A stretch of DNA of 60,504 nucleotides from a virus, in IMG/VR virus record IMGVR_UViG_3300023210_000036, positions 1 to 60,504 of that record. One strand, given 5' to 3'. This document shows, piece by piece, positions 1 to 60,504 of this stretch. The notes under the pieces are model-generated. The model was not told where the DNA came from, searched no databases, and saw only the letters and a program-made list of their open reading frames with translations. Made by a program: the position numbers and the translations under genes. Numbering within the stretch: position 1 is the first letter of the stretch; each line of letters opens with the position of its first letter.

Positions 1-1916
1 TTAACAATTCGGTTATCTTCTCTAGCATTGGCTCTTGTAAGAGCATACGCATCTCTGTGTATAGAAAGAGCTGTGCTAAAATCTTGATCAGCTACAGTTT
101 GTCTTGATTCAGTTTCTCTCATGCTTTTACTCAATTGCTGAAATACTTGAGTAGTAACTAATTCAGGATCGGTTGCTTTTAAAATTAACTGTCCGGTTTC
201 ATCAACACCTGTTATTATTTCCATTTTCTCTTTGAAAATATTTTCAATATCTGCGGTATTAATAAGATTTCCATTATCATCTTCAGCATTTAAAGCATTC
301 CTTAATGTTTCAACTGTACCTGTTACATCTTGACCCCCAATATTAAGAGTCCATTGATGAGATGGTCTACCATCTACCAAGTCACCATTGGGGTTTTGTA
401 ATACCAGTGCGTCTAATATATTATTAACCTTATTTCCTTTTATTTCAGAAATAGCTTTTTCATAATCAATAGTAGTTTGCAAAGGTATATCCGTATTGGC
501 ATCAATGACACCATCTTCATCCGTTGTAAACTCATTTGTATATGCGCCCCCATACTCAGTAGTAAATGCATTAGCTGCAGCATATAGAGGATCATCAGGA
601 TTAAACAACTCACCTTTATCTTTAGCTAAAGCCCTTGCATCAGCATTCTTTTGTGCTTGAAGAATCATATTATTCTCATGTCTTGCCAATATCTTAGCCA
701 TATCCATTTTGAACTTTCTTTGTTCAGTCATCATTGGATTTAACCTCATAACACTTTTAGAATCTCTTTTACTAAATAATTCTGCTTCAGCTCTCATGTC
801 ACCATCTAAATTAGTTAACATTAATAATTGATAAGCTGTACTTAATTGAGTATTTAAATCTCCTGACGGGGCTTCTATGATAGTGTTAATTTTTTGACTA
901 GCCTCCATTTCCATTTTAGTTTGCTCATAAACACCCAACTGTTCTTTTCTCAATTTATCATCATCAGATCCTGGAATAATACCAATATTCTCTTCATAAT
1001 TTGACCACCGCACATTTACATTTTCTAGTTCAGCAAGTCTAGAAATTTCTTCAGATAATATAATTGCATTATTTTTAGCAATTCTTTGTATAGTCTCTTG
1101 TGCCCAGATGGCTTGTCCTTCTTCCACAGTATTAAACTTACCAGCTTTGATACCTTCTGCAGCAAAATCTCTTCCTAGTACATATGCTTGTGTATCATAA
1201 GAAGCTCTAACTCTAGGGTCATTTGCTAATTGCTTTCTTAAGATCTGTAACGCAGGCCCCTCAACCAATGATCCATTTTTTTGTGTTACAATCCAATCCG
1301 GATTAACACTCCCATCTATATTATACATAGGAACATCTTTTTCAATCTTCAATGGCGGCTCTAGACCACCTAATATTTCATTAGATAATTCATGTAAATT
1401 TGCTTTTGGAATATATTTTTCTAATGGAGAATTTATTGCCTCATCTGCAGACATGTTTATAAAATCTTCCATATCGTATTGCAATTTAGCAACACCATCT
1501 CTCCAATACATACTTCTAACTAAGTGATCGGGAGATGTTTCTAATCTTTTAGCGTGGGCCATTTCTGCTCTATAGTTAGCAGTTTTAACCATATCTTTAA
1601 CAATAACTTTATTCTCAAAGAAAGGAGCAAATACTGCTTTAGCTGATTGTGCATTTTGAGCTAATGATAAATCCATACTTGCAATCTTCTCTAAAGAGGG
1701 TGCTAAATTGTTTACATATTGTTCTCTTTGCTCATTAGTATCTTCTCTTGATAAATCTGCATATACAACTTTATTGTAGACATCGTTAGTTGCCTGCCAA
1801 TTTGTATTATACTTGTCTTGTCTAACATCAAGAACCGCAGACAAAAACTTATAGTCTGGTGTAAACGGTTTAATGTCTGGTAGATATGTTTCTGATCCTG
1901 GTACGTATGTTGCCAT
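1..1916 (-). CDS. Large virion/cargo-type protein, C-terminus off the window
   Basis: Partial gene. Reading from ATG at 1916 gives 638 open codons to the left edge with no stop, so the real protein is longer. It starts MATYVPGSETYLPDIKPFTP and is a soluble, mostly helical, charged sequence; I saw no signal peptide, membrane segment or cysteine in my translation. It is the last visible member of a run of giant minus-strand proteins downstream of the muzzle gene. In crAss-like phages this position holds virion-packaged cargo proteins, some lying just before a giant virion RNA polymerase. I recognise the N-terminal style from other Bacteroidota phages but know no function. A cargo or ejection role is inference from position, size and lack of Cys. 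The 59-nt gap to the next gene upstream holds only a short palindrome. Confidence 0.75.
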   Translation of the reverse strand, partial: MATYVPGSETYLPDIKPFTPDYKFLSAVLDVRQDKYNTNWQATNDVYNKVVYADLSREDTNEQREQYVNNLAPSLEKIASMDLSLAQNAQSAKAVFAPFFENKVIVKDMVKTANYRAEMAHAKRLETSPDHLVRSMYWRDGVAKLQYDMEDFINMSADEAINSPLEKYIPKANLHELSNEILGGLEPPLKIEKDVPMYNIDGSVNPDWIVTQKNGSLVEGPALQILRKQLANDPRVRASYDTQAYVLGRDFAAEGIKAGKFNTVEEGQAIWAQETIQRIAKNNAIILSEEISRLAELENVNVRWSNYEENIGIIPGSDDDKLRKEQLGVYEQTKMEMEASQKINTIIEAPSGDLNTQLSTAYQLLMLTNLDGDMRAEAELFSKRDSKSVMRLNPMMTEQRKFKMDMAKILARHENNMILQAQKNADARALAKDKGELFNPDDPLYAAANAFTTEYGGAYTNEFTTDEDGVIDANTDIPLQTTIDYEKAISEIKGNKVNNILDALVLQNPNGDLVDGRPSHQWTLNIGGQDVTGTVETLRNALNAEDDNGNLINTADIENIFKEKMEIITGVDETGQLILKATDPELVTTQVFQQLSKSMRETESRQTVADQDFSTALSIHRDAYALTRANAREDNRIV

Positions 1917-1954
1917 AATGTAAAATTACTAAAATTTATTAAGTTTAACTAGGT

Positions 1955-1968
1955 AAGTGTTAACACTT
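1955..1968. promoter_or_regulatory. 14-bp perfect palindrome between two cargo genes
   Basis: AAGTGTTAACACTT reads the same on both strands and sits in the 59-nt gap between the stop of the 909-residue gene and the ATG at 1916. No T-tract follows on the minus strand, so it does not look like an intrinsic terminator. It could be a protein-binding site, a translation-modulating hairpin or chance in AT-rich DNA. Confidence 0.3.
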
Positions 1969-1975
1969 TTAAGGT

Positions 1976-4705
1976 TTACCCTCCCATCTTACCTGTATAG
2001 AATGGAACTACCATCCGTTTTATTTCTTTTCCTTTTTTTGCCGCTTGTGTTGGATACCGAGGTATTCCTCCAATTCTATCTACTTCACGTTGAAGATTTG
2101 TATCACTTGAATTATTTTGGGTTCCATTTACTTCATTATTATATGCTTCCCACATATCTTTATTAAACTCTACACCAGGAGTTTTTCTTTGAAATTCAGC
2201 CAAGTTATCAAACCATGCTTCTGACCTATCCGGTTGAGTGCCAACTTTATTTAATGCATTTGGATTTGTTATGTTTATCATTCCCCCTGATAGAGGATCA
2301 ATTGCAAAGTTATCGTAAGTAGTGTTTAAGTTGTATGTATCAGCTCTATTAGTATCAGCTGTATTCCATAAGTCAGCATTTTTATTAACTTTCCAATTTC
2401 TAAAATTGTCTGCAGCTTGTAATACTTTTTGAGTATTGTCATAAACACCCGTTTGTCTTTTTGCATTCTCTGCATTAACTGCCATGTCATACTGTGCTTG
2501 CATAGCCCCATACTGATTCGCAATTCCAACATTATTTGTGTTAGTTCTATTTTGAACTTTAGCATTTGCATCCATTGCTTGACCTTGAATTAATGAATTA
2601 GCTACAGCTTGAGGTCCACCTACAGCTCCGAGTGCATTGGCCATAGTACTTGCAGATGCATTGTTTGCATTAACAGCTCCTCTCCAATCATCAAATGTGG
2701 GAGCTAATTGAATTCTTTCAGCATCTGGAGCCCATGGTAAATACAGATTATCATCTATTTGACCCAAAGCTGCAAGGCTCCTTAAATCTTGCCTCCAATA
2801 TTCTGGGTTTGGTCTAGAAATTTCTTCTGGGAGAATGGTGGGTATAATTTCAGGTGGTGATGGTGGATTATCAAATGAATCACTATCAGAAAAGTATTCT
2901 CTTTTAGTAAGTTTGGGGGCATTAAAAGTATGTAAACCATACATACCATCAAAACCATACCCGCCATCAGCTGGAGTTCCATCTGCATTGTTTTCTATAA
3001 ACCATGGCACATAAGTTATTCCTGCAGCTTCAGCGTCTAATTTTCTTTGTGCAGCAATATTTTTTTGAAATGCCAATGCTTGTTCATATGGCATATCCCA
3101 ATCCCATTCATTCCCAGAGTCTGTTTCATACTGATCCATTTGAGGACCCCACCTTCTTCGTAAGTCTGCTCTTCCTTCTTCTGATTGTATATCAGCTGAT
3201 CCATATGCGGTATTTCTACTATCAATAGAATTTTGAAGTGTGGGTCTGGTACCATCAGAAAATAAACCTTTATCATTAAAATAATCTTGATTTTCACTAA
3301 GAGCTCTGTTTTGTTCTGCAAGATCGTCACCGGTAATATTTACTGATCCAGAACCTTGTAGCTCTGAAGCTTGTCTTCTTTCTATATCAACTCTGGGAGC
3401 ATCTCTAGTTTCTGTTATAGTTACTGTAGTTCGTCCATTAGCATCAACAGTTGTTGAAAGTTCATGTCCACCAGCATCTAGTTTTTCTTGCCATACCTCC
3501 CACTTAGCTGGATCAATACCTGGATTACCATATCTTGTACTAGGTTCATCAATTATTTCTGTATCTACTACAGCAGGCTCAGTTGTTGCCTGTGTAGATT
3601 GTACTTGATATACTTCAGGTACGGGGGCACCATTTTTAGCAGCTCTTGCCATTTGCACAGCCTCTGATTTAGTCAGAGATGGAGCACCACTTTCAAATAC
3701 CCAAACTTCATTTGCTTCATCATATGTTGGATCTTCAACACCTTCTGGCCAAGACTGACCCATCCTTGTAGCATATTCTGATCCTGTCTCATTACCTCGT
3801 TGAGCTTGTTTTAATCTTCTTTCACCACCAAATCTAGCCATTGCTTGTTCTTGCATGGCCATTTCTTGATTCATTTGTTGTGGCTGTTGCATTGGTTGCT
3901 GCTGACCTTGTTGCTCTTGCTGTTCCATTTGAGCCATCATTTCCTGAAGCATCATTAGCTCTTGTTGCTTTTCAGGAGGCAATGCTGCAATAGCATTCAT
4001 TTGAGCTTGTTCTCTTGTTATCTCCTCCATCTTTGCAGTAAATTCAATAGGATCTATTCCTTGTTGAACTAAGTAAGGGTGTGCTGCAAGTGGTACACCT
4101 TCTTCAAATTTCTTTTTTGATTCTTGTCCAAAAGCAACTTTAGAAAGATTCATCATATTCTTTTTAAGCATTAATTCAGCTGTAGTAGACTGTATCTTAT
4201 CTGCATATGGAGATTCTAAATTAGCATAGTATTTATTTAACTCATACTTCTTAGATAATTTTGCAGGAGTCATTTTCTTTTTAGTACTAATACCAAACTC
4301 TGCTAATTCATCTTTATTGAATTTCATTTTATTTGTATCAGAATAAATAAAGGATTGTTCTGGTAAGAACATGGGAACACCACCACTAGAATGTCTAGGT
4401 CCTTTAATATCATACAAACCAAACACACCATCATTGGTCAAATCTGTTAATACAGTTTCTCCACCTTCTGCTTCTATATTTGCATTATCTCTAGGTACAC
4501 TTGATAGACTATATCTTACATCTTTATCATCTGTATTATTAAAATTAGTATTTCTATAATACTCTTGAGGAGTTGTTACTAAACCATAGTTTGCTTGATC
4601 ACCCGTGCTTAAATCACCACCATCTCTCATAAATTTATCTTCAACAACTTTACCATTGTCTAATTTAAATCCCGCAGGTAATTTATTTATTTTAATTTTT
4701 GCCAT
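1976..4705 (-). CDS. Giant cargo-type virion protein, 909 aa
   Basis: Residues about 75-220 contain a conserved-looking block (GGETVLTDLTNDGVFGLYDI, then HSSGGVPMFLPEQSFIYSD) that I know from large proteins of Bacteroidota phages; its role is unknown. Residues 245-285 are Gln/Met-rich low complexity (QQEQQGQQQPMQQPQQMNQ). Residues 291-304 carry a variant of the repeated GG...AQxG motif (RFGGERRLKQAQRG). A segment at 564-596 (YVPWFIEN ... MYGLHTFNA) has a counterpart in the neighbouring 1049-residue protein, pointing to a shared module. No cysteine is present. The gene starts 2 nt after the stop of the 1049-residue gene, so the two are surely co-translated. I infer a virion-internal, ejected protein; enzymatic activity is not evident. 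Confidence 0.8.
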   Translation of the reverse strand: MAKIKINKLPAGFKLDNGKVVEDKFMRDGGDLSTGDQANYGLVTTPQEYYRNTNFNNTDDKDVRYSLSSVPRDNANIEAEGGETVLTDLTNDGVFGLYDIKGPRHSSGGVPMFLPEQSFIYSDTNKMKFNKDELAEFGISTKKKMTPAKLSKKYELNKYYANLESPYADKIQSTTAELMLKKNMMNLSKVAFGQESKKKFEEGVPLAAHPYLVQQGIDPIEFTAKMEEITREQAQMNAIAALPPEKQQELMMLQEMMAQMEQQEQQGQQQPMQQPQQMNQEMAMQEQAMARFGGERRLKQAQRGNETGSEYATRMGQSWPEGVEDPTYDEANEVWVFESGAPSLTKSEAVQMARAAKNGAPVPEVYQVQSTQATTEPAVVDTEIIDEPSTRYGNPGIDPAKWEVWQEKLDAGGHELSTTVDANGRTTVTITETRDAPRVDIERRQASELQGSGSVNITGDDLAEQNRALSENQDYFNDKGLFSDGTRPTLQNSIDSRNTAYGSADIQSEEGRADLRRRWGPQMDQYETDSGNEWDWDMPYEQALAFQKNIAAQRKLDAEAAGITYVPWFIENNADGTPADGGYGFDGMYGLHTFNAPKLTKREYFSDSDSFDNPPSPPEIIPTILPEEISRPNPEYWRQDLRSLAALGQIDDNLYLPWAPDAERIQLAPTFDDWRGAVNANNASASTMANALGAVGGPQAVANSLIQGQAMDANAKVQNRTNTNNVGIANQYGAMQAQYDMAVNAENAKRQTGVYDNTQKVLQAADNFRNWKVNKNADLWNTADTNRADTYNLNTTYDNFAIDPLSGGMINITNPNALNKVGTQPDRSEAWFDNLAEFQRKTPGVEFNKDMWEAYNNEVNGTQNNSSDTNLQREVDRIGGIPRYPTQAAKKGKEIKRMVVPFYTGKMGG

Positions 4706-4707
4706 AA

Positions 4708-7700
4708 TTATAGTATTTCAATATCAGCTCCCGCTGCAATTAATTTTGCTAATGTAGTAGAGTCAACATCTACTGTATCTCCATTGTTTATCTCCATTCC
4801 TTGCTTAGCTATACCCATATTAGTTCTTACAGTTCTTTGTCCTTCACTACCAAAGGTGCCTGTATTAACATCCCAAGCACCCCTTTTCATAAAAGGATCT
4901 TCATTAGTGCCATATATTTCATCTGCCACTAAGTTATGTCTATTTTCTGCCTTAGCATCCGCATAGGCTTTATCTTCAAAATAATTATTAGCTACCCCAG
5001 CTATTTTTACTGCATCATCACTTACATTCTTATAAATTTCCATCCCTCTACTATCCATAAATCTATTATAACCACCTTCAAGTTTATTTTTTCTATCTAC
5101 CACGGGCTCACTATAAGAAGGGGGTCCTTGCTGATTAGAACCATCGTAGTTCTCCAAAGTGGATATCAAGTTTGAAACTTGAGGTCCATCAACTTTTTCT
5201 GCACCTTCTGGAATAGCACCTGTACTACTCAATTTATTTAACTGATCACCAAAGGAGGGTGTTTGTATATTTGATGGAGGGGGTGTAGGTAACCCAAAAT
5301 CTTGGTTTACATTAAACATACCACTTGCATTATTTATTCCATTTCCTCTAGGAGTGGGATCATAAACAATATCTTCTGAGGCATTAATATTATGTAAACC
5401 ATACATATCATCATCGTTTTCTGTAAAGTATGGCACATATTGCTCTGTAGATTCTTGAGTTTGTTCCCATGGTTCTCCTGTTGCTGGATTAATAGGACCT
5501 TCTATATTTTGATTATTATCACCAACATTATATGGATCAGGAAACATTGCCTCCCAGTCTCCACCTCCTGCTTGTGCTTGTGGTAAAAAGCCACCATATT
5601 TTCCAGCAACTAATGTTTTAGCACCTGCTTTACCAACTTGTTCAACACCTTCTTTAATACCTTTCTTAAAGATATTTTTTAATATTCCTGCACCAACATA
5701 AGTTGAAGGATCTGTAACTATATTTGCTCCAAGAGCAAGCCAAGGATTTTCAACTAAAGGATTTCCCTCAGCATCTTCAAGTGCGGCCAAATTCTTCATC
5801 TCACCATCATTCATGTTCTTAAAAGAAAAATCACCCTTCATGCCAGGCATAGCATCAGTAAAATTAAATTCACCATCCCCTCTTCCAGTATACCACTCAC
5901 CTGCTTCGGCAACTAGTGCGCCAGGTATACTTAGAGCATCCAGTGCATTTGAAGTATTAGTAATAGGATCTGCATTAATCATTTTAAGAGCGGGCCTAAC
6001 ATTTTCATTATAATAATTTGCAGCACCGCTAACTCCAGATTTTAAACTATTCCACGCACTACTAACAGGACCTGATCCATTACCTTCTTGTGCTTTAGGT
6101 ACACCACCATATCTAAATTCATCATCCCCAATAGAATTATATATCTCTTGTAGTTGACTTTGAGATTTACCTTGAAAATTAGATGCATTTTGAGCATACC
6201 AAGATCTAAAAGAAGGTCTTGCAATTGGAGTCGTATTAGCTTGTGGCGCTCTTGGTCCTGATTGTGCTGATGTTGGCCCACCGATTAATTCTGCAGAACC
6301 CAAACGATCAACTGTATTAGGAATCCCATCCCCATCAATATCTGGATTATAAGGATTTTGGTTAAAATCCATAATGCGGTCAATAGGGTTATCCTGGTAA
6401 TCTTTATACATACCGGCTTCTGGTTGACCAGTGAAACCTGTGGGTATCATGGAATCACTGACTTTATTTCTCCCCATCATGGTGTCATGGTAATATGGAT
6501 TGATGGCACCCGGTGCATAAGATGATGCATTACCTTGCTCATCAATACCTAATGTAGTTCCTTCAGGATCATCTTGAGTACCAAGGATTAAGTCTTTTGT
6601 ATCACCATCTGCATACTCATTAAAGTAATTTAAATTTTCTCCAAATTCATATGTAGAATTGGCATCTTTTTTACCTATACCTAAAAAGCCTTTTCTTTCT
6701 CCATATCTATCTTCACTCAATGGTCTACTAGATATTAGAGTATCATATTCTCCAGTTTCAACATTGAAATTAGCTCTAGAATTTTCATTTACATCATCTG
6801 TAAATGTTTGTAAATCTCTTAGAGTCCCATTATTCTTTGAAGCATTAAACAAATCTAAATTATCAAAAGCATACGTGTTAGGGTCATTCTCGTCTATTGT
6901 AACATCATAGTTATAATAGTCACCTTTTCCTTCTTTTCTATTTGCACGTCTTGTTTTTCTGTTAGTTATTGTTCCATCTTCGCCCAAAGTTCTATTGGCA
7001 ATGTTCCCTACAACTGACGCAACTTGTCCTAGATTAAAATTCTTTTTTGTTTCAAAGGCAAGTGGGTTTGCATAGTTAGGAGATGATGTAAGTACATCAT
7101 CTTTTTTAACTACACCTGTGGTATTAAAGAAATTCTGCGCTTCTGTTAATTCAGTTCCGCTTTGTGCTTTATGAACATACCCCATCTCTTTTAACTTGAG
7201 ATGTTGATCATATGTATTAGCCTTTCGTGATTTATTACCTTTATGCATTTCATGAGGTATAAACTCACCGCCATCTTCTCTTTTCCAACCTGCTGCATTT
7301 TTAGCAAAGTTTGCCATTTTAACTACAGATGTTGAATAAGCATCAGGATTAGACATTACTTTTCTAGCAGCTTCAAGAACACTCATACCACGTGCTTTAG
7401 CCCATCTAGTAAACTTACCTTTATTTTCAGGTTTAATTTCTATACCCGACTTTGCCATAAGATTTTGTGACATTGCATCTTGTTGTGCAACCATGGCTTG
7501 TTCTTGCTGTGCTTCTGCTTCTTGTGCTTCAATCTCCAATGATTGATTTCTAGCAATCTCTTGCGGATCTCTTGTTTGTTCTTCAGTAGATGCGGGAGGT
7601 GGAGGTTGAGATTGTTTTTGAACTTCTTCAAATAAAGCCATCACATCTTCTTGTTGATACCCGGCTGTCATAAACGCTTGTGCAATAATTTGTTCATCAA

Positions 7701-7857
7701 CTTGTTGTTCAACTAACCCCGCAACTATACTCACTGGGTCATCTCCATTATTGATGGAGTTAAAGATAAACTCTGTAATTTGTTGAATAGCCGGGTCAAC
7801 AGTTTGATTCTGCGCCTGTCCACCCATTTGTTTTAAACTTATTTTGTTTACTTTCAC
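4708..7857 (-). CDS. Giant cargo-type virion protein, 1049 aa, GTG start
   Basis: The first codon is GTG at 7857; an in-frame ATG at residue 11 (MGGQAQ) is a reasonable alternative start. Residues 15-140 are acidic/Gln-rich and helical. Residues about 138-197 hold a basic block (KSGIEIKPENKGKFTRWAK ... ANFAKNAAGW) whose pattern I know from many large phages but whose function is unknown. GG/AQ motifs occur at 229-234 (HKAQSG), 582-592 (RYGGVPKAQEG) and 753-764 (KYGGFLPQAQAG). A D-rich stretch near 504-517 resembles a thrombospondin type 3/Ca-binding loop (DPDIDGDGIPNTVDRL). Residues 807-826 match the YVP[WY]F...MYGLH module of the 909-residue protein. No cysteine is present. I infer an ejected structural protein; nothing shows catalysis. 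Confidence 0.8.
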   Translation of the reverse strand: MKVNKISLKQMGGQAQNQTVDPAIQQITEFIFNSINNGDDPVSIVAGLVEQQVDEQIIAQAFMTAGYQQEDVMALFEEVQKQSQPPPPASTEEQTRDPQEIARNQSLEIEAQEAEAQQEQAMVAQQDAMSQNLMAKSGIEIKPENKGKFTRWAKARGMSVLEAARKVMSNPDAYSTSVVKMANFAKNAAGWKREDGGEFIPHEMHKGNKSRKANTYDQHLKLKEMGYVHKAQSGTELTEAQNFFNTTGVVKKDDVLTSSPNYANPLAFETKKNFNLGQVASVVGNIANRTLGEDGTITNRKTRRANRKEGKGDYYNYDVTIDENDPNTYAFDNLDLFNASKNNGTLRDLQTFTDDVNENSRANFNVETGEYDTLISSRPLSEDRYGERKGFLGIGKKDANSTYEFGENLNYFNEYADGDTKDLILGTQDDPEGTTLGIDEQGNASSYAPGAINPYYHDTMMGRNKVSDSMIPTGFTGQPEAGMYKDYQDNPIDRIMDFNQNPYNPDIDGDGIPNTVDRLGSAELIGGPTSAQSGPRAPQANTTPIARPSFRSWYAQNASNFQGKSQSQLQEIYNSIGDDEFRYGGVPKAQEGNGSGPVSSAWNSLKSGVSGAANYYNENVRPALKMINADPITNTSNALDALSIPGALVAEAGEWYTGRGDGEFNFTDAMPGMKGDFSFKNMNDGEMKNLAALEDAEGNPLVENPWLALGANIVTDPSTYVGAGILKNIFKKGIKEGVEQVGKAGAKTLVAGKYGGFLPQAQAGGGDWEAMFPDPYNVGDNNQNIEGPINPATGEPWEQTQESTEQYVPYFTENDDDMYGLHNINASEDIVYDPTPRGNGINNASGMFNVNQDFGLPTPPPSNIQTPSFGDQLNKLSSTGAIPEGAEKVDGPQVSNLISTLENYDGSNQQGPPSYSEPVVDRKNKLEGGYNRFMDSRGMEIYKNVSDDAVKIAGVANNYFEDKAYADAKAENRHNLVADEIYGTNEDPFMKRGAWDVNTGTFGSEGQRTVRTNMGIAKQGMEINNGDTVDVDSTTLAKLIAAGADIEIL

Positions 7858-7876
7858 AACAATGATTTTATATTAT

Positions 7877-7888
7877 TAATATACAAAT
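7877..7888 (-). promoter_or_regulatory. Putative phage promoter element (weaker copy)
   Basis: On the minus strand this reads ATTTGTATATTA, sharing GTATATTA and the upstream T-run with stronger copies at 27157, 39863 and 57993. It lies only about 20 nt before the GTG start at 7857 and lacks the TATAGAGT half of the better copies. If transcription starts within the next few bases, the leader would be very short, or the ATG at residue 11 would be used. Confidence 0.35.
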
Positions 7889-7923
7889 AAATCAAGAGAT
7901 TTACTAATTTTTAAGGTTTAAGC

Positions 7924-10900
7924 TTACCCCACAAGATGTGACATAATATAGTTAGACGGGGACATACCTAAAGCTTTGGCTTCTTTATAATGCCTTCTAT
8001 TTAGTTTATCAAAAACTTTTTCAGAAGACTTATCTCTTGGTGTGTTATTATAATCGCCATTAACATAATTTTTAAATACACCATATTCTCCACCTTTAGC
8101 TAATACTGGAGGTGTGTTACTATTTGTAATATTTGTTGCTAAAAGCATATCATTATATTCATCTGATCCTCCATATACTTCAGTTATGTATCTATTAGTT
8201 TTAGATATATATTTTTCAGAAGGTGTTTCATATCCTAATACTAATGCAGCATCATACAAACTCTCTCCTCCTGGTATTCGCGAATAGTTAGTAGATGATA
8301 TATCAGCCATACTACCTTCGTATAGTTCTCTAAGAGCAGCTAGCTCTTCTTCACTATTTCGTGTATTTTCATCATTTCGTCCTGTTGTTAATAATTTGCT
8401 TACCCCTTGATTATAGGAAAGCAAAGTCATATTTCTGACATCTTCTTCAGCTAATCCTAATGTTGGATATTGTTGAGCATAGTTTTTAAATAATTCATAA
8501 TTTTTAACCAGCATATAACTAACTGCATCCACTGCTTTATTATCATCAGCTAGATCAGCTGGAGAATTTATTTCAAAATAATTTCGTGCAAAATTATCTA
8601 ATGAATTGTATTTTGTTTTACCTACACCAAGTGAAATATCTGCATCTTTTGTATTTTCCCACATATGCGCTAATGCTCTAGTTACACTTAAATCATCGCG
8701 TGTTCTAGGAGCATTTATACCACCTCCTGTTTCAACACCCGTGATGCCAAATATTGCAGCATTTAACCATTCTTGATCAATACTAGAATTTAATATTTCA
8801 GGGATATGCTTAGAATTATAATTTGCTCTTTGCATTATATTACTCACTATTTTTCTTTCTTCATCTGTTAAAGATCTTTCTATTTTGTTTTCAAAATTAT
8901 CTATAAGTGCTGAGTCAGTTTGAGAAAGTGCAATATCATCTGGATCTATTTGTTCAGCATAAGTAGCAGTAAGCTTAATATTTTCATTAGGTCTAGATAT
9001 CCAAGCCGTAGCTACTTCGTTATATGGTACATTTCTTATAGTACCGCCAACATTATGAGTAATTATTGGAGTACCATTTTCATCAATACTTGATACGAAC
9101 CCAGAATGGGTGTTATGTGTTTCTGAATTTAATGTTTCTAAGTGATGATCTGACCCTGGCCAATATATACCCACTATATCACCCACTTTATAATTTGATG
9201 CTGTTGTTTGGTGCTTTCTTTTTGCTTTAGCAGTTAGGTTTTTAAGCTCAGATATAGAAGTATTTTCATCAACATTGTCAAATAAAGAATCATCATATAT
9301 ATTAAATTGTACGGCACTATTTCCTACATGCTTCATGCTTTCTAATAAATCCCAAGCATCTTTATATTTAACCCCTATTGCCTCTGTTTCTATATCATTT
9401 AATTCTAATATTTGACACATACCAGCTGCACAACGTTCATCTTCTAATGTAGTGGGAATTGTATCAAAGATTAAACCCTCAACATCCTCTTCTTCTTCGG
9501 CTTTTGATGTATTATAATCTAACAATGCCATTTTTGTACGTTCACCAAACTTACCATCTATATTGCTTTTACCAGCCTCAGTTATTTCAGGTAAGAAACC
9601 TTTTTCTATAAGTTTGGTTTGAATAGCTTTAACTTCAGTATATGTTTCAGGATTATACTTTTTATCATATCTAGATATAGCGCTTTCTTCTAATCCTGCA
9701 TCTGCTATCATTGATGAATATGCATCATGAGTCCTTTGCCCATATATACCATCTGCACCTGTTGGTCCTATATCATATCCTCTTTCTAATAAGTCCCCCT
9801 GCATCAATTGTACATCTTCAGCACTTCGTTCAGTAAAATCTTCAAAACCTCTTTCATAATTTTGACCACGTTGATTAGCATTTGTAACAAATCCTGCTAT
9901 TTGATTGGGGTCTATATATTCTTGATCTATTAACTCTTGATCCCTTTGATCTTGTTCATAATTAAAATTTAACTCTTGATGGAAAGCCTCCAGATCTTCG
10001 GGAGATAAATCATTTATGTCTCGGCCAAGATGATCAGTAAGTATGGGTGAATTTAAATTAGTTCCATCCTGAATGCTGATTATAGGTGGTTGCAACAAAT
10101 TTATATCAAGCGGGGAAAGTTGTGTTATATCAACCTCTTCTTCTACTATATCTGCATCATTATCTGTATCTGGGTCAACTGGCACACCATAAGGAAAAGG
10201 ATAAGGATTTGGATCATTGCCGCTTTCATAGCCACCATCAAATGGATAAAATTCTGAACCATCCTGAGCTTTAGGTAATGAGCCACCGTAACGTTTTTTA
10301 AAAGATTTATAACCCCCTGTAATTCCCTTCTTCTTTGCTTCATCTACACTTTCTTGAAAGCTTGCACGATCACCGGGTTTTTCTATATTCTTATGACCTT
10401 GTAGCCATAAATCTACTTGTTCCATTTTACCATCAGAATAATCTGACAACGTTGCATCTGATTCTATCAAGTTGGCAAAGAATAATGTATATTGTTTATC
10501 CATTGGCAACAGATCTGCAGATGTAGCGTTTATTATTTCTGGATCTAGGGTAAAGCCTTTTGCTCTAGCAATATTTTTATATCTTGTTTGAGCTGTTTCT
10601 AATGATGGACCTTCAAACTGAAAAACACCTCTTCCTGGACCATCAAAAAGACTACCGTCTTCATTTTGTGATATTTGTTTAGCTAGTCTATCCATTCTTT
10701 GTTGAGCGCCACTTTCATGAAATGCAACTGTGTCTGCTGTATTACCCCAGAATTCTTCTGTTCCACCTCTTGATTCTGAAACATAGGCTAATATATTATT
10801 AAAATCTAATAGTGATTTATCTACTTCATCATGAAATTCACTCCAATCATTAGGTACTAAACTCTTTCCATTCCACTTGTATCCTTCGGGTGCTTCTTTA

Positions 10901-13900
10901 GGACCTACCTCTACTCCTCCTTGTGCTACAGGTAAAGTATCTGCATCTGGTAAAGTCCCAGTATCTGATATAGTGTTTAACATTTGTAAAATGGACTCCT
11001 CAGAATAAAGTCTTTTTAAGTCTCTAAAAGCTTTAACTCTTGAAGTTGGCATATCATCATATGTAATTTCTTTATTAAATACATCAACCCCATTAACCTT
11101 CATATCTTTTCTTATTTCATTAAGTCTAGCTCTAACTTCAGTAGGGTCGGAATAATAGTTTCTAGTCCCTTCTTCTGGTGTATCACCATAACTTTCCCAA
11201 AAACTAAGAGTTTTTCCTATATCAAGAGTTGGATCAATAAGATTACCCATAAGGTCTATATCATTATTTGGTATTAGTCTTCCTTCAGGATCCATTCCTC
11301 TTGCATAAAATTGAACTATATCTGTTAAGAGAAAGTTATCAGCAGGTCTATCAATACTATGTGAGATTTCATGATCATACAAAGTAGGCGCTCTCCCCCC
11401 AGATTTTGGTTTTACATAAATCTTTCCTGTATCAGATTCTGAATATCCTGCTATACCGCTAAGGGCCTTTTCAGAATAATATTGATTGGGGTCATTAGAT
11501 ATATATAATGGTGCATCTTGTAATTCGTTAAAATTACTAATTCTCCCACGTTGTACATCTCCAGCTCTATTCCACCATTCACTACCCCCACTATTATTTA
11601 ACATCTCTAAATATCTTGGGCTATTCATCCATTTACCTGCAAAATCTTTTGCTGAATCAAGATTCTTTTGATTGGCATTTTGCAATGCCTCATCCTCATG
11701 CATTATTACATTTCCATCTAGCCCGCTTACATAATCTAGACCTTTACCTATTTGTGCTTGTGGTAACTGTTCACCACCATCACGTTCATTTGCTAATACA
11801 GCCCCTACACCTGCTGCTGGAAACATCCATGCATTTTCTAATATGGGTCTTACAGCATCTTTCCATCCTTTACTTCCCGGTTTTAATATATTTCCAGCAT
11901 CATCTCCTAAGTTTCTAAAAAGATCATCAACACCAAATTTATTTTGACCATTAATAACATCATCTGAAAATTTAGATAATAAATCATCAGTTACTTTTCC
12001 ATAATTATATCCATATTTTGAAACTAGATTTTCAATAGCCATAATATGCCTTGCATTTTGTTCCATTGGATCAGATAAATATTCAAATCTGTTTCCATAA
12101 CCAGACATTGGTGTATTTTTTAATTCAGAGTTTATGGGCGTTGTCATATGCCGTTGCCCTTTATGAAATCCGCTGCTTATGTCTTCCATTGAAACAGCTT
12201 TCTGTTTTAACGCTTTTTGAATTGATTCTATACTTTCACCTTTAGCAAGTTTGCCTTTTGCTATATCATACATTGCATCAAGAAGTTCTGTATTACTACT
12301 TCCAAACTTTGTTTGAAATGCATGTAAAACTTCATGATCAAAAACGTCAAGATACGTATCAAGGTTAGGGCTATATCCAACTCCTGATCCGTCTGGTGTT
12401 TTTATTGTAATATTTTTTCCACTGTATATACCTTGAGTTTCTAGATCTTTATTAAATTTTACAACTATTTGATCAAAGGCATTTTCCATAGATTTTACAT
12501 CATCATTTATATATTTTGCAATATCTGCATCTGATGCGTTTTTAAATTTATCTGTTTCTCTTAACTGTGTACCTCTTCTTTTAATATATTCATCGCTATT
12601 TACCCATGCTTTTCTTTTTGTCACTACATCATCAAGTTGGGATCTTGTTAAATTTCCGGTTTCATTACGCCCCATCCTATAAGTTGCATTTTCTAAACCT
12701 TCAGTTGTAAATTCAGATACAGAAGGATTAAAGTAATCATCTACGTACTTTGCCCCGTCATCAATATACTTTGCTATATCATCAACATACTTTGGTAGTT
12801 TTTTAACTCCTGCCTTTAAGAATGCTCCTAGCTGAGCTTCTGGTAAACTTCCTCCATATTTAAGACCAAAACCTGCTGCTTCTCCTTCATCTGTTACGCG
12901 GATTTTAGTTTTAGGATTGCCAAAAAAATTTGTTTTATCTACTTGTGTAGCTAAAAGATTATCTTCCTTGTCATATATATTAAATTCTTGCTTTAATCTT
13001 TCTCTGTTACCGTTATTTACTGATTTAATATTCATATTAGAATACCCATCCTCATTAGTAACCGTGGTATCTTCCAAAAAAGTTTGCTTTAACTTTTCAT
13101 TACCATTGTTCTTTTTCTTAGAATTTACTTCATAAGAGCTAGTGCTATCAACATGAGAATCAGGAAGAACCCCTCCTCTTGGTGAAATTAGCCCTCCCGG
13201 ATACTGTGAGGAGAATGGTATTTCAGGTTGGTCAATGAGTGTTGCGGGTCTAGGAATTAAAGGTTGTATTGTTGTATTACCCTGGGCACCCGTATAATCA
13301 TAAGAGCCATTTGCAGGTATACCTGACCCATCAAACCCATATTGATCAATGGACACATTGGGTATAGTAGTTCCGTTAGGCCCAGCGGGTACTTTAGTGT
13401 TTCCAATTCCTGAACCATAAAAATCCCCAGTTATAGACGCTTCATCCCCCGGTTCTGTTCTTTCTCTATTTTGTACATCAGTTTCATTTTTTGTTTGTGA
13501 TTTTTTCCACCTCTCAGCCTCAATCTTAAAATCCGCAAGACTACCTTTGTTACCTGCAGCCAACCAGTTTTCGTAACCCACCTTCCAGTTTACACCACGC
13601 TTAGAATATTCAACATCACGGTTACCAGTTCTTTCGTCAATTATTGTTGTGGCACCTGTAGTTGGATTAACACTTCTGCTTATCTCAGCCCAATCTCCGT
13701 ATATAAATGGGTTTGCAGAAGTTTGATTTAACTCAAAACCCTCTTGAGCCCTTGGTAATGAACCACCTCGTCTCAGTTTCTTTTTCCAAGATCCTTCACC
13801 AAACTTAATAGCTGCTTCTTTATTAGTTCCAAAGTCTATTACCTCACCTCTTTTCAATGCTTCTTGATATACAGGTTCCCACGGTTCTTCTAAAGAGATT

Positions 13901-14349
13901 GACATATCTACCCATGTTCCATCTTCATTTTGAAATAATGTAGGAAAAGAAAACCAATTACCTTTACCGTCTGTTTCTGTTCTCATTATATGAGTAGACT
14001 CCCCAACTACATTACCTTCTTTATCATAATTTAATCTAACTCCCTTTCGTTTAGGGACTTCCCGACCTGCTTGAGCCATTGGTACTTCAAATACTTGATC
14101 ACCAGGAAATTGATAGTTATTACCCGGAGTCATTAATTTTCTATTACCTAAGTTATCAGTTCCTATTACCGGAAAGTCTACACCCTCCATGGTAATATTA
14201 CCTGAGTTAATAATATTGTATGGATTATTTACATCTGGACTATCTGCCTTGTACCCCTCTAAGGAATAAAAATCAGAAAAGTTTGTTATATATTCATTTG
14301 GGCCGCCCTTTAGACCAATGCTTTTTTTGTTATTTGAGTAATTTGCCAT
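7924..14349 (-). CDS. Multidomain envelope-degrading virion polyprotein, 2141 aa
   Basis: Probable virion-carried entry protein with several hydrolase-like modules. In order: 1-195 unknown; zincin-like module with HEVLH at 672-676 and SDPMEQNAR at 759-767; second zincin-like module with HEISH at 993-997 and SDPTEVRAR at 1067-1075; lysozyme-like module with candidate catalytic Glu1212 (FHESGAQQ) and GPGRGVFQFE after it; two peptidoglycan-binding half-repeats, each with DGxxGxRT (1533-1540, 1598-1605); Cys/His peptidase-like module with C1640/C1645, H1748 and H1765; second lysozyme-like module with Glu1873 (GVETGGG). C1640 and C1645 are the only cysteines, which favours a functional role. Copies of a GG-LP-AQ motif separate the modules (193-204, 497-508, 856-868, 1139-1145, 1353-1364; a short form at 91-95). 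The gene overlaps the muzzle stop (TAATG). Domain names rest on motifs only. Confidence 0.85.
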   Translation of the reverse strand: MANYSNNKKSIGLKGGPNEYITNFSDFYSLEGYKADSPDVNNPYNIINSGNITMEGVDFPVIGTDNLGNRKLMTPGNNYQFPGDQVFEVPMAQAGREVPKRKGVRLNYDKEGNVVGESTHIMRTETDGKGNWFSFPTLFQNEDGTWVDMSISLEEPWEPVYQEALKRGEVIDFGTNKEAAIKFGEGSWKKKLRRGGSLPRAQEGFELNQTSANPFIYGDWAEISRSVNPTTGATTIIDERTGNRDVEYSKRGVNWKVGYENWLAAGNKGSLADFKIEAERWKKSQTKNETDVQNRERTEPGDEASITGDFYGSGIGNTKVPAGPNGTTIPNVSIDQYGFDGSGIPANGSYDYTGAQGNTTIQPLIPRPATLIDQPEIPFSSQYPGGLISPRGGVLPDSHVDSTSSYEVNSKKKNNGNEKLKQTFLEDTTVTNEDGYSNMNIKSVNNGNRERLKQEFNIYDKEDNLLATQVDKTNFFGNPKTKIRVTDEGEAAGFGLKYGGSLPEAQLGAFLKAGVKKLPKYVDDIAKYIDDGAKYVDDYFNPSVSEFTTEGLENATYRMGRNETGNLTRSQLDDVVTKRKAWVNSDEYIKRRGTQLRETDKFKNASDADIAKYINDDVKSMENAFDQIVVKFNKDLETQGIYSGKNITIKTPDGSGVGYSPNLDTYLDVFDHEVLHAFQTKFGSSNTELLDAMYDIAKGKLAKGESIESIQKALKQKAVSMEDISSGFHKGQRHMTTPINSELKNTPMSGYGNRFEYLSDPMEQNARHIMAIENLVSKYGYNYGKVTDDLLSKFSDDVINGQNKFGVDDLFRNLGDDAGNILKPGSKGWKDAVRPILENAWMFPAAGVGAVLANERDGGEQLPQAQIGKGLDYVSGLDGNVIMHEDEALQNANQKNLDSAKDFAGKWMNSPRYLEMLNNSGGSEWWNRAGDVQRGRISNFNELQDAPLYISNDPNQYYSEKALSGIAGYSESDTGKIYVKPKSGGRAPTLYDHEISHSIDRPADNFLLTDIVQFYARGMDPEGRLIPNNDIDLMGNLIDPTLDIGKTLSFWESYGDTPEEGTRNYYSDPTEVRARLNEIRKDMKVNGVDVFNKEITYDDMPTSRVKAFRDLKRLYSEESILQMLNTISDTGTLPDADTLPVAQGGVEVGPKEAPEGYKWNGKSLVPNDWSEFHDEVDKSLLDFNNILAYVSESRGGTEEFWGNTADTVAFHESGAQQRMDRLAKQISQNEDGSLFDGPGRGVFQFEGPSLETAQTRYKNIARAKGFTLDPEIINATSADLLPMDKQYTLFFANLIESDATLSDYSDGKMEQVDLWLQGHKNIEKPGDRASFQESVDEAKKKGITGGYKSFKKRYGGSLPKAQDGSEFYPFDGGYESGNDPNPYPFPYGVPVDPDTDNDADIVEEEVDITQLSPLDINLLQPPIISIQDGTNLNSPILTDHLGRDINDLSPEDLEAFHQELNFNYEQDQRDQELIDQEYIDPNQIAGFVTNANQRGQNYERGFEDFTERSAEDVQLMQGDLLERGYDIGPTGADGIYGQRTHDAYSSMIADAGLEESAISRYDKKYNPETYTEVKAIQTKLIEKGFLPEITEAGKSNIDGKFGERTKMALLDYNTSKAEEEEDVEGLIFDTIPTTLEDERCAAGMCQILELNDIETEAIGVKYKDAWDLLESMKHVGNSAVQFNIYDDSLFDNVDENTSISELKNLTAKAKRKHQTTASNYKVGDIVGIYWPGSDHHLETLNSETHNTHSGFVSSIDENGTPIITHNVGGTIRNVPYNEVATAWISRPNENIKLTATYAEQIDPDDIALSQTDSALIDNFENKIERSLTDEERKIVSNIMQRANYNSKHIPEILNSSIDQEWLNAAIFGITGVETGGGINAPRTRDDLSVTRALAHMWENTKDADISLGVGKTKYNSLDNFARNYFEINSPADLADDNKAVDAVSYMLVKNYELFKNYAQQYPTLGLAEEDVRNMTLLSYNQGVSKLLTTGRNDENTRNSEEELAALRELYEGSMADISSTNYSRIPGGESLYDAALVLGYETPSEKYISKTNRYITEVYGGSDEYNDMLLATNITNSNTPPVLAKGGEYGVFKNYVNGDYNNTPRDKSSEKVFDKLNRRHYKEAKALGMSPSNYIMSHLVG

Positions 14350-17300
14350 TATCTAAGGGATGTAAGTAATTTAGTATTATTTAATCTTAATAACATCTTT
14401 CTATTATCAGAATCCATTTTACGCAATATTACATTAGTGAAGTAGTGTCTAAACTTTTTATGTTGTAATGGGGATTTTAAATAGTTTAAATTAATAAAGT
14501 TTAAATTTTTAATATACCCATTAGGTTCAGTATCCCATATAGGTTGCTCAACATTGGTAAATTCTCCTCTATCATTTGTAATATCCCAAAATTGATTAAA
14601 TCTATATTTCTGTTCTACTTTAGAACATAAGATATTAATATTGTTTCCATTAATTATAGGATAGGTTAATTCTAAAATGGGGTTATTAAATGGAGTGGGA
14701 GTTAATTGCAATAACCCTGATACCTGCTCATTATTGTAGATGACCGATTGATCAAAATTAAAGTTTAGATCTTCCCATTTATCATCACCGCACAAAAACC
14801 CAGGATCATTTTTATATACATATGCTTCCATCTGATATTCCATACTTCGTACAGTGTTGACTGTTTGCCCTGTATTAGCCACTAATTCTATTTCCCATGG
14901 ATATTGTATATTATAAAAATTAGCATAACTATCACATCTAGCATTATGTCTCCATAGTGTACCCGCATTATAGTTGGCGGGCACAGAATCATAATAAAAA
15001 TAATTGCATAATGGAGGATCAGGATTAACCCAATTAGGGTCCCCTATAGCAAATAATCCTGGTGCAGAATCTGGGCAAGTTCCAGTTACTGTTGTTGTTG
15101 AATTAGGAATAGTAGATTCAGGACAACCGCATATAACTTGTCTACATATGGGGGGTCTTTCATATTTGCATGGACCATCCTCATCGGTGTATAAATTTGT
15201 TAATTGGTTTGGGTATACTAATGTATAACCAGTGGGACACGCACATGCAATGGGTTCAGAACAGACACCACTTGCTATTTCTTCTGCTGCAGCATCTATT
15301 CCAGCGCTTACGTTAGCACTCATTGTAAGCTGGTATGGACCCGGTGTTCCTGTACTTGTATCATATGTAGTGTTAGAAATATTATTCATTACTACAGCAC
15401 TTGGGGGAGTGCTGGATGTTGCACCACAATATATTGCATATATTTCTTGTTTACGCTGATCAACAGCTATATTAGCAGGTGAACTTTGTAAATTATTTTC
15501 AGCCCACTCACCTGTATTTTGAGCTTGGGGTGTACCTGCTGTTGCATTTGGAGTTTGAAATTTATTTACATTGTTTTCTGCTAGTCCATTTGTTCCATCT
15601 GTTACAACAATTAAAATTTGCTTAAAAGATGCATTTTCTTGTCTAGTTGGATATTGAGATGCAAAACTTGAATTTGCTTTATCATTTAATTGTGCTAAAC
15701 CACCTTGCCCTGATGTTGGACTTGCTGTACCAATTGCCGCCACCACACTAGTGGTGCCACCAGCCCATGCGCCAGTATACCAATTGCATGCCTCTTCTGG
15801 TAAAACTGTATTAGTCATTGATTTATTACCAGGTTGCATCCATCTTACACCACTACCAGACCACCCTTGAAATCCAACTTGCATAGTTCCTGCAGACATT
15901 GCCCCACTAATTGATGTATTATTTAAAAATACATGTAACCAACGTAATTGAGCTGATGCACGGGTTACCATTGGTGCTGCTATAGAACCAGTAACACAAT
16001 TAATAGTCGGAATACCTGTACTTCCTGACCAATCCATTGCAATTACAATATCTAATTTGCAATTTTCTCCTCCACCAGTTATTGTAGAAACTATATCACT
16101 TACATCTATGGTTGCGTTTGCTGTTGTATTTACGGCTTGTTCACATAATCCAGTATCAGGATTAAAATTATATCCCGGAGGACACAGAGGTGTATCCGTA
16201 AGTATAGTCTTAGTAGTAAAAAAGTGATTTATACTTGGTATAGAAAATTCAGGATGCCAATCATGAAAAGATATCCATGCTTTAGCTTTTGGATCATAAC
16301 TAATAGTCCAAGATGCGTCATCAAAATAAATAGGGTCTCCTAAAATTATAGGAATCTTTCCATGAGCTGTCTCTAACATAAAGCCTGTTAAAGCACCGTA
16401 TGTTATCATATCAATCCATTCACTCTTTACTCTATAATCCTTCTTCATAAAGTAGGCAATGTCATCATTCGGATCATATATAGATTGACATCCCACACCT
16501 ACTACCGCATTATCTGATAATTTAGAATATTCTAATTCGGGGTACTGCTTAATTAATTGTGATGGTAGATACTTATTAAACCACCACTTCATTCCTTTAT
16601 TAGATATAGGATCTAAACCTTGACCAGCATAATGGAAAATCTTTCCTTGTGCTTGCGAGATATAAAATATTCCCATTGGTGTATTCATAACTCCTCTTAA
16701 ACTTTCACATGAACCATATTCATTTGAAAGATCTGAGTTAGTTATATTCTGAAAGGGTTGGCTAAACAATCCTCCATCACCTATAGTTATTTTAGTATCT
16801 AATCCTGTTTTAAGAGTATCTAAACCCTGAAACATTTGTGGAGATAAGTACGGGAAAAATACTATTGCTCCACTTTTATTAATAGGTTTAATAATACTTA
16901 CTTTATTTTTAAAGTCTTTATAATTAAAATTTAAGAAAACTCTCCAGTAATCTTTTTTAGATTCATGTTGTGCCTGTAGCGAATATATAAGTCTTTTAGG
17001 ACGACTGACATAACAGTTGGCTGCTACATAAGGATCATAATATCTGGGCTGTACTTGTCCAAATGAAGTTATTTGACTTGTTAATTTAGAAGGACTTAAT
17101 GATTCATCATACTTATAAAAGTTATCTATTTTTTCTATTTGAGCATGAAATAATTCTGTTAAATCATTATACTCATATATATTATATATTCTTTTTGCTG
17201 CTGTATCTTCCCAATCTCTATGAGCTAAATTTATTTCTGACTCAACAAAGAAATCTAAAATACCATTTGAATGACTATACATATACGCATATCTCATTGC

Positions 17301-20300
17301 AAATGCAGGATTAGGATCACTACTATTAAATACAGTACCTATAGAAAAGCCTCCGCAACTTTGACTACCCCTATCTAAATAAAATAAATCATTGGGAAAC
17401 ATGGAGTTTAATGCTCCTGTACTTAGAATACCAAACGAAGCAATTTTAGTAGCTAATTCAGTCATATCAAATCTTAGAGAATTTAACCAAAATCTTGGAT
17501 AGGGTATATTTACATGATTTGAATAGTCATAAGTAAACTCATCTGGCTGACCCAGTAAATACTGAGAAAAAATAGGCATTATTACTTTTTCAGTATACCT
17601 ATTAATAAATATATCTCCTGCAAAAATTGCACCCGATGAATTCATGAGTTCATCTGGTTTAGTAGGATCTAAATAATTTACACAACCCCTCATAGGTATT
17701 TGTTTTATACCATCAAGTTGTCCGTATTGATTATCAAAATTAAATTTAAGTGCTCCATAATAAGCAGAAATAGGTTGTTTTTTAGATATAGAAGGGTCTA
17801 ATAGATAATTGGCAGAATAAGGAGTTGTTGTTCCATTTGCATTTACATGACCTCCTACAGTAAATCTTGATGTATCTTGTTGAGAAGGTTCATCAATTGG
17901 AGTATCTAATGATACAGCAACTGTACTTGGTCTAAATAAATTATTAATTTTATATTTTCCGCTATCAAAAGATTGAAAAGATTGGCCTATATAGTTTGAG
18001 TCACGATTTTTAATTCTCCATAATCCTGTGTTTCTTTTCCTAAAATCAGTAAACTGACCAGTTGAATTATATTTTAGTACAAAATCTCTCTTCTCAATTA
18101 AATTATATAATAAATCTATTATCTCATTACCTCCAATTGCAATATTTGTTGATGTAGATAATATACTTAAACCAGCTTTTAATAGGGTGGGTAATTGTGA
18201 AAAGCTTGTTGTTTGATTATTAACAATTGTAAATTCACCAGAATGTGTAGCTGGAGAAGCAACATATCCACTGTTTGCAATACCCGAATAATATCCGTCT
18301 AAAAGCCCTAGAGCAAGACCACCCCCCCATAAATCTGCTAAAGCGGCAGCATTATCCGCATTATCATATATATTTATAGCTGCTTGCATAGTTGCTGCTC
18401 CTGCAGCTGCTCCTGCAGCATCTGATACATAATTAGCACCCACAGCTCCGGCACTCGCCCCTATTCCAGCAACAAAAGAGCCAAAGTACCAATCACTTGC
18501 TCCTTTTATTCCATAGCCACCTGAAGTTTGAGTACTTCCCGATTCACCCCTAACTTGTTTTATAGCATAACCTACACCAATAGCTGCAGCAATTATAGCA
18601 GAACCAGATCTTAATAATTTAAATTGAGGGTGATCTTCAGATGCTTTAAATGATCCAGTTTGATATCCGCTTAAATCACCATAAATTCTTGTTTCATAAG
18701 CATTTAGAAATGGTTTAGTAAACATTAAATCAGGAGAAGAAAAAGTAAATGCTTCTTTTGAATAACCCGTTTGTACTCCATCAACAATACCAAAAAATCC
18801 TAAAGGTTTAAAGTTATTTATAGATTGAGCTAAATTATTACATCCTTCTGTTCTATTTAATTCAACATCATCATCATCATCAAATGTTCCGTCATGAAAA
18901 TACATGTCAGGTCTTAAATCATTATAGGGATAGTTGGGATATAATCCTTGCACTGATCCTCCTATTAAATTTTCTGAATCTGGAACAGTATATTTTCTCA
19001 TATTTCTAAATAGCCCTTTTGCTAAAATAGATTTTGCACCACCTCTTGATCCTCTTAAGATTTCATACCCAACAACATTAGTGATATATGTTCCATCGTT
19101 ATTTGTTGGTTGACCTATATTTGTAAATTCAACACCTAGAAGATTTATTGAATCCCCACTGGTAGTACTTATATGTAATGCTGAATTGGGTCCAAAACCA
19201 CCTCCATCTTCTGCAGGCATCTTATGGTGTCTAATAGGTTTACCACATAAATCCCCCCATATATCAGGTCTATTAATAGGATATTTTTCTGTAGATTCCC
19301 AATAACCCATCTTTCCTTTTGCAATTATAGAACTTCCATCAGGTTGTGTAAGGTTTGGCTCTGAGGTTATTACTCCAGTATTATATACTTTAAATAATGG
19401 GTCTCCACCAGGCTCTATAACATTTGCTCCCCAAATAATTTCATTCTCCATTGTCATATTACCATTATCTTCTTGGAAAAGCTCTGCTTCTCTGCCGGGT
19501 ATATGATATGAACTTGATCTTTCTCCTGTATTATATATCCACCTTATGAAAAAGGCGTATTGTTCATCTCTTAAAAACCCCAACTTATTTCCTCCTAAGT
19601 GATAGTATTCTGAAGATATTTGGTTAACAACGAAATTTGTTTTAATATTATTTGCAATAGGCTGATAATTAAAATCAAACTGTTCTACAGGTCCTTGTCT
19701 AAGAAGCCAATCATTAACAACATACATTGCTTCTGATTTTTCATATGCAGGACTTCTCTTGGGGATTACTTTTAAATCTACTGATACTAATGAATCATCT
19801 AAATAATCAATGTTAATGTCTTTACGTTGAGTACTGTATAACCCCACACGTTTAGCATATGTTTGCCCTTGATTCCTTACTAGTAGAGCAAGCTCAAAAT
19901 TTTCAAAATTTAAATCTAAATTTGAAATAGATATATTTAATGAGTTTTTTGTTCCTTCATGACTCCATAAAGTTTGTACATTTGAGATACCTATGTAGTC
20001 TGTTACCCGTTGTTCATTTTCTGTATATGCAATAAAGGCTTGATAAGAACCATTCATTAACATACCACCATCAATTGATTTAGTTAACTCAACACAAGGT
20101 GTGTCCACTAAAGGAGCCAATCTTATTTTTTCACAATTTAATTGTAATGGTTCAAAGTCACTATAGACTATGCAAGGATCTCCATCAGGTGAACTTATAT
20201 ATTGTATATATGGTATATCATCTATATTTAAACTTCTAGAAGGATTATTGGAATCATCCCAGTATACTTGCCATGTACAATCAAAGTTTTCTTTTGCAGC

Positions 20301-20675
20301 ACCAGTAATAAGAAATTCTTTATTAAACGCTAAACATGTGTCATTAACTAAAGTAGTATACTTACACTCACTATCATCAAACCTTCCTATTTCTGAACTA
20401 AAATTATCAGTGGAAAATATTATCCACTCATCACCATATCTATGTATGGCACCAATAACTGTGTAGGGTATAACCCCGCATTGTAAATTAGCAGGTTCAT
20501 TACCTATTACACCCATATCACCATCATTGGAATTATTGGCAGCATTACGTGCATGCCACCAACTTTGATTTGGTTCCATAGCTTGCGTAATATCCTTATT
20601 CATTCCTTTTATGAACGAATTAGTAACTACAGAGGTTGTGCCCTTTTGGTTATTTGGTGCTTTTTGTTTTGCCAT
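14349..20675 (-). CDS. Muzzle-type tail protein with inserted vWA domain, 2108 aa
   Basis: Likely the large distal tail ('muzzle') protein of a crAss-like virion. The start matches the family pattern I know: SFIKGMNKDI then WWHARNAANNSNDGDMGVIGNE. The typical late block WISFHDWHPEFSIPSINHFF is at about 1467-1486. Right after it, residues about 1500-1835 hold a Cys-bounded insert (CPPGYNFNPDTGLC ... CPTGYTLVYP) containing a von Willebrand A domain: MIDAS DxSxS is D1548-W-S-G-S1552 and the later acidic site is D1693 (VVTDGTNG). Ala/Gly-rich segments at 690-770 could be hydrophobic hairpins. There are many cysteines throughout, unlike the cargo proteins downstream. The gene is preceded by two ring/connector-type genes, as expected for this family. 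The vWA domain could bind a host surface ligand or metal; that is inference. Confidence 0.85.
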   Translation of the reverse strand: MAKQKAPNNQKGTTSVVTNSFIKGMNKDITQAMEPNQSWWHARNAANNSNDGDMGVIGNEPANLQCGVIPYTVIGAIHRYGDEWIIFSTDNFSSEIGRFDDSECKYTTLVNDTCLAFNKEFLITGAAKENFDCTWQVYWDDSNNPSRSLNIDDIPYIQYISSPDGDPCIVYSDFEPLQLNCEKIRLAPLVDTPCVELTKSIDGGMLMNGSYQAFIAYTENEQRVTDYIGISNVQTLWSHEGTKNSLNISISNLDLNFENFELALLVRNQGQTYAKRVGLYSTQRKDINIDYLDDSLVSVDLKVIPKRSPAYEKSEAMYVVNDWLLRQGPVEQFDFNYQPIANNIKTNFVVNQISSEYYHLGGNKLGFLRDEQYAFFIRWIYNTGERSSSYHIPGREAELFQEDNGNMTMENEIIWGANVIEPGGDPLFKVYNTGVITSEPNLTQPDGSSIIAKGKMGYWESTEKYPINRPDIWGDLCGKPIRHHKMPAEDGGGFGPNSALHISTTSGDSINLLGVEFTNIGQPTNNDGTYITNVVGYEILRGSRGGAKSILAKGLFRNMRKYTVPDSENLIGGSVQGLYPNYPYNDLRPDMYFHDGTFDDDDDVELNRTEGCNNLAQSINNFKPLGFFGIVDGVQTGYSKEAFTFSSPDLMFTKPFLNAYETRIYGDLSGYQTGSFKASEDHPQFKLLRSGSAIIAAAIGVGYAIKQVRGESGSTQTSGGYGIKGASDWYFGSFVAGIGASAGAVGANYVSDAAGAAAGAATMQAAINIYDNADNAAALADLWGGGLALGLLDGYYSGIANSGYVASPATHSGEFTIVNNQTTSFSQLPTLLKAGLSILSTSTNIAIGGNEIIDLLYNLIEKRDFVLKYNSTGQFTDFRKRNTGLWRIKNRDSNYIGQSFQSFDSGKYKINNLFRPSTVAVSLDTPIDEPSQQDTSRFTVGGHVNANGTTTPYSANYLLDPSISKKQPISAYYGALKFNFDNQYGQLDGIKQIPMRGCVNYLDPTKPDELMNSSGAIFAGDIFINRYTEKVIMPIFSQYLLGQPDEFTYDYSNHVNIPYPRFWLNSLRFDMTELATKIASFGILSTGALNSMFPNDLFYLDRGSQSCGGFSIGTVFNSSDPNPAFAMRYAYMYSHSNGILDFFVESEINLAHRDWEDTAAKRIYNIYEYNDLTELFHAQIEKIDNFYKYDESLSPSKLTSQITSFGQVQPRYYDPYVAANCYVSRPKRLIYSLQAQHESKKDYWRVFLNFNYKDFKNKVSIIKPINKSGAIVFFPYLSPQMFQGLDTLKTGLDTKITIGDGGLFSQPFQNITNSDLSNEYGSCESLRGVMNTPMGIFYISQAQGKIFHYAGQGLDPISNKGMKWWFNKYLPSQLIKQYPELEYSKLSDNAVVGVGCQSIYDPNDDIAYFMKKDYRVKSEWIDMITYGALTGFMLETAHGKIPIILGDPIYFDDASWTISYDPKAKAWISFHDWHPEFSIPSINHFFTTKTILTDTPLCPPGYNFNPDTGLCEQAVNTTANATIDVSDIVSTITGGGENCKLDIVIAMDWSGSTGIPTINCVTGSIAAPMVTRASAQLRWLHVFLNNTSISGAMSAGTMQVGFQGWSGSGVRWMQPGNKSMTNTVLPEEACNWYTGAWAGGTTSVVAAIGTASPTSGQGGLAQLNDKANSSFASQYPTRQENASFKQILIVVTDGTNGLAENNVNKFQTPNATAGTPQAQNTGEWAENNLQSSPANIAVDQRKQEIYAIYCGATSSTPPSAVVMNNISNTTYDTSTGTPGPYQLTMSANVSAGIDAAAEEIASGVCSEPIACACPTGYTLVYPNQLTNLYTDEDGPCKYERPPICRQVICGCPESTIPNSTTTVTGTCPDSAPGLFAIGDPNWVNPDPPLCNYFYYDSVPANYNAGTLWRHNARCDSYANFYNIQYPWEIELVANTGQTVNTVRSMEYQMEAYVYKNDPGFLCGDDKWEDLNFNFDQSVIYNNEQVSGLLQLTPTPFNNPILELTYPIINGNNINILCSKVEQKYRFNQFWDITNDRGEFTNVEQPIWDTEPNGYIKNLNFINLNYLKSPLQHKKFRHYFTNVILRKMDSDNRKMLLRLNNTKLLTSLR

Positions 20676-20692
20676 AGTAGCTTACTTCTTTA

Positions 20693-21664
20693 TTAAACTG
20701 TTGCACAAGTAGAGCCAGGGGCTGCACTTGTAGATGTGTTTGTAGTTGTAGATACAGTTGGTCCCGATACTAATCTAGGATTTATAGGTGCATGGCTTAA
20801 AAACATATTATAGTAATTATGATATTGAGCTCTTCTATTAACTTCCCATAATTTTCTCATTTCTGCAAAGTCAGGAGTATTAACAAAACTTAAAGCATTA
20901 TTTCTAGCAGCTCTAAGCCTGGTCTCTACTAAATTCATTTGTTGAGAAACATTTTCTCCTTGCCAAATCATATTTTCTAAAATTCTTTGCTTAATGGCAT
21001 ACTCATAATACTCATTACAATAAGGTTGATCCAAGACTAATAAATCACCACTAGCTGATTCCATAGCACCCTGATAACTTAAATATACTTTTCCTGTTCT
21101 AAAAGTGGTTATTAAAAACCCGTCTACTATTTCAGCAATATCAGGAGCTTGTGCTCCTAGAGAAGGACAAAAACATGTTTTACTATTTACATCTTGAATG
21201 CGTAGTTGCATAAAAGTACTAAATGTTCTAAATTGATTTGGTCCAATTCTTTGGACTATTTGATAGCTGTTTTTATCCTCACATGATTTTATTACACATA
21301 CATCTTTGCATGCTACACCATCTACACAAGGAGCAACTTCACCTGGTGCAGGAACATAGGGGACATCATTAAATGTTTCTACATGTGTGCCTGAAGGCAT
21401 AGATGCGTTAATGTGATATTCACCACACAAAAATGCATAATTGAGAAATGCAAAATCCATGGGTAGTTGCCCTCTACCATGTTCAACATCAATGACAACT
21501 TCTTTAGTCCTGTGTATCTTTAAACCAAGATCATAATTTACTCTAGTTGCAACTTTGATAAGTTGTTGGGGCTCAATCATACCTTCTAAAGCATATGTAG
21601 AAAAATCAATAGATACGTCTTCCATTAATTGAGTGAACGTCCTGTATTTTTGTGATACTCCCAT
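20693..21664 (-). CDS. Tail connector/ring protein, 323 aa
   Basis: Conserved crAss-like tail-assembly protein by gene order (between another ring protein and the muzzle) and by overall sequence style, comparable in role to P22-type tail stabilisation proteins. It begins MGVSQKYRTFTQLMEDVSIDF, a helical N-terminus, followed by a mostly beta region with several cysteines (positions about 112-170: GVACKDVCVIKSC, KTCFC). The C-terminal 25 residues are a Ser/Thr-rich tail ending STCATV. The start overlaps the stop of the 223-residue gene (TAATG), so translation is coupled. The ring-protein role is inferred from family knowledge; no catalytic motif is seen. Confidence 0.7.
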   Translation of the reverse strand: MGVSQKYRTFTQLMEDVSIDFSTYALEGMIEPQQLIKVATRVNYDLGLKIHRTKEVVIDVEHGRGQLPMDFAFLNYAFLCGEYHINASMPSGTHVETFNDVPYVPAPGEVAPCVDGVACKDVCVIKSCEDKNSYQIVQRIGPNQFRTFSTFMQLRIQDVNSKTCFCPSLGAQAPDIAEIVDGFLITTFRTGKVYLSYQGAMESASGDLLVLDQPYCNEYYEYAIKQRILENMIWQGENVSQQMNLVETRLRAARNNALSFVNTPDFAEMRKLWEVNRRAQYHNYYNMFLSHAPINPRLVSGPTVSTTTNTSTSAAPGSTCATV

Positions 21665-22335
21665 TATCTATGTATATTTATTTTGTTATCAGAATCTTCT
21701 GCAGGAACCTTCATTGTATTCATCATTGTATTGATGACTTGACTTTCTATTTCTGCAAATAATGCCTCCGGTATATATATTGGTTGGTTGTATCTAGGAG
21801 TGCAGTCATCTTCGGTATCACAATTCCATTTTGTAATATCTGAATTAAATACTCCTTCAAGTTTTAATGCATCCCATTCTATATTAGGTGAGTATATATA
21901 TCCATCTAACCACCAAAAATATCTTGTTGTATTGTACTTAAATGACGTTGTTTTAGTCATAGAGGTATATGTACCCGGTTGAGTAGCTTGAAGCTCCTGA
22001 GAGCCGTCTATGGAGCTTACAGTGCGTATAAGCGGTCCCCAATATCCTTCTATCATAGATGGCAACCTAACTTTACTTCTTTTTATGGTGCACCCACTGC
22101 TTATTCCTGAACAGTGCGCCTCTACTTTATCTACATCTACTAATTCAATATACGGTAGTGCTTTCCAGACAGAGTTAAATTTCATTAACTTATTAGCATA
22201 ATCTTGTCTGCGCATTAATACTTGGGCAAACTTTTCTATTAAGCTATATATATATCTGTCTGTAACATATGCATCTTGGACTTCTGCTTTAACTTGCCCT
22301 CTGATTCTTGATATTGCTTCTGCTATTGTTGACAT
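21664..22335 (-). CDS. Tail connector/ring protein, 223 aa
   Basis: N-terminal 50 residues are strongly helical (AEAISRIRGQVKAEVQDAYV), followed by a mixed beta region with aromatic clusters (YFWWLDGYIYSP at about 143-154) and two CxxxC-like pairs. This arrangement and its place directly before the 323-residue protein and the muzzle match the conserved connector genes of crAss-like phages, which form rings under the portal. Five nucleotides separate it from the gene upstream. Exact ring identity cannot be told from sequence alone. Confidence 0.7.
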   Translation of the reverse strand: MSTIAEAISRIRGQVKAEVQDAYVTDRYIYSLIEKFAQVLMRRQDYANKLMKFNSVWKALPYIELVDVDKVEAHCSGISSGCTIKRSKVRLPSMIEGYWGPLIRTVSSIDGSQELQATQPGTYTSMTKTTSFKYNTTRYFWWLDGYIYSPNIEWDALKLEGVFNSDITKWNCDTEDDCTPRYNQPIYIPEALFAEIESQVINTMMNTMKVPAEDSDNKINIHR

Positions 22336-22340
22336 GTTCT

Positions 22341-22907
22341 TTATGTTTCAAATTCATTATAATTTTTTAAAGCTTCTTTTGTTTGTTCAATATTTGAATC
22401 ATATAAATGAGCAACTCTATATTTATTTTTCATAACCACATACTTTGTCCAGTTAGTTGGATATGTTTTAGCTACCGCTCTTTTAAATTCTCTACATGCA
22501 ACAAATCTCCATAGCTCTCTATTTTTATATCTATATCTTGTAGACCAGTTAGTGTAAAAGATTTTTCCTAAATTTCCATCAGTTTCCCAATTCTTATTTT
22601 GTAAAATTTTACCATGTTCATGGGATAAAGCATAATTCGGATTAATGGTTTTAGAAGAAGCACATGTTCCAATAAATAAATATCCTAATGAATCAGGGAG
22701 CTCTACCCCATCTCTGTGATTAATAACTGCATTCCATAGTTTTACATTATATAGTTTAATTATTTTTTTTAATTTATTATTATCAATATTGGAATATGAT
22801 GGCTTCTTATCTTTAAATTCTTTTATTGTTTCTTTATTTAATATACCCAATCTTTTTTCTCTATATCTAGAAGCGTTGAGATCGGGTTTTTTAAAATTGT
22901 TAATCAT
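22341..22907 (-). CDS. Conserved Bacteroidota-phage protein, 188 aa, unknown role
   Basis: Basic protein (Lys/Arg/Tyr-rich) with a recognisable pattern from related phages: a start like KKPDLNASRYREKRLGILNK, a central NHRDGVELPDSLGYLFIGTC, and NWETDGNLGKIFYTNW followed by YRYKNRELWRFVACREFKR. No enzyme motif is seen. It has no signal peptide or membrane segment. It sits immediately upstream of the two ring-protein genes, so it may be a virion or assembly protein. Function is unknown to me; the family call rests on memory of similar sequences. Confidence 0.65.
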   Translation of the reverse strand: MINNFKKPDLNASRYREKRLGILNKETIKEFKDKKPSYSNIDNNKLKKIIKLYNVKLWNAVINHRDGVELPDSLGYLFIGTCASSKTINPNYALSHEHGKILQNKNWETDGNLGKIFYTNWSTRYRYKNRELWRFVACREFKRAVAKTYPTNWTKYVVMKNKYRVAHLYDSNIEQTKEALKNYNEFET

Positions 22908-22965
22908 ATAGTTATATTTATAATTTACAAAAAAAACCCCACTTAATGAAATTTAATTGGTGCCA

Positions 22966-24189
22966 TTATTGTGCTTGGTATGTTAATTCACAAATATTCC
23001 CTATTAGTGGATCTTGTAACTCTAGTTTACCCGACCTTCTATTTCCAACAAATTTATTATGATAATGGTAATAATCTGTTTTTCCTAAACTGGGCAATGT
23101 CTTATGAATAAACCCTGTTGTTTCAGCAGTAGTCATATATTCTATTTTCCTTTCTGTATGGAAATGACCTGTAAATAAAGTTCTGTTAGTGGTATCACCC
23201 CATTGTTTGGGATATTCTGTTGCATAGACTAATGGTGTATTTTTACTTGGTTTATCACCATGCTCGAATGCATTGAAGTTATTGTGCCATATGTGAACTT
23301 TTCTTTCCTCATATTTTATATCCCAAGTAATTTCATCACTTTCTATAGACTTAGATAATGCATGGGCTAAATGATATGAGGATAATCTATCATGATTTCC
23401 GGGCACATATACCACTACTAATTTGTTACAAAATGCTTTAATATAATTAATTGCCCAATGCATTGCATCAAAGGCTTGTGTATATGCCTCTGTGGAGCTC
23501 ATACAGTTATCCAATGGTGTTCCTGCAGTAGTTGTACCATCAAAGGTGTCCATGTTGATTAGATCGCCTCCTACAACAAAATATAATTTTTCAATATAAT
23601 GTGATGTAGCTGCTCTTTGTAATAAATTGATAATTGTATCTTCAAAATCTTTATCAATTGTTTCATTACCTTCTTTACCAAAATGGATATCCTGCAAAGA
23701 CATTACTCCACAAACTTTTTGCCCACTTTTAATTTTAGATATATCTACTTTAGGTATTTTGTAAGTCTTGGGAGTCCAAGACTCTAATAATTCCTCAAGA
23801 TTACTTATTGAAATATCTTTCTTTCTTGATATTAATGCTGAAACTCTCCAATGGTCCCCCATTTGTTTATTCCAATACTGAGATAACTTCCAAATGGTAG
23901 TATCAATATTAAGTAAAGATATAATTTCTTCTGGAGACTTTGGTTCATGAGAAAATGTTCCGGATACTTTACCCTCTCCTTTTTCTAAATCAATAGCTTC
24001 AGCAATCTGTGCATTTTTAGATGCACCAAAAAAGAATTTATTTTTTTGTCTAACTTTTCTTTTTTCTGAAAGAACCTCTTGCTTGATTTCTAAATATTTA
24101 GATTCTGTAATTCCTAATTTAGCAGAACAGTATCTAGCATTCTTTTTCCATTTTAATGTTTCTGCAATTTGTTTCTTAATGTTGGCCAT
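22966..24189 (-). CDS. Calcineurin-like metallophosphoesterase, 407 aa
   Basis: All metallophosphoesterase blocks are present: D167-I-H169 (SLQDIHFG), GGDLIN with D209, GNHD with N265/H266, H310 (EHGD) and GHFH with H342/H344. The enzyme should use two metal ions to cut phosphodiester or phosphomonoester bonds. Family members in phages resemble SbcD/Mre11-type nucleases, but no capping domain or partner ATPase is visible, so the substrate is open. Residues 1-60 are basic and helical (KKQIAETLKWKKNARYCSAK), possibly a nucleic-acid-binding helix-turn-helix. The gene lies in the tail operon between adhesins and ring proteins, an odd place for DNA metabolism. It follows a clear terminator, so it probably begins a new transcription unit. 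Confidence 0.9.
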   Translation of the reverse strand: MANIKKQIAETLKWKKNARYCSAKLGITESKYLEIKQEVLSEKRKVRQKNKFFFGASKNAQIAEAIDLEKGEGKVSGTFSHEPKSPEEIISLLNIDTTIWKLSQYWNKQMGDHWRVSALISRKKDISISNLEELLESWTPKTYKIPKVDISKIKSGQKVCGVMSLQDIHFGKEGNETIDKDFEDTIINLLQRAATSHYIEKLYFVVGGDLINMDTFDGTTTAGTPLDNCMSSTEAYTQAFDAMHWAINYIKAFCNKLVVVYVPGNHDRLSSYHLAHALSKSIESDEITWDIKYEERKVHIWHNNFNAFEHGDKPSKNTPLVYATEYPKQWGDTTNRTLFTGHFHTERKIEYMTTAETTGFIHKTLPSLGKTDYYHYHNKFVGNRRSGKLELQDPLIGNICELTYQAQ

Positions 24190-24234
24190 AATAAAAAATT
24201 GTTAATTATCCAAAGATATATGAAAAGGTTTATT

Positions 24235-24268
24235 AAAACAAAAAGAGACTGAGTTACCCCAGTCTCTT
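24235..24268 (-). terminator. Rho-independent terminator
   Basis: Perfect 9-bp stem AAGAGACTG / CAGTCTCTT (24243-24251 with 24260-24268) and an 8-nt loop. On the minus strand the stem is followed by TTTTTGTTTT. It lies just downstream of the 186-residue adhesin gene and closes that unit. A weaker GTGGT/ACCAC pair lies just upstream of it. Confidence 0.85.
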
Positions 24269-24321
24269 CCAACTTGTGTGGTAGAAAACCAACAAACCAC
24301 CACTCTGTTGTTTTTATTATA

Positions 24322-24882
24322 CTATGTAGCTAAAGTAGAAAATAATATTTCAATTGGTTTACATGAGGATGAATTCGCTGAATCCACAACCTTTACTTTA
24401 TATGCTGTGCTGGCAGATAAATTTGTTATTGTATAGTTATTTATCGTAGTTACAATGGGCACAGTATTTTGAAGTACCCAGGCTCCAGGAGCCACTTGAG
24501 TATTAATATATATATTTATACCAGCACTAGAACTCCATATACCATTCCAAAGAACGGATGCTGTAGAGGCTGTAATAACACCCGCATAAACATTGTATGG
24601 ATCATGTTGTAGATCATTTGATGTACACGCACCCAAACCATTACTTAATATCATAGCAAATTTTTGGATAATTGAATCCAATCGCTCTCCTTTGGTTATT
24701 TGCAATAATGCACTTGGATCTCCAATTTGAAATGTAGTACCGCAATAACTCACACATTCTGCACATTGGATATCATCACATCTTTCACTACCCACACTGC
24801 AATCAGTATAGGTGCATGCATTAGTTAGAGCTGTATCAGAACAACTACACGTTACACTACATTTTGTACAATTACATGCCAT
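24322..24882 (-). CDS. Cys-rich virion adhesin with fibronectin III-like domain, 186 aa
   Basis: Eleven cysteines lie in the first 47 residues (C3, C5, C8, C12, C14, C23, C28, C35, C40, C43, C47), a tight metal-binding or disulfide knot. Next comes a helical block (GDPSALLQITKGERLDSIIQKFA at about 54-75) found in fibre-like proteins of related phages, then a fibronectin type III-like fold (about 95-186; YTITNLSASTAYKVKVVDS). It is the last gene before the terminator at 24235, in an operon with the vWA adhesin upstream. I infer an external structural or host-binding role. It has no signal peptide, consistent with a virion protein. Confidence 0.65.
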   Translation of the reverse strand: MACNCTKCSVTCSCSDTALTNACTYTDCSVGSERCDDIQCAECVSYCGTTFQIGDPSALLQITKGERLDSIIQKFAMILSNGLGACTSNDLQHDPYNVYAGVITASTASVLWNGIWSSSAGINIYINTQVAPGAWVLQNTVPIVTTINNYTITNLSASTAYKVKVVDSANSSSCKPIEILFSTLAT

Positions 24883-24903
24883 TTTTATATCTTTTTATTT
24901 TTA

Positions 24904-27120
24904 TTAAGGGGTTGGGCCGCAGGCATTTGTTATTTGAGAAATAACTGATGTTGTATCATAATTTACAGTATAAGTACCACCAGTAGCTGTAGCCAACGTT
25001 CTCCAAGGATAGGTTGTTGTTCCTCCACTCGGTGTATATGGTTTATCAACTCCTTGACCTAATATAAAGACTTTAATTCCATTGGAAGCGCATGTTATAG
25101 CTAATGAATTTAGTCTAGTTACATCTGTAGCAGTAAACGCATCATCATCACCGCTTGGTAAATCATCAGTATAGATCAATACGTACTTTGCCACACCCGT
25201 TCTAAATGCTCCAAGTAATTGGTTAGATTCTACAATTAATCCAAGAGCCATATCTGTTGGTTCTGGGAAACCAGATCCCGCTCCTAAAGGCCAACCAGCT
25301 GTTGGAGAACCTGTATTAAGTTTAGCTAATTGTGTTTCAAAAGATGTTTGGTTATTAGTTTGGAACATCTCTACTGCAGTAATAAACTGATAATCAGATG
25401 ATCCTGTATTTATAATTCTTTGTGCTGATGGTAATGCTAAGTAATCAGTTGATGTAACATATGTCGGTGTAGATGAAGAGCTCTCATCAGCTAAGGCTAA
25501 TCCTAATCTATAGTCATTAGTTCCTGATTGAGTTATAATTTCAGCAATAATATCAGATATCCCAGTTTTAACACCGTTAACAACAGTACCCATACTAAAT
25601 GTATAGTCTAATAAAAATACTACATCTAGCCCAGAATTACATGCAGCTGCAGCAGTAGTAGTAGCAAACGTTGTTTGATTTGGACATATTTTTGTAGCAC
25701 CGTTCATAACAACAGTTATTCTAATGTTATATGTAGTATTAGGAGTTAATCCAGTAAATACATGTGATGGAGTTGCTCCAGGATTGCTTATTGTGGTTGT
25801 ATCAACTAATACACCTGTTAATGCATTAAGTATATCAATTGTATATGTTGCTGTTAAACCAAGTAAATTATTAAAGCCAACAGTTGCCGAAGTAGAAGTT
25901 AGTGATGTCACATTAACATTTGCTGGACAAGGTAATAAACCGTTGATAACTGTTGATTGATTTTCATTACATCTATTTTCACTTGTACTATCTGTTACAC
26001 AAAATGCAACTAAAACAGTTAAGTTTTGTTGAGTATTTAATGTATTCACTGCTAATGTAACTCCAGATGCATTATTCTGAAGTGAACTAACACTTACCGT
26101 ACTAGTTACTGAAAGTCCAGCAGCATCGGTTATTGTGATTACTGTTGATCCTGCACAATCATTAAATGATGCGGGAATACTACTTGTTTGAAAGTTAAAA
26201 GTTACACTTGCTATTTCTCCATTTGTATCCAGATTATTACTTGTACTATATCCAAATATTACTGCATCACATCCAGAAGGACAGCAGTTTAATTGTATGG
26301 AGGCTATAGCCGTATACATATCATCTATAACTACCCATGCATTTTGTACAGATTGTGCAAGATTAACAGGAGAACTATTCCAACCACCAATACTACCATA
26401 GTCACTTCCTGGATTAGTTAATTGAGAAGTTGCTGAAACAATAAAGCTTTGTTGAATAGTCAACAAGATTGCTGCAGGTAAACCTACTGCTGTCTCTAAT
26501 GTACAGAACCGAGCCTCTAAAGCAAGTAGTAATACAGATACATTTGTTAGGACAGCGGGCATTACACAAGTGGGTATAACTTGTGTTTCAACTACAGCAC
26601 CAGAACAAGGTAAAACGCATGCTTCTAAAATTACTAATCTTCCGGTAATATTTGTAAGAGCCGAGTTAAGAGTATTTATGCTTGATAGGTTAGTACACAC
26701 TTGATTAGCAATAAGTGTGGCAAATAAATCTAAACGTAACTCTGTTACAGGATTTCCACTAGCATCGTTGTACTGCAAACATGCAGGTAATGTCATTATA
26801 GGCAATTCAGTTTGTGGTGCAACTGAATTTGAGTTTGCACATATCTGAACAACCATGGATTGTAAGACAGGTACTAAAGTAGTTGGTGTTAATCCGGCTA
26901 TATTTAAACAAGTTAAATCTAGACCTGTAAGATTTGGATTAGCAGTAACACCACTAGTTATTAATGTGCATACTTCAGTAGCTAATTTATATACTACCTC
27001 TGTTACAGTATCGCCTGAACATAGATCTATACATGCAATATCGGGACCTTGCCATACAACACAATTTGATGATATATTATCACATCCATTTGTTGATATG
27101 CTTGAACTAGTTGGAATCAT
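24904..27120 (-). CDS. Virion adhesin: FN3 plus von Willebrand A domain, 738 aa
   Basis: Residues 1-290 are a Cys-containing fibre-base region (SNCVVWQGPDIACIDLC near the start) of a kind I know from crAss-like fibre genes. Residues 398-488 are a fibronectin III-like domain (PCPANVNVTSLTSTSATVGF; TGLTPNTTYNIRI). Residues 497-735 form a von Willebrand A domain: MIDAS-like DxTxS at D505-Y-T-F-S509, with D652 in YTDDLPSGDDD and a final LATATGGTYTVN strand. The middle MIDAS residue is Thr where most family members have Ser. The domain probably binds a protein or sugar ligand through a metal ion. A strong promoter-like element lies 37 nt before the ATG, so this gene probably begins a two-gene adhesin unit. 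Confidence 0.8.
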   Translation of the reverse strand: MIPTSSSISTNGCDNISSNCVVWQGPDIACIDLCSGDTVTEVVYKLATEVCTLITSGVTANPNLTGLDLTCLNIAGLTPTTLVPVLQSMVVQICANSNSVAPQTELPIMTLPACLQYNDASGNPVTELRLDLFATLIANQVCTNLSSINTLNSALTNITGRLVILEACVLPCSGAVVETQVIPTCVMPAVLTNVSVLLLALEARFCTLETAVGLPAAILLTIQQSFIVSATSQLTNPGSDYGSIGGWNSSPVNLAQSVQNAWVVIDDMYTAIASIQLNCCPSGCDAVIFGYSTSNNLDTNGEIASVTFNFQTSSIPASFNDCAGSTVITITDAAGLSVTSTVSVSSLQNNASGVTLAVNTLNTQQNLTVLVAFCVTDSTSENRCNENQSTVINGLLPCPANVNVTSLTSTSATVGFNNLLGLTATYTIDILNALTGVLVDTTTISNPGATPSHVFTGLTPNTTYNIRITVVMNGATKICPNQTTFATTTAAAACNSGLDVVFLLDYTFSMGTVVNGVKTGISDIIAEIITQSGTNDYRLGLALADESSSSTPTYVTSTDYLALPSAQRIINTGSSDYQFITAVEMFQTNNQTSFETQLAKLNTGSPTAGWPLGAGSGFPEPTDMALGLIVESNQLLGAFRTGVAKYVLIYTDDLPSGDDDAFTATDVTRLNSLAITCASNGIKVFILGQGVDKPYTPSGGTTTYPWRTLATATGGTYTVNYDTTSVISQITNACGPTP

Positions 27121-27129
27121 AAATATTTT

Positions 27130-27148
27130 TTTTACTATAATGCAATGT
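27130..27148. repeat. 19-bp intergenic repeat, copy 1
   Basis: TTTTACTATAATGCAATGT is identical to 46772-46790. Both copies are in noncoding gaps before late operons. Here it lies between the promoter-like element at 27157 and the ATG at 27120, so it would be in the 5' leader. Confidence 0.6.
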
Positions 27149-27156
27149 GATCTTAC

Positions 27157-27184
27157 ACTCTATACATTTATAATATACAAAAAA
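27157..27184 (-). promoter_or_regulatory. Putative phage late promoter
   Basis: Minus strand TTTTTTGTATATTA, 6-nt spacer, TATAGAGT, 37 nt before the 738-residue adhesin gene. The same two blocks occur at 39863-39890 (spacer 4) and 57993-58015 (spacer 3), each before the first gene of a unit. Variable spacing suggests the TATATTA part is the -10-type element and TATAGAGT lies near the start site. Confidence 0.6.
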
Positions 27185-27247
27185 TTTTAAAACCAAACAA
27201 GAAATGTCTGACTTTAAAATTTTTAGTAAAATATATATGAGGAAATT

Positions 27248-27523
27248 TTATGCTTCTTCGTACACCTCTTCTTTCACTTCTTTTTCTTCTGAAGGGGAAA
27301 GAGCGCCATCTTCTAGACTGATATTTACAGACCCATATTTTTCTTCTAAAGTAGAACTTAGTACTTGCCATTCACCTTGCTTAACAACATGTTTGTTTAC
27401 TAACTGATTCTTAACCAGTTCAGCATTACCAATACTCATTAGTAGGTTATTAATTTCACCTTGAAGTTCTTTAACTTTTGCAAGTTCTTTTGATGTTAGC
27501 TTTTTAGCTTTTGATTTTGCCAT
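27248..27523 (-). CDS. Small coiled-coil protein, 91 aa
   Basis: A Lys-rich start (MAKSKAKKLTSKELAKVKEL) leads into a long amphipathic helix (about 10-65) with heptad-like Leu/Ile spacing, then an acidic tail. The block LEEKYGSVNISLEDG resembles a pattern I have seen in small proteins of Bacteroidota phages. It lies between the adhesin unit and the Lys-rich 194-residue gene, 52 nt from the latter. A structural or chaperone-like role is possible; I do not know one. Confidence 0.65.
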   Translation of the reverse strand: MAKSKAKKLTSKELAKVKELQGEINNLLMSIGNAELVKNQLVNKHVVKQGEWQVLSSTLEEKYGSVNISLEDGALSPSEEKEVKEEVYEEA

Positions 27524-27575
27524 GGGAATGGAGTTTAAAAATTATTTTTATGTAACAAAGATAGTAATATTTTAT

Positions 27576-28160
27576 TTATTTCCAAGGGAGTTCATTAATT
27601 ATTTTATGCTCAGGCCAAACCTCTTTATATATTACTTCTTTTACACCTGCTAAATGATCACTTCTAAAGTGTTCTGTTAAGAAACGATTTACTTCTTTTT
27701 TAGTTAATGTACTATAATCTCTAGTAAGTATAGGATCTTCAATATGATTGGGTATAACAAACGTTGATTGCACGGCATGACTATTAGGTTCGTGATAAGG
27801 TTTTAAAGATTGGGGGATGACTAAAGTACCCCTAATTTCAAAAATTATTTCTTTAAGTAAACCCCGTTCATTAGTGCTTAGCGATATTACTTCTTGGTAA
27901 TATTTTATATAAAGATTTTTTTCTGGTAATACAACAGGAACTTTAGCAATTTTTTTTGTTTTAGTAACTGCCTTTTTTTTAGCAACAACTTTTGTTTTAG
28001 GTTTTCTAACTTTTTTTACAGTAACTTTAACAGGTGTTCCTGTTGCAAGTTGATCCATAGTTAAAAATCCTTCAACAACTTCCGTGTTCTTTTTTAATGA
28101 TACCTTTTTCTTTGAAGGCACCTTTTTCTTTTTCAGAGGTGTATTCTTTTTTTTGCTCAT
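27576..28160 (-). CDS. Lys-rich N-terminal, probable nucleic-acid-binding protein, 194 aa
   Basis: The first about 80 residues are extremely basic and repetitive (MSKKKNTPLKKKKVPSKKK; KKVRKPKTKVVAKKKAV), like histone H1-type tails, and should bind DNA or RNA. Residues about 85-194 are a normal mixed-composition domain (YYQEVISLSTNERGLLKEI; LNELPWK-like end) that I do not recognise. It is encoded among fibre genes, so it could be a packaged or condensing protein rather than a regulator. The pairing with a folded C-terminal domain is unusual for a simple DNA-compacting protein. Confidence 0.65.
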   Translation of the reverse strand: MSKKKNTPLKKKKVPSKKKVSLKKNTEVVEGFLTMDQLATGTPVKVTVKKVRKPKTKVVAKKKAVTKTKKIAKVPVVLPEKNLYIKYYQEVISLSTNERGLLKEIIFEIRGTLVIPQSLKPYHEPNSHAVQSTFVIPNHIEDPILTRDYSTLTKKEVNRFLTEHFRSDHLAGVKEVIYKEVWPEHKIINELPWK

Positions 28161-28167
28161 AATTTTA

Positions 28168-28647
28168 TTATTTACAGGTTCCCATTCTTGTCCATGTTAA
28201 ATTTGTACTGTGCCATGATCCTCGTGTTCCCCCACCTCCTTGTAATAAAACAGCATAAGTTCCTGTAGCTGCATATGTAGTACATGTAGAATTAGAATAT
28301 AGATAATTATTAAATATATCTGTAATATCTGGAGTATAGTATGTAGCTCCGTTTGCAGCACATGCAATAGTAGCAGTACTTCCATATCCCAATGTGACTG
28401 CAGTACACCCAGCACTTTGATCATAATCATACCATTCATCCATTGGCCAAGGTGTGGTTGTAGTAGGTACAGATGAACTAGCTGTATTTAAAGCTGGGTA
28501 ACTCATTCCTGATCCGCCAGTATTTCCCCCATTAATAAGATCTTCATATACAATCGGACCTGTAATAGAACCAGTCCCATAAGTTGAATAATATCTTTCT
28601 TGAGCTATACCCAACAATGTTAATGCGCCTGATGATGGAACTGCCAT
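28168..28647 (-). CDS. Small virion/fibre-associated protein, 159 aa
   Basis: Starts MAVPSSGALTLLGIAQERYY, an N-terminal pattern common to small phage structural proteins encoded with tail fibres. The rest is Gly/Ser/Thr/Tyr-rich with six cysteines and no membrane segment (a beta-rich adhesin-like composition). It lies 1 nt after the stop of the S74 fibre gene and 7 nt before the Lys-rich gene, so it belongs to the fibre operon. It may cap or accompany the fibre; that is inference. Confidence 0.6.
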   Translation of the reverse strand: MAVPSSGALTLLGIAQERYYSTYGTGSITGPIVYEDLINGGNTGGSGMSYPALNTASSSVPTTTTPWPMDEWYDYDQSAGCTAVTLGYGSTATIACAANGATYYTPDITDIFNNYLYSNSTCTTYAATGTYAVLLQGGGGTRGSWHSTNLTWTRMGTCK

Positions 28648-28648
28648 A

Positions 28649-31600
28649 TTATTTTAGTTTTCTTTTTAAATCTGCTACTTCACTGGTAAGTTCTTTGACA
28701 GCTTCTATTAATAGTGGCACAAGCTTAGAGTAATCAACTGTAAGATAATCTTTACCAGATTTAGAAATATACTCTCCATCATCATTTAATTCATCCTCTA
28801 AGTAATCTATTGGAGCAAGACCCACTGCTTCGGGCAATACTGCGTTAACTGATTGGGCAGATAATCCAACTTGTTGTTTTTTATTATCAAAACCTAAAGA
28901 TTTTGCCAAATCATTTTCAACATAGGTAAATCCCTCAAGAGAATTAATTTTATCTAACGCATTTTCAATATTACCTGTTTTAGTTTTAAGTCTTTCATCT
29001 GAGAAATATGCAGTAATGTTACCTGTACAAACAAAGTCTTGATTTACTCTAGTATATGAACTACTGCATTGCAATCTTTGTGAACCACTGGTTGATACAG
29101 TCCATTGACCAGTAGTAAATTCCATTTTTGTAGTGGTGTCCCCCGTATGAGCAATAGCAGCTGGAACATATAAAGTAGAAGAAACAGTAACAGATCCTTG
29201 TAAAAAAGCATTACTTGTTACTACAAGTTGTCCTGTTATTACATTTCCATTGCTTGATATACTAGATAGTCCAACATCAGAAGGTGTAGTAGAAAATGGT
29301 AAATCATCAACATTGCAAAACAATACATCTTCAGCACCATCACTATATAATAGTTTATCATTTACATCAAGTGTAGTTCCTGTTGCATCCGTTGTTGCAA
29401 GGATTATATTAGACCCACCTGCATAATCTGGAGACACTGTTCCTGAACCAGTAAATGTTCCACCAGTTAAACCCTGACCTGTTCCTACACTTGTAACTGT
29501 TCCTCCACCTGCAACCCAAGACATAGTACCCGTAGTGGTAGAAGACAAGACCTTATTTGCACTTCCCGGAAGTTGAGGTAGTATATATGTTGCACCTGTA
29601 GCAAAAGTGTCAGGAGCTCTTAAAGAAATTGCTGTAGTACCATTACTTGAAATACCTCTAAGCTTTAATAAACTAGCGGTGGTTGAAGCAGCTGCTACTA
29701 TTACATCAGTTCCAAAGTAGGTATTACCTGCTGAAAAAATTGAAAGATAACCTCCAGAAGAATTCAGTATTGATAAAGTAGAACTAGATCCTAATGTTAA
29801 TGTCCTGCTTGTTGCAGCAGGTACAGAAAGATTTATAGATCCAATATTTGTATTTGCAGTTGCATATCCACTATCATTAGTCCATTGAGATATATTACCA
29901 CTCTTATTGGTGAATGTTTGAGTATTACTTGCCGTAGTAGTACCTGTATTAGTCGTGTAACCCTCACCATTGGTCAACTGATTGTTGTTGGTAGGGAAGC
30001 CTGTAGCCGTTAAGTTGCTCAGGCCATTTCTAGTCAACGTAAGTGTTCCACCTGAGTATGATGCACCACTCACATAGTAGTTGCTGTTATCATCATTTGG
30101 ATTAAAGGTAATAGTGTCAGTACTAACATCTGTCGTGATAGTCATACCACCCGCTGCAACTAGTGTTAATGTGTCATTATTGCTATCAGCAACCACTGTT
30201 GATTGACCACTTACTGCAATATTCTTAAATATGTTCTGTGATGAACCTTTGTCTGAGTTGGTTACCGTTACTGTACCACTTGTCCCACCACCACTAATAC
30301 CTGCACCGGCAGTAACGCCTGTGATGTCTCCTTGAGGTGCTAATGCTATAAGACTTGATATTGCAATCTCTTTGACCGTTGTGTCAGTGTTATCTTCATA
30401 CAGAATCTTGTCAAGCGTGGTTATCGTAGTGCCTGCTCCTGCGCCATCCACAAGGTTTCCTGACCCTGCATAGTCTACATTTACAGTTACGCCACCGGAA
30501 GTACCACCACCAGTTAATCCTGTGCCAGCAGTTACAGCAGTGATGTCACCTAGGTTGGTTGTATAACCGGAATCATTAGTCCACTGGCTAATATTGCCTG
30601 ACTTATTAGTGAAAGTTTGGGTATTGCTTGCAGTAGTTGTTCCTGTATTGGTTGTCCACCCCAAATTGTTATTGAATATGCTAAGGGGGATAGATGAAAT
30701 AAGTTGCTTGTTGTTTGTCGTGCCATTTACAGCAACCAAGCTATCTGTAGCAATCAATGTTCCACCTGCGCCTAATTCATTTAGGTCTAAGGATAGTGCT
30801 ATTGTTTGGGCAGCGGCTTGATTCAGTGTAAAGGATGTCGCACCATCAAGCCCTGTTCCTGTGGTGACTGTGATTGTAGAATTGTTTACCGTTGGCAATG
30901 ATGCAGAAGTGATGTACCCCGCGTCATTGGTCCATTGATTATTACTACCAGACTTATTGGTAAACGTCTGTGTGTTACTAGCGGTAGTAGTTCCTAAATT
31001 GGAAGTATAATTCGCAGGGTTAGTTGCATTATAAGGAGTAAACCCTAATCCACTTGTAACATTAGCTGACGTTAAAGATAACGTTCCTCCTAAAGTTATT
31101 GTACCTGTGCTTGTAATAGTACCTCCTGTAAGTGTTAAACCACTTACAGTACCAGATGTTCCTACACTTGTTACACCCGATGAAGTTGCATAATTTTGAT
31201 TTTTTACAAAGGCTGTAGATGCGGCATTTGTTGAATTATCAGTATTTGTCATGGTGGGGACAATGATTGCTGATGTAAATGTCTTTGTATTAGCAAGATT
31301 TTGATTACCCGTGGTTCTAATCACAGTTGCATCAACTTGTATATTATTTGCATTAGCTGTTATACCAGCCCCTCCCACAACATCTAATGTGGGATTTGTA
31401 GTAGAAGTGCCTGTCTGAGTCATACCAGCTCCGGCTGTTACAGATGTTACTGTACCTTGTGGATTACTAAATGACGTAGTTAAAGTACCAGCATCTTGTT
31501 GTGTAAGTGTTAATGTTATTGTAGAAGATCCTGAATCACTAAATCCAGTAATCATATTATCATATGCTGAATTAGATTCTGTTGATCCACCACCTGACCA

Positions 31601-32794
31601 GGTTACTGCACCCCCAACAGTTAAATCATCTGTAGTGCTATTAAATGTTAATCCTGTATCACTTATAATGTTAGATGCACTATTCCAAAAAGCTACTCTC
31701 CCAGATGAACCACTACCTGTTACATTACCTACTTGTGTGTTATCAATTTTAGTCCATGTAGTATGAAATACCGCCCAATCTCCGACTTCCCAATCTGTTT
31801 CTCCATTTAAATTAGTTGAACCAGCTACAGATACTATATAATAATACCCTGAAGTTCCTGATGATGATGTTAGGGTTGGTGAATTTGTATTTGCATTCCA
31901 AGGTCCTTGGTAAGATAATACTCCTGTTACAGCTGTATTAATAGCAGTTTGAATTTGAGCACCAGTTGCTAATGCAGCAGAACCACTACTAACTGTAGCT
32001 GTTACTGGTGTTAATGTTTTTGCTGTTGTTCCAGCAGAAGCTAAAGTAGAACTATTCCCAGTTGCAACGGTGTTTACTTGTCCTGTATCTCCAGTTGTTA
32101 CTGCTGTTACCCTTCCATATGCATCTACTGTAATATTATCTATCTTAGTACTATTTGATGTAGAACCATAACTTCCAGCTCCAACACCACCAGTTGCCAT
32201 GTTGATAGTAATTGTTTCATTAGTACCCTGATTAGTTGTAAAGTCACCACCAGTAGTTAAATTTGTACCTGCAGATATAGTTATTGTTGCATCATTTACT
32301 GTAGGTAAAGATGCAGAGGTTATAAAGTTTGCATCATTATTAAATATACTTAGACCTATTTCATTAGCTGCTTTTCTTCTTTGTGCACTACTATCTAATA
32401 CAATAAACTCATCTGTACCAGTCATTGCTGCAGTCATATCTGTAAATTCAGATAAATCTAAACTAAGTGAAGTAGCGCCAGAATCTAAACCAGCACTTAA
32501 TGTAATTTCAGTTAAATCTAATGTAACAGCAAATGTAGAATTACCAGCTTGATTAGCTGTAAATGTAGCACCACCATTAAGTCCTGTATTGGTAGTCATA
32601 GTGAGTGTACCATTACCCGCTGATGGTAAGGCAACCCAGTCCACAGTTGATCCTGTAGTACTAAGTACTTGACCTGACGTTCCGGCAGATCCATTAATAT
32701 CAAGCAATGTACCGCCCGCTTCTAAACTTACCGCTGTAGATATATTATTTCCAGATATATCCAATAACCTTTGTGTTCCTGTTACTGTAGCCAT
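28649..32794 (-). CDS. Tail fibre with C-terminal S74 self-cleaving chaperone, 1381 aa
   Basis: Residues 1-1259 are a repetitive Gly/Ser/Thr-rich beta-structured shaft. Three near-copies of a unit with ASNTQTFTNKSG ... QWTND[SA]GY lie in its middle and late parts. The C-terminus (about 1260-1381) is an intramolecular chaperone of the peptidase S74 type: SDERLK at 1265-1270 gives the Ser/Lys pair spaced five apart, followed by GFTYVEN, QQVGLSAQSVNAVLPEAV and a final coiled coil (LIEAVKELTSEVADLKRKL). Family knowledge says the chaperone trimerises the shaft and cuts itself off before Ser1265 or Asp1266. A GC-rich patch inside the gene (about 29960-30980) suggests recombination. The receptor is unknown. 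Confidence 0.9.
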   Translation of the reverse strand: MATVTGTQRLLDISGNNISTAVSLEAGGTLLDINGSAGTSGQVLSTTGSTVDWVALPSAGNGTLTMTTNTGLNGGATFTANQAGNSTFAVTLDLTEITLSAGLDSGATSLSLDLSEFTDMTAAMTGTDEFIVLDSSAQRRKAANEIGLSIFNNDANFITSASLPTVNDATITISAGTNLTTGGDFTTNQGTNETITINMATGGVGAGSYGSTSNSTKIDNITVDAYGRVTAVTTGDTGQVNTVATGNSSTLASAGTTAKTLTPVTATVSSGSAALATGAQIQTAINTAVTGVLSYQGPWNANTNSPTLTSSSGTSGYYYIVSVAGSTNLNGETDWEVGDWAVFHTTWTKIDNTQVGNVTGSGSSGRVAFWNSASNIISDTGLTFNSTTDDLTVGGAVTWSGGGSTESNSAYDNMITGFSDSGSSTITLTLTQQDAGTLTTSFSNPQGTVTSVTAGAGMTQTGTSTTNPTLDVVGGAGITANANNIQVDATVIRTTGNQNLANTKTFTSAIIVPTMTNTDNSTNAASTAFVKNQNYATSSGVTSVGTSGTVSGLTLTGGTITSTGTITLGGTLSLTSANVTSGLGFTPYNATNPANYTSNLGTTTASNTQTFTNKSGSNNQWTNDAGYITSASLPTVNNSTITVTTGTGLDGATSFTLNQAAAQTIALSLDLNELGAGGTLIATDSLVAVNGTTNNKQLISSIPLSIFNNNLGWTTNTGTTTASNTQTFTNKSGNISQWTNDSGYTTNLGDITAVTAGTGLTGGGTSGGVTVNVDYAGSGNLVDGAGAGTTITTLDKILYEDNTDTTVKEIAISSLIALAPQGDITGVTAGAGISGGGTSGTVTVTNSDKGSSQNIFKNIAVSGQSTVVADSNNDTLTLVAAGGMTITTDVSTDTITFNPNDDNSNYYVSGASYSGGTLTLTRNGLSNLTATGFPTNNNQLTNGEGYTTNTGTTTASNTQTFTNKSGNISQWTNDSGYATANTNIGSINLSVPAATSRTLTLGSSSTLSILNSSGGYLSIFSAGNTYFGTDVIVAAASTTASLLKLRGISSNGTTAISLRAPDTFATGATYILPQLPGSANKVLSSTTTGTMSWVAGGGTVTSVGTGQGLTGGTFTGSGTVSPDYAGGSNIILATTDATGTTLDVNDKLLYSDGAEDVLFCNVDDLPFSTTPSDVGLSSISSNGNVITGQLVVTSNAFLQGSVTVSSTLYVPAAIAHTGDTTTKMEFTTGQWTVSTSGSQRLQCSSSYTRVNQDFVCTGNITAYFSDERLKTKTGNIENALDKINSLEGFTYVENDLAKSLGFDNKKQQVGLSAQSVNAVLPEAVGLAPIDYLEDELNDDGEYISKSGKDYLTVDYSKLVPLLIEAVKELTSEVADLKRKLK
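29866..31005 (-). repeat. Three-copy repeat within the S74 fibre gene
   Basis: Copies at about 29866-29958, 30561-30656 and 30913-31005 each encode a unit containing ASNTQTFTNKSG and QWTND[SA]GY. Copies two and three are almost identical in protein but differ at many third codon positions, so the protein sequence is under selection or the copies diverged through recombination. They mark the edges of the GC-rich patch. Confidence 0.75.
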
Positions 32795-32795
32795 A

Positions 32796-34535
32796 TTATA
32801 TTTTTTTGCCTTTTAGTTTAAATCTTGTCATTCTATTCTTTATAGACGGATTCATTTCTGAAGCATACTTTGTTCCAAAAGTAATAAAATCTTTTTCATA
32901 ACCCATTTTATAAGCATTTTTTGAAACATCTCCTGAGCCACTCACTTTGCAAAGTAATGTATTTCCTGATGAAGAAAAGTTATGTTCTGCTGTTTCTGTT
33001 CCACTATATGACTCCCAAGTTGTTCCGTCATCGTTAGATACAAAAAATGATAAAGTGCACCCGGAGGGTGTAAAATAATCTGGTCTATTCCAAAATACAA
33101 AATCTATATTAGCTGAATTAGCCAATGTATAATCACCATACTTTATTGTCCAATTTGCAATTAACTCATTTTTATATGTATCACTCCAAATTCTAAATGC
33201 ATGCCCATCTGCTCCATACCCTACTTGAACCCACCATGCAGTTCCATTATCCGAATACATCCTTACTATTGGAGTTCCATAATCACTTCTATATGACCTA
33301 CCTCTACCTAAAGAAGTAGTATCTTCGGTTGTACTTTCATATCTGTAAAGGGATACTATTCTATTATTGTCTTCATCAACCCATCCAGGATTCATGGCCC
33401 TACCTCTATCACCCGATGTTGGTATAAAGTCAGGATAGCCAACCATTTTATCCGTAGGTTGATTAGCTGTTGCGGATTGATATTTTGTGCCTACTCTAAA
33501 TTGAATTTCATACTGATTACCAGGTGTAGTACTGTTTACATACCTTTGTGTTATTACAGTGGCTGTATTACCAGAAAAACATGGCGTAACATTAACCTTA
33601 GTTATTCTAGAATTTGTCCCTACCCAAAATACATTTGGAGCATTTACTGGATCTGGTATAAACCAACCTTGTTCATAACCATCATCTCCTTGTCCTGCAT
33701 CACCCATATCACACCATACAGTCTTTGGACTTGCTGTTGAGGCATCTACAACTAATATAAAATTTGCGTTATAATAATAACCATATAAAACTCTATCATT
33801 AACCTCATCATACATCATCCAGTTTCTATAACCATTTCTATCTTGTGCTGCTGAACCGGAGTACATTACATTAGTATCATCTGTTTCTAATCTTTCTTCA
33901 TCACCTGTGTTTAGATTTCTACGCATTACTTTTTTGTAATGATGTGAATCATGATCACCGGCATATATCCATTCTCCTGCTGCTACTAAACCACTAAAAT
34001 AAGATGAACCAACTCTATTAACATATCCACCAGCAGTGTCTTGTGAACCTATAAATACATCTGGATTACTATGTGTAGGTCTTGCATCTTTAACAAATGT
34101 AGTCCCACCATCAACCAAACCACTATAATCAAAAGTAGTATAACCTTCAACATTATATGTCATCGCCACCCCCAACTTATTTACTTTGTCTATAGCTACT
34201 GAAGTTATATGATTATATGTTGTTGATGTATCTCTCCATAGAAATTGACTTTCGTAATACAGCCTTGTCATTGATCCGTCATTATTTAATCTTCTAACGG
34301 CAAATCCATCCCCCCATCCAACGGTAAATATTAAATCACCATCAATTTCATAGCCGTTAGTAAAACCAATAACCCTATCTCCACCATCGTACTCCCCACT
34401 ACCACTACTAATAGTTGTATTGCTCATACCCCTTTTAGACACAGGAACAATAGCAATTTGACCACCGTAGTCACTTGCTGCACATCCCACAATGGTCTGT
34501 ATATCTGCTCTTTCTATGCTAATTGATTTATACAT
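32796..34535 (-). CDS. Putative receptor-binding protein, beta-propeller-like, 579 aa
   Basis: No signal peptide or catalytic motif. The sequence is a chain of beta blades with recurring G-D/W/Y turns (TVGWGDGFAVRRLNNDG; GEWIYAGDHDSHHYKKVMR; DEVNDRVLYGYYYNANF; WVGTNSRITKVNV), which suggests a beta-propeller in about residues 30-330. A second beta region with aromatic-rich strands follows (440-540: TAWWVQVGYGADGHAFRIW). The end is basic (RMTRFKLKGKKI). Encoded between two fibre genes and 1 nt upstream of the S74 fibre, it is a good candidate for a glycan- or protein-binding tip. The propeller call is by eye and should be modelled. Confidence 0.65.
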   Translation of the reverse strand: MYKSISIERADIQTIVGCAASDYGGQIAIVPVSKRGMSNTTISSGSGEYDGGDRVIGFTNGYEIDGDLIFTVGWGDGFAVRRLNNDGSMTRLYYESQFLWRDTSTTYNHITSVAIDKVNKLGVAMTYNVEGYTTFDYSGLVDGGTTFVKDARPTHSNPDVFIGSQDTAGGYVNRVGSSYFSGLVAAGEWIYAGDHDSHHYKKVMRRNLNTGDEERLETDDTNVMYSGSAAQDRNGYRNWMMYDEVNDRVLYGYYYNANFILVVDASTASPKTVWCDMGDAGQGDDGYEQGWFIPDPVNAPNVFWVGTNSRITKVNVTPCFSGNTATVITQRYVNSTTPGNQYEIQFRVGTKYQSATANQPTDKMVGYPDFIPTSGDRGRAMNPGWVDEDNNRIVSLYRYESTTEDTTSLGRGRSYRSDYGTPIVRMYSDNGTAWWVQVGYGADGHAFRIWSDTYKNELIANWTIKYGDYTLANSANIDFVFWNRPDYFTPSGCTLSFFVSNDDGTTWESYSGTETAEHNFSSSGNTLLCKVSGSGDVSKNAYKMGYEKDFITFGTKYASEMNPSIKNRMTRFKLKGKKI

Positions 34536-34684
34536 TGTTCTATTTCAAATTTAAGTAGTTGTATCATTTCATCATTAAACCCATATCCAGGTTGCATTAA
34601 AAATTCTTCTTGTAAAGCCAATTCATATTCAGCTAAACAATTTAACCAATATTCTCTATCTGTATCTGGTTCCATTATATCCAT
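34514..34684 (-). CDS. Small acidic helical protein, 56 aa, coupled between fibre genes
   Basis: ATG at 34684, one base after the stop of the 481-residue fibre; stop at 34514, overlapping the start of the 579-residue gene by 22 nt. Product begins MDIMEPDTDREYWLNCLAEY and is helical and acidic, rich in Glu, Leu and Tyr. It fills an otherwise unexplained 150-nt gap in a tightly packed operon, which supports it as real. It may be an assembly chaperone or a translational-coupling peptide. I know no homologue. Confidence 0.6.
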   Translation of the reverse strand: MDIMEPDTDREYWLNCLAEYELALQEEFLMQPGYGFNDEMIQLLKFEIEQCINQLA

Positions 34685-34685
34685 T

Positions 34686-36131
34686 TTAAGTTGTTGTTAT
34701 TTCAACCCAAAACTGGTGATAATTACTACTGGTATTTACATCTCTCATATAAGATGCATTTTGTCCACTGTATACTAATATTGCATTTGCTCTTAGTAAT
34801 GCCCCTAGAGTTGTTGTTGAGTCCATCCATATTTCTATATGATCAATAAATCTTGATATAGGTTTTTCATACTGCACATAATAAGCTGTATTTAAATTTA
34901 TAACTGTCATATTTGTAACTGACAAAGCACCAACTGTATAAACTTTGCTTACTGTACCAGCAGTAGAATAAAGCCCGCCTTTTACAGCAAATACACGGTA
35001 AGACATTGTACCTCCAGTTGTAAAGGTTGTATCTACTACTGTCATAGTAGCTGAAAAATCTGTTGGAGTTATTTGAGCTATAAGACCATAATCTCCACCA
35101 TCATCTGAAGACCATACTTGATAGTAACCTATATCTGTTGTTGAAGACTGATTAAACTGTATCTCTATAGTTTCGCCTACAATAGTAGCAACTAAACTTC
35201 CGGGTGTTGCAGGAGTGGCCGGTGCAACATATGTTGGAACCCAAGAAGCTGTTAATGTACCACCATCCTGCTGGGTAGCTGTTAGTGTTTTAGTAGCTAC
35301 ACCCGTTACAGCCAGTAATGTAATTGTATCATCATAAGCACTATTCCACTCTGTTGAGTTACCCCCTGCTGCATATATAATATTTGGTACATAGAAACTG
35401 TTTCCATTAAAAGTAAAACCGTTTGTACTTGTTATTCCGCTTGCTGAATTCCAATAAGCCACCCTTTGATTAACACCAGATCCTGTTACTGTACCTTGTG
35501 GTACACCAGACACTGCGGTATCTACATAAGTTTTAGTTGCCCCATCTTGTGCTGATGTTGGATCTACTAAATTTGTTATTCTTGCTTGTGAATTAAGATC
35601 TAATTGAGTTGCATTTCTTAATCTTAATTTATCATCAGTAGTATCGTCAATTGTATCTAAATAAACAGTTGTTGAACCATTAAATATAAGTCCTTCACCT
35701 GGATCATTAAAAGATAATTGATTAACTCCGGTTATATTATAATTAGAACCACTAACACCTCCATTAGCATTTGTTAATCCGTCTATACCCCCATCTGCAC
35801 CTATCTTACCAGTAAAACTTTTAACACCGGCTACACTTTGATTAGTGCTTAAATCAACATATCTACCATCTAAATTTTGGGAAAGGGTAGATAGACCAAC
35901 ACGCACTAGAGTAAGTGCGCCAGTGGATGTATTAAACCCCGTACTCGTTACATAATAATCAGTGGAGCTTGTTCCTGCACCTATATAGGATAGTAGAGTG
36001 GCACCTGTAACATATTTTATTACACCACCATCTGACATTAAAAATTTATCTGTATCAGAACCTATTACTGATATTGTAGATACTGTTAATTCTCCAGTTA
36101 TACTTTGGGATGATAAAAATTTTATTGCCAT
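34686..36131 (-). CDS. Tail/head fibre protein with FN3-like domain, 481 aa
   Basis: N-terminus MAIKFLSSQSITGELTVSTI matches the start of the adjacent 757-residue fibre (MAIKFLTGLDVTGNVDLNQN), so the two share an attachment domain. Residues about 20-290 are repetitive beta fibre sequence (RNATQLDLNSQARITNLVDPTSAQDGATK-type adapter). Residues about 300-400 look like a fibronectin III-like fold (PATPGSLVATIVGETIEIQF; MSYRVFAVKGGLYS), followed by a second beta domain to the end. A terminator at 36170 separates it from the 757-residue gene. Likely an alternative or second fibre binding the same base. Confidence 0.75.
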   Translation of the reverse strand: MAIKFLSSQSITGELTVSTISVIGSDTDKFLMSDGGVIKYVTGATLLSYIGAGTSSTDYYVTSTGFNTSTGALTLVRVGLSTLSQNLDGRYVDLSTNQSVAGVKSFTGKIGADGGIDGLTNANGGVSGSNYNITGVNQLSFNDPGEGLIFNGSTTVYLDTIDDTTDDKLRLRNATQLDLNSQARITNLVDPTSAQDGATKTYVDTAVSGVPQGTVTGSGVNQRVAYWNSASGITSTNGFTFNGNSFYVPNIIYAAGGNSTEWNSAYDDTITLLAVTGVATKTLTATQQDGGTLTASWVPTYVAPATPATPGSLVATIVGETIEIQFNQSSTTDIGYYQVWSSDDGGDYGLIAQITPTDFSATMTVVDTTFTTGGTMSYRVFAVKGGLYSTAGTVSKVYTVGALSVTNMTVINLNTAYYVQYEKPISRFIDHIEIWMDSTTTLGALLRANAILVYSGQNASYMRDVNTSSNYHQFWVEITTT

Positions 36132-36169
36132 AATTGCGTTTATGTATTGCTAAGATAAGGGTTTAAGGT

Positions 36170-36208
36170 AAAAAGGGAGCACAAAATATATATTATTTAA
36201 GTGCCCCC
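36170..36208 (-). terminator. Rho-independent terminator between two fibre genes
   Basis: Minus strand GGGGGCAC ... GTGCTCCC (36208-36201 with 36182-36175, one A-C mismatch in 8 bp) followed by TTTTT. The 18-nt loop contains a further AT-rich self-complementary stretch. It would end or attenuate transcription after the 757-residue fibre gene, before the 481-residue one. Confidence 0.75.
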
Positions 36209-36228
36209 TCTTACCCTTAATTTTTAAT

Positions 36229-38502
36229 TTACCAAACTTTTGACATCACAACTCTAATATAATTTATTGCAACCGAACTTGAGGTGCTCATAGATATAAG
36301 ACCTGATGATGGATTTGCCGTTGTTTTTAAAAATACTTGTTCACCTGTAGATGCTATATATGTTTGAATTATCCATTGTCCAGAAGTCCCCAACCCATGA
36401 GTACCAGCCGCAATAGTCCATGATGACCCTGCTACGGCAGGAAATGTACTAGTATATGTTGTACTAGCTAAAACAGATGGTGTAACTGCAGTAAGATCAT
36501 CTGTTCCAGCAAGAGCAAGAGCATCTGTAGATAATTTAATAATACCCAGTGTACTTTCCGTTGCTTGGGCATATGTTGTATTTGTTGGTGTTGCCCAAGT
36601 ACCATTCCCTTTTAAGAAGGTAGAAGTAGTACCCCCGCTTGGTACATAACCCACCTTATTTGTTCCACCATATACATTAGATGTTAAGGTTAATTGAGTT
36701 CCTGAAATACTAGGTGTTAATGGTACAGTTTGTCCACTTCCAGTAGCTGCAACAACAGAAACAAGACCTGTATCATCATTTACCCATGGTACGTTAACTA
36801 CTAGTTGACCGCTGGCATTGTTAGTAACACCGTATGTTCTGTTAGCCGTTGTTGTTTGTGATTGAGCTGTGGGTGTAGAGCCAGTAGTGTATCTTAATTT
36901 ACCTAAACCAAGAGTAGAGGTGGTCATGGTAGTATAGGTGGTATTAGTACCTGTTATAGTAAGTGTACCACCTGACATTGCTGTTGAAACAGAACCAGAA
37001 CCAGCTATAGTTAATGTAGCTGTAGGACTGCCAGCAGAAGATCCTCCCGTATCTCCATTAATAGTTTTCCAAAGATCTTGAACTATGTTTGGAGAAGTGT
37101 TGGTTAATGTTGCCACACCTGCAACAGTGTTGGAAGATATACCAGTCCCTGTCGGGTTTACATACATTAAACCAACTGTCGAGTTAGTTGCAAGATCTGT
37201 ATCAGATTGAACAACTATAAAATCACCTTCAACAGAAGTTCCTACAGCAGCGGCTGTTTGAACTATAACTGAATCACCAGGTGTTAGAGGAGTAGCTGTG
37301 TTTCCAAAGAAATTACCAGCTACTGTTACCACATAGTAATCACCAACTGCTACCGCAACTCTCGATCCTCCAGACGTTAAATTACCACCACCAACTATTG
37401 CACCGGTGTTAGCATTAAACCCACCTTTAAATTCTAACAATCCTGTTAGTGAGGACTGAACAAATGCAGTGGTGGCTATTTTTGTACTACTATCTCCAGA
37501 AGCTGGAGTAACAACATAACCATAACCACTACCATCTCTTGCTACAACTTTAGAAGCTGTAGCAGTTGTTGTTCCATCTACATTTACGGTTAATGTCCTA
37601 GTGATTCCAACGGTAGCAAGATTTGTTGTAGCATAAGTACCACCAGCTATGTCAACTACATTACCTTGACTAACTGTAGTTCCAGATCCAGTATCTGCAT
37701 CTAGGTTAAAAGAGGACATCGTACCAGTACCACCCGTATAAGAAATTGTAACGCCTCCACCTCCATTACCTATAGCAGATATATTACTTCCTGCTAGTAT
37801 ACTTATAGTATCACCATCACTTATTGTAGTGTCGGTACCTGAACTACCTGCTAATGTTAATTCATTAAACGGTAAAGCGTTAGTTATCGTTGGTACGGGT
37901 CCGGTAGCATTAGTTATACTTATACCAGCTCCTGCAGTTAATCCAGTTATATCACCTTGAGGAATAGCGGGAAAAGTTGTTAAATTTCCTGCTCCATCAA
38001 TATATTGAGAAGCAGATCCTGCCATTGTAATAGCAAGAGTTCCTGAAGTGGTAACTGCAGAACCTGTGGTAAATGCATTACCTCCGTGAGATATGCCAAC
38101 GCTTTCTACTGTACCAGTATTAGTTGTAGCATCTGTTGTAACTGTAAGAGTATTTGATGCTCTGGTTACGAGTATACCAGCTGATGATGAACCTGCTCCA
38201 ACTATTAATACATTGTCAAGAGTTCCATCTGATCCATCAAGTTGTACACCTGCTGTACCATTTGTAGAACCAACACCAAATAACTCATATGTAGTGTTAT
38301 CATCTGACCCAGTATCTTCTAAGGATGTCCAAGCACCATCTGCATAAAGTTTTAATTTATTAGTACTAGTGTTAAAATAGATTTGTCCTTCAACCCCTGC
38401 TGGATCAGCACTTAAGTTTTCAATTCTTGGTTTTACAAGTTGATTTTGATTTAAATCTACATTTCCCGTGACATCTAGACCTGTTAGAAATTTAATTGCC
38501 AT
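36229..38502 (-). CDS. Tail fibre protein, 757 aa
   Basis: N-terminal about 60 residues (MAIKFLTGLDVTGNVDLNQN; PAGVEGQIYFNTSTNKLKLY) are the fibre adapter type that binds the tail or head; the LxxDxxGxxGQxYFNT pattern is common in phage fibres. The remaining 700 residues are low-complexity beta-helical shaft rich in Thr, Gly, Ser and Val, with repeated GDITGLTAGAG-type units also found in the S74 fibre. The C-terminus ends INYIRVVMSKVW, a plausible tip. No chaperone domain or enzyme motif is seen, so it may need a partner for folding. It is transcribed first in the fibre block and followed by a terminator. Confidence 0.8.
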   Translation of the reverse strand: MAIKFLTGLDVTGNVDLNQNQLVKPRIENLSADPAGVEGQIYFNTSTNKLKLYADGAWTSLEDTGSDDNTTYELFGVGSTNGTAGVQLDGSDGTLDNVLIVGAGSSSAGILVTRASNTLTVTTDATTNTGTVESVGISHGGNAFTTGSAVTTSGTLAITMAGSASQYIDGAGNLTTFPAIPQGDITGLTAGAGISITNATGPVPTITNALPFNELTLAGSSGTDTTISDGDTISILAGSNISAIGNGGGGVTISYTGGTGTMSSFNLDADTGSGTTVSQGNVVDIAGGTYATTNLATVGITRTLTVNVDGTTTATASKVVARDGSGYGYVVTPASGDSSTKIATTAFVQSSLTGLLEFKGGFNANTGAIVGGGNLTSGGSRVAVAVGDYYVVTVAGNFFGNTATPLTPGDSVIVQTAAAVGTSVEGDFIVVQSDTDLATNSTVGLMYVNPTGTGISSNTVAGVATLTNTSPNIVQDLWKTINGDTGGSSAGSPTATLTIAGSGSVSTAMSGGTLTITGTNTTYTTMTTSTLGLGKLRYTTGSTPTAQSQTTTANRTYGVTNNASGQLVVNVPWVNDDTGLVSVVAATGSGQTVPLTPSISGTQLTLTSNVYGGTNKVGYVPSGGTTSTFLKGNGTWATPTNTTYAQATESTLGIIKLSTDALALAGTDDLTAVTPSVLASTTYTSTFPAVAGSSWTIAAGTHGLGTSGQWIIQTYIASTGEQVFLKTTANPSSGLISMSTSSSVAINYIRVVMSKVW

Positions 38503-38536
38503 AATATTTTTATTTTACTTTGTTATATTTGTATTG

Positions 38537-39073
38537 TTAGTTTAGAAACACACATCCTGAAAATGCTGAATCAAACGTTATCTTTATTACATTACTATTT
38601 ACATAATCTACATTTCCAATTACTATTACAGTATTTCCATCAACAATGGTGACAGATGGATGCTTGCCGAGATTATGTGTTATATTCCAAACAGCCAGAG
38701 GTGTAGTAAAGCACTGAGTGTATGTTCCCCCTGAACTTATTAATGTTGCTAATTCTACTATTGTACAAACATTACTTGGTGTTGCTGGACAAGCTGAACT
38801 TGCTGTTTCATTTATAGGGGCCAATGGAGCAACAAATACACCCTTTACTTCTGTTGAAGCAACGGTCTTATTGCTCTTGCTATATTTCCATTCATATATA
38901 GAATGTGTGATAGCCGCTGATTCATAATTAACAATACAACATGGGGTTATACCAAACTTAACTTCTCTAAATACCATATAAGACTGCTCTGCAAAATTTT
39001 GCTCAACACTTATCCTTTTCTTGAGGGCTAACTCAGCGGTATATATTGCATTAGATCTTTTTGCTATAGCCAT
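38537..39073 (-). CDS. Fibre-type protein with HNLG C-terminal domain, 178 aa
   Basis: The C-terminal 50 residues (WNITHNLGKHPSVTIVDGN; YVNSNVIKITFDSAFSGCVFLN) match a widespread phage fibre/head-fibre domain in which HNLGK-P-V and a final SG-x-x-x-LN are conserved. The N-terminal half has a basic helix (AKRSNAIYTAELALKKRIS) and a Cys-containing beta segment (ITPCCIVNY). Located directly before the big fibre gene and 1 nt after the small Cys-rich gene, it is probably a fibre base or short head fibre. Confidence 0.7.
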   Translation of the reverse strand: MAIAKRSNAIYTAELALKKRISVEQNFAEQSYMVFREVKFGITPCCIVNYESAAITHSIYEWKYSKSNKTVASTEVKGVFVAPLAPINETASSACPATPSNVCTIVELATLISSGGTYTQCFTTPLAVWNITHNLGKHPSVTIVDGNTVIVIGNVDYVNSNVIKITFDSAFSGCVFLN

Positions 39074-39074
39074 C

Positions 39075-39260
39075 TTATCTGTTTCTTAAATCTTGAATTT
39101 TTTGTCTTGCTATTTCTAAATTTAAATCTTTAACTGCAGGTTGTGCAGCTTGTGAGTTATTATAGTCATTAGCACATGTCTTATGAATATTTACTCCGTT
39201 TCCTACTGAATGTTTTTGGCATCCACAAGTAAAGGGTTTATTACATTGTACACAATTCAT
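39075..39260 (-). CDS. Small Zn-ribbon-like protein, 61 aa
   Basis: MNCVQCNKPFTCGCQKH places CxxC and CxC close together, followed by HKTC, which gives four to five likely Zn ligands in the first 30 residues. The C-terminal half is helical (KDLNLEIARQKIQDLRNR). I have seen this small protein type in structural regions of Bacteroidota phages. It lies 1 nt upstream of the 178-residue gene and 10 nt after the 191-residue gene. Role unknown; a small assembly factor or connector-associated protein is possible. Confidence 0.6.
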   Translation of the reverse strand: MNCVQCNKPFTCGCQKHSVGNGVNIHKTCANDYNNSQAAQPAVKDLNLEIARQKIQDLRNR

Positions 39261-39270
39261 TTTTTTGGTT

Positions 39271-39846
39271 TTAAATTATATATGGGTTGGAACCTCCACA
39301 ATTTCCTGAAGGACAACTTATTTTATTTAATCTTTGTTTAGCATATCTATAAAGCTGCATTCCTTTAGCAGACGATTGGCAATATTCTACATTTGCAACA
39401 GCTGCATCAATCATGGTTTTAATAAAACTCATTTCACTTAATACATCTTGTCTTTGAGAATCTGGTTGACATGCTTGCACATCTATATCACATAATACTT
39501 GATAATACTCTGTAAGCAAAAGTGTGACTCTTAAATGATTATACTCTACAAATACTTTTTCGTTAGGAGACACACTATATCTAATAATATATATTCCATC
39601 TGTAAGGTTTTGCTGTTCTGTTCCACACAGCTCTGTTTGAGTACCTATTACACATGCATTTAAGCACATATCAAAATCTTTCTCAACTTTGGTTAGAACT
39701 GGAACAGAGTAACCAGGGAGTGTTATTAATAACTCTTCGCAGTCAACGGCAAGTTCAGGAGCATATTGACTAGTATCTTTAATACATAAAAGTCCACAGT
39801 TTGACACAGTGGGTATTTCTAAACTTAATATATGCTTATCTGCCAT
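39271..39846 (-). CDS. Head-tail/neck structural protein, 191 aa
   Basis: Cys-rich (about 13 cysteines) protein with a beta N-terminal half (SLEIPTVSNCGLLCIKDTSQYAPELAVDCEELLI-type, quoted only in part here by its Cys pattern) and a helical C-terminal half (MSFIKTMIDAAVANVEYCQSS). This shape is known to me from crAss-like and other Bacteroidota-phage structural genes next to fibres. A strong promoter-like element lies 17 nt upstream and a terminator just before that, so it opens a new unit that leads into the fibres. Precise place in the virion is inferred. Confidence 0.6.
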   Translation of the reverse strand: MADKHILSLEIPTVSNCGLLCIKDTSQYAPELAVDCEELLITLPGYSVPVLTKVEKDFDMCLNACVIGTQTELCGTEQQNLTDGIYIIRYSVSPNEKVFVEYNHLRVTLLLTEYYQVLCDIDVQACQPDSQRQDVLSEMSFIKTMIDAAVANVEYCQSSAKGMQLYRYAKQRLNKISCPSGNCGGSNPYII

Positions 39847-39862
39847 GATTTATGAGTTTATT

Positions 39863-39890
39863 ACTCTATATATATAATATACAAAAAAAA
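39863..39890 (-). promoter_or_regulatory. Putative phage late promoter
   Basis: Minus strand TTTTTTTTGTATATTA, 4-nt spacer, TATAGAGT, ending 17 nt before the ATG at 39846. It directly follows the terminator at 39903-39936, as expected for a unit boundary. Same two blocks as at 27157 and 57993. Confidence 0.65.
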
Positions 39891-39902
39891 CTAGATATTA
39901 TA

Positions 39903-39936
39903 AAATAAAAAGAGCAGGAGTTTTACGTCCTGCTCT
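39903..39936 (-). terminator. Rho-independent terminator
   Basis: Perfect 9-bp stem AGAGCAGGA / TCCTGCTCT (39911-39919 with 39928-39936), 8-nt loop, then TTTTTATTTTAT on the minus strand. Ends the transcript of the 492-residue structural gene. Confidence 0.9.
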
Positions 39937-39981
39937 AATTCATTTAAAAGTGTAAACTTTTAACGTAACCGTTTATTACAG

Positions 39982-41460
39982 TTATCCATCAATTGTTTCC
40001 ATTGCAATATTCTGTCCAGCAGCAACTGCTAGTGCAACCAATCTGTCTAAGATAGCTTCAACTGCTGTTTTTGCAGCTGTTTCAGAATCCTTAACAAAAA
40101 TTTGGTAAACATATTGGTCATGATCAAACACACCACTTGGGTTGTTGAATCTTGGAACAACGTGTTGTACATAGTAAGCTTTATAGACAGCTGATCTAGT
40201 TACAAAATCAAGTAAATCATCAGACATTTCAATCTCTCTAATTCTAGCACTGTCTGCGTTTCCTTGATTATAAGGAGACTGACGGTATCTTTCAGATAAG
40301 ATTAAAGCTCTAATTACTTCTTCACCTTGAGTTTGTTGCATTTGACCAGGAGTCCTAGCAGCAGTACCACAATCATTACAAGGATTTCCAGTTTCATCTA
40401 GAATGCTTGCAATAATTTCAACTGGCTCTGCATTATAGTGATCTCTAGTATCAAATGAACAGTTACCAAATTTAGTGTCTACGTAAGCTCCAACCCAGTG
40501 AACTATGGCACTAACTTTAGAAGTTCCATTAGGATCTGTTGATGCAGTATAGTTTCCAGCAGATGCGGTACCTTTTGCCTGAGCAATAGTATACGATGAT
40601 TGAACAACTTGTCCAGCAGCATCTGTTACAGATACAACTACACCACCCGCTCCAACTGCATCAATTGTAATAGTACCAGCACTACCACCAGATTGAACAA
40701 CTGTAAGTACATCACCAGCAGCATATCCTGAACCTACAGCGGCTATAGAATATGTAGCTATTGCACCAGTAGAAACAGTGAGAATGTTAATTTTAGCACC
40801 AGATCCACCAGATGGAGAAACAGTGGTAGCAAGTCCATCAGCAACAGTGTAACCAGCACCACCGGCAAGTGCAGTACTTGTAGCAACACCACCGAGAGCT
40901 GCTTCAGCAACAAATGGTTTGATTAATGGATTCATTAAGACCATATCAGCTTCAGTAGCAAGTACTAATGCAGGATCTAAATATTCTTGTCCATCAACGC
41001 AACAAATGTTTGCAGAATCACCAATAGCATACGCATTGTGATTTAAGAAACGAAGTGCAGGAGAACCTTTTACATCCATTCTCATGAATTGCGTAGTTCC
41101 ACATGGAACGCATGCTGATCCCAATGATAAAGATGCAGTAGCTGCAGTTGCAGTTCGCGCAGGAACTTCCCAAACTCTTTGGATATATTTTGGGTTAATT
41201 CCTTTAGACTTTACAGATTCTTTGTATCCCCCATGTCCTGGATTGTTTCCAATTGAATCTTTGTCATAAAGTGATCCTTGAACTAAATAAGCTAAAGAAT
41301 TTGCTGGGATTGTTCCTCCTACAGCAGCGATAGTTTCCCAATCTGAGTCAACTACCAATCCTAGTTCACCTTTAGCAAGTGATTGTGTAGCAGTTCCCGC
41401 AGCTGTATCAGCGGCATTTACTACAAACGTTTTGAAAAACGCATTATTAAAATAAGCCAT
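39982..41460 (-). CDS. Abundant-looking virion structural protein (auxiliary capsid or tail), 492 aa
   Basis: Begins MAYFNNAFFKTFVVNAADTA. Cys pairs occur at CVPC (about 121-124), ICC (about 157-159) and CNDC (about 367-370). A Gly-rich insertion at about 190-275 (GGAGYTVADG ... GSGYAAGDVLTV) is a repeat fold common in marine phage structural proteins. The rest is a mixed fold ending in a helix (AVEAILDRLVALAVAAGQN). It is alone between a promoter/IR region and a strong terminator, which fits a highly expressed virion protein. In a crAss-like layout it could be an auxiliary capsid or tail protein; a tail tube or sheath would not fit a podovirus. Confidence 0.6.
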   Translation of the reverse strand: MAYFNNAFFKTFVVNAADTAAGTATQSLAKGELGLVVDSDWETIAAVGGTIPANSLAYLVQGSLYDKDSIGNNPGHGGYKESVKSKGINPKYIQRVWEVPARTATAATASLSLGSACVPCGTTQFMRMDVKGSPALRFLNHNAYAIGDSANICCVDGQEYLDPALVLATEADMVLMNPLIKPFVAEAALGGVATSTALAGGAGYTVADGLATTVSPSGGSGAKINILTVSTGAIATYSIAAVGSGYAAGDVLTVVQSGGSAGTITIDAVGAGGVVVSVTDAAGQVVQSSYTIAQAKGTASAGNYTASTDPNGTSKVSAIVHWVGAYVDTKFGNCSFDTRDHYNAEPVEIIASILDETGNPCNDCGTAARTPGQMQQTQGEEVIRALILSERYRQSPYNQGNADSARIREIEMSDDLLDFVTRSAVYKAYYVQHVVPRFNNPSGVFDHDQYVYQIFVKDSETAAKTAVEAILDRLVALAVAAGQNIAMETIDG

Positions 41461-41533
41461 AATTTATAAGTATTTATGCAAGGACTATTACCCCCGCTAG
41501 TTATATAGATGATTTTTACAGTTTACTCTGTTC

Positions 41534-41567
41534 GTAACATAAGCGTTACTATAATAATATACTAATT
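41534..41567 (-). promoter_or_regulatory. Possible promoter with adjacent inverted repeat
   Basis: In the 126-nt gap before the 492-residue gene the minus strand reads ATTAGTATATTATTATAG and then GTAACGCTTATGTTAC, a 5-bp inverted repeat (41534-41549). The GTATATTA core matches the phage promoter elements elsewhere, with TATAG replacing TATAGAGT. About 75 nt remain to the ATG. Confidence 0.35.
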
Positions 41568-41586
41568 GTATATTAGAATACCAAAT

Positions 41587-42291
41587 TTAATTATTTCTTT
41601 CTGCAGCTGCTTGTCCTCTTTGTTGCTGATAAATATTCTCTATGTCACCTGCTATAATTGAAGCGGCATCATCTAACATTAATTCTGCCAAATCATCTTT
41701 AAATTCACAATCAATATTAACTGTGGAAACAAGTCCTGTATATGGATCAACACAATTTAGAATTTCAATATATACAGGTTGTCTATAATATGTTAATACT
41801 GGATTAACAATAGCAAAGTCTGTATTTCTATATATTCTAATTGTATTATTTATCATTGTACAGAACGTTTCTCCCCATTCAAAGTCCGGATTTTTTAATG
41901 GATCTCTAAGAAGTAAAGGAACATTGGCCTCTTCAGCTAAATACACAGTCATACTTCTAACAGGACAACAATCAGTTTGAGCATCTGTACTCACTCTTTT
42001 ATATTCTAAATATGCACCTGTTGGAAAATTATCACTTTCAAAATAATCATCTGTAGATGTTCCTGTTAGTGATAACTCAATCAACAGGGGTTGTAAATCA
42101 TCAATTCTTTTTTTTGATAACTCATCACCTTCCTTATACATATTACCCCCGTGTAAATTTCTTCTACACCATTCTACTTGAGCTTTATTAAAAGCCTCAA
42201 CAAACTGCCAACATTCTATATTATCATAGTCTTGACTATCTAGTTTATTTAATCTTTGCTTAAGTTTAATTAATAGGGTATTATTATTCAT
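41587..42291 (-). CDS. Head-tail connector (ring-type) protein, 234 aa
   Basis: N-terminal helices (LLIKLKQRLNKLDSQDYDNI; ECWQFVEAFNKAQVEWCRR) are followed by a beta domain and a closing helix FKDDLAELMLDDAASIIAGD. This order and the adjacent 338-residue gene fit the conserved connector proteins of crAss-like phages that dock under the portal. Cysteines occur in both halves. It lies 11 nt after the 338-residue gene, in one unit with it. The exact ring is not assignable. Confidence 0.65.
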   Translation of the reverse strand: MNNNTLLIKLKQRLNKLDSQDYDNIECWQFVEAFNKAQVEWCRRNLHGGNMYKEGDELSKKRIDDLQPLLIELSLTGTSTDDYFESDNFPTGAYLEYKRVSTDAQTDCCPVRSMTVYLAEEANVPLLLRDPLKNPDFEWGETFCTMINNTIRIYRNTDFAIVNPVLTYYRQPVYIEILNCVDPYTGLVSTVNIDCEFKDDLAELMLDDAASIIAGDIENIYQQQRGQAAAERNN

Positions 42292-42302
42292 TGTCTATAT
42301 AA

Positions 42303-43319
42303 TTAAGAAGCCCAGTAGGGTTCAACTTTATCTAAAATAGCCATCAGTGATTCTTCATTTTCAGGCTTCCTTAAAAATTCAAAACATTCTGCAGGACTTT
42401 TTCCTAGTCTAATACCACTATCAATTGGTTCAATCCAACCCCCAGCTTTAGTAGTTATAAATCTATAGTATAAAGCATCTTTTACTAATGCCCTTATTTT
42501 TAATTCTTCCATAGTAAGCTTAGATACTTCAAGAAATTGACTAGCAGCTTTTTTCTTTGAAGACTCTGTGCCTAACCCATTAATATAATTATCCATATTT
42601 TCATATAGAATATCATTAGGGGTAGACTTAATGTATTGTACACTATCTGTATCACATATTTTAGCAACATACATTAATTTAGTTGTATTAGTGTCATAGA
42701 GCTTTTGTAATTCAACTAAAGATTTATTTTTTAATTTACTTAATTCTGTACGTGTACTTAAACTTTCTTCTGCCGTATCTAAATAAAATTTAGGCGCAGT
42801 TGCTGCTTCTTTAGCGCTCCTTAATGATTTTGCAACAATAGAGAATCCTCCAGCGTTTATTGCATATAATTTAATTAAATCATAAGGATCTTTTGTAGGA
42901 TCTAAAAATACAGGATCATTGCCACATCTTAATGAAATCTTATCCCAAAAATCAGAATTATCAGGTTTCATTACAGTTAATTTATTCCAAAAATCTTTGT
43001 CTTCCGGATCTACTACATTAGCCGCTAATTCAGCTTCTAATTGTGCAACAGCAGTTCTTATTTCAGAAATCTTAGCTTTCTTTTTTTCTTTAGAAAGCAT
43101 TTTTACTTCTGGAGCAAATTCATTAAGTCCTGTTACATAGCGTTTTATACCGTTTATTTCTAAACAAGCTAGATTCTCTTCATGGTATACTCCGTCATGG
43201 AGAGATAATCCATATTGTTCTAGTCCCATATTTTCTTTACCCGGAGTAAAAAAAGGACGCACTGCTATAGTGGGTTTTTTTCCTTGTTGATACTTTTCTA
43301 CAATTGTGTAATCACTCAT
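42303..43319 (-). CDS. Conserved crAss-like structural protein, 338 aa
   Basis: Helical, Lys/Glu-rich protein with a central coiled-coil-like segment (LSKEKKKAKISEIRTAVAQL at about 75-94) and a block DFWNKLTVMKPDNSDFWDKI that repeats DFW twice. The central KLYAINAGGFSIVAKSL and the end GGWIEPIDSGIRLGKSPAECF resemble a conserved protein found after the capsid gene in related phages. Only three cysteines. It starts a unit behind a 7-bp operator-like palindrome at 43362. A role in head completion is inferred from position. Confidence 0.65.
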   Translation of the reverse strand: MSDYTIVEKYQQGKKPTIAVRPFFTPGKENMGLEQYGLSLHDGVYHEENLACLEINGIKRYVTGLNEFAPEVKMLSKEKKKAKISEIRTAVAQLEAELAANVVDPEDKDFWNKLTVMKPDNSDFWDKISLRCGNDPVFLDPTKDPYDLIKLYAINAGGFSIVAKSLRSAKEAATAPKFYLDTAEESLSTRTELSKLKNKSLVELQKLYDTNTTKLMYVAKICDTDSVQYIKSTPNDILYENMDNYINGLGTESSKKKAASQFLEVSKLTMEELKIRALVKDALYYRFITTKAGGWIEPIDSGIRLGKSPAECFEFLRKPENEESLMAILDKVEPYWAS

Positions 43320-43361
43320 TATTATTTTGGTTTTAAAATTAGTAAATGTTTATAATCAAAG

Positions 43362-43378
43362 GTACATAAAATATGTAC
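43362..43378. promoter_or_regulatory. Operator-like inverted repeat
   Basis: GTACATA-AAA-TATGTAC, a perfect 7-bp inverted repeat with 3-nt centre, 43 nt before the ATG at 43319. On the minus strand TACCTTTG follows directly, fitting the Bacteroidota -7 element TAnnTTTG. A regulator bound here could block or enhance a host-type promoter. Confidence 0.4.
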
Positions 43379-43402
43379 AGTTTATTTATTAATAATTTCT
43401 AA

Positions 43403-43422
43403 AGTAAGGTTTTACCCTTACT
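43403..43422 (-). terminator. Possible terminator after the 66-aa gene
   Basis: Minus strand AGTAAGG / CCTTACT (7 bp, 6-nt loop) followed by TTTAGAAATTATT. The U-tract is imperfect, so it may only attenuate. Confidence 0.45.
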
Positions 43423-43433
43423 AAAGTTTTTGA

Positions 43434-43634
43434 TTATGCATCATAAACAATTTTTAACAATCCTGCAGTATGATATAAATCTCCATTAACTAGACCGGCT
43501 GCTTTTGCAGCAGTATTACTTACATGCGCTCTAGTTAAAATATCTTTACCAACTGCTGTTGAAGCAATTATTTTAGATACACCTAAATTAGTAAATTCAG
43601 TTGTTTTATTTGCCTTTTTTATAGATAGTCCCAT
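43434..43634 (-). CDS. Small virion protein, 66 aa
   Basis: MGLSIKKANKTTEFTNLGVS and the end AAGLVNGDLYHTAGLLKIVYD match a short phage structural pattern (AAGLVxGDLYxTxGxLKIV) known as a stand-alone protein and as a fibre/head-fibre segment. It lies between two hairpins, after the capsid-gene terminator. A capsid decoration or short head-fibre component is the best guess. Confidence 0.65.
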   Translation of the reverse strand: MGLSIKKANKTTEFTNLGVSKIIASTAVGKDILTRAHVSNTAAKAAGLVNGDLYHTAGLLKIVYDA

Positions 43635-43654
43635 TATTATATTTTTAAAAGATT

Positions 43655-43684
43655 AAAGAAAAGGGGAGGGATTAGCCTCCCCTT
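43655..43684 (-). terminator. Rho-independent terminator after the capsid gene
   Basis: Perfect 9-bp stem AAGGGGAGG / CCTCCCCTT (43661-43669 with 43676-43684), 6-nt loop, then TTTTCTTT on the minus strand. It lies 19 nt beyond the stop of the major capsid gene. Confidence 0.9.
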
Positions 43685-43703
43685 ATCATATCAAAAAGTG
43701 TTC

Positions 43704-45323
43704 TTAGAATGAACCGCCTGTGACTGGGTTTCTCATTACAATTTTAAGAACTTTAGTTGGATCTTTCACCCAAATAGCAGGCATAGTTTGAGTCATCATT
43801 ACTCTATAACCATTGAAGTTTCCAGTAGAAGCAAATCCTTGAGATCTTCCCATGTAGTCCATAGTACCGTTCTGGTAGAACCACTTAAGTTGATTATCCC
43901 AAGAAAGCTTTAACAAGTGAATGTTATCATTTCCTTCATCTGTTACGTCAAAGATAATAAAGCTATAAGAACTTAGAGGACGACCATCAATTAATGGGTT
44001 CTCAATGTCATTAGTATTCAAGTTATCAAATGCTGGATTTAATACAAACTTAACGTTAGCTAAGAACGGAATAGTAAAGCTTGTGTAAGCAAAACCATAA
44101 TCTAAATCCATACCAGAACCTTTAACAGCTCCAATCTCAGAAGCATTTTGAACTAATCCTGAACCATACACTTCATCAGCAATAGCCTTATTAATCAATT
44201 GCATTCCTGCAATACCTGTTTGTACAACAAGTGATCTTTGTGGGTCTGGACCTTTAAACTCAACTTTACCTTGGTAGAAGTTGTAAAGTTCAGACTTAAA
44301 CATATCAAGTGTAAATGAAGACTTGTTATATACTCTCTTGAAAGAGTTATCTAACTGCGCCCATAAACCTACAGACAATCTAATATCATCTGGTCCATCT
44401 TGCTTAATTCTACCACCTTTACCCCACATTAGGTAAGTTTCAATATCCGTTGCAATTTTAGATAAGTGAGCTGCTTCCATATTTGTAATGAAAGTTCTTG
44501 TTAAAGTTCCATTTTCAAATGCTTCTCTAGCTCCTGCTTTACCCATGTTTGCTACAAGCCCTTCAATACTAGGTACAGATGGGTTGTTTGGATCAGTGTT
44601 AAAGTTTCTCCAGATCTCCGTTACTGGAACAGTACCATCAGCGTTTAAACCACCTTTGATCATTAAGTCTGCTCTTGAAGAAATTGAATAGTGAACGTGT
44701 GCTTCTGCTCCACCTACAAAGTTGTAGAATTCACGGAAACCAGAACCTGTTTCAATATCAGAGAATCTTTCACCATACTCGCCTCTTGCAGAACCTTTTC
44801 TAAAGTACTTTGTACCTTTAGCTAAGTATTTTTCATCTAAGGAAACGGTGTTATTGTTATTTACTAATTGAACAGTATAAATGAAACCATCACCTGCTGG
44901 GATAATATCATCCGCAGTAATGTAAAGTTCCAAACCATTATACTTGTCATAAGTGATAATATCACCATGACCAAAGGTTCTTTTAGAAATTTTAATTTTA
45001 AAGGTTGTTCCGTCAATACCTTTAGTTGTGTTTGCTGCATCAACATCTGCCACAATATAGGGTAGATCTTGTGCAATAGGAGTTTGCCATTTGTACTCAC
45101 CGCGAGCGTTGTCTACCATGATAGTGTTCTTTCCACCAAAGGAAGCCATTTGATACAAAGGCATTTCTACCTTCTGGGTCATTGCCCAAAGATCTACTGG
45201 TCCCATATCCATAGGCTCAGCGTTGCCGAGCATTTGAGTTAGGTGATAAGAATCTACATGAGAACTAGCTTTGTAGCTTGTATCTCTCAGGAAAATTCCA
45301 TTATTTAATACTGGTGTTGCCAT
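43704..45323 (-). CDS. Major capsid protein, 539 aa
   Basis: Recognisable crAss-like major capsid protein: N-terminal arm DTSYKASSHVDSYHLTQMLG, then the DLWAMTQKVEMPLYQMASFG block, TFKIKISKRTFGHGDIITYD, and a long HK97-like body ending WVKDPTKVLKIVMRNPVTGG. Length is in the usual range for this family (about 490-540). There are no cysteines. It follows the scaffold candidate gene and is closed by a strong terminator, typical for the most abundant late protein. No obvious N-terminal cleavage signal is seen. The HK97 fold is inferred from the family. Confidence 0.9.
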   Translation of the reverse strand: MATPVLNNGIFLRDTSYKASSHVDSYHLTQMLGNAEPMDMGPVDLWAMTQKVEMPLYQMASFGGKNTIMVDNARGEYKWQTPIAQDLPYIVADVDAANTTKGIDGTTFKIKISKRTFGHGDIITYDKYNGLELYITADDIIPAGDGFIYTVQLVNNNNTVSLDEKYLAKGTKYFRKGSARGEYGERFSDIETGSGFREFYNFVGGAEAHVHYSISSRADLMIKGGLNADGTVPVTEIWRNFNTDPNNPSVPSIEGLVANMGKAGAREAFENGTLTRTFITNMEAAHLSKIATDIETYLMWGKGGRIKQDGPDDIRLSVGLWAQLDNSFKRVYNKSSFTLDMFKSELYNFYQGKVEFKGPDPQRSLVVQTGIAGMQLINKAIADEVYGSGLVQNASEIGAVKGSGMDLDYGFAYTSFTIPFLANVKFVLNPAFDNLNTNDIENPLIDGRPLSSYSFIIFDVTDEGNDNIHLLKLSWDNQLKWFYQNGTMDYMGRSQGFASTGNFNGYRVMMTQTMPAIWVKDPTKVLKIVMRNPVTGGSF

Positions 45324-45364
45324 AATTTTGAATTGTTTTTAATTAGTGTTTATATTTATGATTA

Positions 45365-46681
45365 TTAAATCCTTTTGAAAATGTTGTTGGTCCTTTGTAA
45401 TTTCTTACCTTTTGGTTTTCTTTTTGTATCCTCGCTTTCTTGTACACCAAGAGAAGCTGAACTATTACTTGCAGCTGCAGTTTTTAATTTTCTTACAGTT
45501 GTCTCAACACTTTTTTGAGCCCCTTTATCCATGATTTTTGCTTTGTATCCATTTGGATCAGACAATAACCATAGAGCTTCAGAAATTAAAGTATAATTTG
45601 GTTCAACAAACTGATACTTTTCTAAAAGGTGTCCTAATAAGTTTGTGTTCTTTCCACTCACTGATGGGTAACTAGGTTGCACTAAGCCGTTATATAACAT
45701 AGCTTGTGTCTTTCTATCTACTTTGATATCTCCTAAATTTCCTTCTTTAAGCGTTTCATATACATTAGACATGTATTGTTTAGAAGCATGCTCTTGTTGT
45801 TTTCTTTTTAAGTCTTGCTCTTGAAGCTTTTTACCAACAATTTTTTCTTGCATCTTATCCAACTTAGGTTTAAACTTAGAAGCCTGTTTTTCAAGCTTTC
45901 CCAAGTCTTTCCAGATTTCTATTTCTTCAGCAATTTCTTCTGAAGTTCCGTAACCTGTTGCACCTAAATATTCTTTAATAATTGTTTCTTGATCTGCTTC
46001 AGATTTAATGTTGAGTGATTTAGTTTCTTCTACACTACCTAAAGTATTAAACAAACCTTTTAAATCTTGTCCTCCATCTGCAACATATCTTGCAGCAATC
46101 TGTAATTCTTCTGGTAAACTTGCAAAAAATTGTTTGGGTGTTTCACGCCTTACTTGATTAGCTCTTTCTTCTAAGTTAGCTTCAATTAATTCTTCCCAAT
46201 CTTTAGCCGTGTAATCATTAAATGATTTATCATCATCAAATGGTACAATTTTTTCAGACTTAACCAGTTTGTCAAATACATCAGAAATACCAGATATAGA
46301 TTTTCTACCTCTTGTTTCTTTTTTTTCAAGATCCTCTTCAGTTTCATCATCTAAAGTATCAAGGATATCTTTTACATCTTCTGTTTTAGCTTCAACCTTA
46401 TCTTGGCTTTCTACTAACTCATCTAATGTTTCTTCTGAAGCAGAATCAGAATCTTTTACTGTGTCCTCTGCTTTTTTACTTAAATCATCTACTTTATCAT
46501 CATCAGTATCTGCAAATGAAAAATCTGCTTTTTCATTTAAACCAGATAAAATGCTTGGCTTAGTTTTGGTTTCATTAGGCAATGTAATATCACTGCCGCT
46601 AGGAGCGCCATTGAATATTTCATCTAAGTTTACATCTAATGTTTCTACCTTACTATTCACTGTAGTTTCTTTTGTATTCAT
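45365..46681 (-). CDS. Putative scaffolding protein, 438 aa
   Basis: Located between portal and major capsid genes, the classic scaffold position. Residues 1-125 are highly acidic and disordered (SEETLDELVESQDKVEAKTE; DTLDDETEEDLEKKE). The middle is helical with a coiled coil (about 255-300: LGKLEKQASKFKPKLDKMQE). The C-terminus is basic (EDTKRKPKGKKLQRTNNIFK), as in scaffolds that bind the capsid through a basic tail. No Cys. No protease domain is fused, and I see no prohead protease in the neighbourhood. A head assembly role is inferred from position and composition. Confidence 0.65.
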   Translation of the reverse strand: MNTKETTVNSKVETLDVNLDEIFNGAPSGSDITLPNETKTKPSILSGLNEKADFSFADTDDDKVDDLSKKAEDTVKDSDSASEETLDELVESQDKVEAKTEDVKDILDTLDDETEEDLEKKETRGRKSISGISDVFDKLVKSEKIVPFDDDKSFNDYTAKDWEELIEANLEERANQVRRETPKQFFASLPEELQIAARYVADGGQDLKGLFNTLGSVEETKSLNIKSEADQETIIKEYLGATGYGTSEEIAEEIEIWKDLGKLEKQASKFKPKLDKMQEKIVGKKLQEQDLKRKQQEHASKQYMSNVYETLKEGNLGDIKVDRKTQAMLYNGLVQPSYPSVSGKNTNLLGHLLEKYQFVEPNYTLISEALWLLSDPNGYKAKIMDKGAQKSVETTVRKLKTAAASNSSASLGVQESEDTKRKPKGKKLQRTNNIFKRI

Positions 46682-46816
46682 AATATTGTTGGTTTTATTA
46701 TTTAGTACGACTGCTTATATATACAATATAATAAAAGTTTACGTATGATACAACATATTAAACTTATAATATTTTACTATAATGCAATGTTTTTAGCAGT
46801 ATATAGCTAACGCCAA
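46682..46816. other. 135-nt noncoding gap with promoter-like and repeat elements
   Basis: No ORF. On the minus strand it contains TATTGTATATATAAG about 40 nt before the scaffold ATG, a loose match to the phage promoter core. The 19-bp repeat copy 2 lies upstream of that, near the portal stop. This is a likely internal promoter for scaffold and capsid. Confidence 0.5.
46772..46790. repeat. 19-bp intergenic repeat, copy 2
   Basis: TTTTACTATAATGCAATGT, identical to 27130-27148. It lies between the portal stop and the scaffold promoter-like element. The minus-strand reading ACATTGCATTATAGT also holds TTGCA and TATAGT blocks. Confidence 0.6.
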
Positions 46817-49573
46817 TTATTTGTCCTTAGATTTTTTAGAATCTTTGACATCGTACTTATTTTTGTTCTCTCTGGCAATTTCTAAATCTTTGCTGGCAAC
46901 ATCTCTTGTAGCAGCAATTTTTTCTCGCTCAACTTGGAGTCTTTCTTTTTCCAAAGTTCCTTTCATTGCCATCTCATCACGCTTCATATTAGTCTGTTCT
47001 TGATATCTTGTGGTTTCTCTAATTTCTTTCATAGCATCTTGATAATCAGACACTTTGTTTTCATTTATATCAACCATAGAACCATAACCAGCTGCTCTAA
47101 TTTCTGCAATTGTAATATCATTCTGTCTATCTTTTTCATTTTCAGACATTTCAGCTTGAAGTTTCTGTTGTTCTTCTTGCGCTTTAGCTTGAAGTTGTTG
47201 TTCTTGCATTTGACGTTCTTGCTGCATTTGTTGAGCTCTTTCTTGTTCTACTCTTACTTCTGAGTCTTTTAAGATATCAGTTACTTCAGAAATAGAGTCA
47301 GCTTTAACAATGTTTCCAAGTTCGTATATAGAAGCTCCTGTAGTATTATTAGTTAATGCCATTTGCTTTAACTGTTCTAAAATGGCTCTGTGATTAGTCT
47401 TAGTAGTTGCAAAGACATTAAAATCTCTAAGCAATAGATCAGTCCCATTTATAACAAAATTAACTTTTTGGGCCTCTGTAGAAATATATGATAGTCTAAC
47501 ACTGGGATTAGTACTATTATAGTACTGAGCTAAATCAGTTCTCATTTGATGAACTCTAGGCATTAAGTGATCAGAGTGCTGTACAAAGTATATTTCTGTC
47601 TGAGCATATGATTGCTGCATAGCATTAACTACTCCTGTTGCTGTTTCTGCAGATACTGCACCCCCTAAACGTTGTGGGTTTATACCAATAGAATCAAAAC
47701 ACTGTTGTTTAAAGTGATTTGCTAATGAGATTCTACCCATTAACCTACTAGTCTGCTCCATATTAAGAGTCTGATAGTGATTAAAGTTGGTAGCATTTTC
47801 TGTATTAGTGATAGATGTGTCTAATGGTAGCATCTGAAAATCTTTCATTGCTACATATGCTTTGGCATAATTGTTTTTACCCCAGTCTTCTCCCATTGAG
47901 TGACGTGGTAATGCATTCTGATCAAACATAATTACTGTTCCTAGCTCATCAATAAGGATATCAGCTATCTGGTTATTAACCATATTGTATCCTACTTGAT
48001 ATGCTTTCATTAAATCCACTAAAGATGTAGATCTAGTATTTCTATCTGAAAACACTCTTCCTTCTACAGGAAGTTTACATCCATACAGCGAATTCTCTCC
48101 TTTAAATTGGAAAGGTAGTCTTCCAGGTTTGTCTCTATTAATTCCTAAATAAATAGGATTAACATTATCATCCATGGTAGTTTGCCACATAGCGGGAACA
48201 TTGGGTCCTATTTTAACCCCGCCCCATGTTTCATTAATCCAAATCCAGTCAATGTGCTCACCTTGCAACAATGTATCTTTAGATTTATTTTTAAAGATAG
48301 ATGTATCATAAACAGCTTTCTCTGTTATTTTAAAAGTTTCATCAATTATCTCTTGAGTTACTTCTCCATCAAATTCTATTTTAGTCAAGTGCCCAACTTT
48401 ACGTTGTGTCTTCCAGTAGATTGTTGAAACACGCATTAAATTCCCATCACCCCATTGCTCTAAGTCTTCACTTTGAGAAAGGATCTGTGTTAATATATCC
48501 CCACCTCGTGCAGGATCAGCCATATAGTTGCTTGCATATTGTCTATACGCTAAGCCCGGCATTTCAGTATTCCATGCATGTGATCTAGTTGCATCATAAT
48601 ATGACCCATCATTTTGATAACCATTTACTTGATATTGAGCTGAACGTGCGGGATATATTCTCTGCAATGATGAGAGCTGTCTCTCATCCATTAAATAACC
48701 ATACTTGTCTACCACATCAGATACAGTCATTAAATCTACTTTACCTACATAGTTTGAATCTGCTATATATCTTTGATCTGGGGATTTTTGATAAAATGTC
48801 AAGACAGGATTCCATAACTCTACATCATAATCATCTTCTAACATGCGGAAATGCCAAAACTCTCTATCTGCAATAAGCATATCTCTAAAACCTCTTTCTT
48901 CAAGCTCTTGCATTTTAAATCTCTCCTCATCAACATTTAATTGATGAGTTGCCCATTCCTCTACACTACTTCTGTAAGACTTGCTAAAGTAGTCCTCTAT
49001 TTCAGGAAGGGTTTTTAAATTATCTGGTGATAATTGTTGTTGTGCTTCTTCTGAACCAGGATCCATTCCTGCTTCAATCATTTTTCCAACTAGATTTCTT
49101 TCTGCATCAGCCAATAAAGATTCTTCTATTTCAGATTTTTTTAGTTCAAGCATTTCATTGTATGACTTATCATCAACTGCTCTAAATTGTACTTTGTTAT
49201 ATCTTTTGGTAAACTCCCCGCTTAGTACATTAATGACATTTGGTACAATAGGATAAAATTTAAGTTCTAACGCAGAATCATTTTCTTTTGTTAGAACATC
49301 CATCATTTCTTTATAATCATTATCTTCCTCAACAATATAATCTGACTTATCAATAATACCTTTGGCTAACTTATAATTTTTTAAAAGTCTTCTAGCATTA
49401 GTTCTTAAAAACTCCACACCTTGTAATTCTAACCAATCTAAATTCCATGCCGCCCAATCATCAGTTTTTTCTGAATATGGTAAAAACTGTATAGGTTGAG
49501 TTAAACTAGAATACGTAGGGCCTCCTTCTGCCTTAGCTCCACTTTTTAACTGCATTGCATTTAATACTCTCAT
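46817..49573 (-). CDS. Portal protein, 918 aa
   Basis: crAss-like portal: FYPIVPNVINVLSGEFTKRY (about 106-125), the REFWHFRMLEDDYDVELWNP block (about 237-256) and YQVGYNMVNNQIADILIDEL resemble the family pattern. It forms the dodecameric DNA channel at one capsid vertex. The C-terminal about 150 residues are a long Gln/Glu/Lys coiled coil (QQERQMQEQQLQAKAQEEQQ) and a basic tail, longer than in compact portals; these probably project into the capsid as a barrel or crown. It lies 21 nt after terminase, the normal packaging-gene order. Confidence 0.9.
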   Translation of the reverse strand: MRVLNAMQLKSGAKAEGGPTYSSLTQPIQFLPYSEKTDDWAAWNLDWLELQGVEFLRTNARRLLKNYKLAKGIIDKSDYIVEEDNDYKEMMDVLTKENDSALELKFYPIVPNVINVLSGEFTKRYNKVQFRAVDDKSYNEMLELKKSEIEESLLADAERNLVGKMIEAGMDPGSEEAQQQLSPDNLKTLPEIEDYFSKSYRSSVEEWATHQLNVDEERFKMQELEERGFRDMLIADREFWHFRMLEDDYDVELWNPVLTFYQKSPDQRYIADSNYVGKVDLMTVSDVVDKYGYLMDERQLSSLQRIYPARSAQYQVNGYQNDGSYYDATRSHAWNTEMPGLAYRQYASNYMADPARGGDILTQILSQSEDLEQWGDGNLMRVSTIYWKTQRKVGHLTKIEFDGEVTQEIIDETFKITEKAVYDTSIFKNKSKDTLLQGEHIDWIWINETWGGVKIGPNVPAMWQTTMDDNVNPIYLGINRDKPGRLPFQFKGENSLYGCKLPVEGRVFSDRNTRSTSLVDLMKAYQVGYNMVNNQIADILIDELGTVIMFDQNALPRHSMGEDWGKNNYAKAYVAMKDFQMLPLDTSITNTENATNFNHYQTLNMEQTSRLMGRISLANHFKQQCFDSIGINPQRLGGAVSAETATGVVNAMQQSYAQTEIYFVQHSDHLMPRVHQMRTDLAQYYNSTNPSVRLSYISTEAQKVNFVINGTDLLLRDFNVFATTKTNHRAILEQLKQMALTNNTTGASIYELGNIVKADSISEVTDILKDSEVRVEQERAQQMQQERQMQEQQLQAKAQEEQQKLQAEMSENEKDRQNDITIAEIRAAGYGSMVDINENKVSDYQDAMKEIRETTRYQEQTNMKRDEMAMKGTLEKERLQVEREKIAATRDVASKDLEIARENKNKYDVKDSKKSKDK

Positions 49574-49594
49574 TCCGTATTTATTTAATTGGGT

Positions 49595-51781
49595 CTATTT
49601 ATAATTTTTAAATCCAGACCTTTTGGGTCTATTGCTATTGGGCTTAGATGATCGTCCAATATTTTTAAACGGACTATACTTTAATTTACCAATTTTTTCT
49701 GAATTTACCAAAGATTTAGCCTCTGATTCGCGTCTTTTTGAATAACCCCTATTTGATTGTTGTATTTTTGCAAAAGCAACTAGTGCACCGAATGCAACCA
49801 ACCTATCCACGTTTAGTCCAGGATAGTATGCTAACATTTCCTTTATAAGCATGGGATCCGGGATTCTTTCCACACCTAAAGTTTGTGAAATTACAACACC
49901 ATTAATATCTGTATCTTCATCAATTACTTCTCTTAAAAATTCTATTGCATAAGAAATTAAATGGCTCTTAAAAAGTGTACCTGTATTTTTCCACCCGTAT
50001 TCCTGATAAACAGTTTTATTAGCACCTATATCTTTTAGAAATAAAATCTGTTGTTTAGGAACTAAATACTTTTGTTTTTTTCTTGCTATCATATGCTGAA
50101 TAAATAATGAAATGTTATTCTCCACTATTGTCCATGCATTATACCACTCTATAATTAATTCTAATCTTTCATGTGTTTTATTGATATCATCAAATCTACC
50201 ACACCAAGCGGCCACCACTTTGTCTTTTTCTAGAAATTGCTCAACATCACCAGCTGAGGTAGTTCTAGTTACTTCAGTTGCATTCTTATATACAAAAATG
50301 CTACATAAAGAGTCAGATGTTGTAGTCTTACCTTCTGATACGGGGTCAATGGATGCATAGTATGCTCCAAATCCTGGTGATGGTATGGGTCTTTCCCAGA
50401 CTACTAAAGTTCCTGTTTTATCTATTTGTTTTTTATCTACTGGAAATTTAGATATAGGTAACTTATTAGTTCTTTTAGCTGATATACCTTTCTCATCTCT
50501 ATCTAACTCAATTAGCTCATAAGGATATTCTTTTTCTTCAATTCTTTTCTGTTGTCTAGTTAACACTCCTTGTGGGAATATAGATGCTTTCCTGTATGCA
50601 AAAGCTTCTGCTATATTCATTGGTTTCTGAGAAATTCTTAATTGAAACTGCTCTCCATTTAATTCATTTTTCCATTTATCTCTTTCTTCAATAACTGCTT
50701 TAACTGCTTCTTCCACTAATGAGTTGCCGTATTTGTCAATATAAGGGGGCATAGACCATTGTTCTGGTATAAAGAGTCCTGCCATACCTATAGCACCATC
50801 AGCATCCATCAGGTTTGTTTCTACTGCATATATATCATTTGCTTTAGGATTTAGAATCATTTCCTTTAGTGGGTTACATTGTTGTAAATCTCCCACTGAC
50901 CCCGCAGCTATAAACATACCTGTAGTCATCATTCCAGATGACATAGCTGGGCGTAAATACTCGTATGTGTCTGACATCTTAGGCGCAATACCCGCTTCCT
51001 CATGGAAAAATATTGTGCATGGTCCACCCACACCTGTGGTAGCATTTTTTTCAAATGATCCCCCTTGTATTTTAGACTTTAATCCCCTTGCTGTTTTTCT
51101 ATTACCTACTTTAACTTCAATCTGCTGTTGCCATAACAAAACCTTTTCAGGATTACTAGGTCTATACCATGCGGTGTGCTCATTAAGGAATGTTTTATAT
51201 TCATCCAAAAACTTCCAAGATCCTTTATCATTAATGAAATCTTTTAGGGATGCCCCTATTTTACATATACTACCTTCCTCAAACCAATACATATTTATAA
51301 TCTTTCCCATATGAAAATATGAGGAAGCTATCTGACGTTTTTTTAGTATTGCAGCATGTTTGTTATTTAACTCCGCCAATAATTCATATAAAGCCATATG
51401 ATACTGAGCATCTCTTACTTTTGCAAAACCATATTTTTTTTCTTCCTTATCAAAGATTGGTAAAAAGTTTAACCACATATAATAATCTCTAGTTAGGAAA
51501 AAACTTTTTCCTCCGCCTTTATATATTACACCTTCTCTGCATTTATTTTTTTGGTCTTCCCAGTAGCTAGTAAAGTCTTTAGACCTAAATGGTTTATTAC
51601 AATAGTATCCTTGTTTATTAAAATTTATGGCCTCTATATTAAATTTAAAAGACATATCATTAAGGCCATAGAGTCCAGGTTCACTAAATATACTTAATAT
51701 ATATTCAATAAATGCAGGTTCATCTATAAACTCTGTAGTTCCCCATTCACCATTATGATATGTAGGTACAATTTTATACAT
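49595..51781 (-). CDS. terL: Terminase large subunit, 728 aa
   Basis: DNA-packaging ATPase/nuclease. ATPase motifs: deviant Walker A KKRQIASSYFHMGK (147-160, no canonical GKT/S but with R149-Q150 as in T4-like terminases), Walker B CTIFFHEEAG with E261/E262, and coupling motif AAGSVGD (292-298). Nuclease: D479 (YYASIDP), E554 (IVENN) and D659 (NVDRLVAFGAL), the RNase H-type acidic triad. The C-terminus is basic (KPNSNRPKRSGFKNYK), suitable for portal or DNA contact. Length is typical of crAss-like TerL. It overlaps the GroES gene by 8 nt. No small terminase is recognised with certainty; the 172-residue protein upstream is a candidate by position. Confidence 0.95.
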   Translation of the reverse strand: MYKIVPTYHNGEWGTTEFIDEPAFIEYILSIFSEPGLYGLNDMSFKFNIEAINFNKQGYYCNKPFRSKDFTSYWEDQKNKCREGVIYKGGGKSFFLTRDYYMWLNFLPIFDKEEKKYGFAKVRDAQYHMALYELLAELNNKHAAILKKRQIASSYFHMGKIINMYWFEEGSICKIGASLKDFINDKGSWKFLDEYKTFLNEHTAWYRPSNPEKVLLWQQQIEVKVGNRKTARGLKSKIQGGSFEKNATTGVGGPCTIFFHEEAGIAPKMSDTYEYLRPAMSSGMMTTGMFIAAGSVGDLQQCNPLKEMILNPKANDIYAVETNLMDADGAIGMAGLFIPEQWSMPPYIDKYGNSLVEEAVKAVIEERDKWKNELNGEQFQLRISQKPMNIAEAFAYRKASIFPQGVLTRQQKRIEEKEYPYELIELDRDEKGISAKRTNKLPISKFPVDKKQIDKTGTLVVWERPIPSPGFGAYYASIDPVSEGKTTTSDSLCSIFVYKNATEVTRTTSAGDVEQFLEKDKVVAAWCGRFDDINKTHERLELIIEWYNAWTIVENNISLFIQHMIARKKQKYLVPKQQILFLKDIGANKTVYQEYGWKNTGTLFKSHLISYAIEFLREVIDEDTDINGVVISQTLGVERIPDPMLIKEMLAYYPGLNVDRLVAFGALVAFAKIQQSNRGYSKRRESEAKSLVNSEKIGKLKYSPFKNIGRSSKPNSNRPKRSGFKNYK

Positions 51782-52049
51782 CTACTAGAATTGCAAATAC
51801 ATCTCCCTCCTGGATAAGTAAATGATCTTCTCCATCATGTTGCATTGTGGTTGGTAGGCAGTGCTCTGTGTATTGTACAACATCACCCACTTTAATTTCT
51901 TCAACAGATTTACCTATTCCTACAACAGTACCTTTATATTCTTTCTTCTGTGCTATTTCCGGTAGATACAAACCCGAATCTGTTTTAGTTTTAGCTTTTT
52001 TCTGTTTGATCAGTAATTTTTTTCCCACTGGTATTACTTGTTGTTTCAT
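51774..52049 (-). CDS. groES: GroES-type co-chaperonin, 91 aa
   Basis: Full-length cpn10 fold pattern: VIPVGKKLLIKQ at the start, mobile loop (about 17-34, KAKTKTDSGLYLPEIAQ with the LYLP hydrophobic tip that binds GroEL), EYKGTVVGIGK, IKVGDVVQYTEHC and a final EDHLLIQEGDVFAILV. It would cap the host GroEL to fold phage proteins, as T4 gp31 does for its capsid protein. No phage GroEL is seen here. It overlaps terL by 8 nt and overlaps an upstream small ORF, so it is made together with packaging proteins. The tyrosine in the loop departs from the usual bacterial GI[VM]LP and may change GroEL affinity. Confidence 0.92.
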   Translation of the reverse strand: MKQQVIPVGKKLLIKQKKAKTKTDSGLYLPEIAQKKEYKGTVVGIGKSVEEIKVGDVVQYTEHCLPTTMQHDGEDHLLIQEGDVFAILVDV

Positions 52050-52131
52050 CTTTTTTTGGTTTTATTTTGTTTAAAAATACTGGTTCATCCCAATAGCAAA
52101 AATGCCAGGAATCTTTTTTATTATTACTCAT
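51991..52131 (-). CDS. Small overlapping protein, 46 aa
   Basis: ATG at 52131 overlaps the stop of the 172-residue gene (TAATG); stop at 51991, overlapping the first 59 nt of groES in another frame. The N-terminal part MSNNKKDSWHFCYWDEPVFL is rich in Trp, Cys, Tyr and Phe, unlike random AT-rich translation, and the rest is Lys/Thr-rich. It fills an otherwise empty 81-nt gap. A small regulatory or structural peptide is possible; function unknown. Confidence 0.5.
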   Translation of the reverse strand: MSNNKKDSWHFCYWDEPVFLNKIKPKKDETTSNTSGKKITDQTEKS

Positions 52132-52649
52132 TATAATTGATCATAAGCTAGACCGGCTCCTCCGCGTACAGAACTTTCTTGTTCTTGTTTCATATCTGTA
52201 AATGCTCCTTTGTAAGAAGATCTAATTTGTTCAAACTTAGCTGCTGCGTTGACCATGGCATTTATATTACCATCTCTACCATGTTCTATTGCAGTAACTT
52301 CCATATACTTGGCTAGTCTATCAAGCATTGATTTGATTCCTACATATGCTCTGTACGTGGGTGTTTCATACATCTTTTTACACATGTCCAATGCATATCT
52401 TATTTTTCCATCCTCTGGTGAATCCTCTAGACCCACTTCTTCTATGATGATGTCTTCTTTTTCATGTTCGGGTAAATTAAAGAAGGGATTTAAGTCTGGG
52501 TTGGGGCAACTCATATAAAATATATACTGATATACCTGCATGTATGAGTCTGGGTACTTGGTCATTATCACTTTTAAAAAAGGTAGGGTATAACAGTGTT
52601 CTGTTACTACAACTTTGCTATTCTGTATATCAAATAATCTTACTATCAT
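52131..52649 (-). CDS. Conserved phage protein beside terminase, 172 aa
   Basis: Helical protein with a pattern I know from genes near TerL in Bacteroidota phages: SCPNPDLNPFFNLPEHEKED, then KIRYALDMCKKMYETPTYRA, GIKSMLDRLAKYMEV, HGRDGNINAM, and a final SVRGGAGLAYDQL. No nucleotide-binding or catalytic motif is seen. Position immediately upstream of groES-terL makes a small-terminase-like DNA-recognition role possible, but no helix-turn-helix is evident, so this is only a suggestion. Confidence 0.65.
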   Translation of the reverse strand: MIVRLFDIQNSKVVVTEHCYTLPFLKVIMTKYPDSYMQVYQYIFYMSCPNPDLNPFFNLPEHEKEDIIIEEVGLEDSPEDGKIRYALDMCKKMYETPTYRAYVGIKSMLDRLAKYMEVTAIEHGRDGNINAMVNAAAKFEQIRSSYKGAFTDMKQEQESSVRGGAGLAYDQL

Positions 52650-52652
52650 GGT

Positions 52653-52934
52653 TTATGGATTAGCTGTTATGTATCCTTTTATTGTTGCATATGAATCTGT
52701 TACTATAATCGGTTGAACAACTCCAAGATTTGCAATATAAACTTGTACAACACCATCTAAAATTTTCTGACCTGACGGATCCCAAAAATAACCAACACCC
52801 ACTATTGATGTTTGATTAATACTAATAGAGCTTGAGGAATCAGGAATTACATAAGCTCCGGGTATTATTCCAGTAGTGGGCACCGGGTTTTCTGCTGTTA
52901 CTTGTACTTGTGTTAAATCTACTACTGTTGCCAT
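52653..52934 (-). CDS. Small beta-rich protein, 93 aa
   Basis: Starts MATVVDLTQVQVTAENPVPT and continues with short beta strands (SISINQTSIVGVGYFWDPSG; VVQVYIANLGVVQPIIVTDS). No Cys, no charged clusters, no membrane segment. It shares its first base with the stop of the nuclease gene (TAATG). It looks like a small virion or fibre-adapter domain rather than an enzyme; I do not recognise it. Confidence 0.5.
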   Translation of the reverse strand: MATVVDLTQVQVTAENPVPTTGIIPGAYVIPDSSSSISINQTSIVGVGYFWDPSGQKILDGVVQVYIANLGVVQPIIVTDSYATIKGYITANP

Positions 52935-53746
52935 TATTGTTTATCTTTAAGCCACATTATTAGAGATGTTACTTCATCTTTTAAATATGGTAGTTCATAT
53001 ATTTTTACTTCATCTAAAACAGGTTCACCATTTATACTTTCATTGATAGGATATCCATTTGAGTCTTCACCCACTTGTACAAATTTAACGTGTTGAATTG
53101 TCAACTTACCAATTTTTAATTTGGGGTTGTGCTTCTTAATAATATACGCATAAATGCTGAGCTGTAGGTTATAATGATTAATGTTACAATCATCTAAATT
53201 ATTAACTGGCTTATATAGCTTATTAGTAATACCTTCCCAATTAGTATATCCCTTCTCTTTGATCTCTTTATTTGTTTTATAATCATGGATATTAATATGT
53301 CCATCAACTACCTCAACCAGATCTGCTTGACCACATAATTTTGCAGATTTTAAATATACCATATGTTCTGGGTACACCCCTTCCTTAAGCTTTTGTTCAG
53401 GTGCTAATTTAAGTCCGTCTTCAGTAATTAAAGGTTTAATAATAGGCACCTCAGTCCCATTGCGCCCAATAGTTGTAAAGTTTAACATATCCGCCTCTCT
53501 TTGGTTATGATACCAATTACCTAATTTAATTGCTCTCTGTGTCTCATTATCCCAAGCAGACAATATTTCCTTCTCAGTCATATTATACCACTTAGATCTT
53601 TTATTCTTTGAGGATTTTTTAGCTTGTCCCTCCCTATCAAATTTAGGTTTAAACATTCCTATAAAAGATGTTACACTGGTCCAATCTATTTTGTCTTGGT
53701 CATTACTTTCATAAATATGACCTTTTTCTTTAAATACTATTGCCAT
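52934..53746 (-). CDS. PD-(D/E)XK nuclease, RecB/Cas4-like, 270 aa
   Basis: Motifs in order: GNWYH with H80, PEHMVY with E127, GQADLVE with D142, the core D155-Y-K157 (IHDYKTNKE) and the RecB-type QLxxY (Q195, LQLSIYAY). This is the complete metal-dependent nuclease set (H-E-D-DxK-Q). It likely processes phage DNA in recombination or packaging, or degrades host DNA. No helicase domain or FeS cysteine cluster is present, so it is not a full Cas4 or AddB. The cluster with IHF-like and Zn-ribbon genes near terL is typical of crAss-like phages. Confidence 0.88.
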   Translation of the reverse strand: MAIVFKEKGHIYESNDQDKIDWTSVTSFIGMFKPKFDREGQAKKSSKNKRSKWYNMTEKEILSAWDNETQRAIKLGNWYHNQREADMLNFTTIGRNGTEVPIIKPLITEDGLKLAPEQKLKEGVYPEHMVYLKSAKLCGQADLVEVVDGHINIHDYKTNKEIKEKGYTNWEGITNKLYKPVNNLDDCNINHYNLQLSIYAYIIKKHNPKLKIGKLTIQHVKFVQVGEDSNGYPINESINGEPVLDEVKIYELPYLKDEVTSLIMWLKDKQ

Positions 53747-53747
53747 C

Positions 53748-53843
53748 TTAGTAGGTTAGTGTAGTATACCAATATCCATTTTGTTGGTTAGTGATTGTAC
53801 TACTAGTTACTCCGTTATATATGTAATTAATTTGAATGTCCAT
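53748..53843 (-). CDS. Tiny protein, 31 aa
   Basis: ATG at 53843 lies inside the end of the Zn-ribbon gene; stop at 53748, 1 nt before the nuclease ATG at 53746. The product MDIQINYIYNGVTSSTITNQ ends with an aromatic cluster (GYWYTTLTY). It exactly fills the gap between two genes with overlapping or adjacent starts, consistent with coupling. No function known. Confidence 0.45.
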   Translation of the reverse strand: MDIQINYIYNGVTSSTITNQQNGYWYTTLTY

Positions 53844-54162
53844 TGTTTTCTATTTGTTTATTAATTAATTCTTCTGTTTCTTCAGATACTAATGAATGCC
53901 AATATCCTTTGGGGCATTCCGAAGATAGTGATCTCATTTTAAATGCCAAACTGCAACCACAATCAGAGCAACATGGTTGAGTACCGGGGGCTAAGCAGTC
54001 ATCACCTTTAGCATCAAATAAGCTACAGTTTATACATACTTTCCATCTATCTGTCACCACTGCTTCTATATGCTCTTTTTTAAAAATATTATTTTTTATT
54101 CCTTCAGCTATTTGGTCTAAATTTCTAAAGACATCTAGATATTTTTTTAAAGGTTTAATCAT
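53827..54162 (-). CDS. Zn-ribbon protein, 111 aa
   Basis: The core RWKVCINCSLFDAKGDDC, GTQPCCSDCGCSLAFK and SSECPKGYW provides eight cysteines in paired CxxC-type knuckles, so two zinc sites are likely. N- and C-terminal parts are short charged helices. I know this protein from the crAss-like gene set near the terminase. It may bind nucleic acid or act as a transcription cofactor. It overlaps the IHF-like gene by 8 nt. Confidence 0.75.
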   Translation of the reverse strand: MIKPLKKYLDVFRNLDQIAEGIKNNIFKKEHIEAVVTDRWKVCINCSLFDAKGDDCLAPGTQPCCSDCGCSLAFKMRSLSSECPKGYWHSLVSEETEELINKQIENNGHSN

Positions 54163-54517
54163 TTTTTTTACTTTTAAAATCTTTCTTTAATTTTATGTTT
54201 TCTTCAAGTTGACTAAGAGCACGGGTCATTTGTTCTATATTCTCAGTTATGTTCTCACTTTTAGCATAACCATTGTATGTTCGTTTAGCAATATTACCCA
54301 ACATACTTTTATTTTTTTTTATCGCTGCTTCTAACCTGCCTTTTCTTAATTCAAAAGTACCTAGCCCGTCCACATAAATTCTTGGATAATTAAGTTGAGA
54401 TAATTTTTTTCTTAATTTTGTATAATAAAAATCTATGAAGTCATCTACTACTTGAGGATGAACACCCACTTCTTCGGCTATCCCTCTATTAAATTCTTTA
54501 TGCTTCTTGGGATTCAC
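54155..54517 (-). CDS. IHF/HU-like DNA-bending protein, 120 aa
   Basis: HU/IHF-type pattern: an N-terminal helix pair (NRGIAEEVGVHPQVVDDFID; FYYTKLRKKLSQLNYPRIYV) then the conserved DGLGTFELRKGRLEAAIKK, which corresponds to the beta-saddle entry (GFGTFE in HU). The beta-arm is unusually short and the C-terminal 45 residues are a charged helix instead. crAss-like phages encode one or two such proteins near TerL; only one is seen here. It overlaps the winged-helix gene by 20 nt. A role in DNA packaging or replication architecture is inferred. Confidence 0.82.
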   Translation of the reverse strand: MNPKKHKEFNRGIAEEVGVHPQVVDDFIDFYYTKLRKKLSQLNYPRIYVDGLGTFELRKGRLEAAIKKNKSMLGNIAKRTYNGYAKSENITENIEQMTRALSQLEENIKLKKDFKSKKND

Positions 54518-54869
54518 TGCCTAATATTTTATAGTCCAATAGCACTAATCCTTCTTTTTGCACATTTATATTTTTATTTAAAATTATAGTTTTTTTATTA
54601 GTACCTTTTTTTATTACTAAGTTTTTTTTCTCTGCTTTTGAAATAGCATTCCTAGCTGACTGTGCACTTTTAAAAATGTTTAGTTCTGTTAGTAGAACAC
54701 AAAATTTAGATATTTCCATTTTAGGATTTCTAGCCAATGTAGCTAAAAACTCTAAATCAGAACTGCTTATTACTATACGCTCAAAAAAACAAAAAGTTAG
54801 TATCTGATATTTGATACTATTATTTATATTAACTTTTAATTTTAAATCTACTTTATTTACTATTGCCAT
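54498..54869 (-). CDS. Winged-helix DNA-binding protein, 123 aa
   Basis: Residues about 35-95 fit a winged helix: SSSDLEFLATLARNP, ISKFCVLLTELNIFKSAQSA (recognition-helix candidate), RNAISKAEKKNLVIKKG and the beta wing NKKTIILN. I know a closely similar conserved protein from crAss-like phages at this site. It overlaps the IHF-like gene, and lies 2 nt after the amidase stop. A transcription or packaging regulator is plausible. The fold is inferred from pattern. Confidence 0.65.
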   Translation of the reverse strand: MAIVNKVDLKLKVNINNSIKYQILTFCFFERIVISSSDLEFLATLARNPKMEISKFCVLLTELNIFKSAQSARNAISKAEKKNLVIKKGTNKKTIILNKNINVQKEGLVLLDYKILGSESQEA

Positions 54870-54871
54870 AT

Positions 54872-55807
54872 TTATAAGCTTAATATCATATCAACAAGAT
54901 CAGGGTCAGGGTAACAATCTGATTTATCATTTCTTACATTGGTATGTGTTAGTAATCCTTTTATATTTCCTTGACTTGCATCCATTTGAAAACCGAATCC
55001 TTTAACCGGTCCGTATTTTTGAATAAATTGCTTTAACCCAAGTCTAATATCTATACCGTCTCTTTCACCTACATATCTAAGCCACTTTTCAGTTTCTTTT
55101 ATTTGCTTTTCAGAATATCTGTGGAACTTTAAGTGACCTTTAAAGTGTTCTTTTAATTCAATTACTTCTGCGGGAGTAACAGTAGTACCCACATAAGTTT
55201 TATTGTCATCATCTAGATAACCCATAGCACATATCTCTAAACCAACAGAGTGTCTGTTCATCCATCCAGAATGAGTGCGACCCAAGTGCCATGCCTGACA
55301 CCCTTCTGGGAATGCTTGCACCATTACCCCATCATATTTATCGTCTCCTGTTCTATGATTTCTCCCACCTAATACAAATTCAGTGGCAATTCTTCCTCTA
55401 TTATCCCTTCCCCAATGATCAACAGTTCTGTATGGGTTATTATTTCCTGCCGTATGATGTAAGAAAACATACTCATTTTTTATAGGGCCTTCAAGGTATT
55501 GACCTTTAGGTAGATAGTGTTTATGAATCAATTGATTAAAACCAGTATTATAATATTGATTAAATACATCTGTGTCTTCATCAATTGCCTCTAAGTCTAT
55601 CTTAGTTGTATTAAATAGTAAAGCCCACATTTCACTATCTACCATACCCGTTACAGTTAAATCATTAGATAATTGATATCTTATAACTGCTTTTTCTGTT
55701 AATGGTCCAAAAGCACCATCAGGTTTTAATCCTAATTTATCTTGAAGATGTTTTACATTAGGGGTTCTGTCTCCTTTTTTAATTAACATAATTTTAAAGT
55801 TAGTCAA
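54872..55807 (-). CDS. Endolysin: N-acetylmuramoyl-L-alanine amidase with PG-binding domain, 311 aa
   Basis: Residues 9-65 are a peptidoglycan-binding type 1 domain (NVKHLQDKLGLKPDGAFGPL; DGxxGxxT turn). Residues 110-300 are an Amidase_2 domain: Zn ligands H117 (FLHHTA), H288 (LLTHTN) and C298 or D300 (KSDCYPDPD), with E191 (VGLEICA) as a catalytic acid candidate. It cuts the bond between MurNAc and L-Ala of the stem peptide. There is no signal peptide, so export for lysis would need a holin; none is recognised here. It overlaps the 101-residue gene by 8 nt. The gene opens the nucleic-acid/packaging cluster, typical for crAss-like phages. Confidence 0.92.
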   Translation of the reverse strand: MTNFKIMLIKKGDRTPNVKHLQDKLGLKPDGAFGPLTEKAVIRYQLSNDLTVTGMVDSEMWALLFNTTKIDLEAIDEDTDVFNQYYNTGFNQLIHKHYLPKGQYLEGPIKNEYVFLHHTAGNNNPYRTVDHWGRDNRGRIATEFVLGGRNHRTGDDKYDGVMVQAFPEGCQAWHLGRTHSGWMNRHSVGLEICAMGYLDDDNKTYVGTTVTPAEVIELKEHFKGHLKFHRYSEKQIKETEKWLRYVGERDGIDIRLGLKQFIQKYGPVKGFGFQMDASQGNIKGLLTHTNVRNDKSDCYPDPDLVDMILSL

Positions 55808-56105
55808 TACTCATTGCTGCCTTTTCCATAGCTTGTTTAAATGCCAATGCTTCTTCAGATTCTGGGTTTACCCCACCTTCTTTTTGGTCGGCATACTGTT
55901 GTGCCATAAACATCTGAGCTTGCATTCTTTCTGCCCTAGCCTTTTCTATAGTAGCTAATAGCATCTCATATTCAGCTTGGATTTCAAGATGTTCAATGTT
56001 GTCTTTGTAAAAAGCAGTGATTTCATCTCTTCTAGCATTGAGTTCTTCTTTGCTAAGAGTTGGTTCTTTTTCGTCTAAACTTGAGTTGGTTTTTAAATCT
56101 GACAT
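55800..56105 (-). CDS. Small acidic helical protein, 101 aa
   Basis: Glu/Lys/Met-rich, predicted all-helical with a central coiled coil (IEHLEIQAEYEMLLATIEKA). No membrane segment, so it is not a holin despite lying beside the amidase gene with an 8-nt overlap. The ATG follows a large inverted repeat at 56114. Function unknown. Confidence 0.6.
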   Translation of the reverse strand: MSDLKTNSSLDEKEPTLSKEELNARRDEITAFYKDNIEHLEIQAEYEMLLATIEKARAERMQAQMFMAQQYADQKEGGVNPESEEALAFKQAMEKAAMSID

Positions 56106-56113
56106 TTTAATTA

Positions 56114-56161
56114 TTTTTAGTTAAACATTATACAAATATATATAAATAGTTTAACTAAAAA
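56114..56161. promoter_or_regulatory. 13-bp perfect inverted repeat around a promoter-like core
   Basis: TTTTTAGTTAAAC (56114-56126) and its exact complement GTTTAACTAAAAA (56149-56161) flank 22 nt. The minus-strand spacer contains ATTTGTATAATG, like the phage promoter core and a bacterial TATAAT box. U-tracts precede rather than follow the stem on both strands, so it is not a standard terminator. An operator with two half-sites around the promoter of the amidase/packaging unit is the best reading. Confidence 0.55.
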
Positions 56162-56180
56162 AAGTTTATTGCCTTATTTT

Positions 56181-57623
56181 TTATCTGAATACGGTTAGAC
56201 TCCCCGATTCATTAATTACTTCTGGCGAGTTAGACCTTCTTCCCACCACCGAATAATAGTATACACCGTCTTGAACATAATAGCCACCATCATTTATACT
56301 TCCATCCCAAAATGGGTATGAATCGAAGGAGCTCCCATAACCCTGATAGATTTTAACACCCCATCTATTAAATATATTGAATTCAACATCAACCCAACAA
56401 TTCACTTCATATACGATTTTCCATACATCGTTTATCCCGTCATTGTTAGGTGTAAATACATTGGGGATCCATATTGCTTCACATAAGTCATAAATACAAT
56501 CCCCATTATCTATAACTGCTGCTTCATTGTAATTAGTTGCTAGGCTATCTGTACATCCTTCTAAATACAAAACATATTCACAGCTACCATCATCTATAGT
56601 TGCAAGTGGATTATAATTAGTGGCAAAGGAATCAGTGCACCCTAATATATCATACAAACAGCTTCCGTCATCTATGGTGGCTAAGGGGTTATAATTGTTC
56701 GCCTCTGAATCCATACATCCATCAGTAGGGGGACATAGATTGATTAATTCTATTATTTGGTTCTCTGGGGCATTCCCAATAAACTGCCCGGCATTATTAA
56801 AATTATATACAGTTAAAACTAACTCACAGTTCTCACCACTATTAATAGAGTCTAATATAGATTCTAAAAGAGTATTTAAACTTGGGCTATTTAAATCTAT
56901 AGTGAGAGCATCACTAGAAGCATATATGTCTTGACCTCCTATACTAATATTAATAGAGTTGCCACCGAAATTAAAATTTAATACAAACCCAAAAATAAAA
57001 GGATCCTCATAGGGATATTGCGCCCACCAACTTGGGCTCCCTATGTTTGGGCAATAGGTGGAATGTGGGATTAAAGTTATCTCTCCAGTCCCTAAATCAA
57101 AGTCCACTAATTCTATATTACAACCATCATTACAGAAATTATCTCCATTAGGATTAAGACACCCATCACTTAGAGGTTCATCCCACCAAGTCCCATCATT
57201 GTTTAAAACCCATTGAAAGCATTCTCCATTGGATTCTAAAGCAAGTTTAAAAAATGATATATAAGAAGTTCCGGTCCATCCCCCATAAGGTGTCCAGTTT
57301 CCTGGAACATTTGCTGGTAGGGGAATATCAAATATGGGTGTGGAGATATATCTTGAACCACCCGCAGGAATGGGTAATATACCTAAACTAAAATCCCAGA
57401 CAGGACCCGAAATAAATCCTGATAGTGTCCAATCCATATATAGAGATCCTCCCGTGTATGGTACGATATCATCATTTTGAATTTCAAATGCAAACGAGAT
57501 ACCCGGATTATGATCGATTACTTGAGTTGATCCAGGGGATATATAAACATCACACTGAGCAGAACTAGTATAAGCCAGAAAAGATATTGCTACAATTAAT
57601 ACACTCCTAAGTATACTTAACAT
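56181..57623 (-). CDS. Secreted protein with T9SS C-terminal domain, 480 aa
   Basis: Residues 1-22 are a Sec signal peptide (MLSILRSVLIVAISFLAYTS, cleavage likely after Ala22). Residues 25-300 are a beta-rich ectodomain I do not recognise, with several Cys. Three tandem 21-residue repeats follow (303-323, 328-348, 356-376), each of the type GCTDS-A-NYN-AT-DDGSC, as in many Bacteroidota surface proteins. Residues about 381-480 are a gliding-motility-type C-terminal sorting domain (CHU_C, type IX secretion): IPNVFTPNNDGINDVW, FNIFNRWGVKIYQ, WDGS and DGVYYYSVVG. The product should be carried across the outer membrane and attached to the cell surface. It is not a usual virion gene; superinfection exclusion, biofilm or lysis-time functions are possible. 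It is the second gene of the first minus-strand unit. Confidence 0.88.
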   Translation of the reverse strand: MLSILRSVLIVAISFLAYTSSAQCDVYISPGSTQVIDHNPGISFAFEIQNDDIVPYTGGSLYMDWTLSGFISGPVWDFSLGILPIPAGGSRYISTPIFDIPLPANVPGNWTPYGGWTGTSYISFFKLALESNGECFQWVLNNDGTWWDEPLSDGCLNPNGDNFCNDGCNIELVDFDLGTGEITLIPHSTYCPNIGSPSWWAQYPYEDPFIFGFVLNFNFGGNSINISIGGQDIYASSDALTIDLNSPSLNTLLESILDSINSGENCELVLTVYNFNNAGQFIGNAPENQIIELINLCPPTDGCMDSEANNYNPLATIDDGSCLYDILGCTDSFATNYNPLATIDDGSCEYVLYLEGCTDSLATNYNEAAVIDNGDCIYDLCEAIWIPNVFTPNNDGINDVWKIVYEVNCWVDVEFNIFNRWGVKIYQGYGSSFDSYPFWDGSINDGGYYVQDGVYYYSVVGRRSNSPEVINESGSLTVFR

Positions 57624-57639
57624 TTTTAACCTAAAATTT

Positions 57640-57969
57640 TTAACCTACAGTCTCTGGAAACTTTTCGTGCATAATGTCACGAATTTTTACGCAACACTCA
57701 TACTCCTCATTATCCACATAATAATGAAGCATGTTTTCTAACTCATATAACATAGGCCCTTCTTCAGGATCAAACGCCAAGACAGCCGTTAAGTTCTCAT
57801 CAAACTTATTATCCAGCATATCATTAAACGTTATTTCATTTGTAAGGATACGGTATGAGTTGCGGAATGCATCTGCCAATATTAACTCATCTTCTTGCCT
57901 ACGCTTAATCTCCTGCATAGGGTCCATACTCTCATCATCATGATCGTCATATTCATCATAGTCACTCAT
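57640..57969 (-). CDS. Acidic protein, 109 aa
   Basis: Strongly acidic N-terminus (MSDYDEYDDHDDESMDPMQE) followed by helical, Leu/Glu-rich sequence (LADAFRNSYRILTNEITFND; LYELENMLHYYVDNEEYECC). Two adjacent Cys near the end (YECCVKIRDIM). No recognised domain. It is the first gene after the divergent promoter, 24 nt from the promoter-like element, so it would be the first product of the minus-strand unit. DNA mimicry or an anti-host role is possible for an acidic early protein; that is speculation. Confidence 0.6.
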   Translation of the reverse strand: MSDYDEYDDHDDESMDPMQEIKRRQEDELILADAFRNSYRILTNEITFNDMLDNKFDENLTAVLAFDPEEGPMLYELENMLHYYVDNEEYECCVKIRDIMHEKFPETVG

Positions 57970-57992
57970 GTGTTCTTTATTTTTGGTGAATA

Positions 57993-58015
57993 ACTCTATA
58001 CTCTAATATACAAAA
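57993..58015 (-). promoter_or_regulatory. Putative phage promoter for the leftward region
   Basis: Minus strand TTTTGTATATTA, 3-nt spacer, TATAGAGT, ending 24 nt before the ATG at 57969. The third full copy of the two-block element. It sits at the switch from minus- to plus-strand genes. Confidence 0.6.
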
Positions 58016-58192
58016 TTAATAGAATATTTGAAAGTAAATAGTCCTCAACCTTATTCCCGCCTAATAAAAAAAAATTTTTCCACCAAAAAAATAGTGTGTA
58101 TGGCATTGTTGAGATGTACTATGGTTTTGCTCCCCAGCTAATTTTTGTGGTAGGGTATCCCCCCGTAAATTTCCACCAATTAATTCATTATT
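58016..58192. other. Divergent intergenic region
   Basis: No ORF. Contains an A/T run (AAAAAAAAATTTTT), a CCACCAAAAAAATAG stretch, a TTG ... TATGGTTTTG pair that could be a Bacteroidota-type promoter for the plus-strand genes, and repeat copy 1 (58126-58143). A short GTGG/CCAC pairing near 58147-58176 may form a weak leader hairpin. Confidence 0.5.
58126..58143 (+). repeat. 18-bp upstream repeat, copy 1
   Basis: TTTGCTCCCCAGCTAATT, identical to 58674-58691. It lies 49 nt before the first paralogue; the other copy is 33 nt before the second paralogue. Either a regulatory element or a remnant of the tandem duplication. Confidence 0.65.
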
Positions 58193-58534
58193 ATGAATAA
58201 TTTAAATAAGGTTTACTTTAGAAAAGTAAATATCAATGCTGAGAGAAACACAGCAACCGTGATTGTGTCGTCTGCACCTCTCGCGTCCAAGGTAACTACT
58301 ATCTTGGGAAAAGAAGTGGCTACACGGTCACAGTCTAACATTGTATTCGGTGTCTTATCTCTATTAGACCCTGAGACAAACGAGACTATGCGGGCTGACC
58401 ATCCAACTATTAAACACATACAGAAAACCTGTAATGTGGGACAAGAGTTGGAGGGATTTAGAATGACAGATAACTTGGTGCTGGATATGGTAACCAAAGA
58501 ACCAACTACCCTTTGTTGGGTGGAGGCTGTCTAA
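58193..58534 (+). CDS. Tandem paralogue A, 113 aa
   Basis: Small mixed protein, paralogous to the 111-residue gene downstream. Shared blocks: VYFRKVNINAERNTATVIVS against VYFKSLSINKTFNTATVVVS; FGVLSLLDPET against FGLLSIIDPET; NVGQELEGF against NVGDVIEGF; and EPTTLCWVEA against EPTNMYWVEA. Likely a compact beta-rich fold with strands in the first half. First gene of the plus-strand side, expected to be early. Function is unknown; an OB-like or small nucleic-acid-binding fold is possible but no motif proves it. Confidence 0.75.
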   Translation: MNNLNKVYFRKVNINAERNTATVIVSSAPLASKVTTILGKEVATRSQSNIVFGVLSLLDPETNETMRADHPTIKHIQKTCNVGQELEGFRMTDNLVLDMVTKEPTTLCWVEAV

Positions 58535-58548
58535 GTCTTAAAGGAATT

Positions 58549-58578
58549 GTAATGAGAGAGTGTAAGCTCTCTTGTTAC
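58549..58578 (+). terminator. Strong hairpin after paralogue A
   Basis: GTAATGAGAGAG pairs with CTCTCTTGTTAC over 12 positions (two G-U), 6-nt loop. It is followed by TCTTCCTT rather than a clean U-tract, so it may stabilise the mRNA end or attenuate instead of fully terminating. Confidence 0.5.
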
Positions 58579-58650
58579 TCTTCCTTACAATGTTACTTAC
58601 TTAAACAATCAATATTAACAATCAATCTATGTTACTATTCTTTGCTCTTC

Positions 58651-58672
58651 AGCTGCTCGCTGCGCTCGCTCT
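58651..58672. other. Short GC-rich island in AT-rich gap
   Basis: AGCTGCTCGCTGCGCTCGCT is about 70% G+C in a region that is otherwise mostly A/T, with a direct repeat GCTCGC-TGC-GCTCGC. It lies between the hairpin and repeat copy 2. A TTTGCTCTTCAGCT just before it resembles the 18-bp repeat. No function assigned. Confidence 0.4.
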
Positions 58673-58673
58673 C

Positions 58674-58691
58674 TTTGCTCCCCAGCTAATT
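58674..58691 (+). repeat. 18-bp upstream repeat, copy 2
   Basis: TTTGCTCCCCAGCTAATT, identical to 58126-58143; it precedes paralogue B by 33 nt. Confidence 0.65.
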
Positions 58692-58724
58692 ACTGCAATA
58701 ATGCATTAATTAAAATTAAATAAA

Positions 58725-59060
58725 ATGAGCAATTCAGTTTATTTCAAGTCACTCAGTATTAATAAAACATTTAATACTGCAACAGTTGTTGTATCATCTA
58801 CACCAATCTTAAATAAAATGGCTACTATAGCCGGCATTAAGGTTGAAACAAGAACACAACAACAGACCACATTTGGCCTATTGTCTATCATAGACCCTGA
58901 AACAGGTAAAACTATTACAGGAGATAGTGATATAGCCAAGACATTGCAACAGTCACTTAACGTGGGTGATGTAATAGAAGGCTTTCAATTGTCAAGTAAC
59001 CCTGTAATGGACAGGGAAACCAATGAACCAACCAATATGTATTGGGTGGAAGCAATCTAA
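58725..59060 (+). CDS. Tandem paralogue B, 111 aa
   Basis: Copy of the preceding gene with about half of its residues conserved by eye (shared blocks listed under paralogue A). The most divergent part is the middle (KMATIAGIKVETRTQQQTT against KVTTILGKEVATRSQSNIV). Both end in the same PT-x2-WVEA[VI]. The start MSNSVYFKSL follows an A-rich leader (TAAAATGAG). It is closed by a terminator at 59069. Being kept as two copies with repeated upstream DNA suggests dosage or divergence of a host-interaction protein; function is unknown. Confidence 0.75.
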   Translation: MSNSVYFKSLSINKTFNTATVVVSSTPILNKMATIAGIKVETRTQQQTTFGLLSIIDPETGKTITGDSDIAKTLQQSLNVGDVIEGFQLSSNPVMDRETNEPTNMYWVEAI

Positions 59061-59068
59061 AGCATAAT

Positions 59069-59099
59069 GGGGAAGGTAAGTGTTACTTTCCCCTTTAAA
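59069..59099 (+). terminator. Rho-independent terminator
   Basis: GGGGAAGGTAA pairs with TTACTTTCCCC (59069-59079 with 59083-59093, one G-U), 3-nt loop GTG, followed by TTTAAATCTTTATTT. It lies 8 nt after paralogue B. Confidence 0.85.
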
Positions 59100-59504
59100 T
59101 CTTTATTTAAATGCAATTTATATTCATTTGTGTGTTACAATATGAATATGTGGTCTCATATCCCACAATTACCCACTTGTTACCACAGTTACTATCATCA
59201 CTCTTATAGGAGTTATATATAGCTAACACTAACAAGACTATTAGAGTTACTAATAGAGAATCTATAGTATGAAGAGTTGTTTCTCTCTCTATAGGAATAG
59301 CATTATATTACCCGTAATCTTGAAATGATAATAGTCCAGGAGACTTAGTGAATATAGTTGAACGCATGATACTATTGAAACTTTAACAACAATTGCAAGA
59401 CACTGTTATGAATCACAGTGCACCAGAGATGGTATCATAGGTCGTTGAGTTTAAAAAAAGCCTTTCCTGAAATATTATATGTTACCACTTAAAACCTTAA
59501 AACT
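59100..59504. other. 405-nt noncoding region with several hairpins; candidate structured RNA
   Basis: No convincing ORF. Inverted repeats by eye: CTATTAG/CTAATAG (59238-59256, 5-nt loop); CTATAG ... CTATAG around AGAG/CTCT (about 59272-59302); ATGATAC/GTATCAT (59366-59372 with 59432-59438) enclosing a CACTGT/ACAGTG hairpin (59401-59420), with an outer AACG/CGTT pair. Such density suggests an RNA or a regulatory/replication region. It is not a tRNA: 11 nt separate the inner arm from the closing helix. Confidence 0.45.
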
Positions 59505-59630
59505 ATGGCAATACAAATTATTGGAAACTGTGTCTATGAGATAACAGTGGATGAATGCGGACAGTGTACCCAACTTGTTGGTGAGCTCTCTGAAATGACT
59601 AAACAAGAAATTGAATATTATAACCTTTAA
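59505..59630 (+). CDS. Small protein, 41 aa
   Basis: ATG at 59505, stop at 59630. Product starts MAIQIIGNCVYEITVDECGQ and is followed by CTQLVGELSEMTKQEIEYYN. Three Cys within 13 residues and an acidic helical end. It is in series with three further plus-strand genes (18 nt before the next). Probably a small early protein; no function known. Confidence 0.55.
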   Translation: MAIQIIGNCVYEITVDECGQCTQLVGELSEMTKQEIEYYNL

Positions 59631-59648
59631 ATTAAAACCCTAGAACAA

Positions 59649-59837
59649 ATGTCAAAGAATATTGTCCAAACGCAAATTGATATAGCAAAAACTAAATATG
59701 ATAGTATGAGGTTAGGAGTTATTACACAATGTAAAGAACGCCTTACCAACATTGCATTAAAGCAAAGAGAGTTAGAAGATGAAGCAGATAGGATTGAAAG
59801 ATATCTTCAAGATTTAAATATAAATCCTCCAAGATGA
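59649..59837 (+). CDS. Small coiled-coil protein, 62 aa
   Basis: Almost entirely one amphipathic helix (KTKYDSMRLGVITQCKERLT; LKQRELEDEADRIERYLQDL). It overlaps the next gene by 4 nt (ATGA). Charged and acidic, likely an oligomerising early protein. Function unknown. Confidence 0.6.
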   Translation: MSKNIVQTQIDIAKTKYDSMRLGVITQCKERLTNIALKQRELEDEADRIERYLQDLNINPPR

Positions 59838-60121
59838 AACATATTATAATCTTATCCCAGAAAGCATTTGCTGAATATAAGTCAGAAATTGGACTTATAA
59901 ATCTATACATATCAAATGAACCTGATGTTGACTTTTATACAGGCAACACACATCTCGTGGTAAAACGTGATGAACTTAGTCTACCATCGTTTAAAACAAT
60001 TGAAAAAGAATTGAATCGCAATGATGCACTAAAACATATGGCTCATGAACATAATCTGATAGAAATTCATAACCAAGATCCAGTACACAGTTACTTATCT
60101 TATGTATCAACGTATAACTAA
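59834..60121 (+). CDS. Hypothetical protein, 95 aa
   Basis: Starts MKHIIILSQKAFAEYKSEIG, then a beta segment (DVDFYTGNTHLVVKRDELSL) and a helical, His-rich part (LKHMAHEHNLIEIHNQDPVH). The four-base ATGA overlap with the upstream gene indicates coupled translation. No domain recognised. The His cluster could bind metal, which is only a possibility. Confidence 0.6.
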   Translation: MKHIIILSQKAFAEYKSEIGLINLYISNEPDVDFYTGNTHLVVKRDELSLPSFKTIEKELNRNDALKHMAHEHNLIEIHNQDPVHSYLSYVSTYN

Positions 60122-60133
60122 ATATAAAATAAA

Positions 60134-60469
60134 ATGAAAAAACCATTAAAATACTTCGTAAAGCTATTATTTGTAATCATCTTACCTGTAATAGTATCTA
60201 TAGTAGCAATAGGATTGCTAATATCTAATTATTCATCTGTTATTCCATTATTTACACCATTTGAAATAGGATTTATAATTACTTTATTCACTTGTACACT
60301 GCTTAATGCTATTTTTTATAGTTCAATAATGTCCCAAACTAAATTGTTACCCGGACTTAAATTTGAATTTATGCCCATGATAGGATTAGGAATAGGAATA
60401 GATGTTAGAGTTCAAACATTAATTATCATGATTCCACTTTGTGCAATAGAAATAAGATTTAAAAAATAG
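60134..60469 (+). CDS. Small membrane protein, 111 aa
   Basis: Three strong hydrophobic stretches: about 8-30 (YFVKLLFVIILPVIVSIVAI), 44-62 (IGFIITLFTCTLLNAIFYSS) and 80-105 (MPMIGLGIGIDVRVQTLIIM). A basic start (MKKPLKYF) suggests a cytoplasmic N-terminus. It could be a superinfection-exclusion or host-membrane modifying protein; a holin is less likely this far from the amidase. It is the last complete gene; 35 nt of unresolved sequence follow. Confidence 0.65.
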   Translation: MKKPLKYFVKLLFVIILPVIVSIVAIGLLISNYSSVIPLFTPFEIGFIITLFTCTLLNAIFYSSIMSQTKLLPGLKFEFMPMIGLGIGIDVRVQTLIIMIPLCAIEIRFKK

Positions 60470-60504
60470 TGCCATCAGTGACACCCTAACAATACCAGTA
60501 ATTA

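What the first reader, a model, noticed from the sequence alone, without database searches (positions are those of the whole stretch)
1976..14349. Repeated GG-LP-AQ motif at domain boundaries of three giant cargo proteins: a processed phage polyprotein?
Copies of [KR][YFR]GG-x-LP-x-AQ-x-G occur in the 2141-aa protein at residues 193-204, 497-508, 856-868, 1139-1145 (LPVAQGG) and 1353-1364 (plus a short form at 91-95), in the 1049-aa protein at 582-592 and 753-764 (plus 229-234), and in the 909-aa protein at 291-304 as a variant. In the 2141-aa protein they fall between zincin 1, zincin 2, the lysozyme module and the wall-binding/peptidase modules, so the motif looks like a linker with a job. 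Hypothesis: these are sites cut by a virion maturation protease, or recognition tags that load cargo into the capsid. I know of no described motif of this kind in crAss-like phages.
Basis: partly seen in the sequence, partly recalled or inferred. Interest (0 to 1): 0.85.

Follow-up and report, generated by a model that had tools for sequence, protein, structure and literature searches.

The report
Joint-marking motif in phage ejection proteins
A ten-residue signature (GG-x-LPKAQ-x-G) recurs between the exchangeable parts of the giant proteins that crAss-like phages are thought to carry inside their particles and inject into bacteria; it is real, widespread and confined to viruses, and is probably a recognition tag for packing or cutting these proteins, but which of the two is not yet known.

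Summary
The motif is real. GGxLPxAQ occurs 4 times in 4,099 aa against 0.0003 expected. In 78 related loci LPKAQ is found 38 times in the ORFs downstream of the muzzle gene and never in the structural ORFs upstream. In viruses, 136 of 142 in-frame matches lie in ORFs of at least 300 aa and 89 in ORFs with two or more copies. GGSLPKAQ at 52 sites is encoded by 46 different DNA sequences, so selection acts on the peptide. Homology between proteins breaks at about 64% of motif copies against about 29% of matched controls: the motif marks joints between exchangeable modules. It also occurs near the N-terminus in 9 of 108 complete ORFs (C-terminus: 1). Cultured crAss001, phi14:2 and phi4:1 have variant GG motifs at equivalent joints. 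I favour a docking or loading motif on a virion partner. Cleavage is the main rival: no known prohead protease was found, and half of the motif-bearing cargo regions lack an HExxH zincin. A 'processed polyprotein' is possible but unproven.

The parts
7924..14349 (-). P0001, 2141-aa modular cargo protein: conserved head (1-95), second N-terminal domain (104-185), two HExxH modules (672, 993), lysozyme-like module (about 1210-1250), PG_binding_1, Cys/His peptidase-like stretch (1640-1750), second lysozyme-like stretch (1871-1980), conserved tail (2050-2141)
   Evidence: first gene after the muzzle-position gene
14065..14085 (-). motif copy 1, VPMAQAG, residues 89-95 of P0001; conserved end of the head domain in about 70 relatives
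   Evidence: edge of a low-confidence gap in the AF2 model
13738..13773 (-). motif copy 2, RRGGSLPRAQEG, residues 193-204 of P0001
   Evidence: AF2 pLDDT about 30 between folded parts
12826..12861 (-). motif copy 3, KYGGSLPEAQLG, residues 497-508 of P0001, before HExxH module 1
11746..11784 (-). motif copy 4, RDGGEQLPQAQIG, residues 856-868 of P0001, between the HExxH modules
10915..10935 (-). motif copy 5, LPVAQGG, residues 1139-1145 of P0001, between HExxH module 2 and the lysozyme-like module
10258..10293 (-). motif copy 6, RYGGSLPKAQDG, residues 1353-1364 of P0001, before the C-terminal wall-binding/peptidase block
4708..7857 (-). P0002, 1049-aa cargo protein; residues 132-199 share a small domain with crAss001-type C1 proteins (tblastn to cr128_1, cr127_1)
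7156..7173 (-). short motif form HKAQSG, residues 229-234 of P0002; relatives read HDAPKAQTGGE
6082..6114 (-). motif copy RYGGVPKAQEG, residues 582-592 of P0002
5566..5601 (-). motif copy KYGGFLPQAQAG, residues 753-764 of P0002
1976..4705 (-). P0003, 909-aa cargo protein; conserved N-terminal 290 residues, then degenerate motif, then variable part
3794..3835 (-). degenerate motif RFGGERRLKQAQRG, residues 291-304 of P0003; relatives range from IPMAQEGGE to MYQDGKE
14349..20675 (-). P0004, 2108-aa protein in the muzzle position (used as anchor to fetch 78 relatives); no full motif
43704..45323 (-). crassvirus major capsid protein (PF23898, E 1e-30)
45365..46681 (-). 438-aa acidic, coiled-coil, scaffold-like protein between portal and capsid genes; no protease signature

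Best explanation
GG-x-LPKAQ-x-G is a short linear recognition motif of the proteins that crAss-like phages of Bacteroidota pack in the particle and eject. It sits in disordered joints between exchangeable modules, and sometimes right at the N-terminus. Mechanism (inferred): each copy is an extended peptide held by one phage-encoded partner in the loading path (portal wing, inner tail barrel, or scaffold). The cargo chain is thus loaded and stored module by module, stretched through portal and tail, and the GG pair gives a hinge so that modules can pass the tube one after another. Shown: the motif, its confinement to cargo genes and viruses, protein-level conservation, and position at module borders. 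Inferred: the partner and the docking step.
For: Sharp motif over about 10 residues with near-background on both sides, recovered even when only [LVI]PxAQ is required: G at +5 in 80%, K at +1 in 54%. Too specific for a plain linker. Viral scan at least 119 stretches against 4 for the swapped control; genomes at chance. LPKAQ 38 in downstream ORFs, 0 in upstream structural ORFs. 52 GGSLPKAQ sites, 46 DNA spellings. Breaks at 64% of motif copies against 29% of controls, crossed 30% against 63%. N-terminal copies such as MSRKLKNKSKKILPKAQSG and MKIRIIGLPKAQIG: a separating cut or hinge is not needed there, a loading tag is. In crAss001 gp45 the [FY]GG joints lie at 207-213, 425-430 and 560-565, while the segments seen bound in the virion are 214-245 (tail barrel) and 425-552 (portal) (PMC10172136). 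In cultured phi4:1 nearly all genes of the muzzle-cargo block are annotated as MS/MS-confirmed virion proteins, and gp040 carries the homologous joint VPNFQAGG.
Against: No partner is identified and no structure of the motif is at hand. One tag per protein would suffice for loading; several per protein at joints fits cutting at least as well. Co-variation of the motif letters between cargo proteins of one genome is weak (59 of 96 pairs agree, 48 expected, 50 of 2,000 shuffles reach it). Equating the crAss001 FGG joints with LPKAQ rests on position and the GGxL core only.
Confidence: 0.42

Rival explanations
1. Processing site: a protease (an embedded zincin, or an unrecognised phage protease) cuts the cargo chain at or beside the motif, before packing, in the head, or after injection, releasing the enzymatic modules. 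N-terminal copies would be cleaved leaders, like the T4 internal-protein propeptides.
For: Copies at joints of a multi-enzyme chain; motif copies in low-confidence inter-domain segments; HExxH motifs strongly enriched in the cargo region (35 in 208,482 aa against 1 in 383,759 aa upstream). Iyer et al. 2017 proposed self-processing of injected polyvalent proteins by zincin-like peptidases; P1 DdrB is cut before packaging (PMC5512222).
Against: 22 of 42 motif-bearing cargo regions have no HExxH in 10 kb; 26 of 47 proteins with two or more copies have none in cis. No Peptidase_S78 in 42 motif-bearing records, with control genomes positive. N4 virion RNA polymerase has a zincin but is packaged uncut (PMC5512222). 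crAss001 virions show bands of 150, 270 and >300 kDa, and the large RNA polymerase subunits were detected in virions, though those proteins lack the motif (PMC6235969).
Confidence: 0.33
2. Recognition by a host factor after ejection (periplasmic chaperone, translocon or protease) that helps modules refold or cross the envelope.
For: The cargo is destined for periplasm and cytoplasm; motif variants differ between phage groups (GGxVDPPxK in Cellulophaga phages, [FY]GGxL in gut crassviruses).
Against: The GGxVDPPxK similarity of phi4:1 and phi14:2 comes with a shared module, so it is descent, not independent adaptation. No host partner known.
Confidence: 0.12
3. Passive hinge or recombination seam: the sequence only gives a flexible joint, or short DNA homology for swapping modules.
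For: Sits at swapped joints; GG is flexible.
Against: LPKAQ is far more specific than a hinge needs; 46 DNA spellings for 52 GGSLPKAQ sites speak against DNA homology as the reason; copies at protein N-termini.
Confidence: 0.1
4. Chance or shared ancestry of a few sequences.
For: Some copies are in homologous positions.
Against: Redundancy-filtered counts, letter permutations, swapped-motif scan and genome scan.
Confidence: 0.02

Closest known systems
crAss001 cargo protein C1 (gp45), Bayfield et al. 2023, PMC10172136
   Same: Gene directly after the muzzle; ejected cargo; modules separated by GGxL joints; shares the small domain of P0002 132-199 (gp45 about 371-424, by eye; tblastn confirms it in the gp45 homologue of cr128_1)
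   Different: Joints read AFGGSL/AYGGPL, without LPKAQxG; one 842-aa protein instead of three larger ones
Polyvalent proteins of phages and plasmids (Iyer et al. 2017, PMC5512222)
   Same: Giant injected multi-domain proteins with zincin-like modules and free module exchange
   Different: I found no joint motif described there; the window proteins add a repeated, conserved joint peptide and cell-wall enzymes
Cellulophaga phages phi14:2 gp081 and phi4:1 gp040/gp041 (virion proteins by MS/MS in GenBank)
   Same: HExxH modules bordered by a GGxVDPP[ST]K joint (repeated in phi14:2); phi4:1 gp040 has VPNFQAGG at the first joint
   Different: Different letters after GG; fewer copies
T4 and phiKZ maturation-protease sites and capsid-targeting propeptides (own knowledge, not tested)
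   Same: Short repeated signal on internal head proteins, also at N-termini
   Different: Those sites end in E (LxE, [SAG]xE); no S77 or S78 protease detected here

Membership tests
Crassvirales-like phage (the window) | Crassvirus capsid, portal, terminase and tail ring proteins | tested here: met
   PF23898 E 1e-30, PF25702 E 1e-14, portal phrog_6547 E 4e-85, terminase phrog_6681 E 3e-62; ring 1 PF24228 just below cut-off
Crassvirus virion cargo proteins | Genes directly downstream of the muzzle, products packed in the virion | tested here: inconclusive
   Gene order met; packing known only for relatives (phi4:1, phi14:2, crAss001), not for this phage
Polyvalent protein with zincin self-processing | Zincin-like peptidase domain in the chain | tested here: inconclusive
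   Two HExxH motifs in P0001, none in P0002/P0003; no Pfam match
Polyvalent protein with zincin self-processing | Proteolytic cleavage at defined sites | not testable with these tools
   needs virion proteomics
Prohead-protease substrate | Cognate S77/S78-type protease in the genome | tested here: not met
   S78: 0 of 42 motif-bearing records, 4 control genomes positive; S77: 0 of 42, but the control was silent too; no Pfam protease among the window's structural genes searched
Short linear docking motif | Short conserved peptide in disordered region, protein-level selection | tested here: met
Short linear docking motif | Binding partner | not testable with these tools
   no partner identified

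The most novel reading that the evidence does not exclude
A dedicated peptide code, GG-x-L-(P)-K-A-Q-x-G and its lineage variants, marks the swappable units of the injected payload across a phage order and is read by one virion component, so that any module given the tag is packed and ejected: a natural plug-in system for protein delivery.
Probability: 0.25. Interest if true: 0.88.

Novelty: new variant of a known kind. Interest (0 to 1): 0.68.

Why it matters
How crassviruses load, hold and eject several megadaltons of protein is an open question: the cryo-EM study sees only short pieces of one cargo protein. A short sequence tag that can be mutated or synthesised as a peptide makes the question directly testable. 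If it is a loading tag it explains how unrelated modules are accepted as cargo; if it is a cut site it reveals an unknown phage protease. It also gives an easy marker for finding cargo genes in unannotated phage genomes.

Tried and rejected
AlphaFold2 of P0003 1-330 failed (pLDDT 42), so I could not test whether it has the crAss001 portal-bound fold. Fold search of the P0001 N-terminus in PDB gave nothing (best E 0.33); in BFVD it found a phi4:1 virion protein and a Virus NIOZ-UU157 protein. Sequence search of P0001, P0002 and P0004 in the PDB gave no meaningful hit. LPKFQ as a common alternative form: only 3 stretches. DNA-level explanation rejected by synonymous diversity. Motif in bacterial genomes rejected: 62 stretches, none in an ORF with a second copy; one (L246) looks like a phage contig. 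My expectation that motif letters co-vary strongly within genomes was only weakly met. Literature search: 8 papers contain LPKAQ, all on unrelated subjects.

Full report
What was claimed and whether it is there. The three proteins are encoded on the minus strand at 7924-14349 (2141 aa), 4708-7857 (1049 aa) and 1976-4705 (909 aa). All listed motif copies are present at the stated residues. By residue composition GGxLPxAQ is expected 0.0003 times in the three proteins and occurs four times; PxAQxG is expected 0.06 times and occurs eight times, and no shuffle in 2,000 exceeded two. In the whole 60,504-base record the pattern occurs only at these four places.

What the window is. The record is a crAss-like phage fragment: major capsid PF23898 (E 1e-30), tail ring 2 PF25702, tail ring 1 PF24228 (just below cut-off), portal phrog_6547 (E 4e-85), terminase phrog_6681 (E 3e-62). 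The 2108-aa protein at 14349-20675 is in the muzzle position, and the three motif proteins follow it, as cargo proteins gp45, gp46 and gp47 follow the muzzle gp44 in crAss001. That they are packed here is inferred from relatives: in phi4:1 and phi14:2 the genes after the muzzle are, with one small exception, annotated as virion proteins by MS/MS, and crAss001 cargo proteins were found in virions by mass spectrometry (PMC10172136).

Conservation in relatives. The muzzle-position protein fetched 78 related viral loci. In redundancy-filtered ORFs, LPKAQ occurs 38 times downstream of the muzzle (132,840 aa) and never upstream (152,893 aa); its letter permutations average 0.4. Requiring only [LVI]PxAQ, the letters around it still resolve to [Y]-G-G-[SE]-L-P-K-A-Q-x-G, with G at +5 in 80% and near-background information outside. 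In genomes without the full form the joints carry variants such as YGGSLRKAQEGKE, YGGDLDKAQFG and YGGGLTKYQ, so the core is GG-x-L-x-K-[AY]-Q.

How widespread. A swapped control (GGxLPKQAxG) found 4. Of 142 in-frame viral matches, 136 lie in ORFs of at least 300 aa and 89 in ORFs with two or more copies. The same scan of 84,980 cellular genomes gave 62 stretches, none in an ORF with a second copy. Of 42 motif-bearing records 31 have a crassvirus capsid gene; a few are other phages, for example a contig of about 33 kb with a phage DNA polymerase. Inside genomes of about 115 kb, all copies of the strict motif lie on one strand, and the reversed pattern gives none.

Protein, not DNA. 52 GGSLPKAQ sites are spelled by 46 different DNA sequences, and the codons of every fixed residue vary synonymously.

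The motif marks module joints. P0001 is conserved only in its head (1-95, partly to 240) and tail (2050-2141); the middle is replaced between relatives. Homology blocks start 8 times more often than expected just before, and end 8.7 times more often just after, the motif. With the motif masked and equally masked random control stretches, 62-65% of motif copies show a homology break against 25-32% of controls, and 29-32% are crossed by an alignment against 61-65%. AlphaFold2 of P0001 1-260 places VPMAQAG (89-95) at the start of a low-confidence gap and GGSLPRAQ (195-202) inside one, between better predicted parts at 30-90 and 104-185 (overall confidence is modest, pLDDT 61).

Not only at joints. 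9 of 108 complete motif ORFs (five families) have a copy within 60 residues of the N-terminus, one within 60 of the C-terminus. Examples are MSRKLKNKSKKILPKAQSG, MRKMKKQLPKAQSG and, in the named Leptolyngbya phage Lbo-JY46, MKIRIIGLPKAQIG. A hinge or a separating cut is not needed there; a tag or a leader is.

The same plan in cultured crassviruses. crAss001 gp45 has GG joints AYGGPLE 207-213, AEGGGL 261-266, AFGGSL 330-335, AFGGWL 425-430 and AYGGDT 560-565. The gp45 segments resolved in the virion are 214-245 in the tail barrel and 425-552 on the portal (PMC10172136): three of the four segment ends lie within about 8 residues of a joint. This coincidence is suggestive only. In DAC15 duplicated small domains are each bordered by A[YE]GGxL. 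phi14:2 gp081 and phi4:1 gp041 share an HExxH module, 50% identical, and their alignment begins exactly at GGxVDPPTK. phi4:1 gp040, a virion protein, keeps the first joint as VPNFQAGG.

Cutting or docking. For cutting: several copies per chain at joints of enzymatic modules, and zincin-type HExxH motifs concentrated in cargo genes (35 against 1); Iyer et al. proposed self-processing of such proteins (PMC5512222). Against: half of the motif-bearing cargo regions show no HExxH; the gene between portal and capsid is an acidic coiled-coil scaffold-like protein; no S78 protease was found in 42 motif-bearing records. The S77 search had a silent control and proves nothing. For docking: sequence specificity beyond a linker, N-terminal copies, and the crAss001 coincidence. 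I therefore put docking or loading slightly ahead (0.42) of processing (0.33). The steps shown are: real motif, cargo-specific, virus-specific, protein-level, joint-marking. The partner and the action are inferred.

Relation to known systems and novelty. What it works like: a short linear motif or processing site repeated along an injected multi-domain protein. Membership: the phage is Crassvirales-like (tested, met). Membership of the proteins in the zincin-processed polyvalent class could not be established, and the prohead-protease substrate class was tested and not met for S78. The library holds no paper found to mention this motif in phages; most subscription journals and all bioRxiv preprints are missing from that library.

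Noticed in passing
window 14349-20675 (-), P0004, about residue 1590: The muzzle-position protein contains a stretch DIVIAMDWSGSTG that looks like a von Willebrand A (MIDAS) insertion; the 738-aa protein at 24904-27120 also has a weak VWA match.
   Followed up: no
window 56181-57623 (-): 480-aa protein with a CHU_C type IX secretion signal domain (E 9e-15) in a phage genome; points to a Bacteroidota host.
   Followed up: no
window 54872-55807 (-): Probable endolysin: PG_binding_1 plus Amidase_2.
   Followed up: no
window 22966-24189 (-): Weak calcineurin-like phosphoesterase match in the tail region; phi14:2 has a metallophosphoesterase at the comparable place.
   Followed up: no
P0002 residues 132-199 (window 7261-7464, -): A domain of about 60 residues (IKPENKGKFT...MANFAKNA) recurs, sometimes duplicated, in C1 cargo proteins of gut crassviruses and is typically followed by a GG joint.
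   Followed up: partly
L268 7425-9923 (DAC15 gp59): Tandem duplication of that small domain, each copy bordered by A[YE]GGxL...DGGG joints.
   Followed up: partly
L362 17752-19971 and L274 15361-17142: phi4:1 gp041 and phi14:2 gp081, from phages of different taxonomic groups on the same host species, share an HExxH module whose homology starts exactly at the joint motif.
   Followed up: yes
L185, L161: Contig of about 33 kb with a phage DNA polymerase and its close relative carry LPKAQ near the N-termini of small basic proteins; they do not look crass-like.
   Followed up: partly
L366 17868-19322: Leptolyngbya phage Lbo-JY46, listed with a cyanobacterial host, has a crass-like muzzle-cargo block and an N-terminal LPKAQ; the stated host may deserve a check.
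   Followed up: no
window 13738-14014 (-), P0001 residues 112-204: Domain ending FGTNKEAAIKFGEGSWK resembles a short domain I recall from internal virion proteins of other podoviruses; from memory, not tested.
   Followed up: no

What the first reader, a model, noticed from the sequence alone, without database searches (positions are those of the whole stretch)
15250..16180. von Willebrand A domain inserted into the muzzle protein
Residues about 1500-1835 carry a Cys-bounded insert with an intact MIDAS (D1548-x-S1550-x-S1552, D1693) right after the conserved FHDWHPEF...INHFF block. Muzzle proteins as I know them do not have this domain. It may act as a metal-dependent receptor-binding device on the tail.
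Basis: partly seen in the sequence, partly recalled or inferred. Interest (0 to 1): 0.7.

Follow-up and report, generated by a model that had tools for sequence, protein, structure and literature searches.

The report
Swappable adhesion domain on phage tail
The tail-tip (muzzle) protein of this crAss-like virus carries a metal-binding adhesion domain of the integrin type on a loop where relatives delete it, double it or swap it for other domains, and the rim of its metal site evolves unusually fast, as expected of a part that grips a changing receptor on the bacterial host.

Summary
Residues 1539-1805 (window 15261-16061, - strand) of the 2108-aa crAss-like muzzle are a genuine von Willebrand A (vWA) domain. 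The evidence is family profile hits to integrin I domains, AlphaFold pLDDT 90, and Z 17.2 to the integrin alpha-M I domain. The full MIDAS (D1548, S1550, S1552, T1642, D1693) is kept in 51-53 of 53 relatives.

It is not unique to this virus: 62 of 78 distinct clade muzzles carry a vWA in this slot. Nor is it core: four outgroup muzzles (phicrAss001, phi4:1, csAssE-Sib, Lbo-JY46) have a short loop there, and in the clade the slot holds no insert, only the Cys-rich stalk, one or two vWAs, a PA14-like domain, or other domains. One near relative lacks exactly the vWA (669 nt, in frame), and alleles are exchanged between lineages.

In recent pairs, loops on the MIDAS face have pN/pS 1.15, against 0.37 for the rest of the domain and 0.19 for the muzzle core.

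Best reading: a modular, metal-dependent receptor-binding domain on the tail tip. It sits in the C-terminal propeller region, so the build recalls an integrin alpha head. Receptor binding is inferred; the ligand is unknown.

The parts
14349..20675 (-). muzzle (tail-tip) protein, 2108 aa
   Evidence: PF25731 1e-24; between a ring-1-like gene (PF24228, just below its cut-off) and further genes; 78 relatives
14955..16211 (-). slot B insert, residues 1489-1907: Cys-rich stalk plus vWA plus Cys-rich stalk, replacing a loop of about 11-18 aa in muzzles without it
   Evidence: alignment with Lbo-JY46, csAssE-Sib, phi4:1, phicrAss001
15261..16061 (-). vWA domain, residues 1539-1805, bounded by C1539 and C1805
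   Evidence: family HMM i-E 1e-70, AlphaFold2 pLDDT 90, Z 17.2 to integrin alpha-M I domain
16020..16034 (-). MIDAS loop 1, D1548-x-S1550-x-S1552
   Evidence: 53, 53 and 52 of 53 members
15750..15752 (-). MIDAS loop 2, T1642
   Evidence: 52 of 53 members
15597..15602 (-). MIDAS loop 3, T1692-D1693
   Evidence: 52 and 51 of 53 members
16143..16184 (-). N-terminal Cys hairpin CPPGYNFNPDTGLC, residues 1498-1511
   Evidence: both Cys and the PPG nearly invariant; kept in members that have lost the vWA
15006..15245 (-). C-terminal Cys-rich stalk, residues 1811-1890
   Evidence: near-invariant Cys; pN/pS of linkers 0.12
16326..16433 (-). slot A, residues 1415-1450: second insertion site, small in the window, carrying an extra vWA in L062, L064, L092, L094 and L213

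Best explanation
The insert is a modular vWA (integrin I-type) adhesion domain displayed on the tail tip of an environmental crAss-like phage. A loop of the C-terminal beta-propeller region of the muzzle is extended into a disulfide-stapled stalk (CPPGY hairpin before, Cys-rich module after) with the vWA at its end. [Shown: fold, position in sequence, conserved stalk. Inferred: propeller placement, disulfides, distal orientation.] The MIDAS holds a divalent metal that coordinates an acidic group or glycan of a host surface molecule, while the variable loops around it set specificity. [Shown: MIDAS conservation, hypervariable rim. Inferred: metal and ligand.] Six copies per virion would give avid binding next to the channel after the fibres have made first contact. 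[Hexamer from phicrAss001; order inferred.] Host receptor change drives rapid loop change, allele exchange between lineages, loss and replacement by other domains. [Shown as sequence pattern; cause inferred.]
For: Fold and MIDAS. Absent from four outgroup muzzles. Slot turnover on a core-only tree: vWA needs 10 changes, at least 7 forced by well-supported branches; all states together 14. Precise loss: L045 is collinear with L022 at about 88% DNA identity but lacks 669 nt covering exactly the vWA, in frame. Exchange: L012/L013 core 99%, vWA 60%; L012/L019 core 79%, vWA 92%; DNA identity breaks near the 5' vWA border. Two or more vWAs: L134 in tandem, L062/L064/L092 in both slots. Replacement: PA14-like in L052, L074, L075, L146, L158; PA14-like plus vWA in L076. 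Diversifying pattern in 8 recent pairs: pN/pS MIDAS-face loops 1.15, rest of vWA 0.37, Cys linkers 0.12, core 0.19; N:S odds ratio top loops vs core 4.5, p 7e-16. Synonymous divergence is about equal in vWA and core for most pairs, so substitution, not recombination, explains these. MIDAS-face loops vs opposite-face loops 0.264 vs 0.152 differences per site in 15 disjoint pairs, higher in 13 of 15. The tail-tip location of the muzzle is from PMC10172136.
Against: No ligand, metal or binding was tested. The phage has a separate candidate fibre gene (S74 and BppL_N domains), so the vWA need not be the main receptor-binding part. Members without it (L045, L016, L077) evidently persist, so it is not essential. 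A few members have a degenerate MIDAS (L036, L047, and the vWA next to the first insert in L134 and L076). The loop faces were assigned from canonical vWA topology and DSSP, not from coordinates; site tests treat sites as independent. Exact placement on the muzzle is inferred from a remote alignment.
Confidence: 0.75

Rival explanations
1. The vWA is an assembly or docking module that binds another virion protein (fibre, neighbouring muzzle or cargo), with the metal site used inside the particle.
For: vWA domains serve in virion assembly elsewhere: a MoxR-vWA pair in jumbo phages and the tail of Acidianus two-tailed virus, as stated in PMC7824862.
Against: An internal contact should be conserved, yet the MIDAS-face loops change fastest; the domain is lost cleanly, duplicated, and replaced by unrelated folds in one slot. 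No MoxR-type partner was seen in the window scans made, though not every ORF was scanned.
Confidence: 0.1
2. The slot carries general adhesion domains for particles, algal glycans or mucus rather than the cell receptor, keeping phage near hosts.
For: The same slot takes PA14-like domains, often glycan-binding (weak Pfam and PDB support); relatives come from metagenome contigs.
Against: An abiotic or constant ligand would not obviously drive pN/pS above 1 at the MIDAS rim and allele exchange between close lineages.
Confidence: 0.13
3. A neutral or relic insertion: a permissive loop picks up domains by recombination without function.
For: Repeated gain, loss and swap; persistence without it.
Against: MIDAS residues 51-53 of 53 conserved at 35-40% overall identity; pN/pS 0.37 in the scaffold of the domain and 0.12 in the stalk shows purifying selection.
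Confidence: 0.02

Closest known systems
phicrAss001 muzzle gp44 (PDB 7QOK, 7QOL)
   Same: Same protein family and position; the context model matches 7qol_P and 7qok_A. PMC10172136 already notes length variation by insertions in the crass and IG2 domains.
   Different: gp44 has a short loop at slot B and no vWA; the insertion here is in the C-terminal propeller region, not in the crass or IG2 domain (inferred).
Integrin alpha subunits with an I domain (alpha-L, alpha-M, alpha-X)
   Same: MIDAS-bearing vWA inserted in a beta-propeller; VIA-align rows 5e6s, 4nen and 5es4 extend over model 349-836, propeller plus I domain.
   Different: Large rmsd over both domains (33-41 A), different insertion point, no FG-GAP repeats by Pfam, no beta subunit; likely convergent.
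Bacterial pilus-tip adhesins with vWA: SpaC, PitA, Mfa5, PilY1, S. sanguinis PilB
   Same: MIDAS vWA on a surface appendage used for adhesion; SpaC and PitA are top Foldseek hits, Mfa5 Z 16.6; PilY1 and PilB from PMC11891296 and PMC8179133 abstracts and own knowledge.
   Different: Those are bacterial pili that bind a substrate or animal host; here the domain is on a virus that attacks bacteria.
Receptor-binding domain catalogue of extracellular contractile injection systems (PMC12923769)
   Same: VWA domains associated with tail-fibre proteins of phage-derived devices, with inferred domain swapping.
   Different: Fibres of contractile systems, not the podovirus muzzle that also gates ejection.

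Membership tests
vWA / integrin I domain superfamily | Rossmann-type vWA fold | tested here: met
   pLDDT 90.4; Z 17.2, 186 residues, 2.7 A to 1mf7
vWA / integrin I domain superfamily | complete MIDAS DxSxS...T...D | tested here: met
   D1548, S1550, S1552, T1642, D1693; 51-53 of 53 relatives; geometry in 3D not measured
vWA / integrin I domain superfamily | binds a divalent metal and a ligand through it | not testable with these tools
   needs purified protein
Crassvirales muzzle family | match to crAss_MUZ above the curated cut-off | tested here: met
   87.3 bits against cut-off 27
Crassvirales muzzle family | crAss-like genome context (capsid, portal, terminase, ring proteins) | tested here: met
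   Crass_capsid 1.1e-30; phrog portal 4e-85; terminase 3e-62; CrAss_Ring_1 1.2e-5, slightly under its cut-off
Integrin alpha subunit | FG-GAP type seven-bladed propeller | tested here: not met
   Pfam scan of the whole protein at E 0.05 finds only crAss_MUZ
Integrin alpha subunit | I domain inserted in the propeller | tested here: inconclusive
   insertion lies in the region aligned to the C-terminal propeller of phicrAss001; the propeller part of the model has pLDDT about 50-85
Phage receptor-binding protein | direct binding to a host surface molecule | not testable with these tools
   only indirect: diversifying rim, swapping, dispensability
PA14 domain (alternative occupant of the slot) | match to PA14 above the curated cut-off | tested here: not met
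   L076 17.2 bits against 24 (E 0.0045), L075 13.3 bits; profile to a PDB PA14 protein E 0.12; so called PA14-like only

The most novel reading that the evidence does not exclude
The muzzle is a convergent viral integrin head: a MIDAS vWA set in the gated beta-propeller, so that ligand capture by the vWA pulls through its last helix and Cys-stapled stalk on the propeller and helps open the muzzle gate, coupling receptor recognition to ejection.
Probability: 0.12. Interest if true: 0.88.

Novelty: new variant of a known kind. Interest (0 to 1): 0.7.

Why it matters
The muzzle is regarded as the conserved gatekeeper of crAss-like virions, with recognition thought to lie mostly in fibres and in the crass domain. 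Here a whole clade uses one loop of it as a plug-in site for adhesion domains, with evidence of an arms race at the metal-site rim. That gives a testable handle on receptor choice in viruses whose receptors are largely unknown, and suggests that the integrin-type combination of MIDAS vWA and propeller arose in a phage tail as well.

Tried and rejected
Single-sequence searches fail: Pfam on the insert, PDB phmmer, and tblastn of a family vWA in GenBank phages found no vWA match; a family profile was needed. Considered and dropped: the Cys modules as true EGF (cEGF, CBM_14 and Kunitz hits are weak and short). The inserts of L053/L072 and L213 were not identified. The phi4:1 slot A insert (DTTSM...LLLAFIDES) looks like a degenerate vWA by eye but no search supports it. 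Full-context AlphaFold of residues 972-2108 was poor before about residue 1327, so the propeller position rests on alignment, a Foldseek match to 7QOL/7QOK and published domain limits; VIA-align did not list the muzzle among its best 50 rows, which says nothing against it. Host by genome search: the only bacterial hit is a 114.7-kb contig in a Pseudomonadales MAG, about the length of the longest viral contigs found here and most likely a binned virus. Papers holding both crAss-like and von Willebrand: none in the open library; subscription papers are not held. One tool call failed on a wrong frame and was repeated.

Full report
WHAT WAS CLAIMED AND WHAT IS THERE. The window is a 60,504-base viral record with crAss-like capsid, portal, terminase and ring genes. 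ORF 14349-20675(-) encodes the 2108-aa muzzle (PF25731 1e-24). The vWA proper is residues 1539-1805; the insert with its Cys-rich stalk runs from about 1489 to 1907.

IS IT REALLY A vWA? A single-sequence Pfam scan finds nothing, so the claim needed family evidence. Seventy-eight related loci were fetched from viral contigs; 54 slot sequences were aligned (A1). Members of A1 hit PF00092 and PF13519 (best 2e-7); the profile hits integrin alpha-1 and alpha-2 I domains and mussel PTMP1 in the PDB. AlphaFold2 on A1 gives mean pLDDT 90.4. Foldseek finds 173 PDB matches at E 0.001 or better, led by the pilus adhesins SpaC and PitA. VIA-align gives Z 17.2 over 186 residues at 2.7 A to the integrin alpha-M I domain, covering residues 55-328 of the model. 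The five MIDAS positions are kept in 51-53 of 53 members at 35-40% typical identity of the domain.

WHERE IT SITS. In Lbo-JY46, csAssE-Sib and phi4:1 the slot is a loop of 11-17 residues between the equivalents of INHFF and WRHN. In phicrAss001 the corresponding stretch is about residues 1215-1236, beyond the IG2/crass block that ends at 1021, so in the C-terminal propeller region; a profile alignment reaches residue 1202, ending at slot A (weak), and the context model matches the phicrAss001 muzzle by Foldseek (7qol_P, 7qok_A). By eye both slots fall at the tip of a blade's middle hairpin in neighbouring blades; with canonical propeller geometry that is the face from which IG1 is inserted, the distal side. 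This last step is inference. In one search some integrin alpha chains align over propeller plus I domain (model 349-836); the rmsd is large, so this shows the same kind of parts, not the same arrangement.

HOT SPOT. Among 78 distinct muzzles of the clade, slot B holds: vWA in 62 (one with two in tandem, L134; one PA14-like plus vWA, L076; one of the type otherwise seen in slot A, L149); PA14-like alone in 4, plus L052 that was left off the tree; another unidentified domain in L053/L072; unidentified inserts in L213 and L160; only the Cys-rich stalk in 6; no insert in L077 and L229. Slot A, between KKDY and the FDDASWT strand just upstream of the HDWHPE block, carries a further vWA in L062, L064, L092, L094 and L213 (Pfam VWA 8.8e-6 for L062). 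On a tree of the core alone, the vWA label needs 10 changes, 7 forced by well-supported branches. Direction is given only by the outgroups, which all lack it; their branches are long.

TURNOVER AT DNA LEVEL. L045 and L022 are collinear at about 88% DNA identity before and after a 669-nt in-frame gap that removes the vWA and leaves the stalk. L012 and L013 are 99% identical in core but 60% in vWA, with synonymous divergence 0.87 against 0.18, and DNA identity breaks near the 5' border of the domain. L012 and L019 are 79% in core but 92% in vWA. So the domain is exchanged. The window's own vWA is only 40% identical to that of its nearest core relative L034 (86%), and closest to L027 (52%).

DIVERSIFYING RIM. 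In eight recent pairs pooled, pN/pS is 1.15 in loops on the MIDAS face (most MIDAS residues included), 0.37 in the rest of the vWA, 0.12 in the Cys linkers and 0.19 in the muzzle core; pS is similar in core and vWA (0.089-0.093), so the excess is amino-acid change, not imported sequence. Across 15 disjoint pairs, MIDAS-face loops differ at 0.264 per site, opposite-face loops at 0.152, helices 0.170, strands 0.138. Caveats: Nei-Gojobori counts by my own script, loop faces assigned from topology, sites treated as independent.

MECHANISM. Invariant metal ligands within a fast-changing rim, on a dispensable and exchangeable domain of a tail-tip protein, are what one expects of a metal-dependent receptor-binding domain. 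Bacteria use vWA in the same way on pilus tips (SpaC, PitA, Mfa5; PilY1 and PilB by PMC11891296 and PMC8179133), and eCIS tail-fibre families are associated with VWA domains (PMC12923769). The muzzle also gates the channel (PMC10172136), so coupling of binding to gate opening is possible but untested; I put it at 0.12.

NOVELTY. PMC10172136 noted surface variation by insertions in the crass and IG2 domains, without naming vWA in the passages read. No open paper pairs crAss-like with von Willebrand; no GenBank phage in the set encodes this vWA. I rate it a new variant of a known kind: modular receptor-binding domains on tails are known; a vWA plug-in site in the gated muzzle, with this pattern of selection, was not found described.

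Noticed in passing
window 56181-57623 (-): 480-aa protein with an N-terminal signal-like stretch (MLSILRSVLIVAISFLAYTSSAQ), Cys/Asp repeats (GCMDSEANNYNPLATIDDGSC and similar) and a C-terminal CHU_C type IX secretion signal (PF13585, 8.6e-15). A phage gene product apparently addressed to the host's type IX secretion system; it also points to a Bacteroidota host.
   Followed up: partly
window muzzle residues about 690-860 (about 18096-18608, - strand): Gly/Ala-rich hydrophobic stretch in the muzzle that is the second hot spot of amino-acid change between close relatives (pN 0.154 at 720-779); could be a membrane-active segment.
   Followed up: no
L087 (Cellulophaga phage phi4:1) 8269-9126: 286-aa insert at slot A of the phi4:1 muzzle, which by eye resembles a vWA with a degenerate MIDAS; Pfam and PDB sequence searches find nothing.
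   Followed up: partly
L085 (Leptolyngbya phage Lbo-JY46): The nearest named relative of the window muzzle is a phage recorded on a cyanobacterium, although crAss-like phages are known from Bacteroidota; the host record may deserve a check.
   Followed up: no
window 24904-27120 (-): 738-aa protein among the tail genes with an fn3 domain (2.5e-6).
   Followed up: no
L237 (WLWP01000004.1): 114.7-kb contig in a Pseudomonadales MAG that carries this muzzle family; probably a viral genome binned with the bacterium.
   Followed up: no
L047, L134 (second vWA), L076: A sub-branch of slot vWAs has lost the canonical MIDAS (QADDST... and HVTG instead of TD), possibly a metal-independent version.
   Followed up: no
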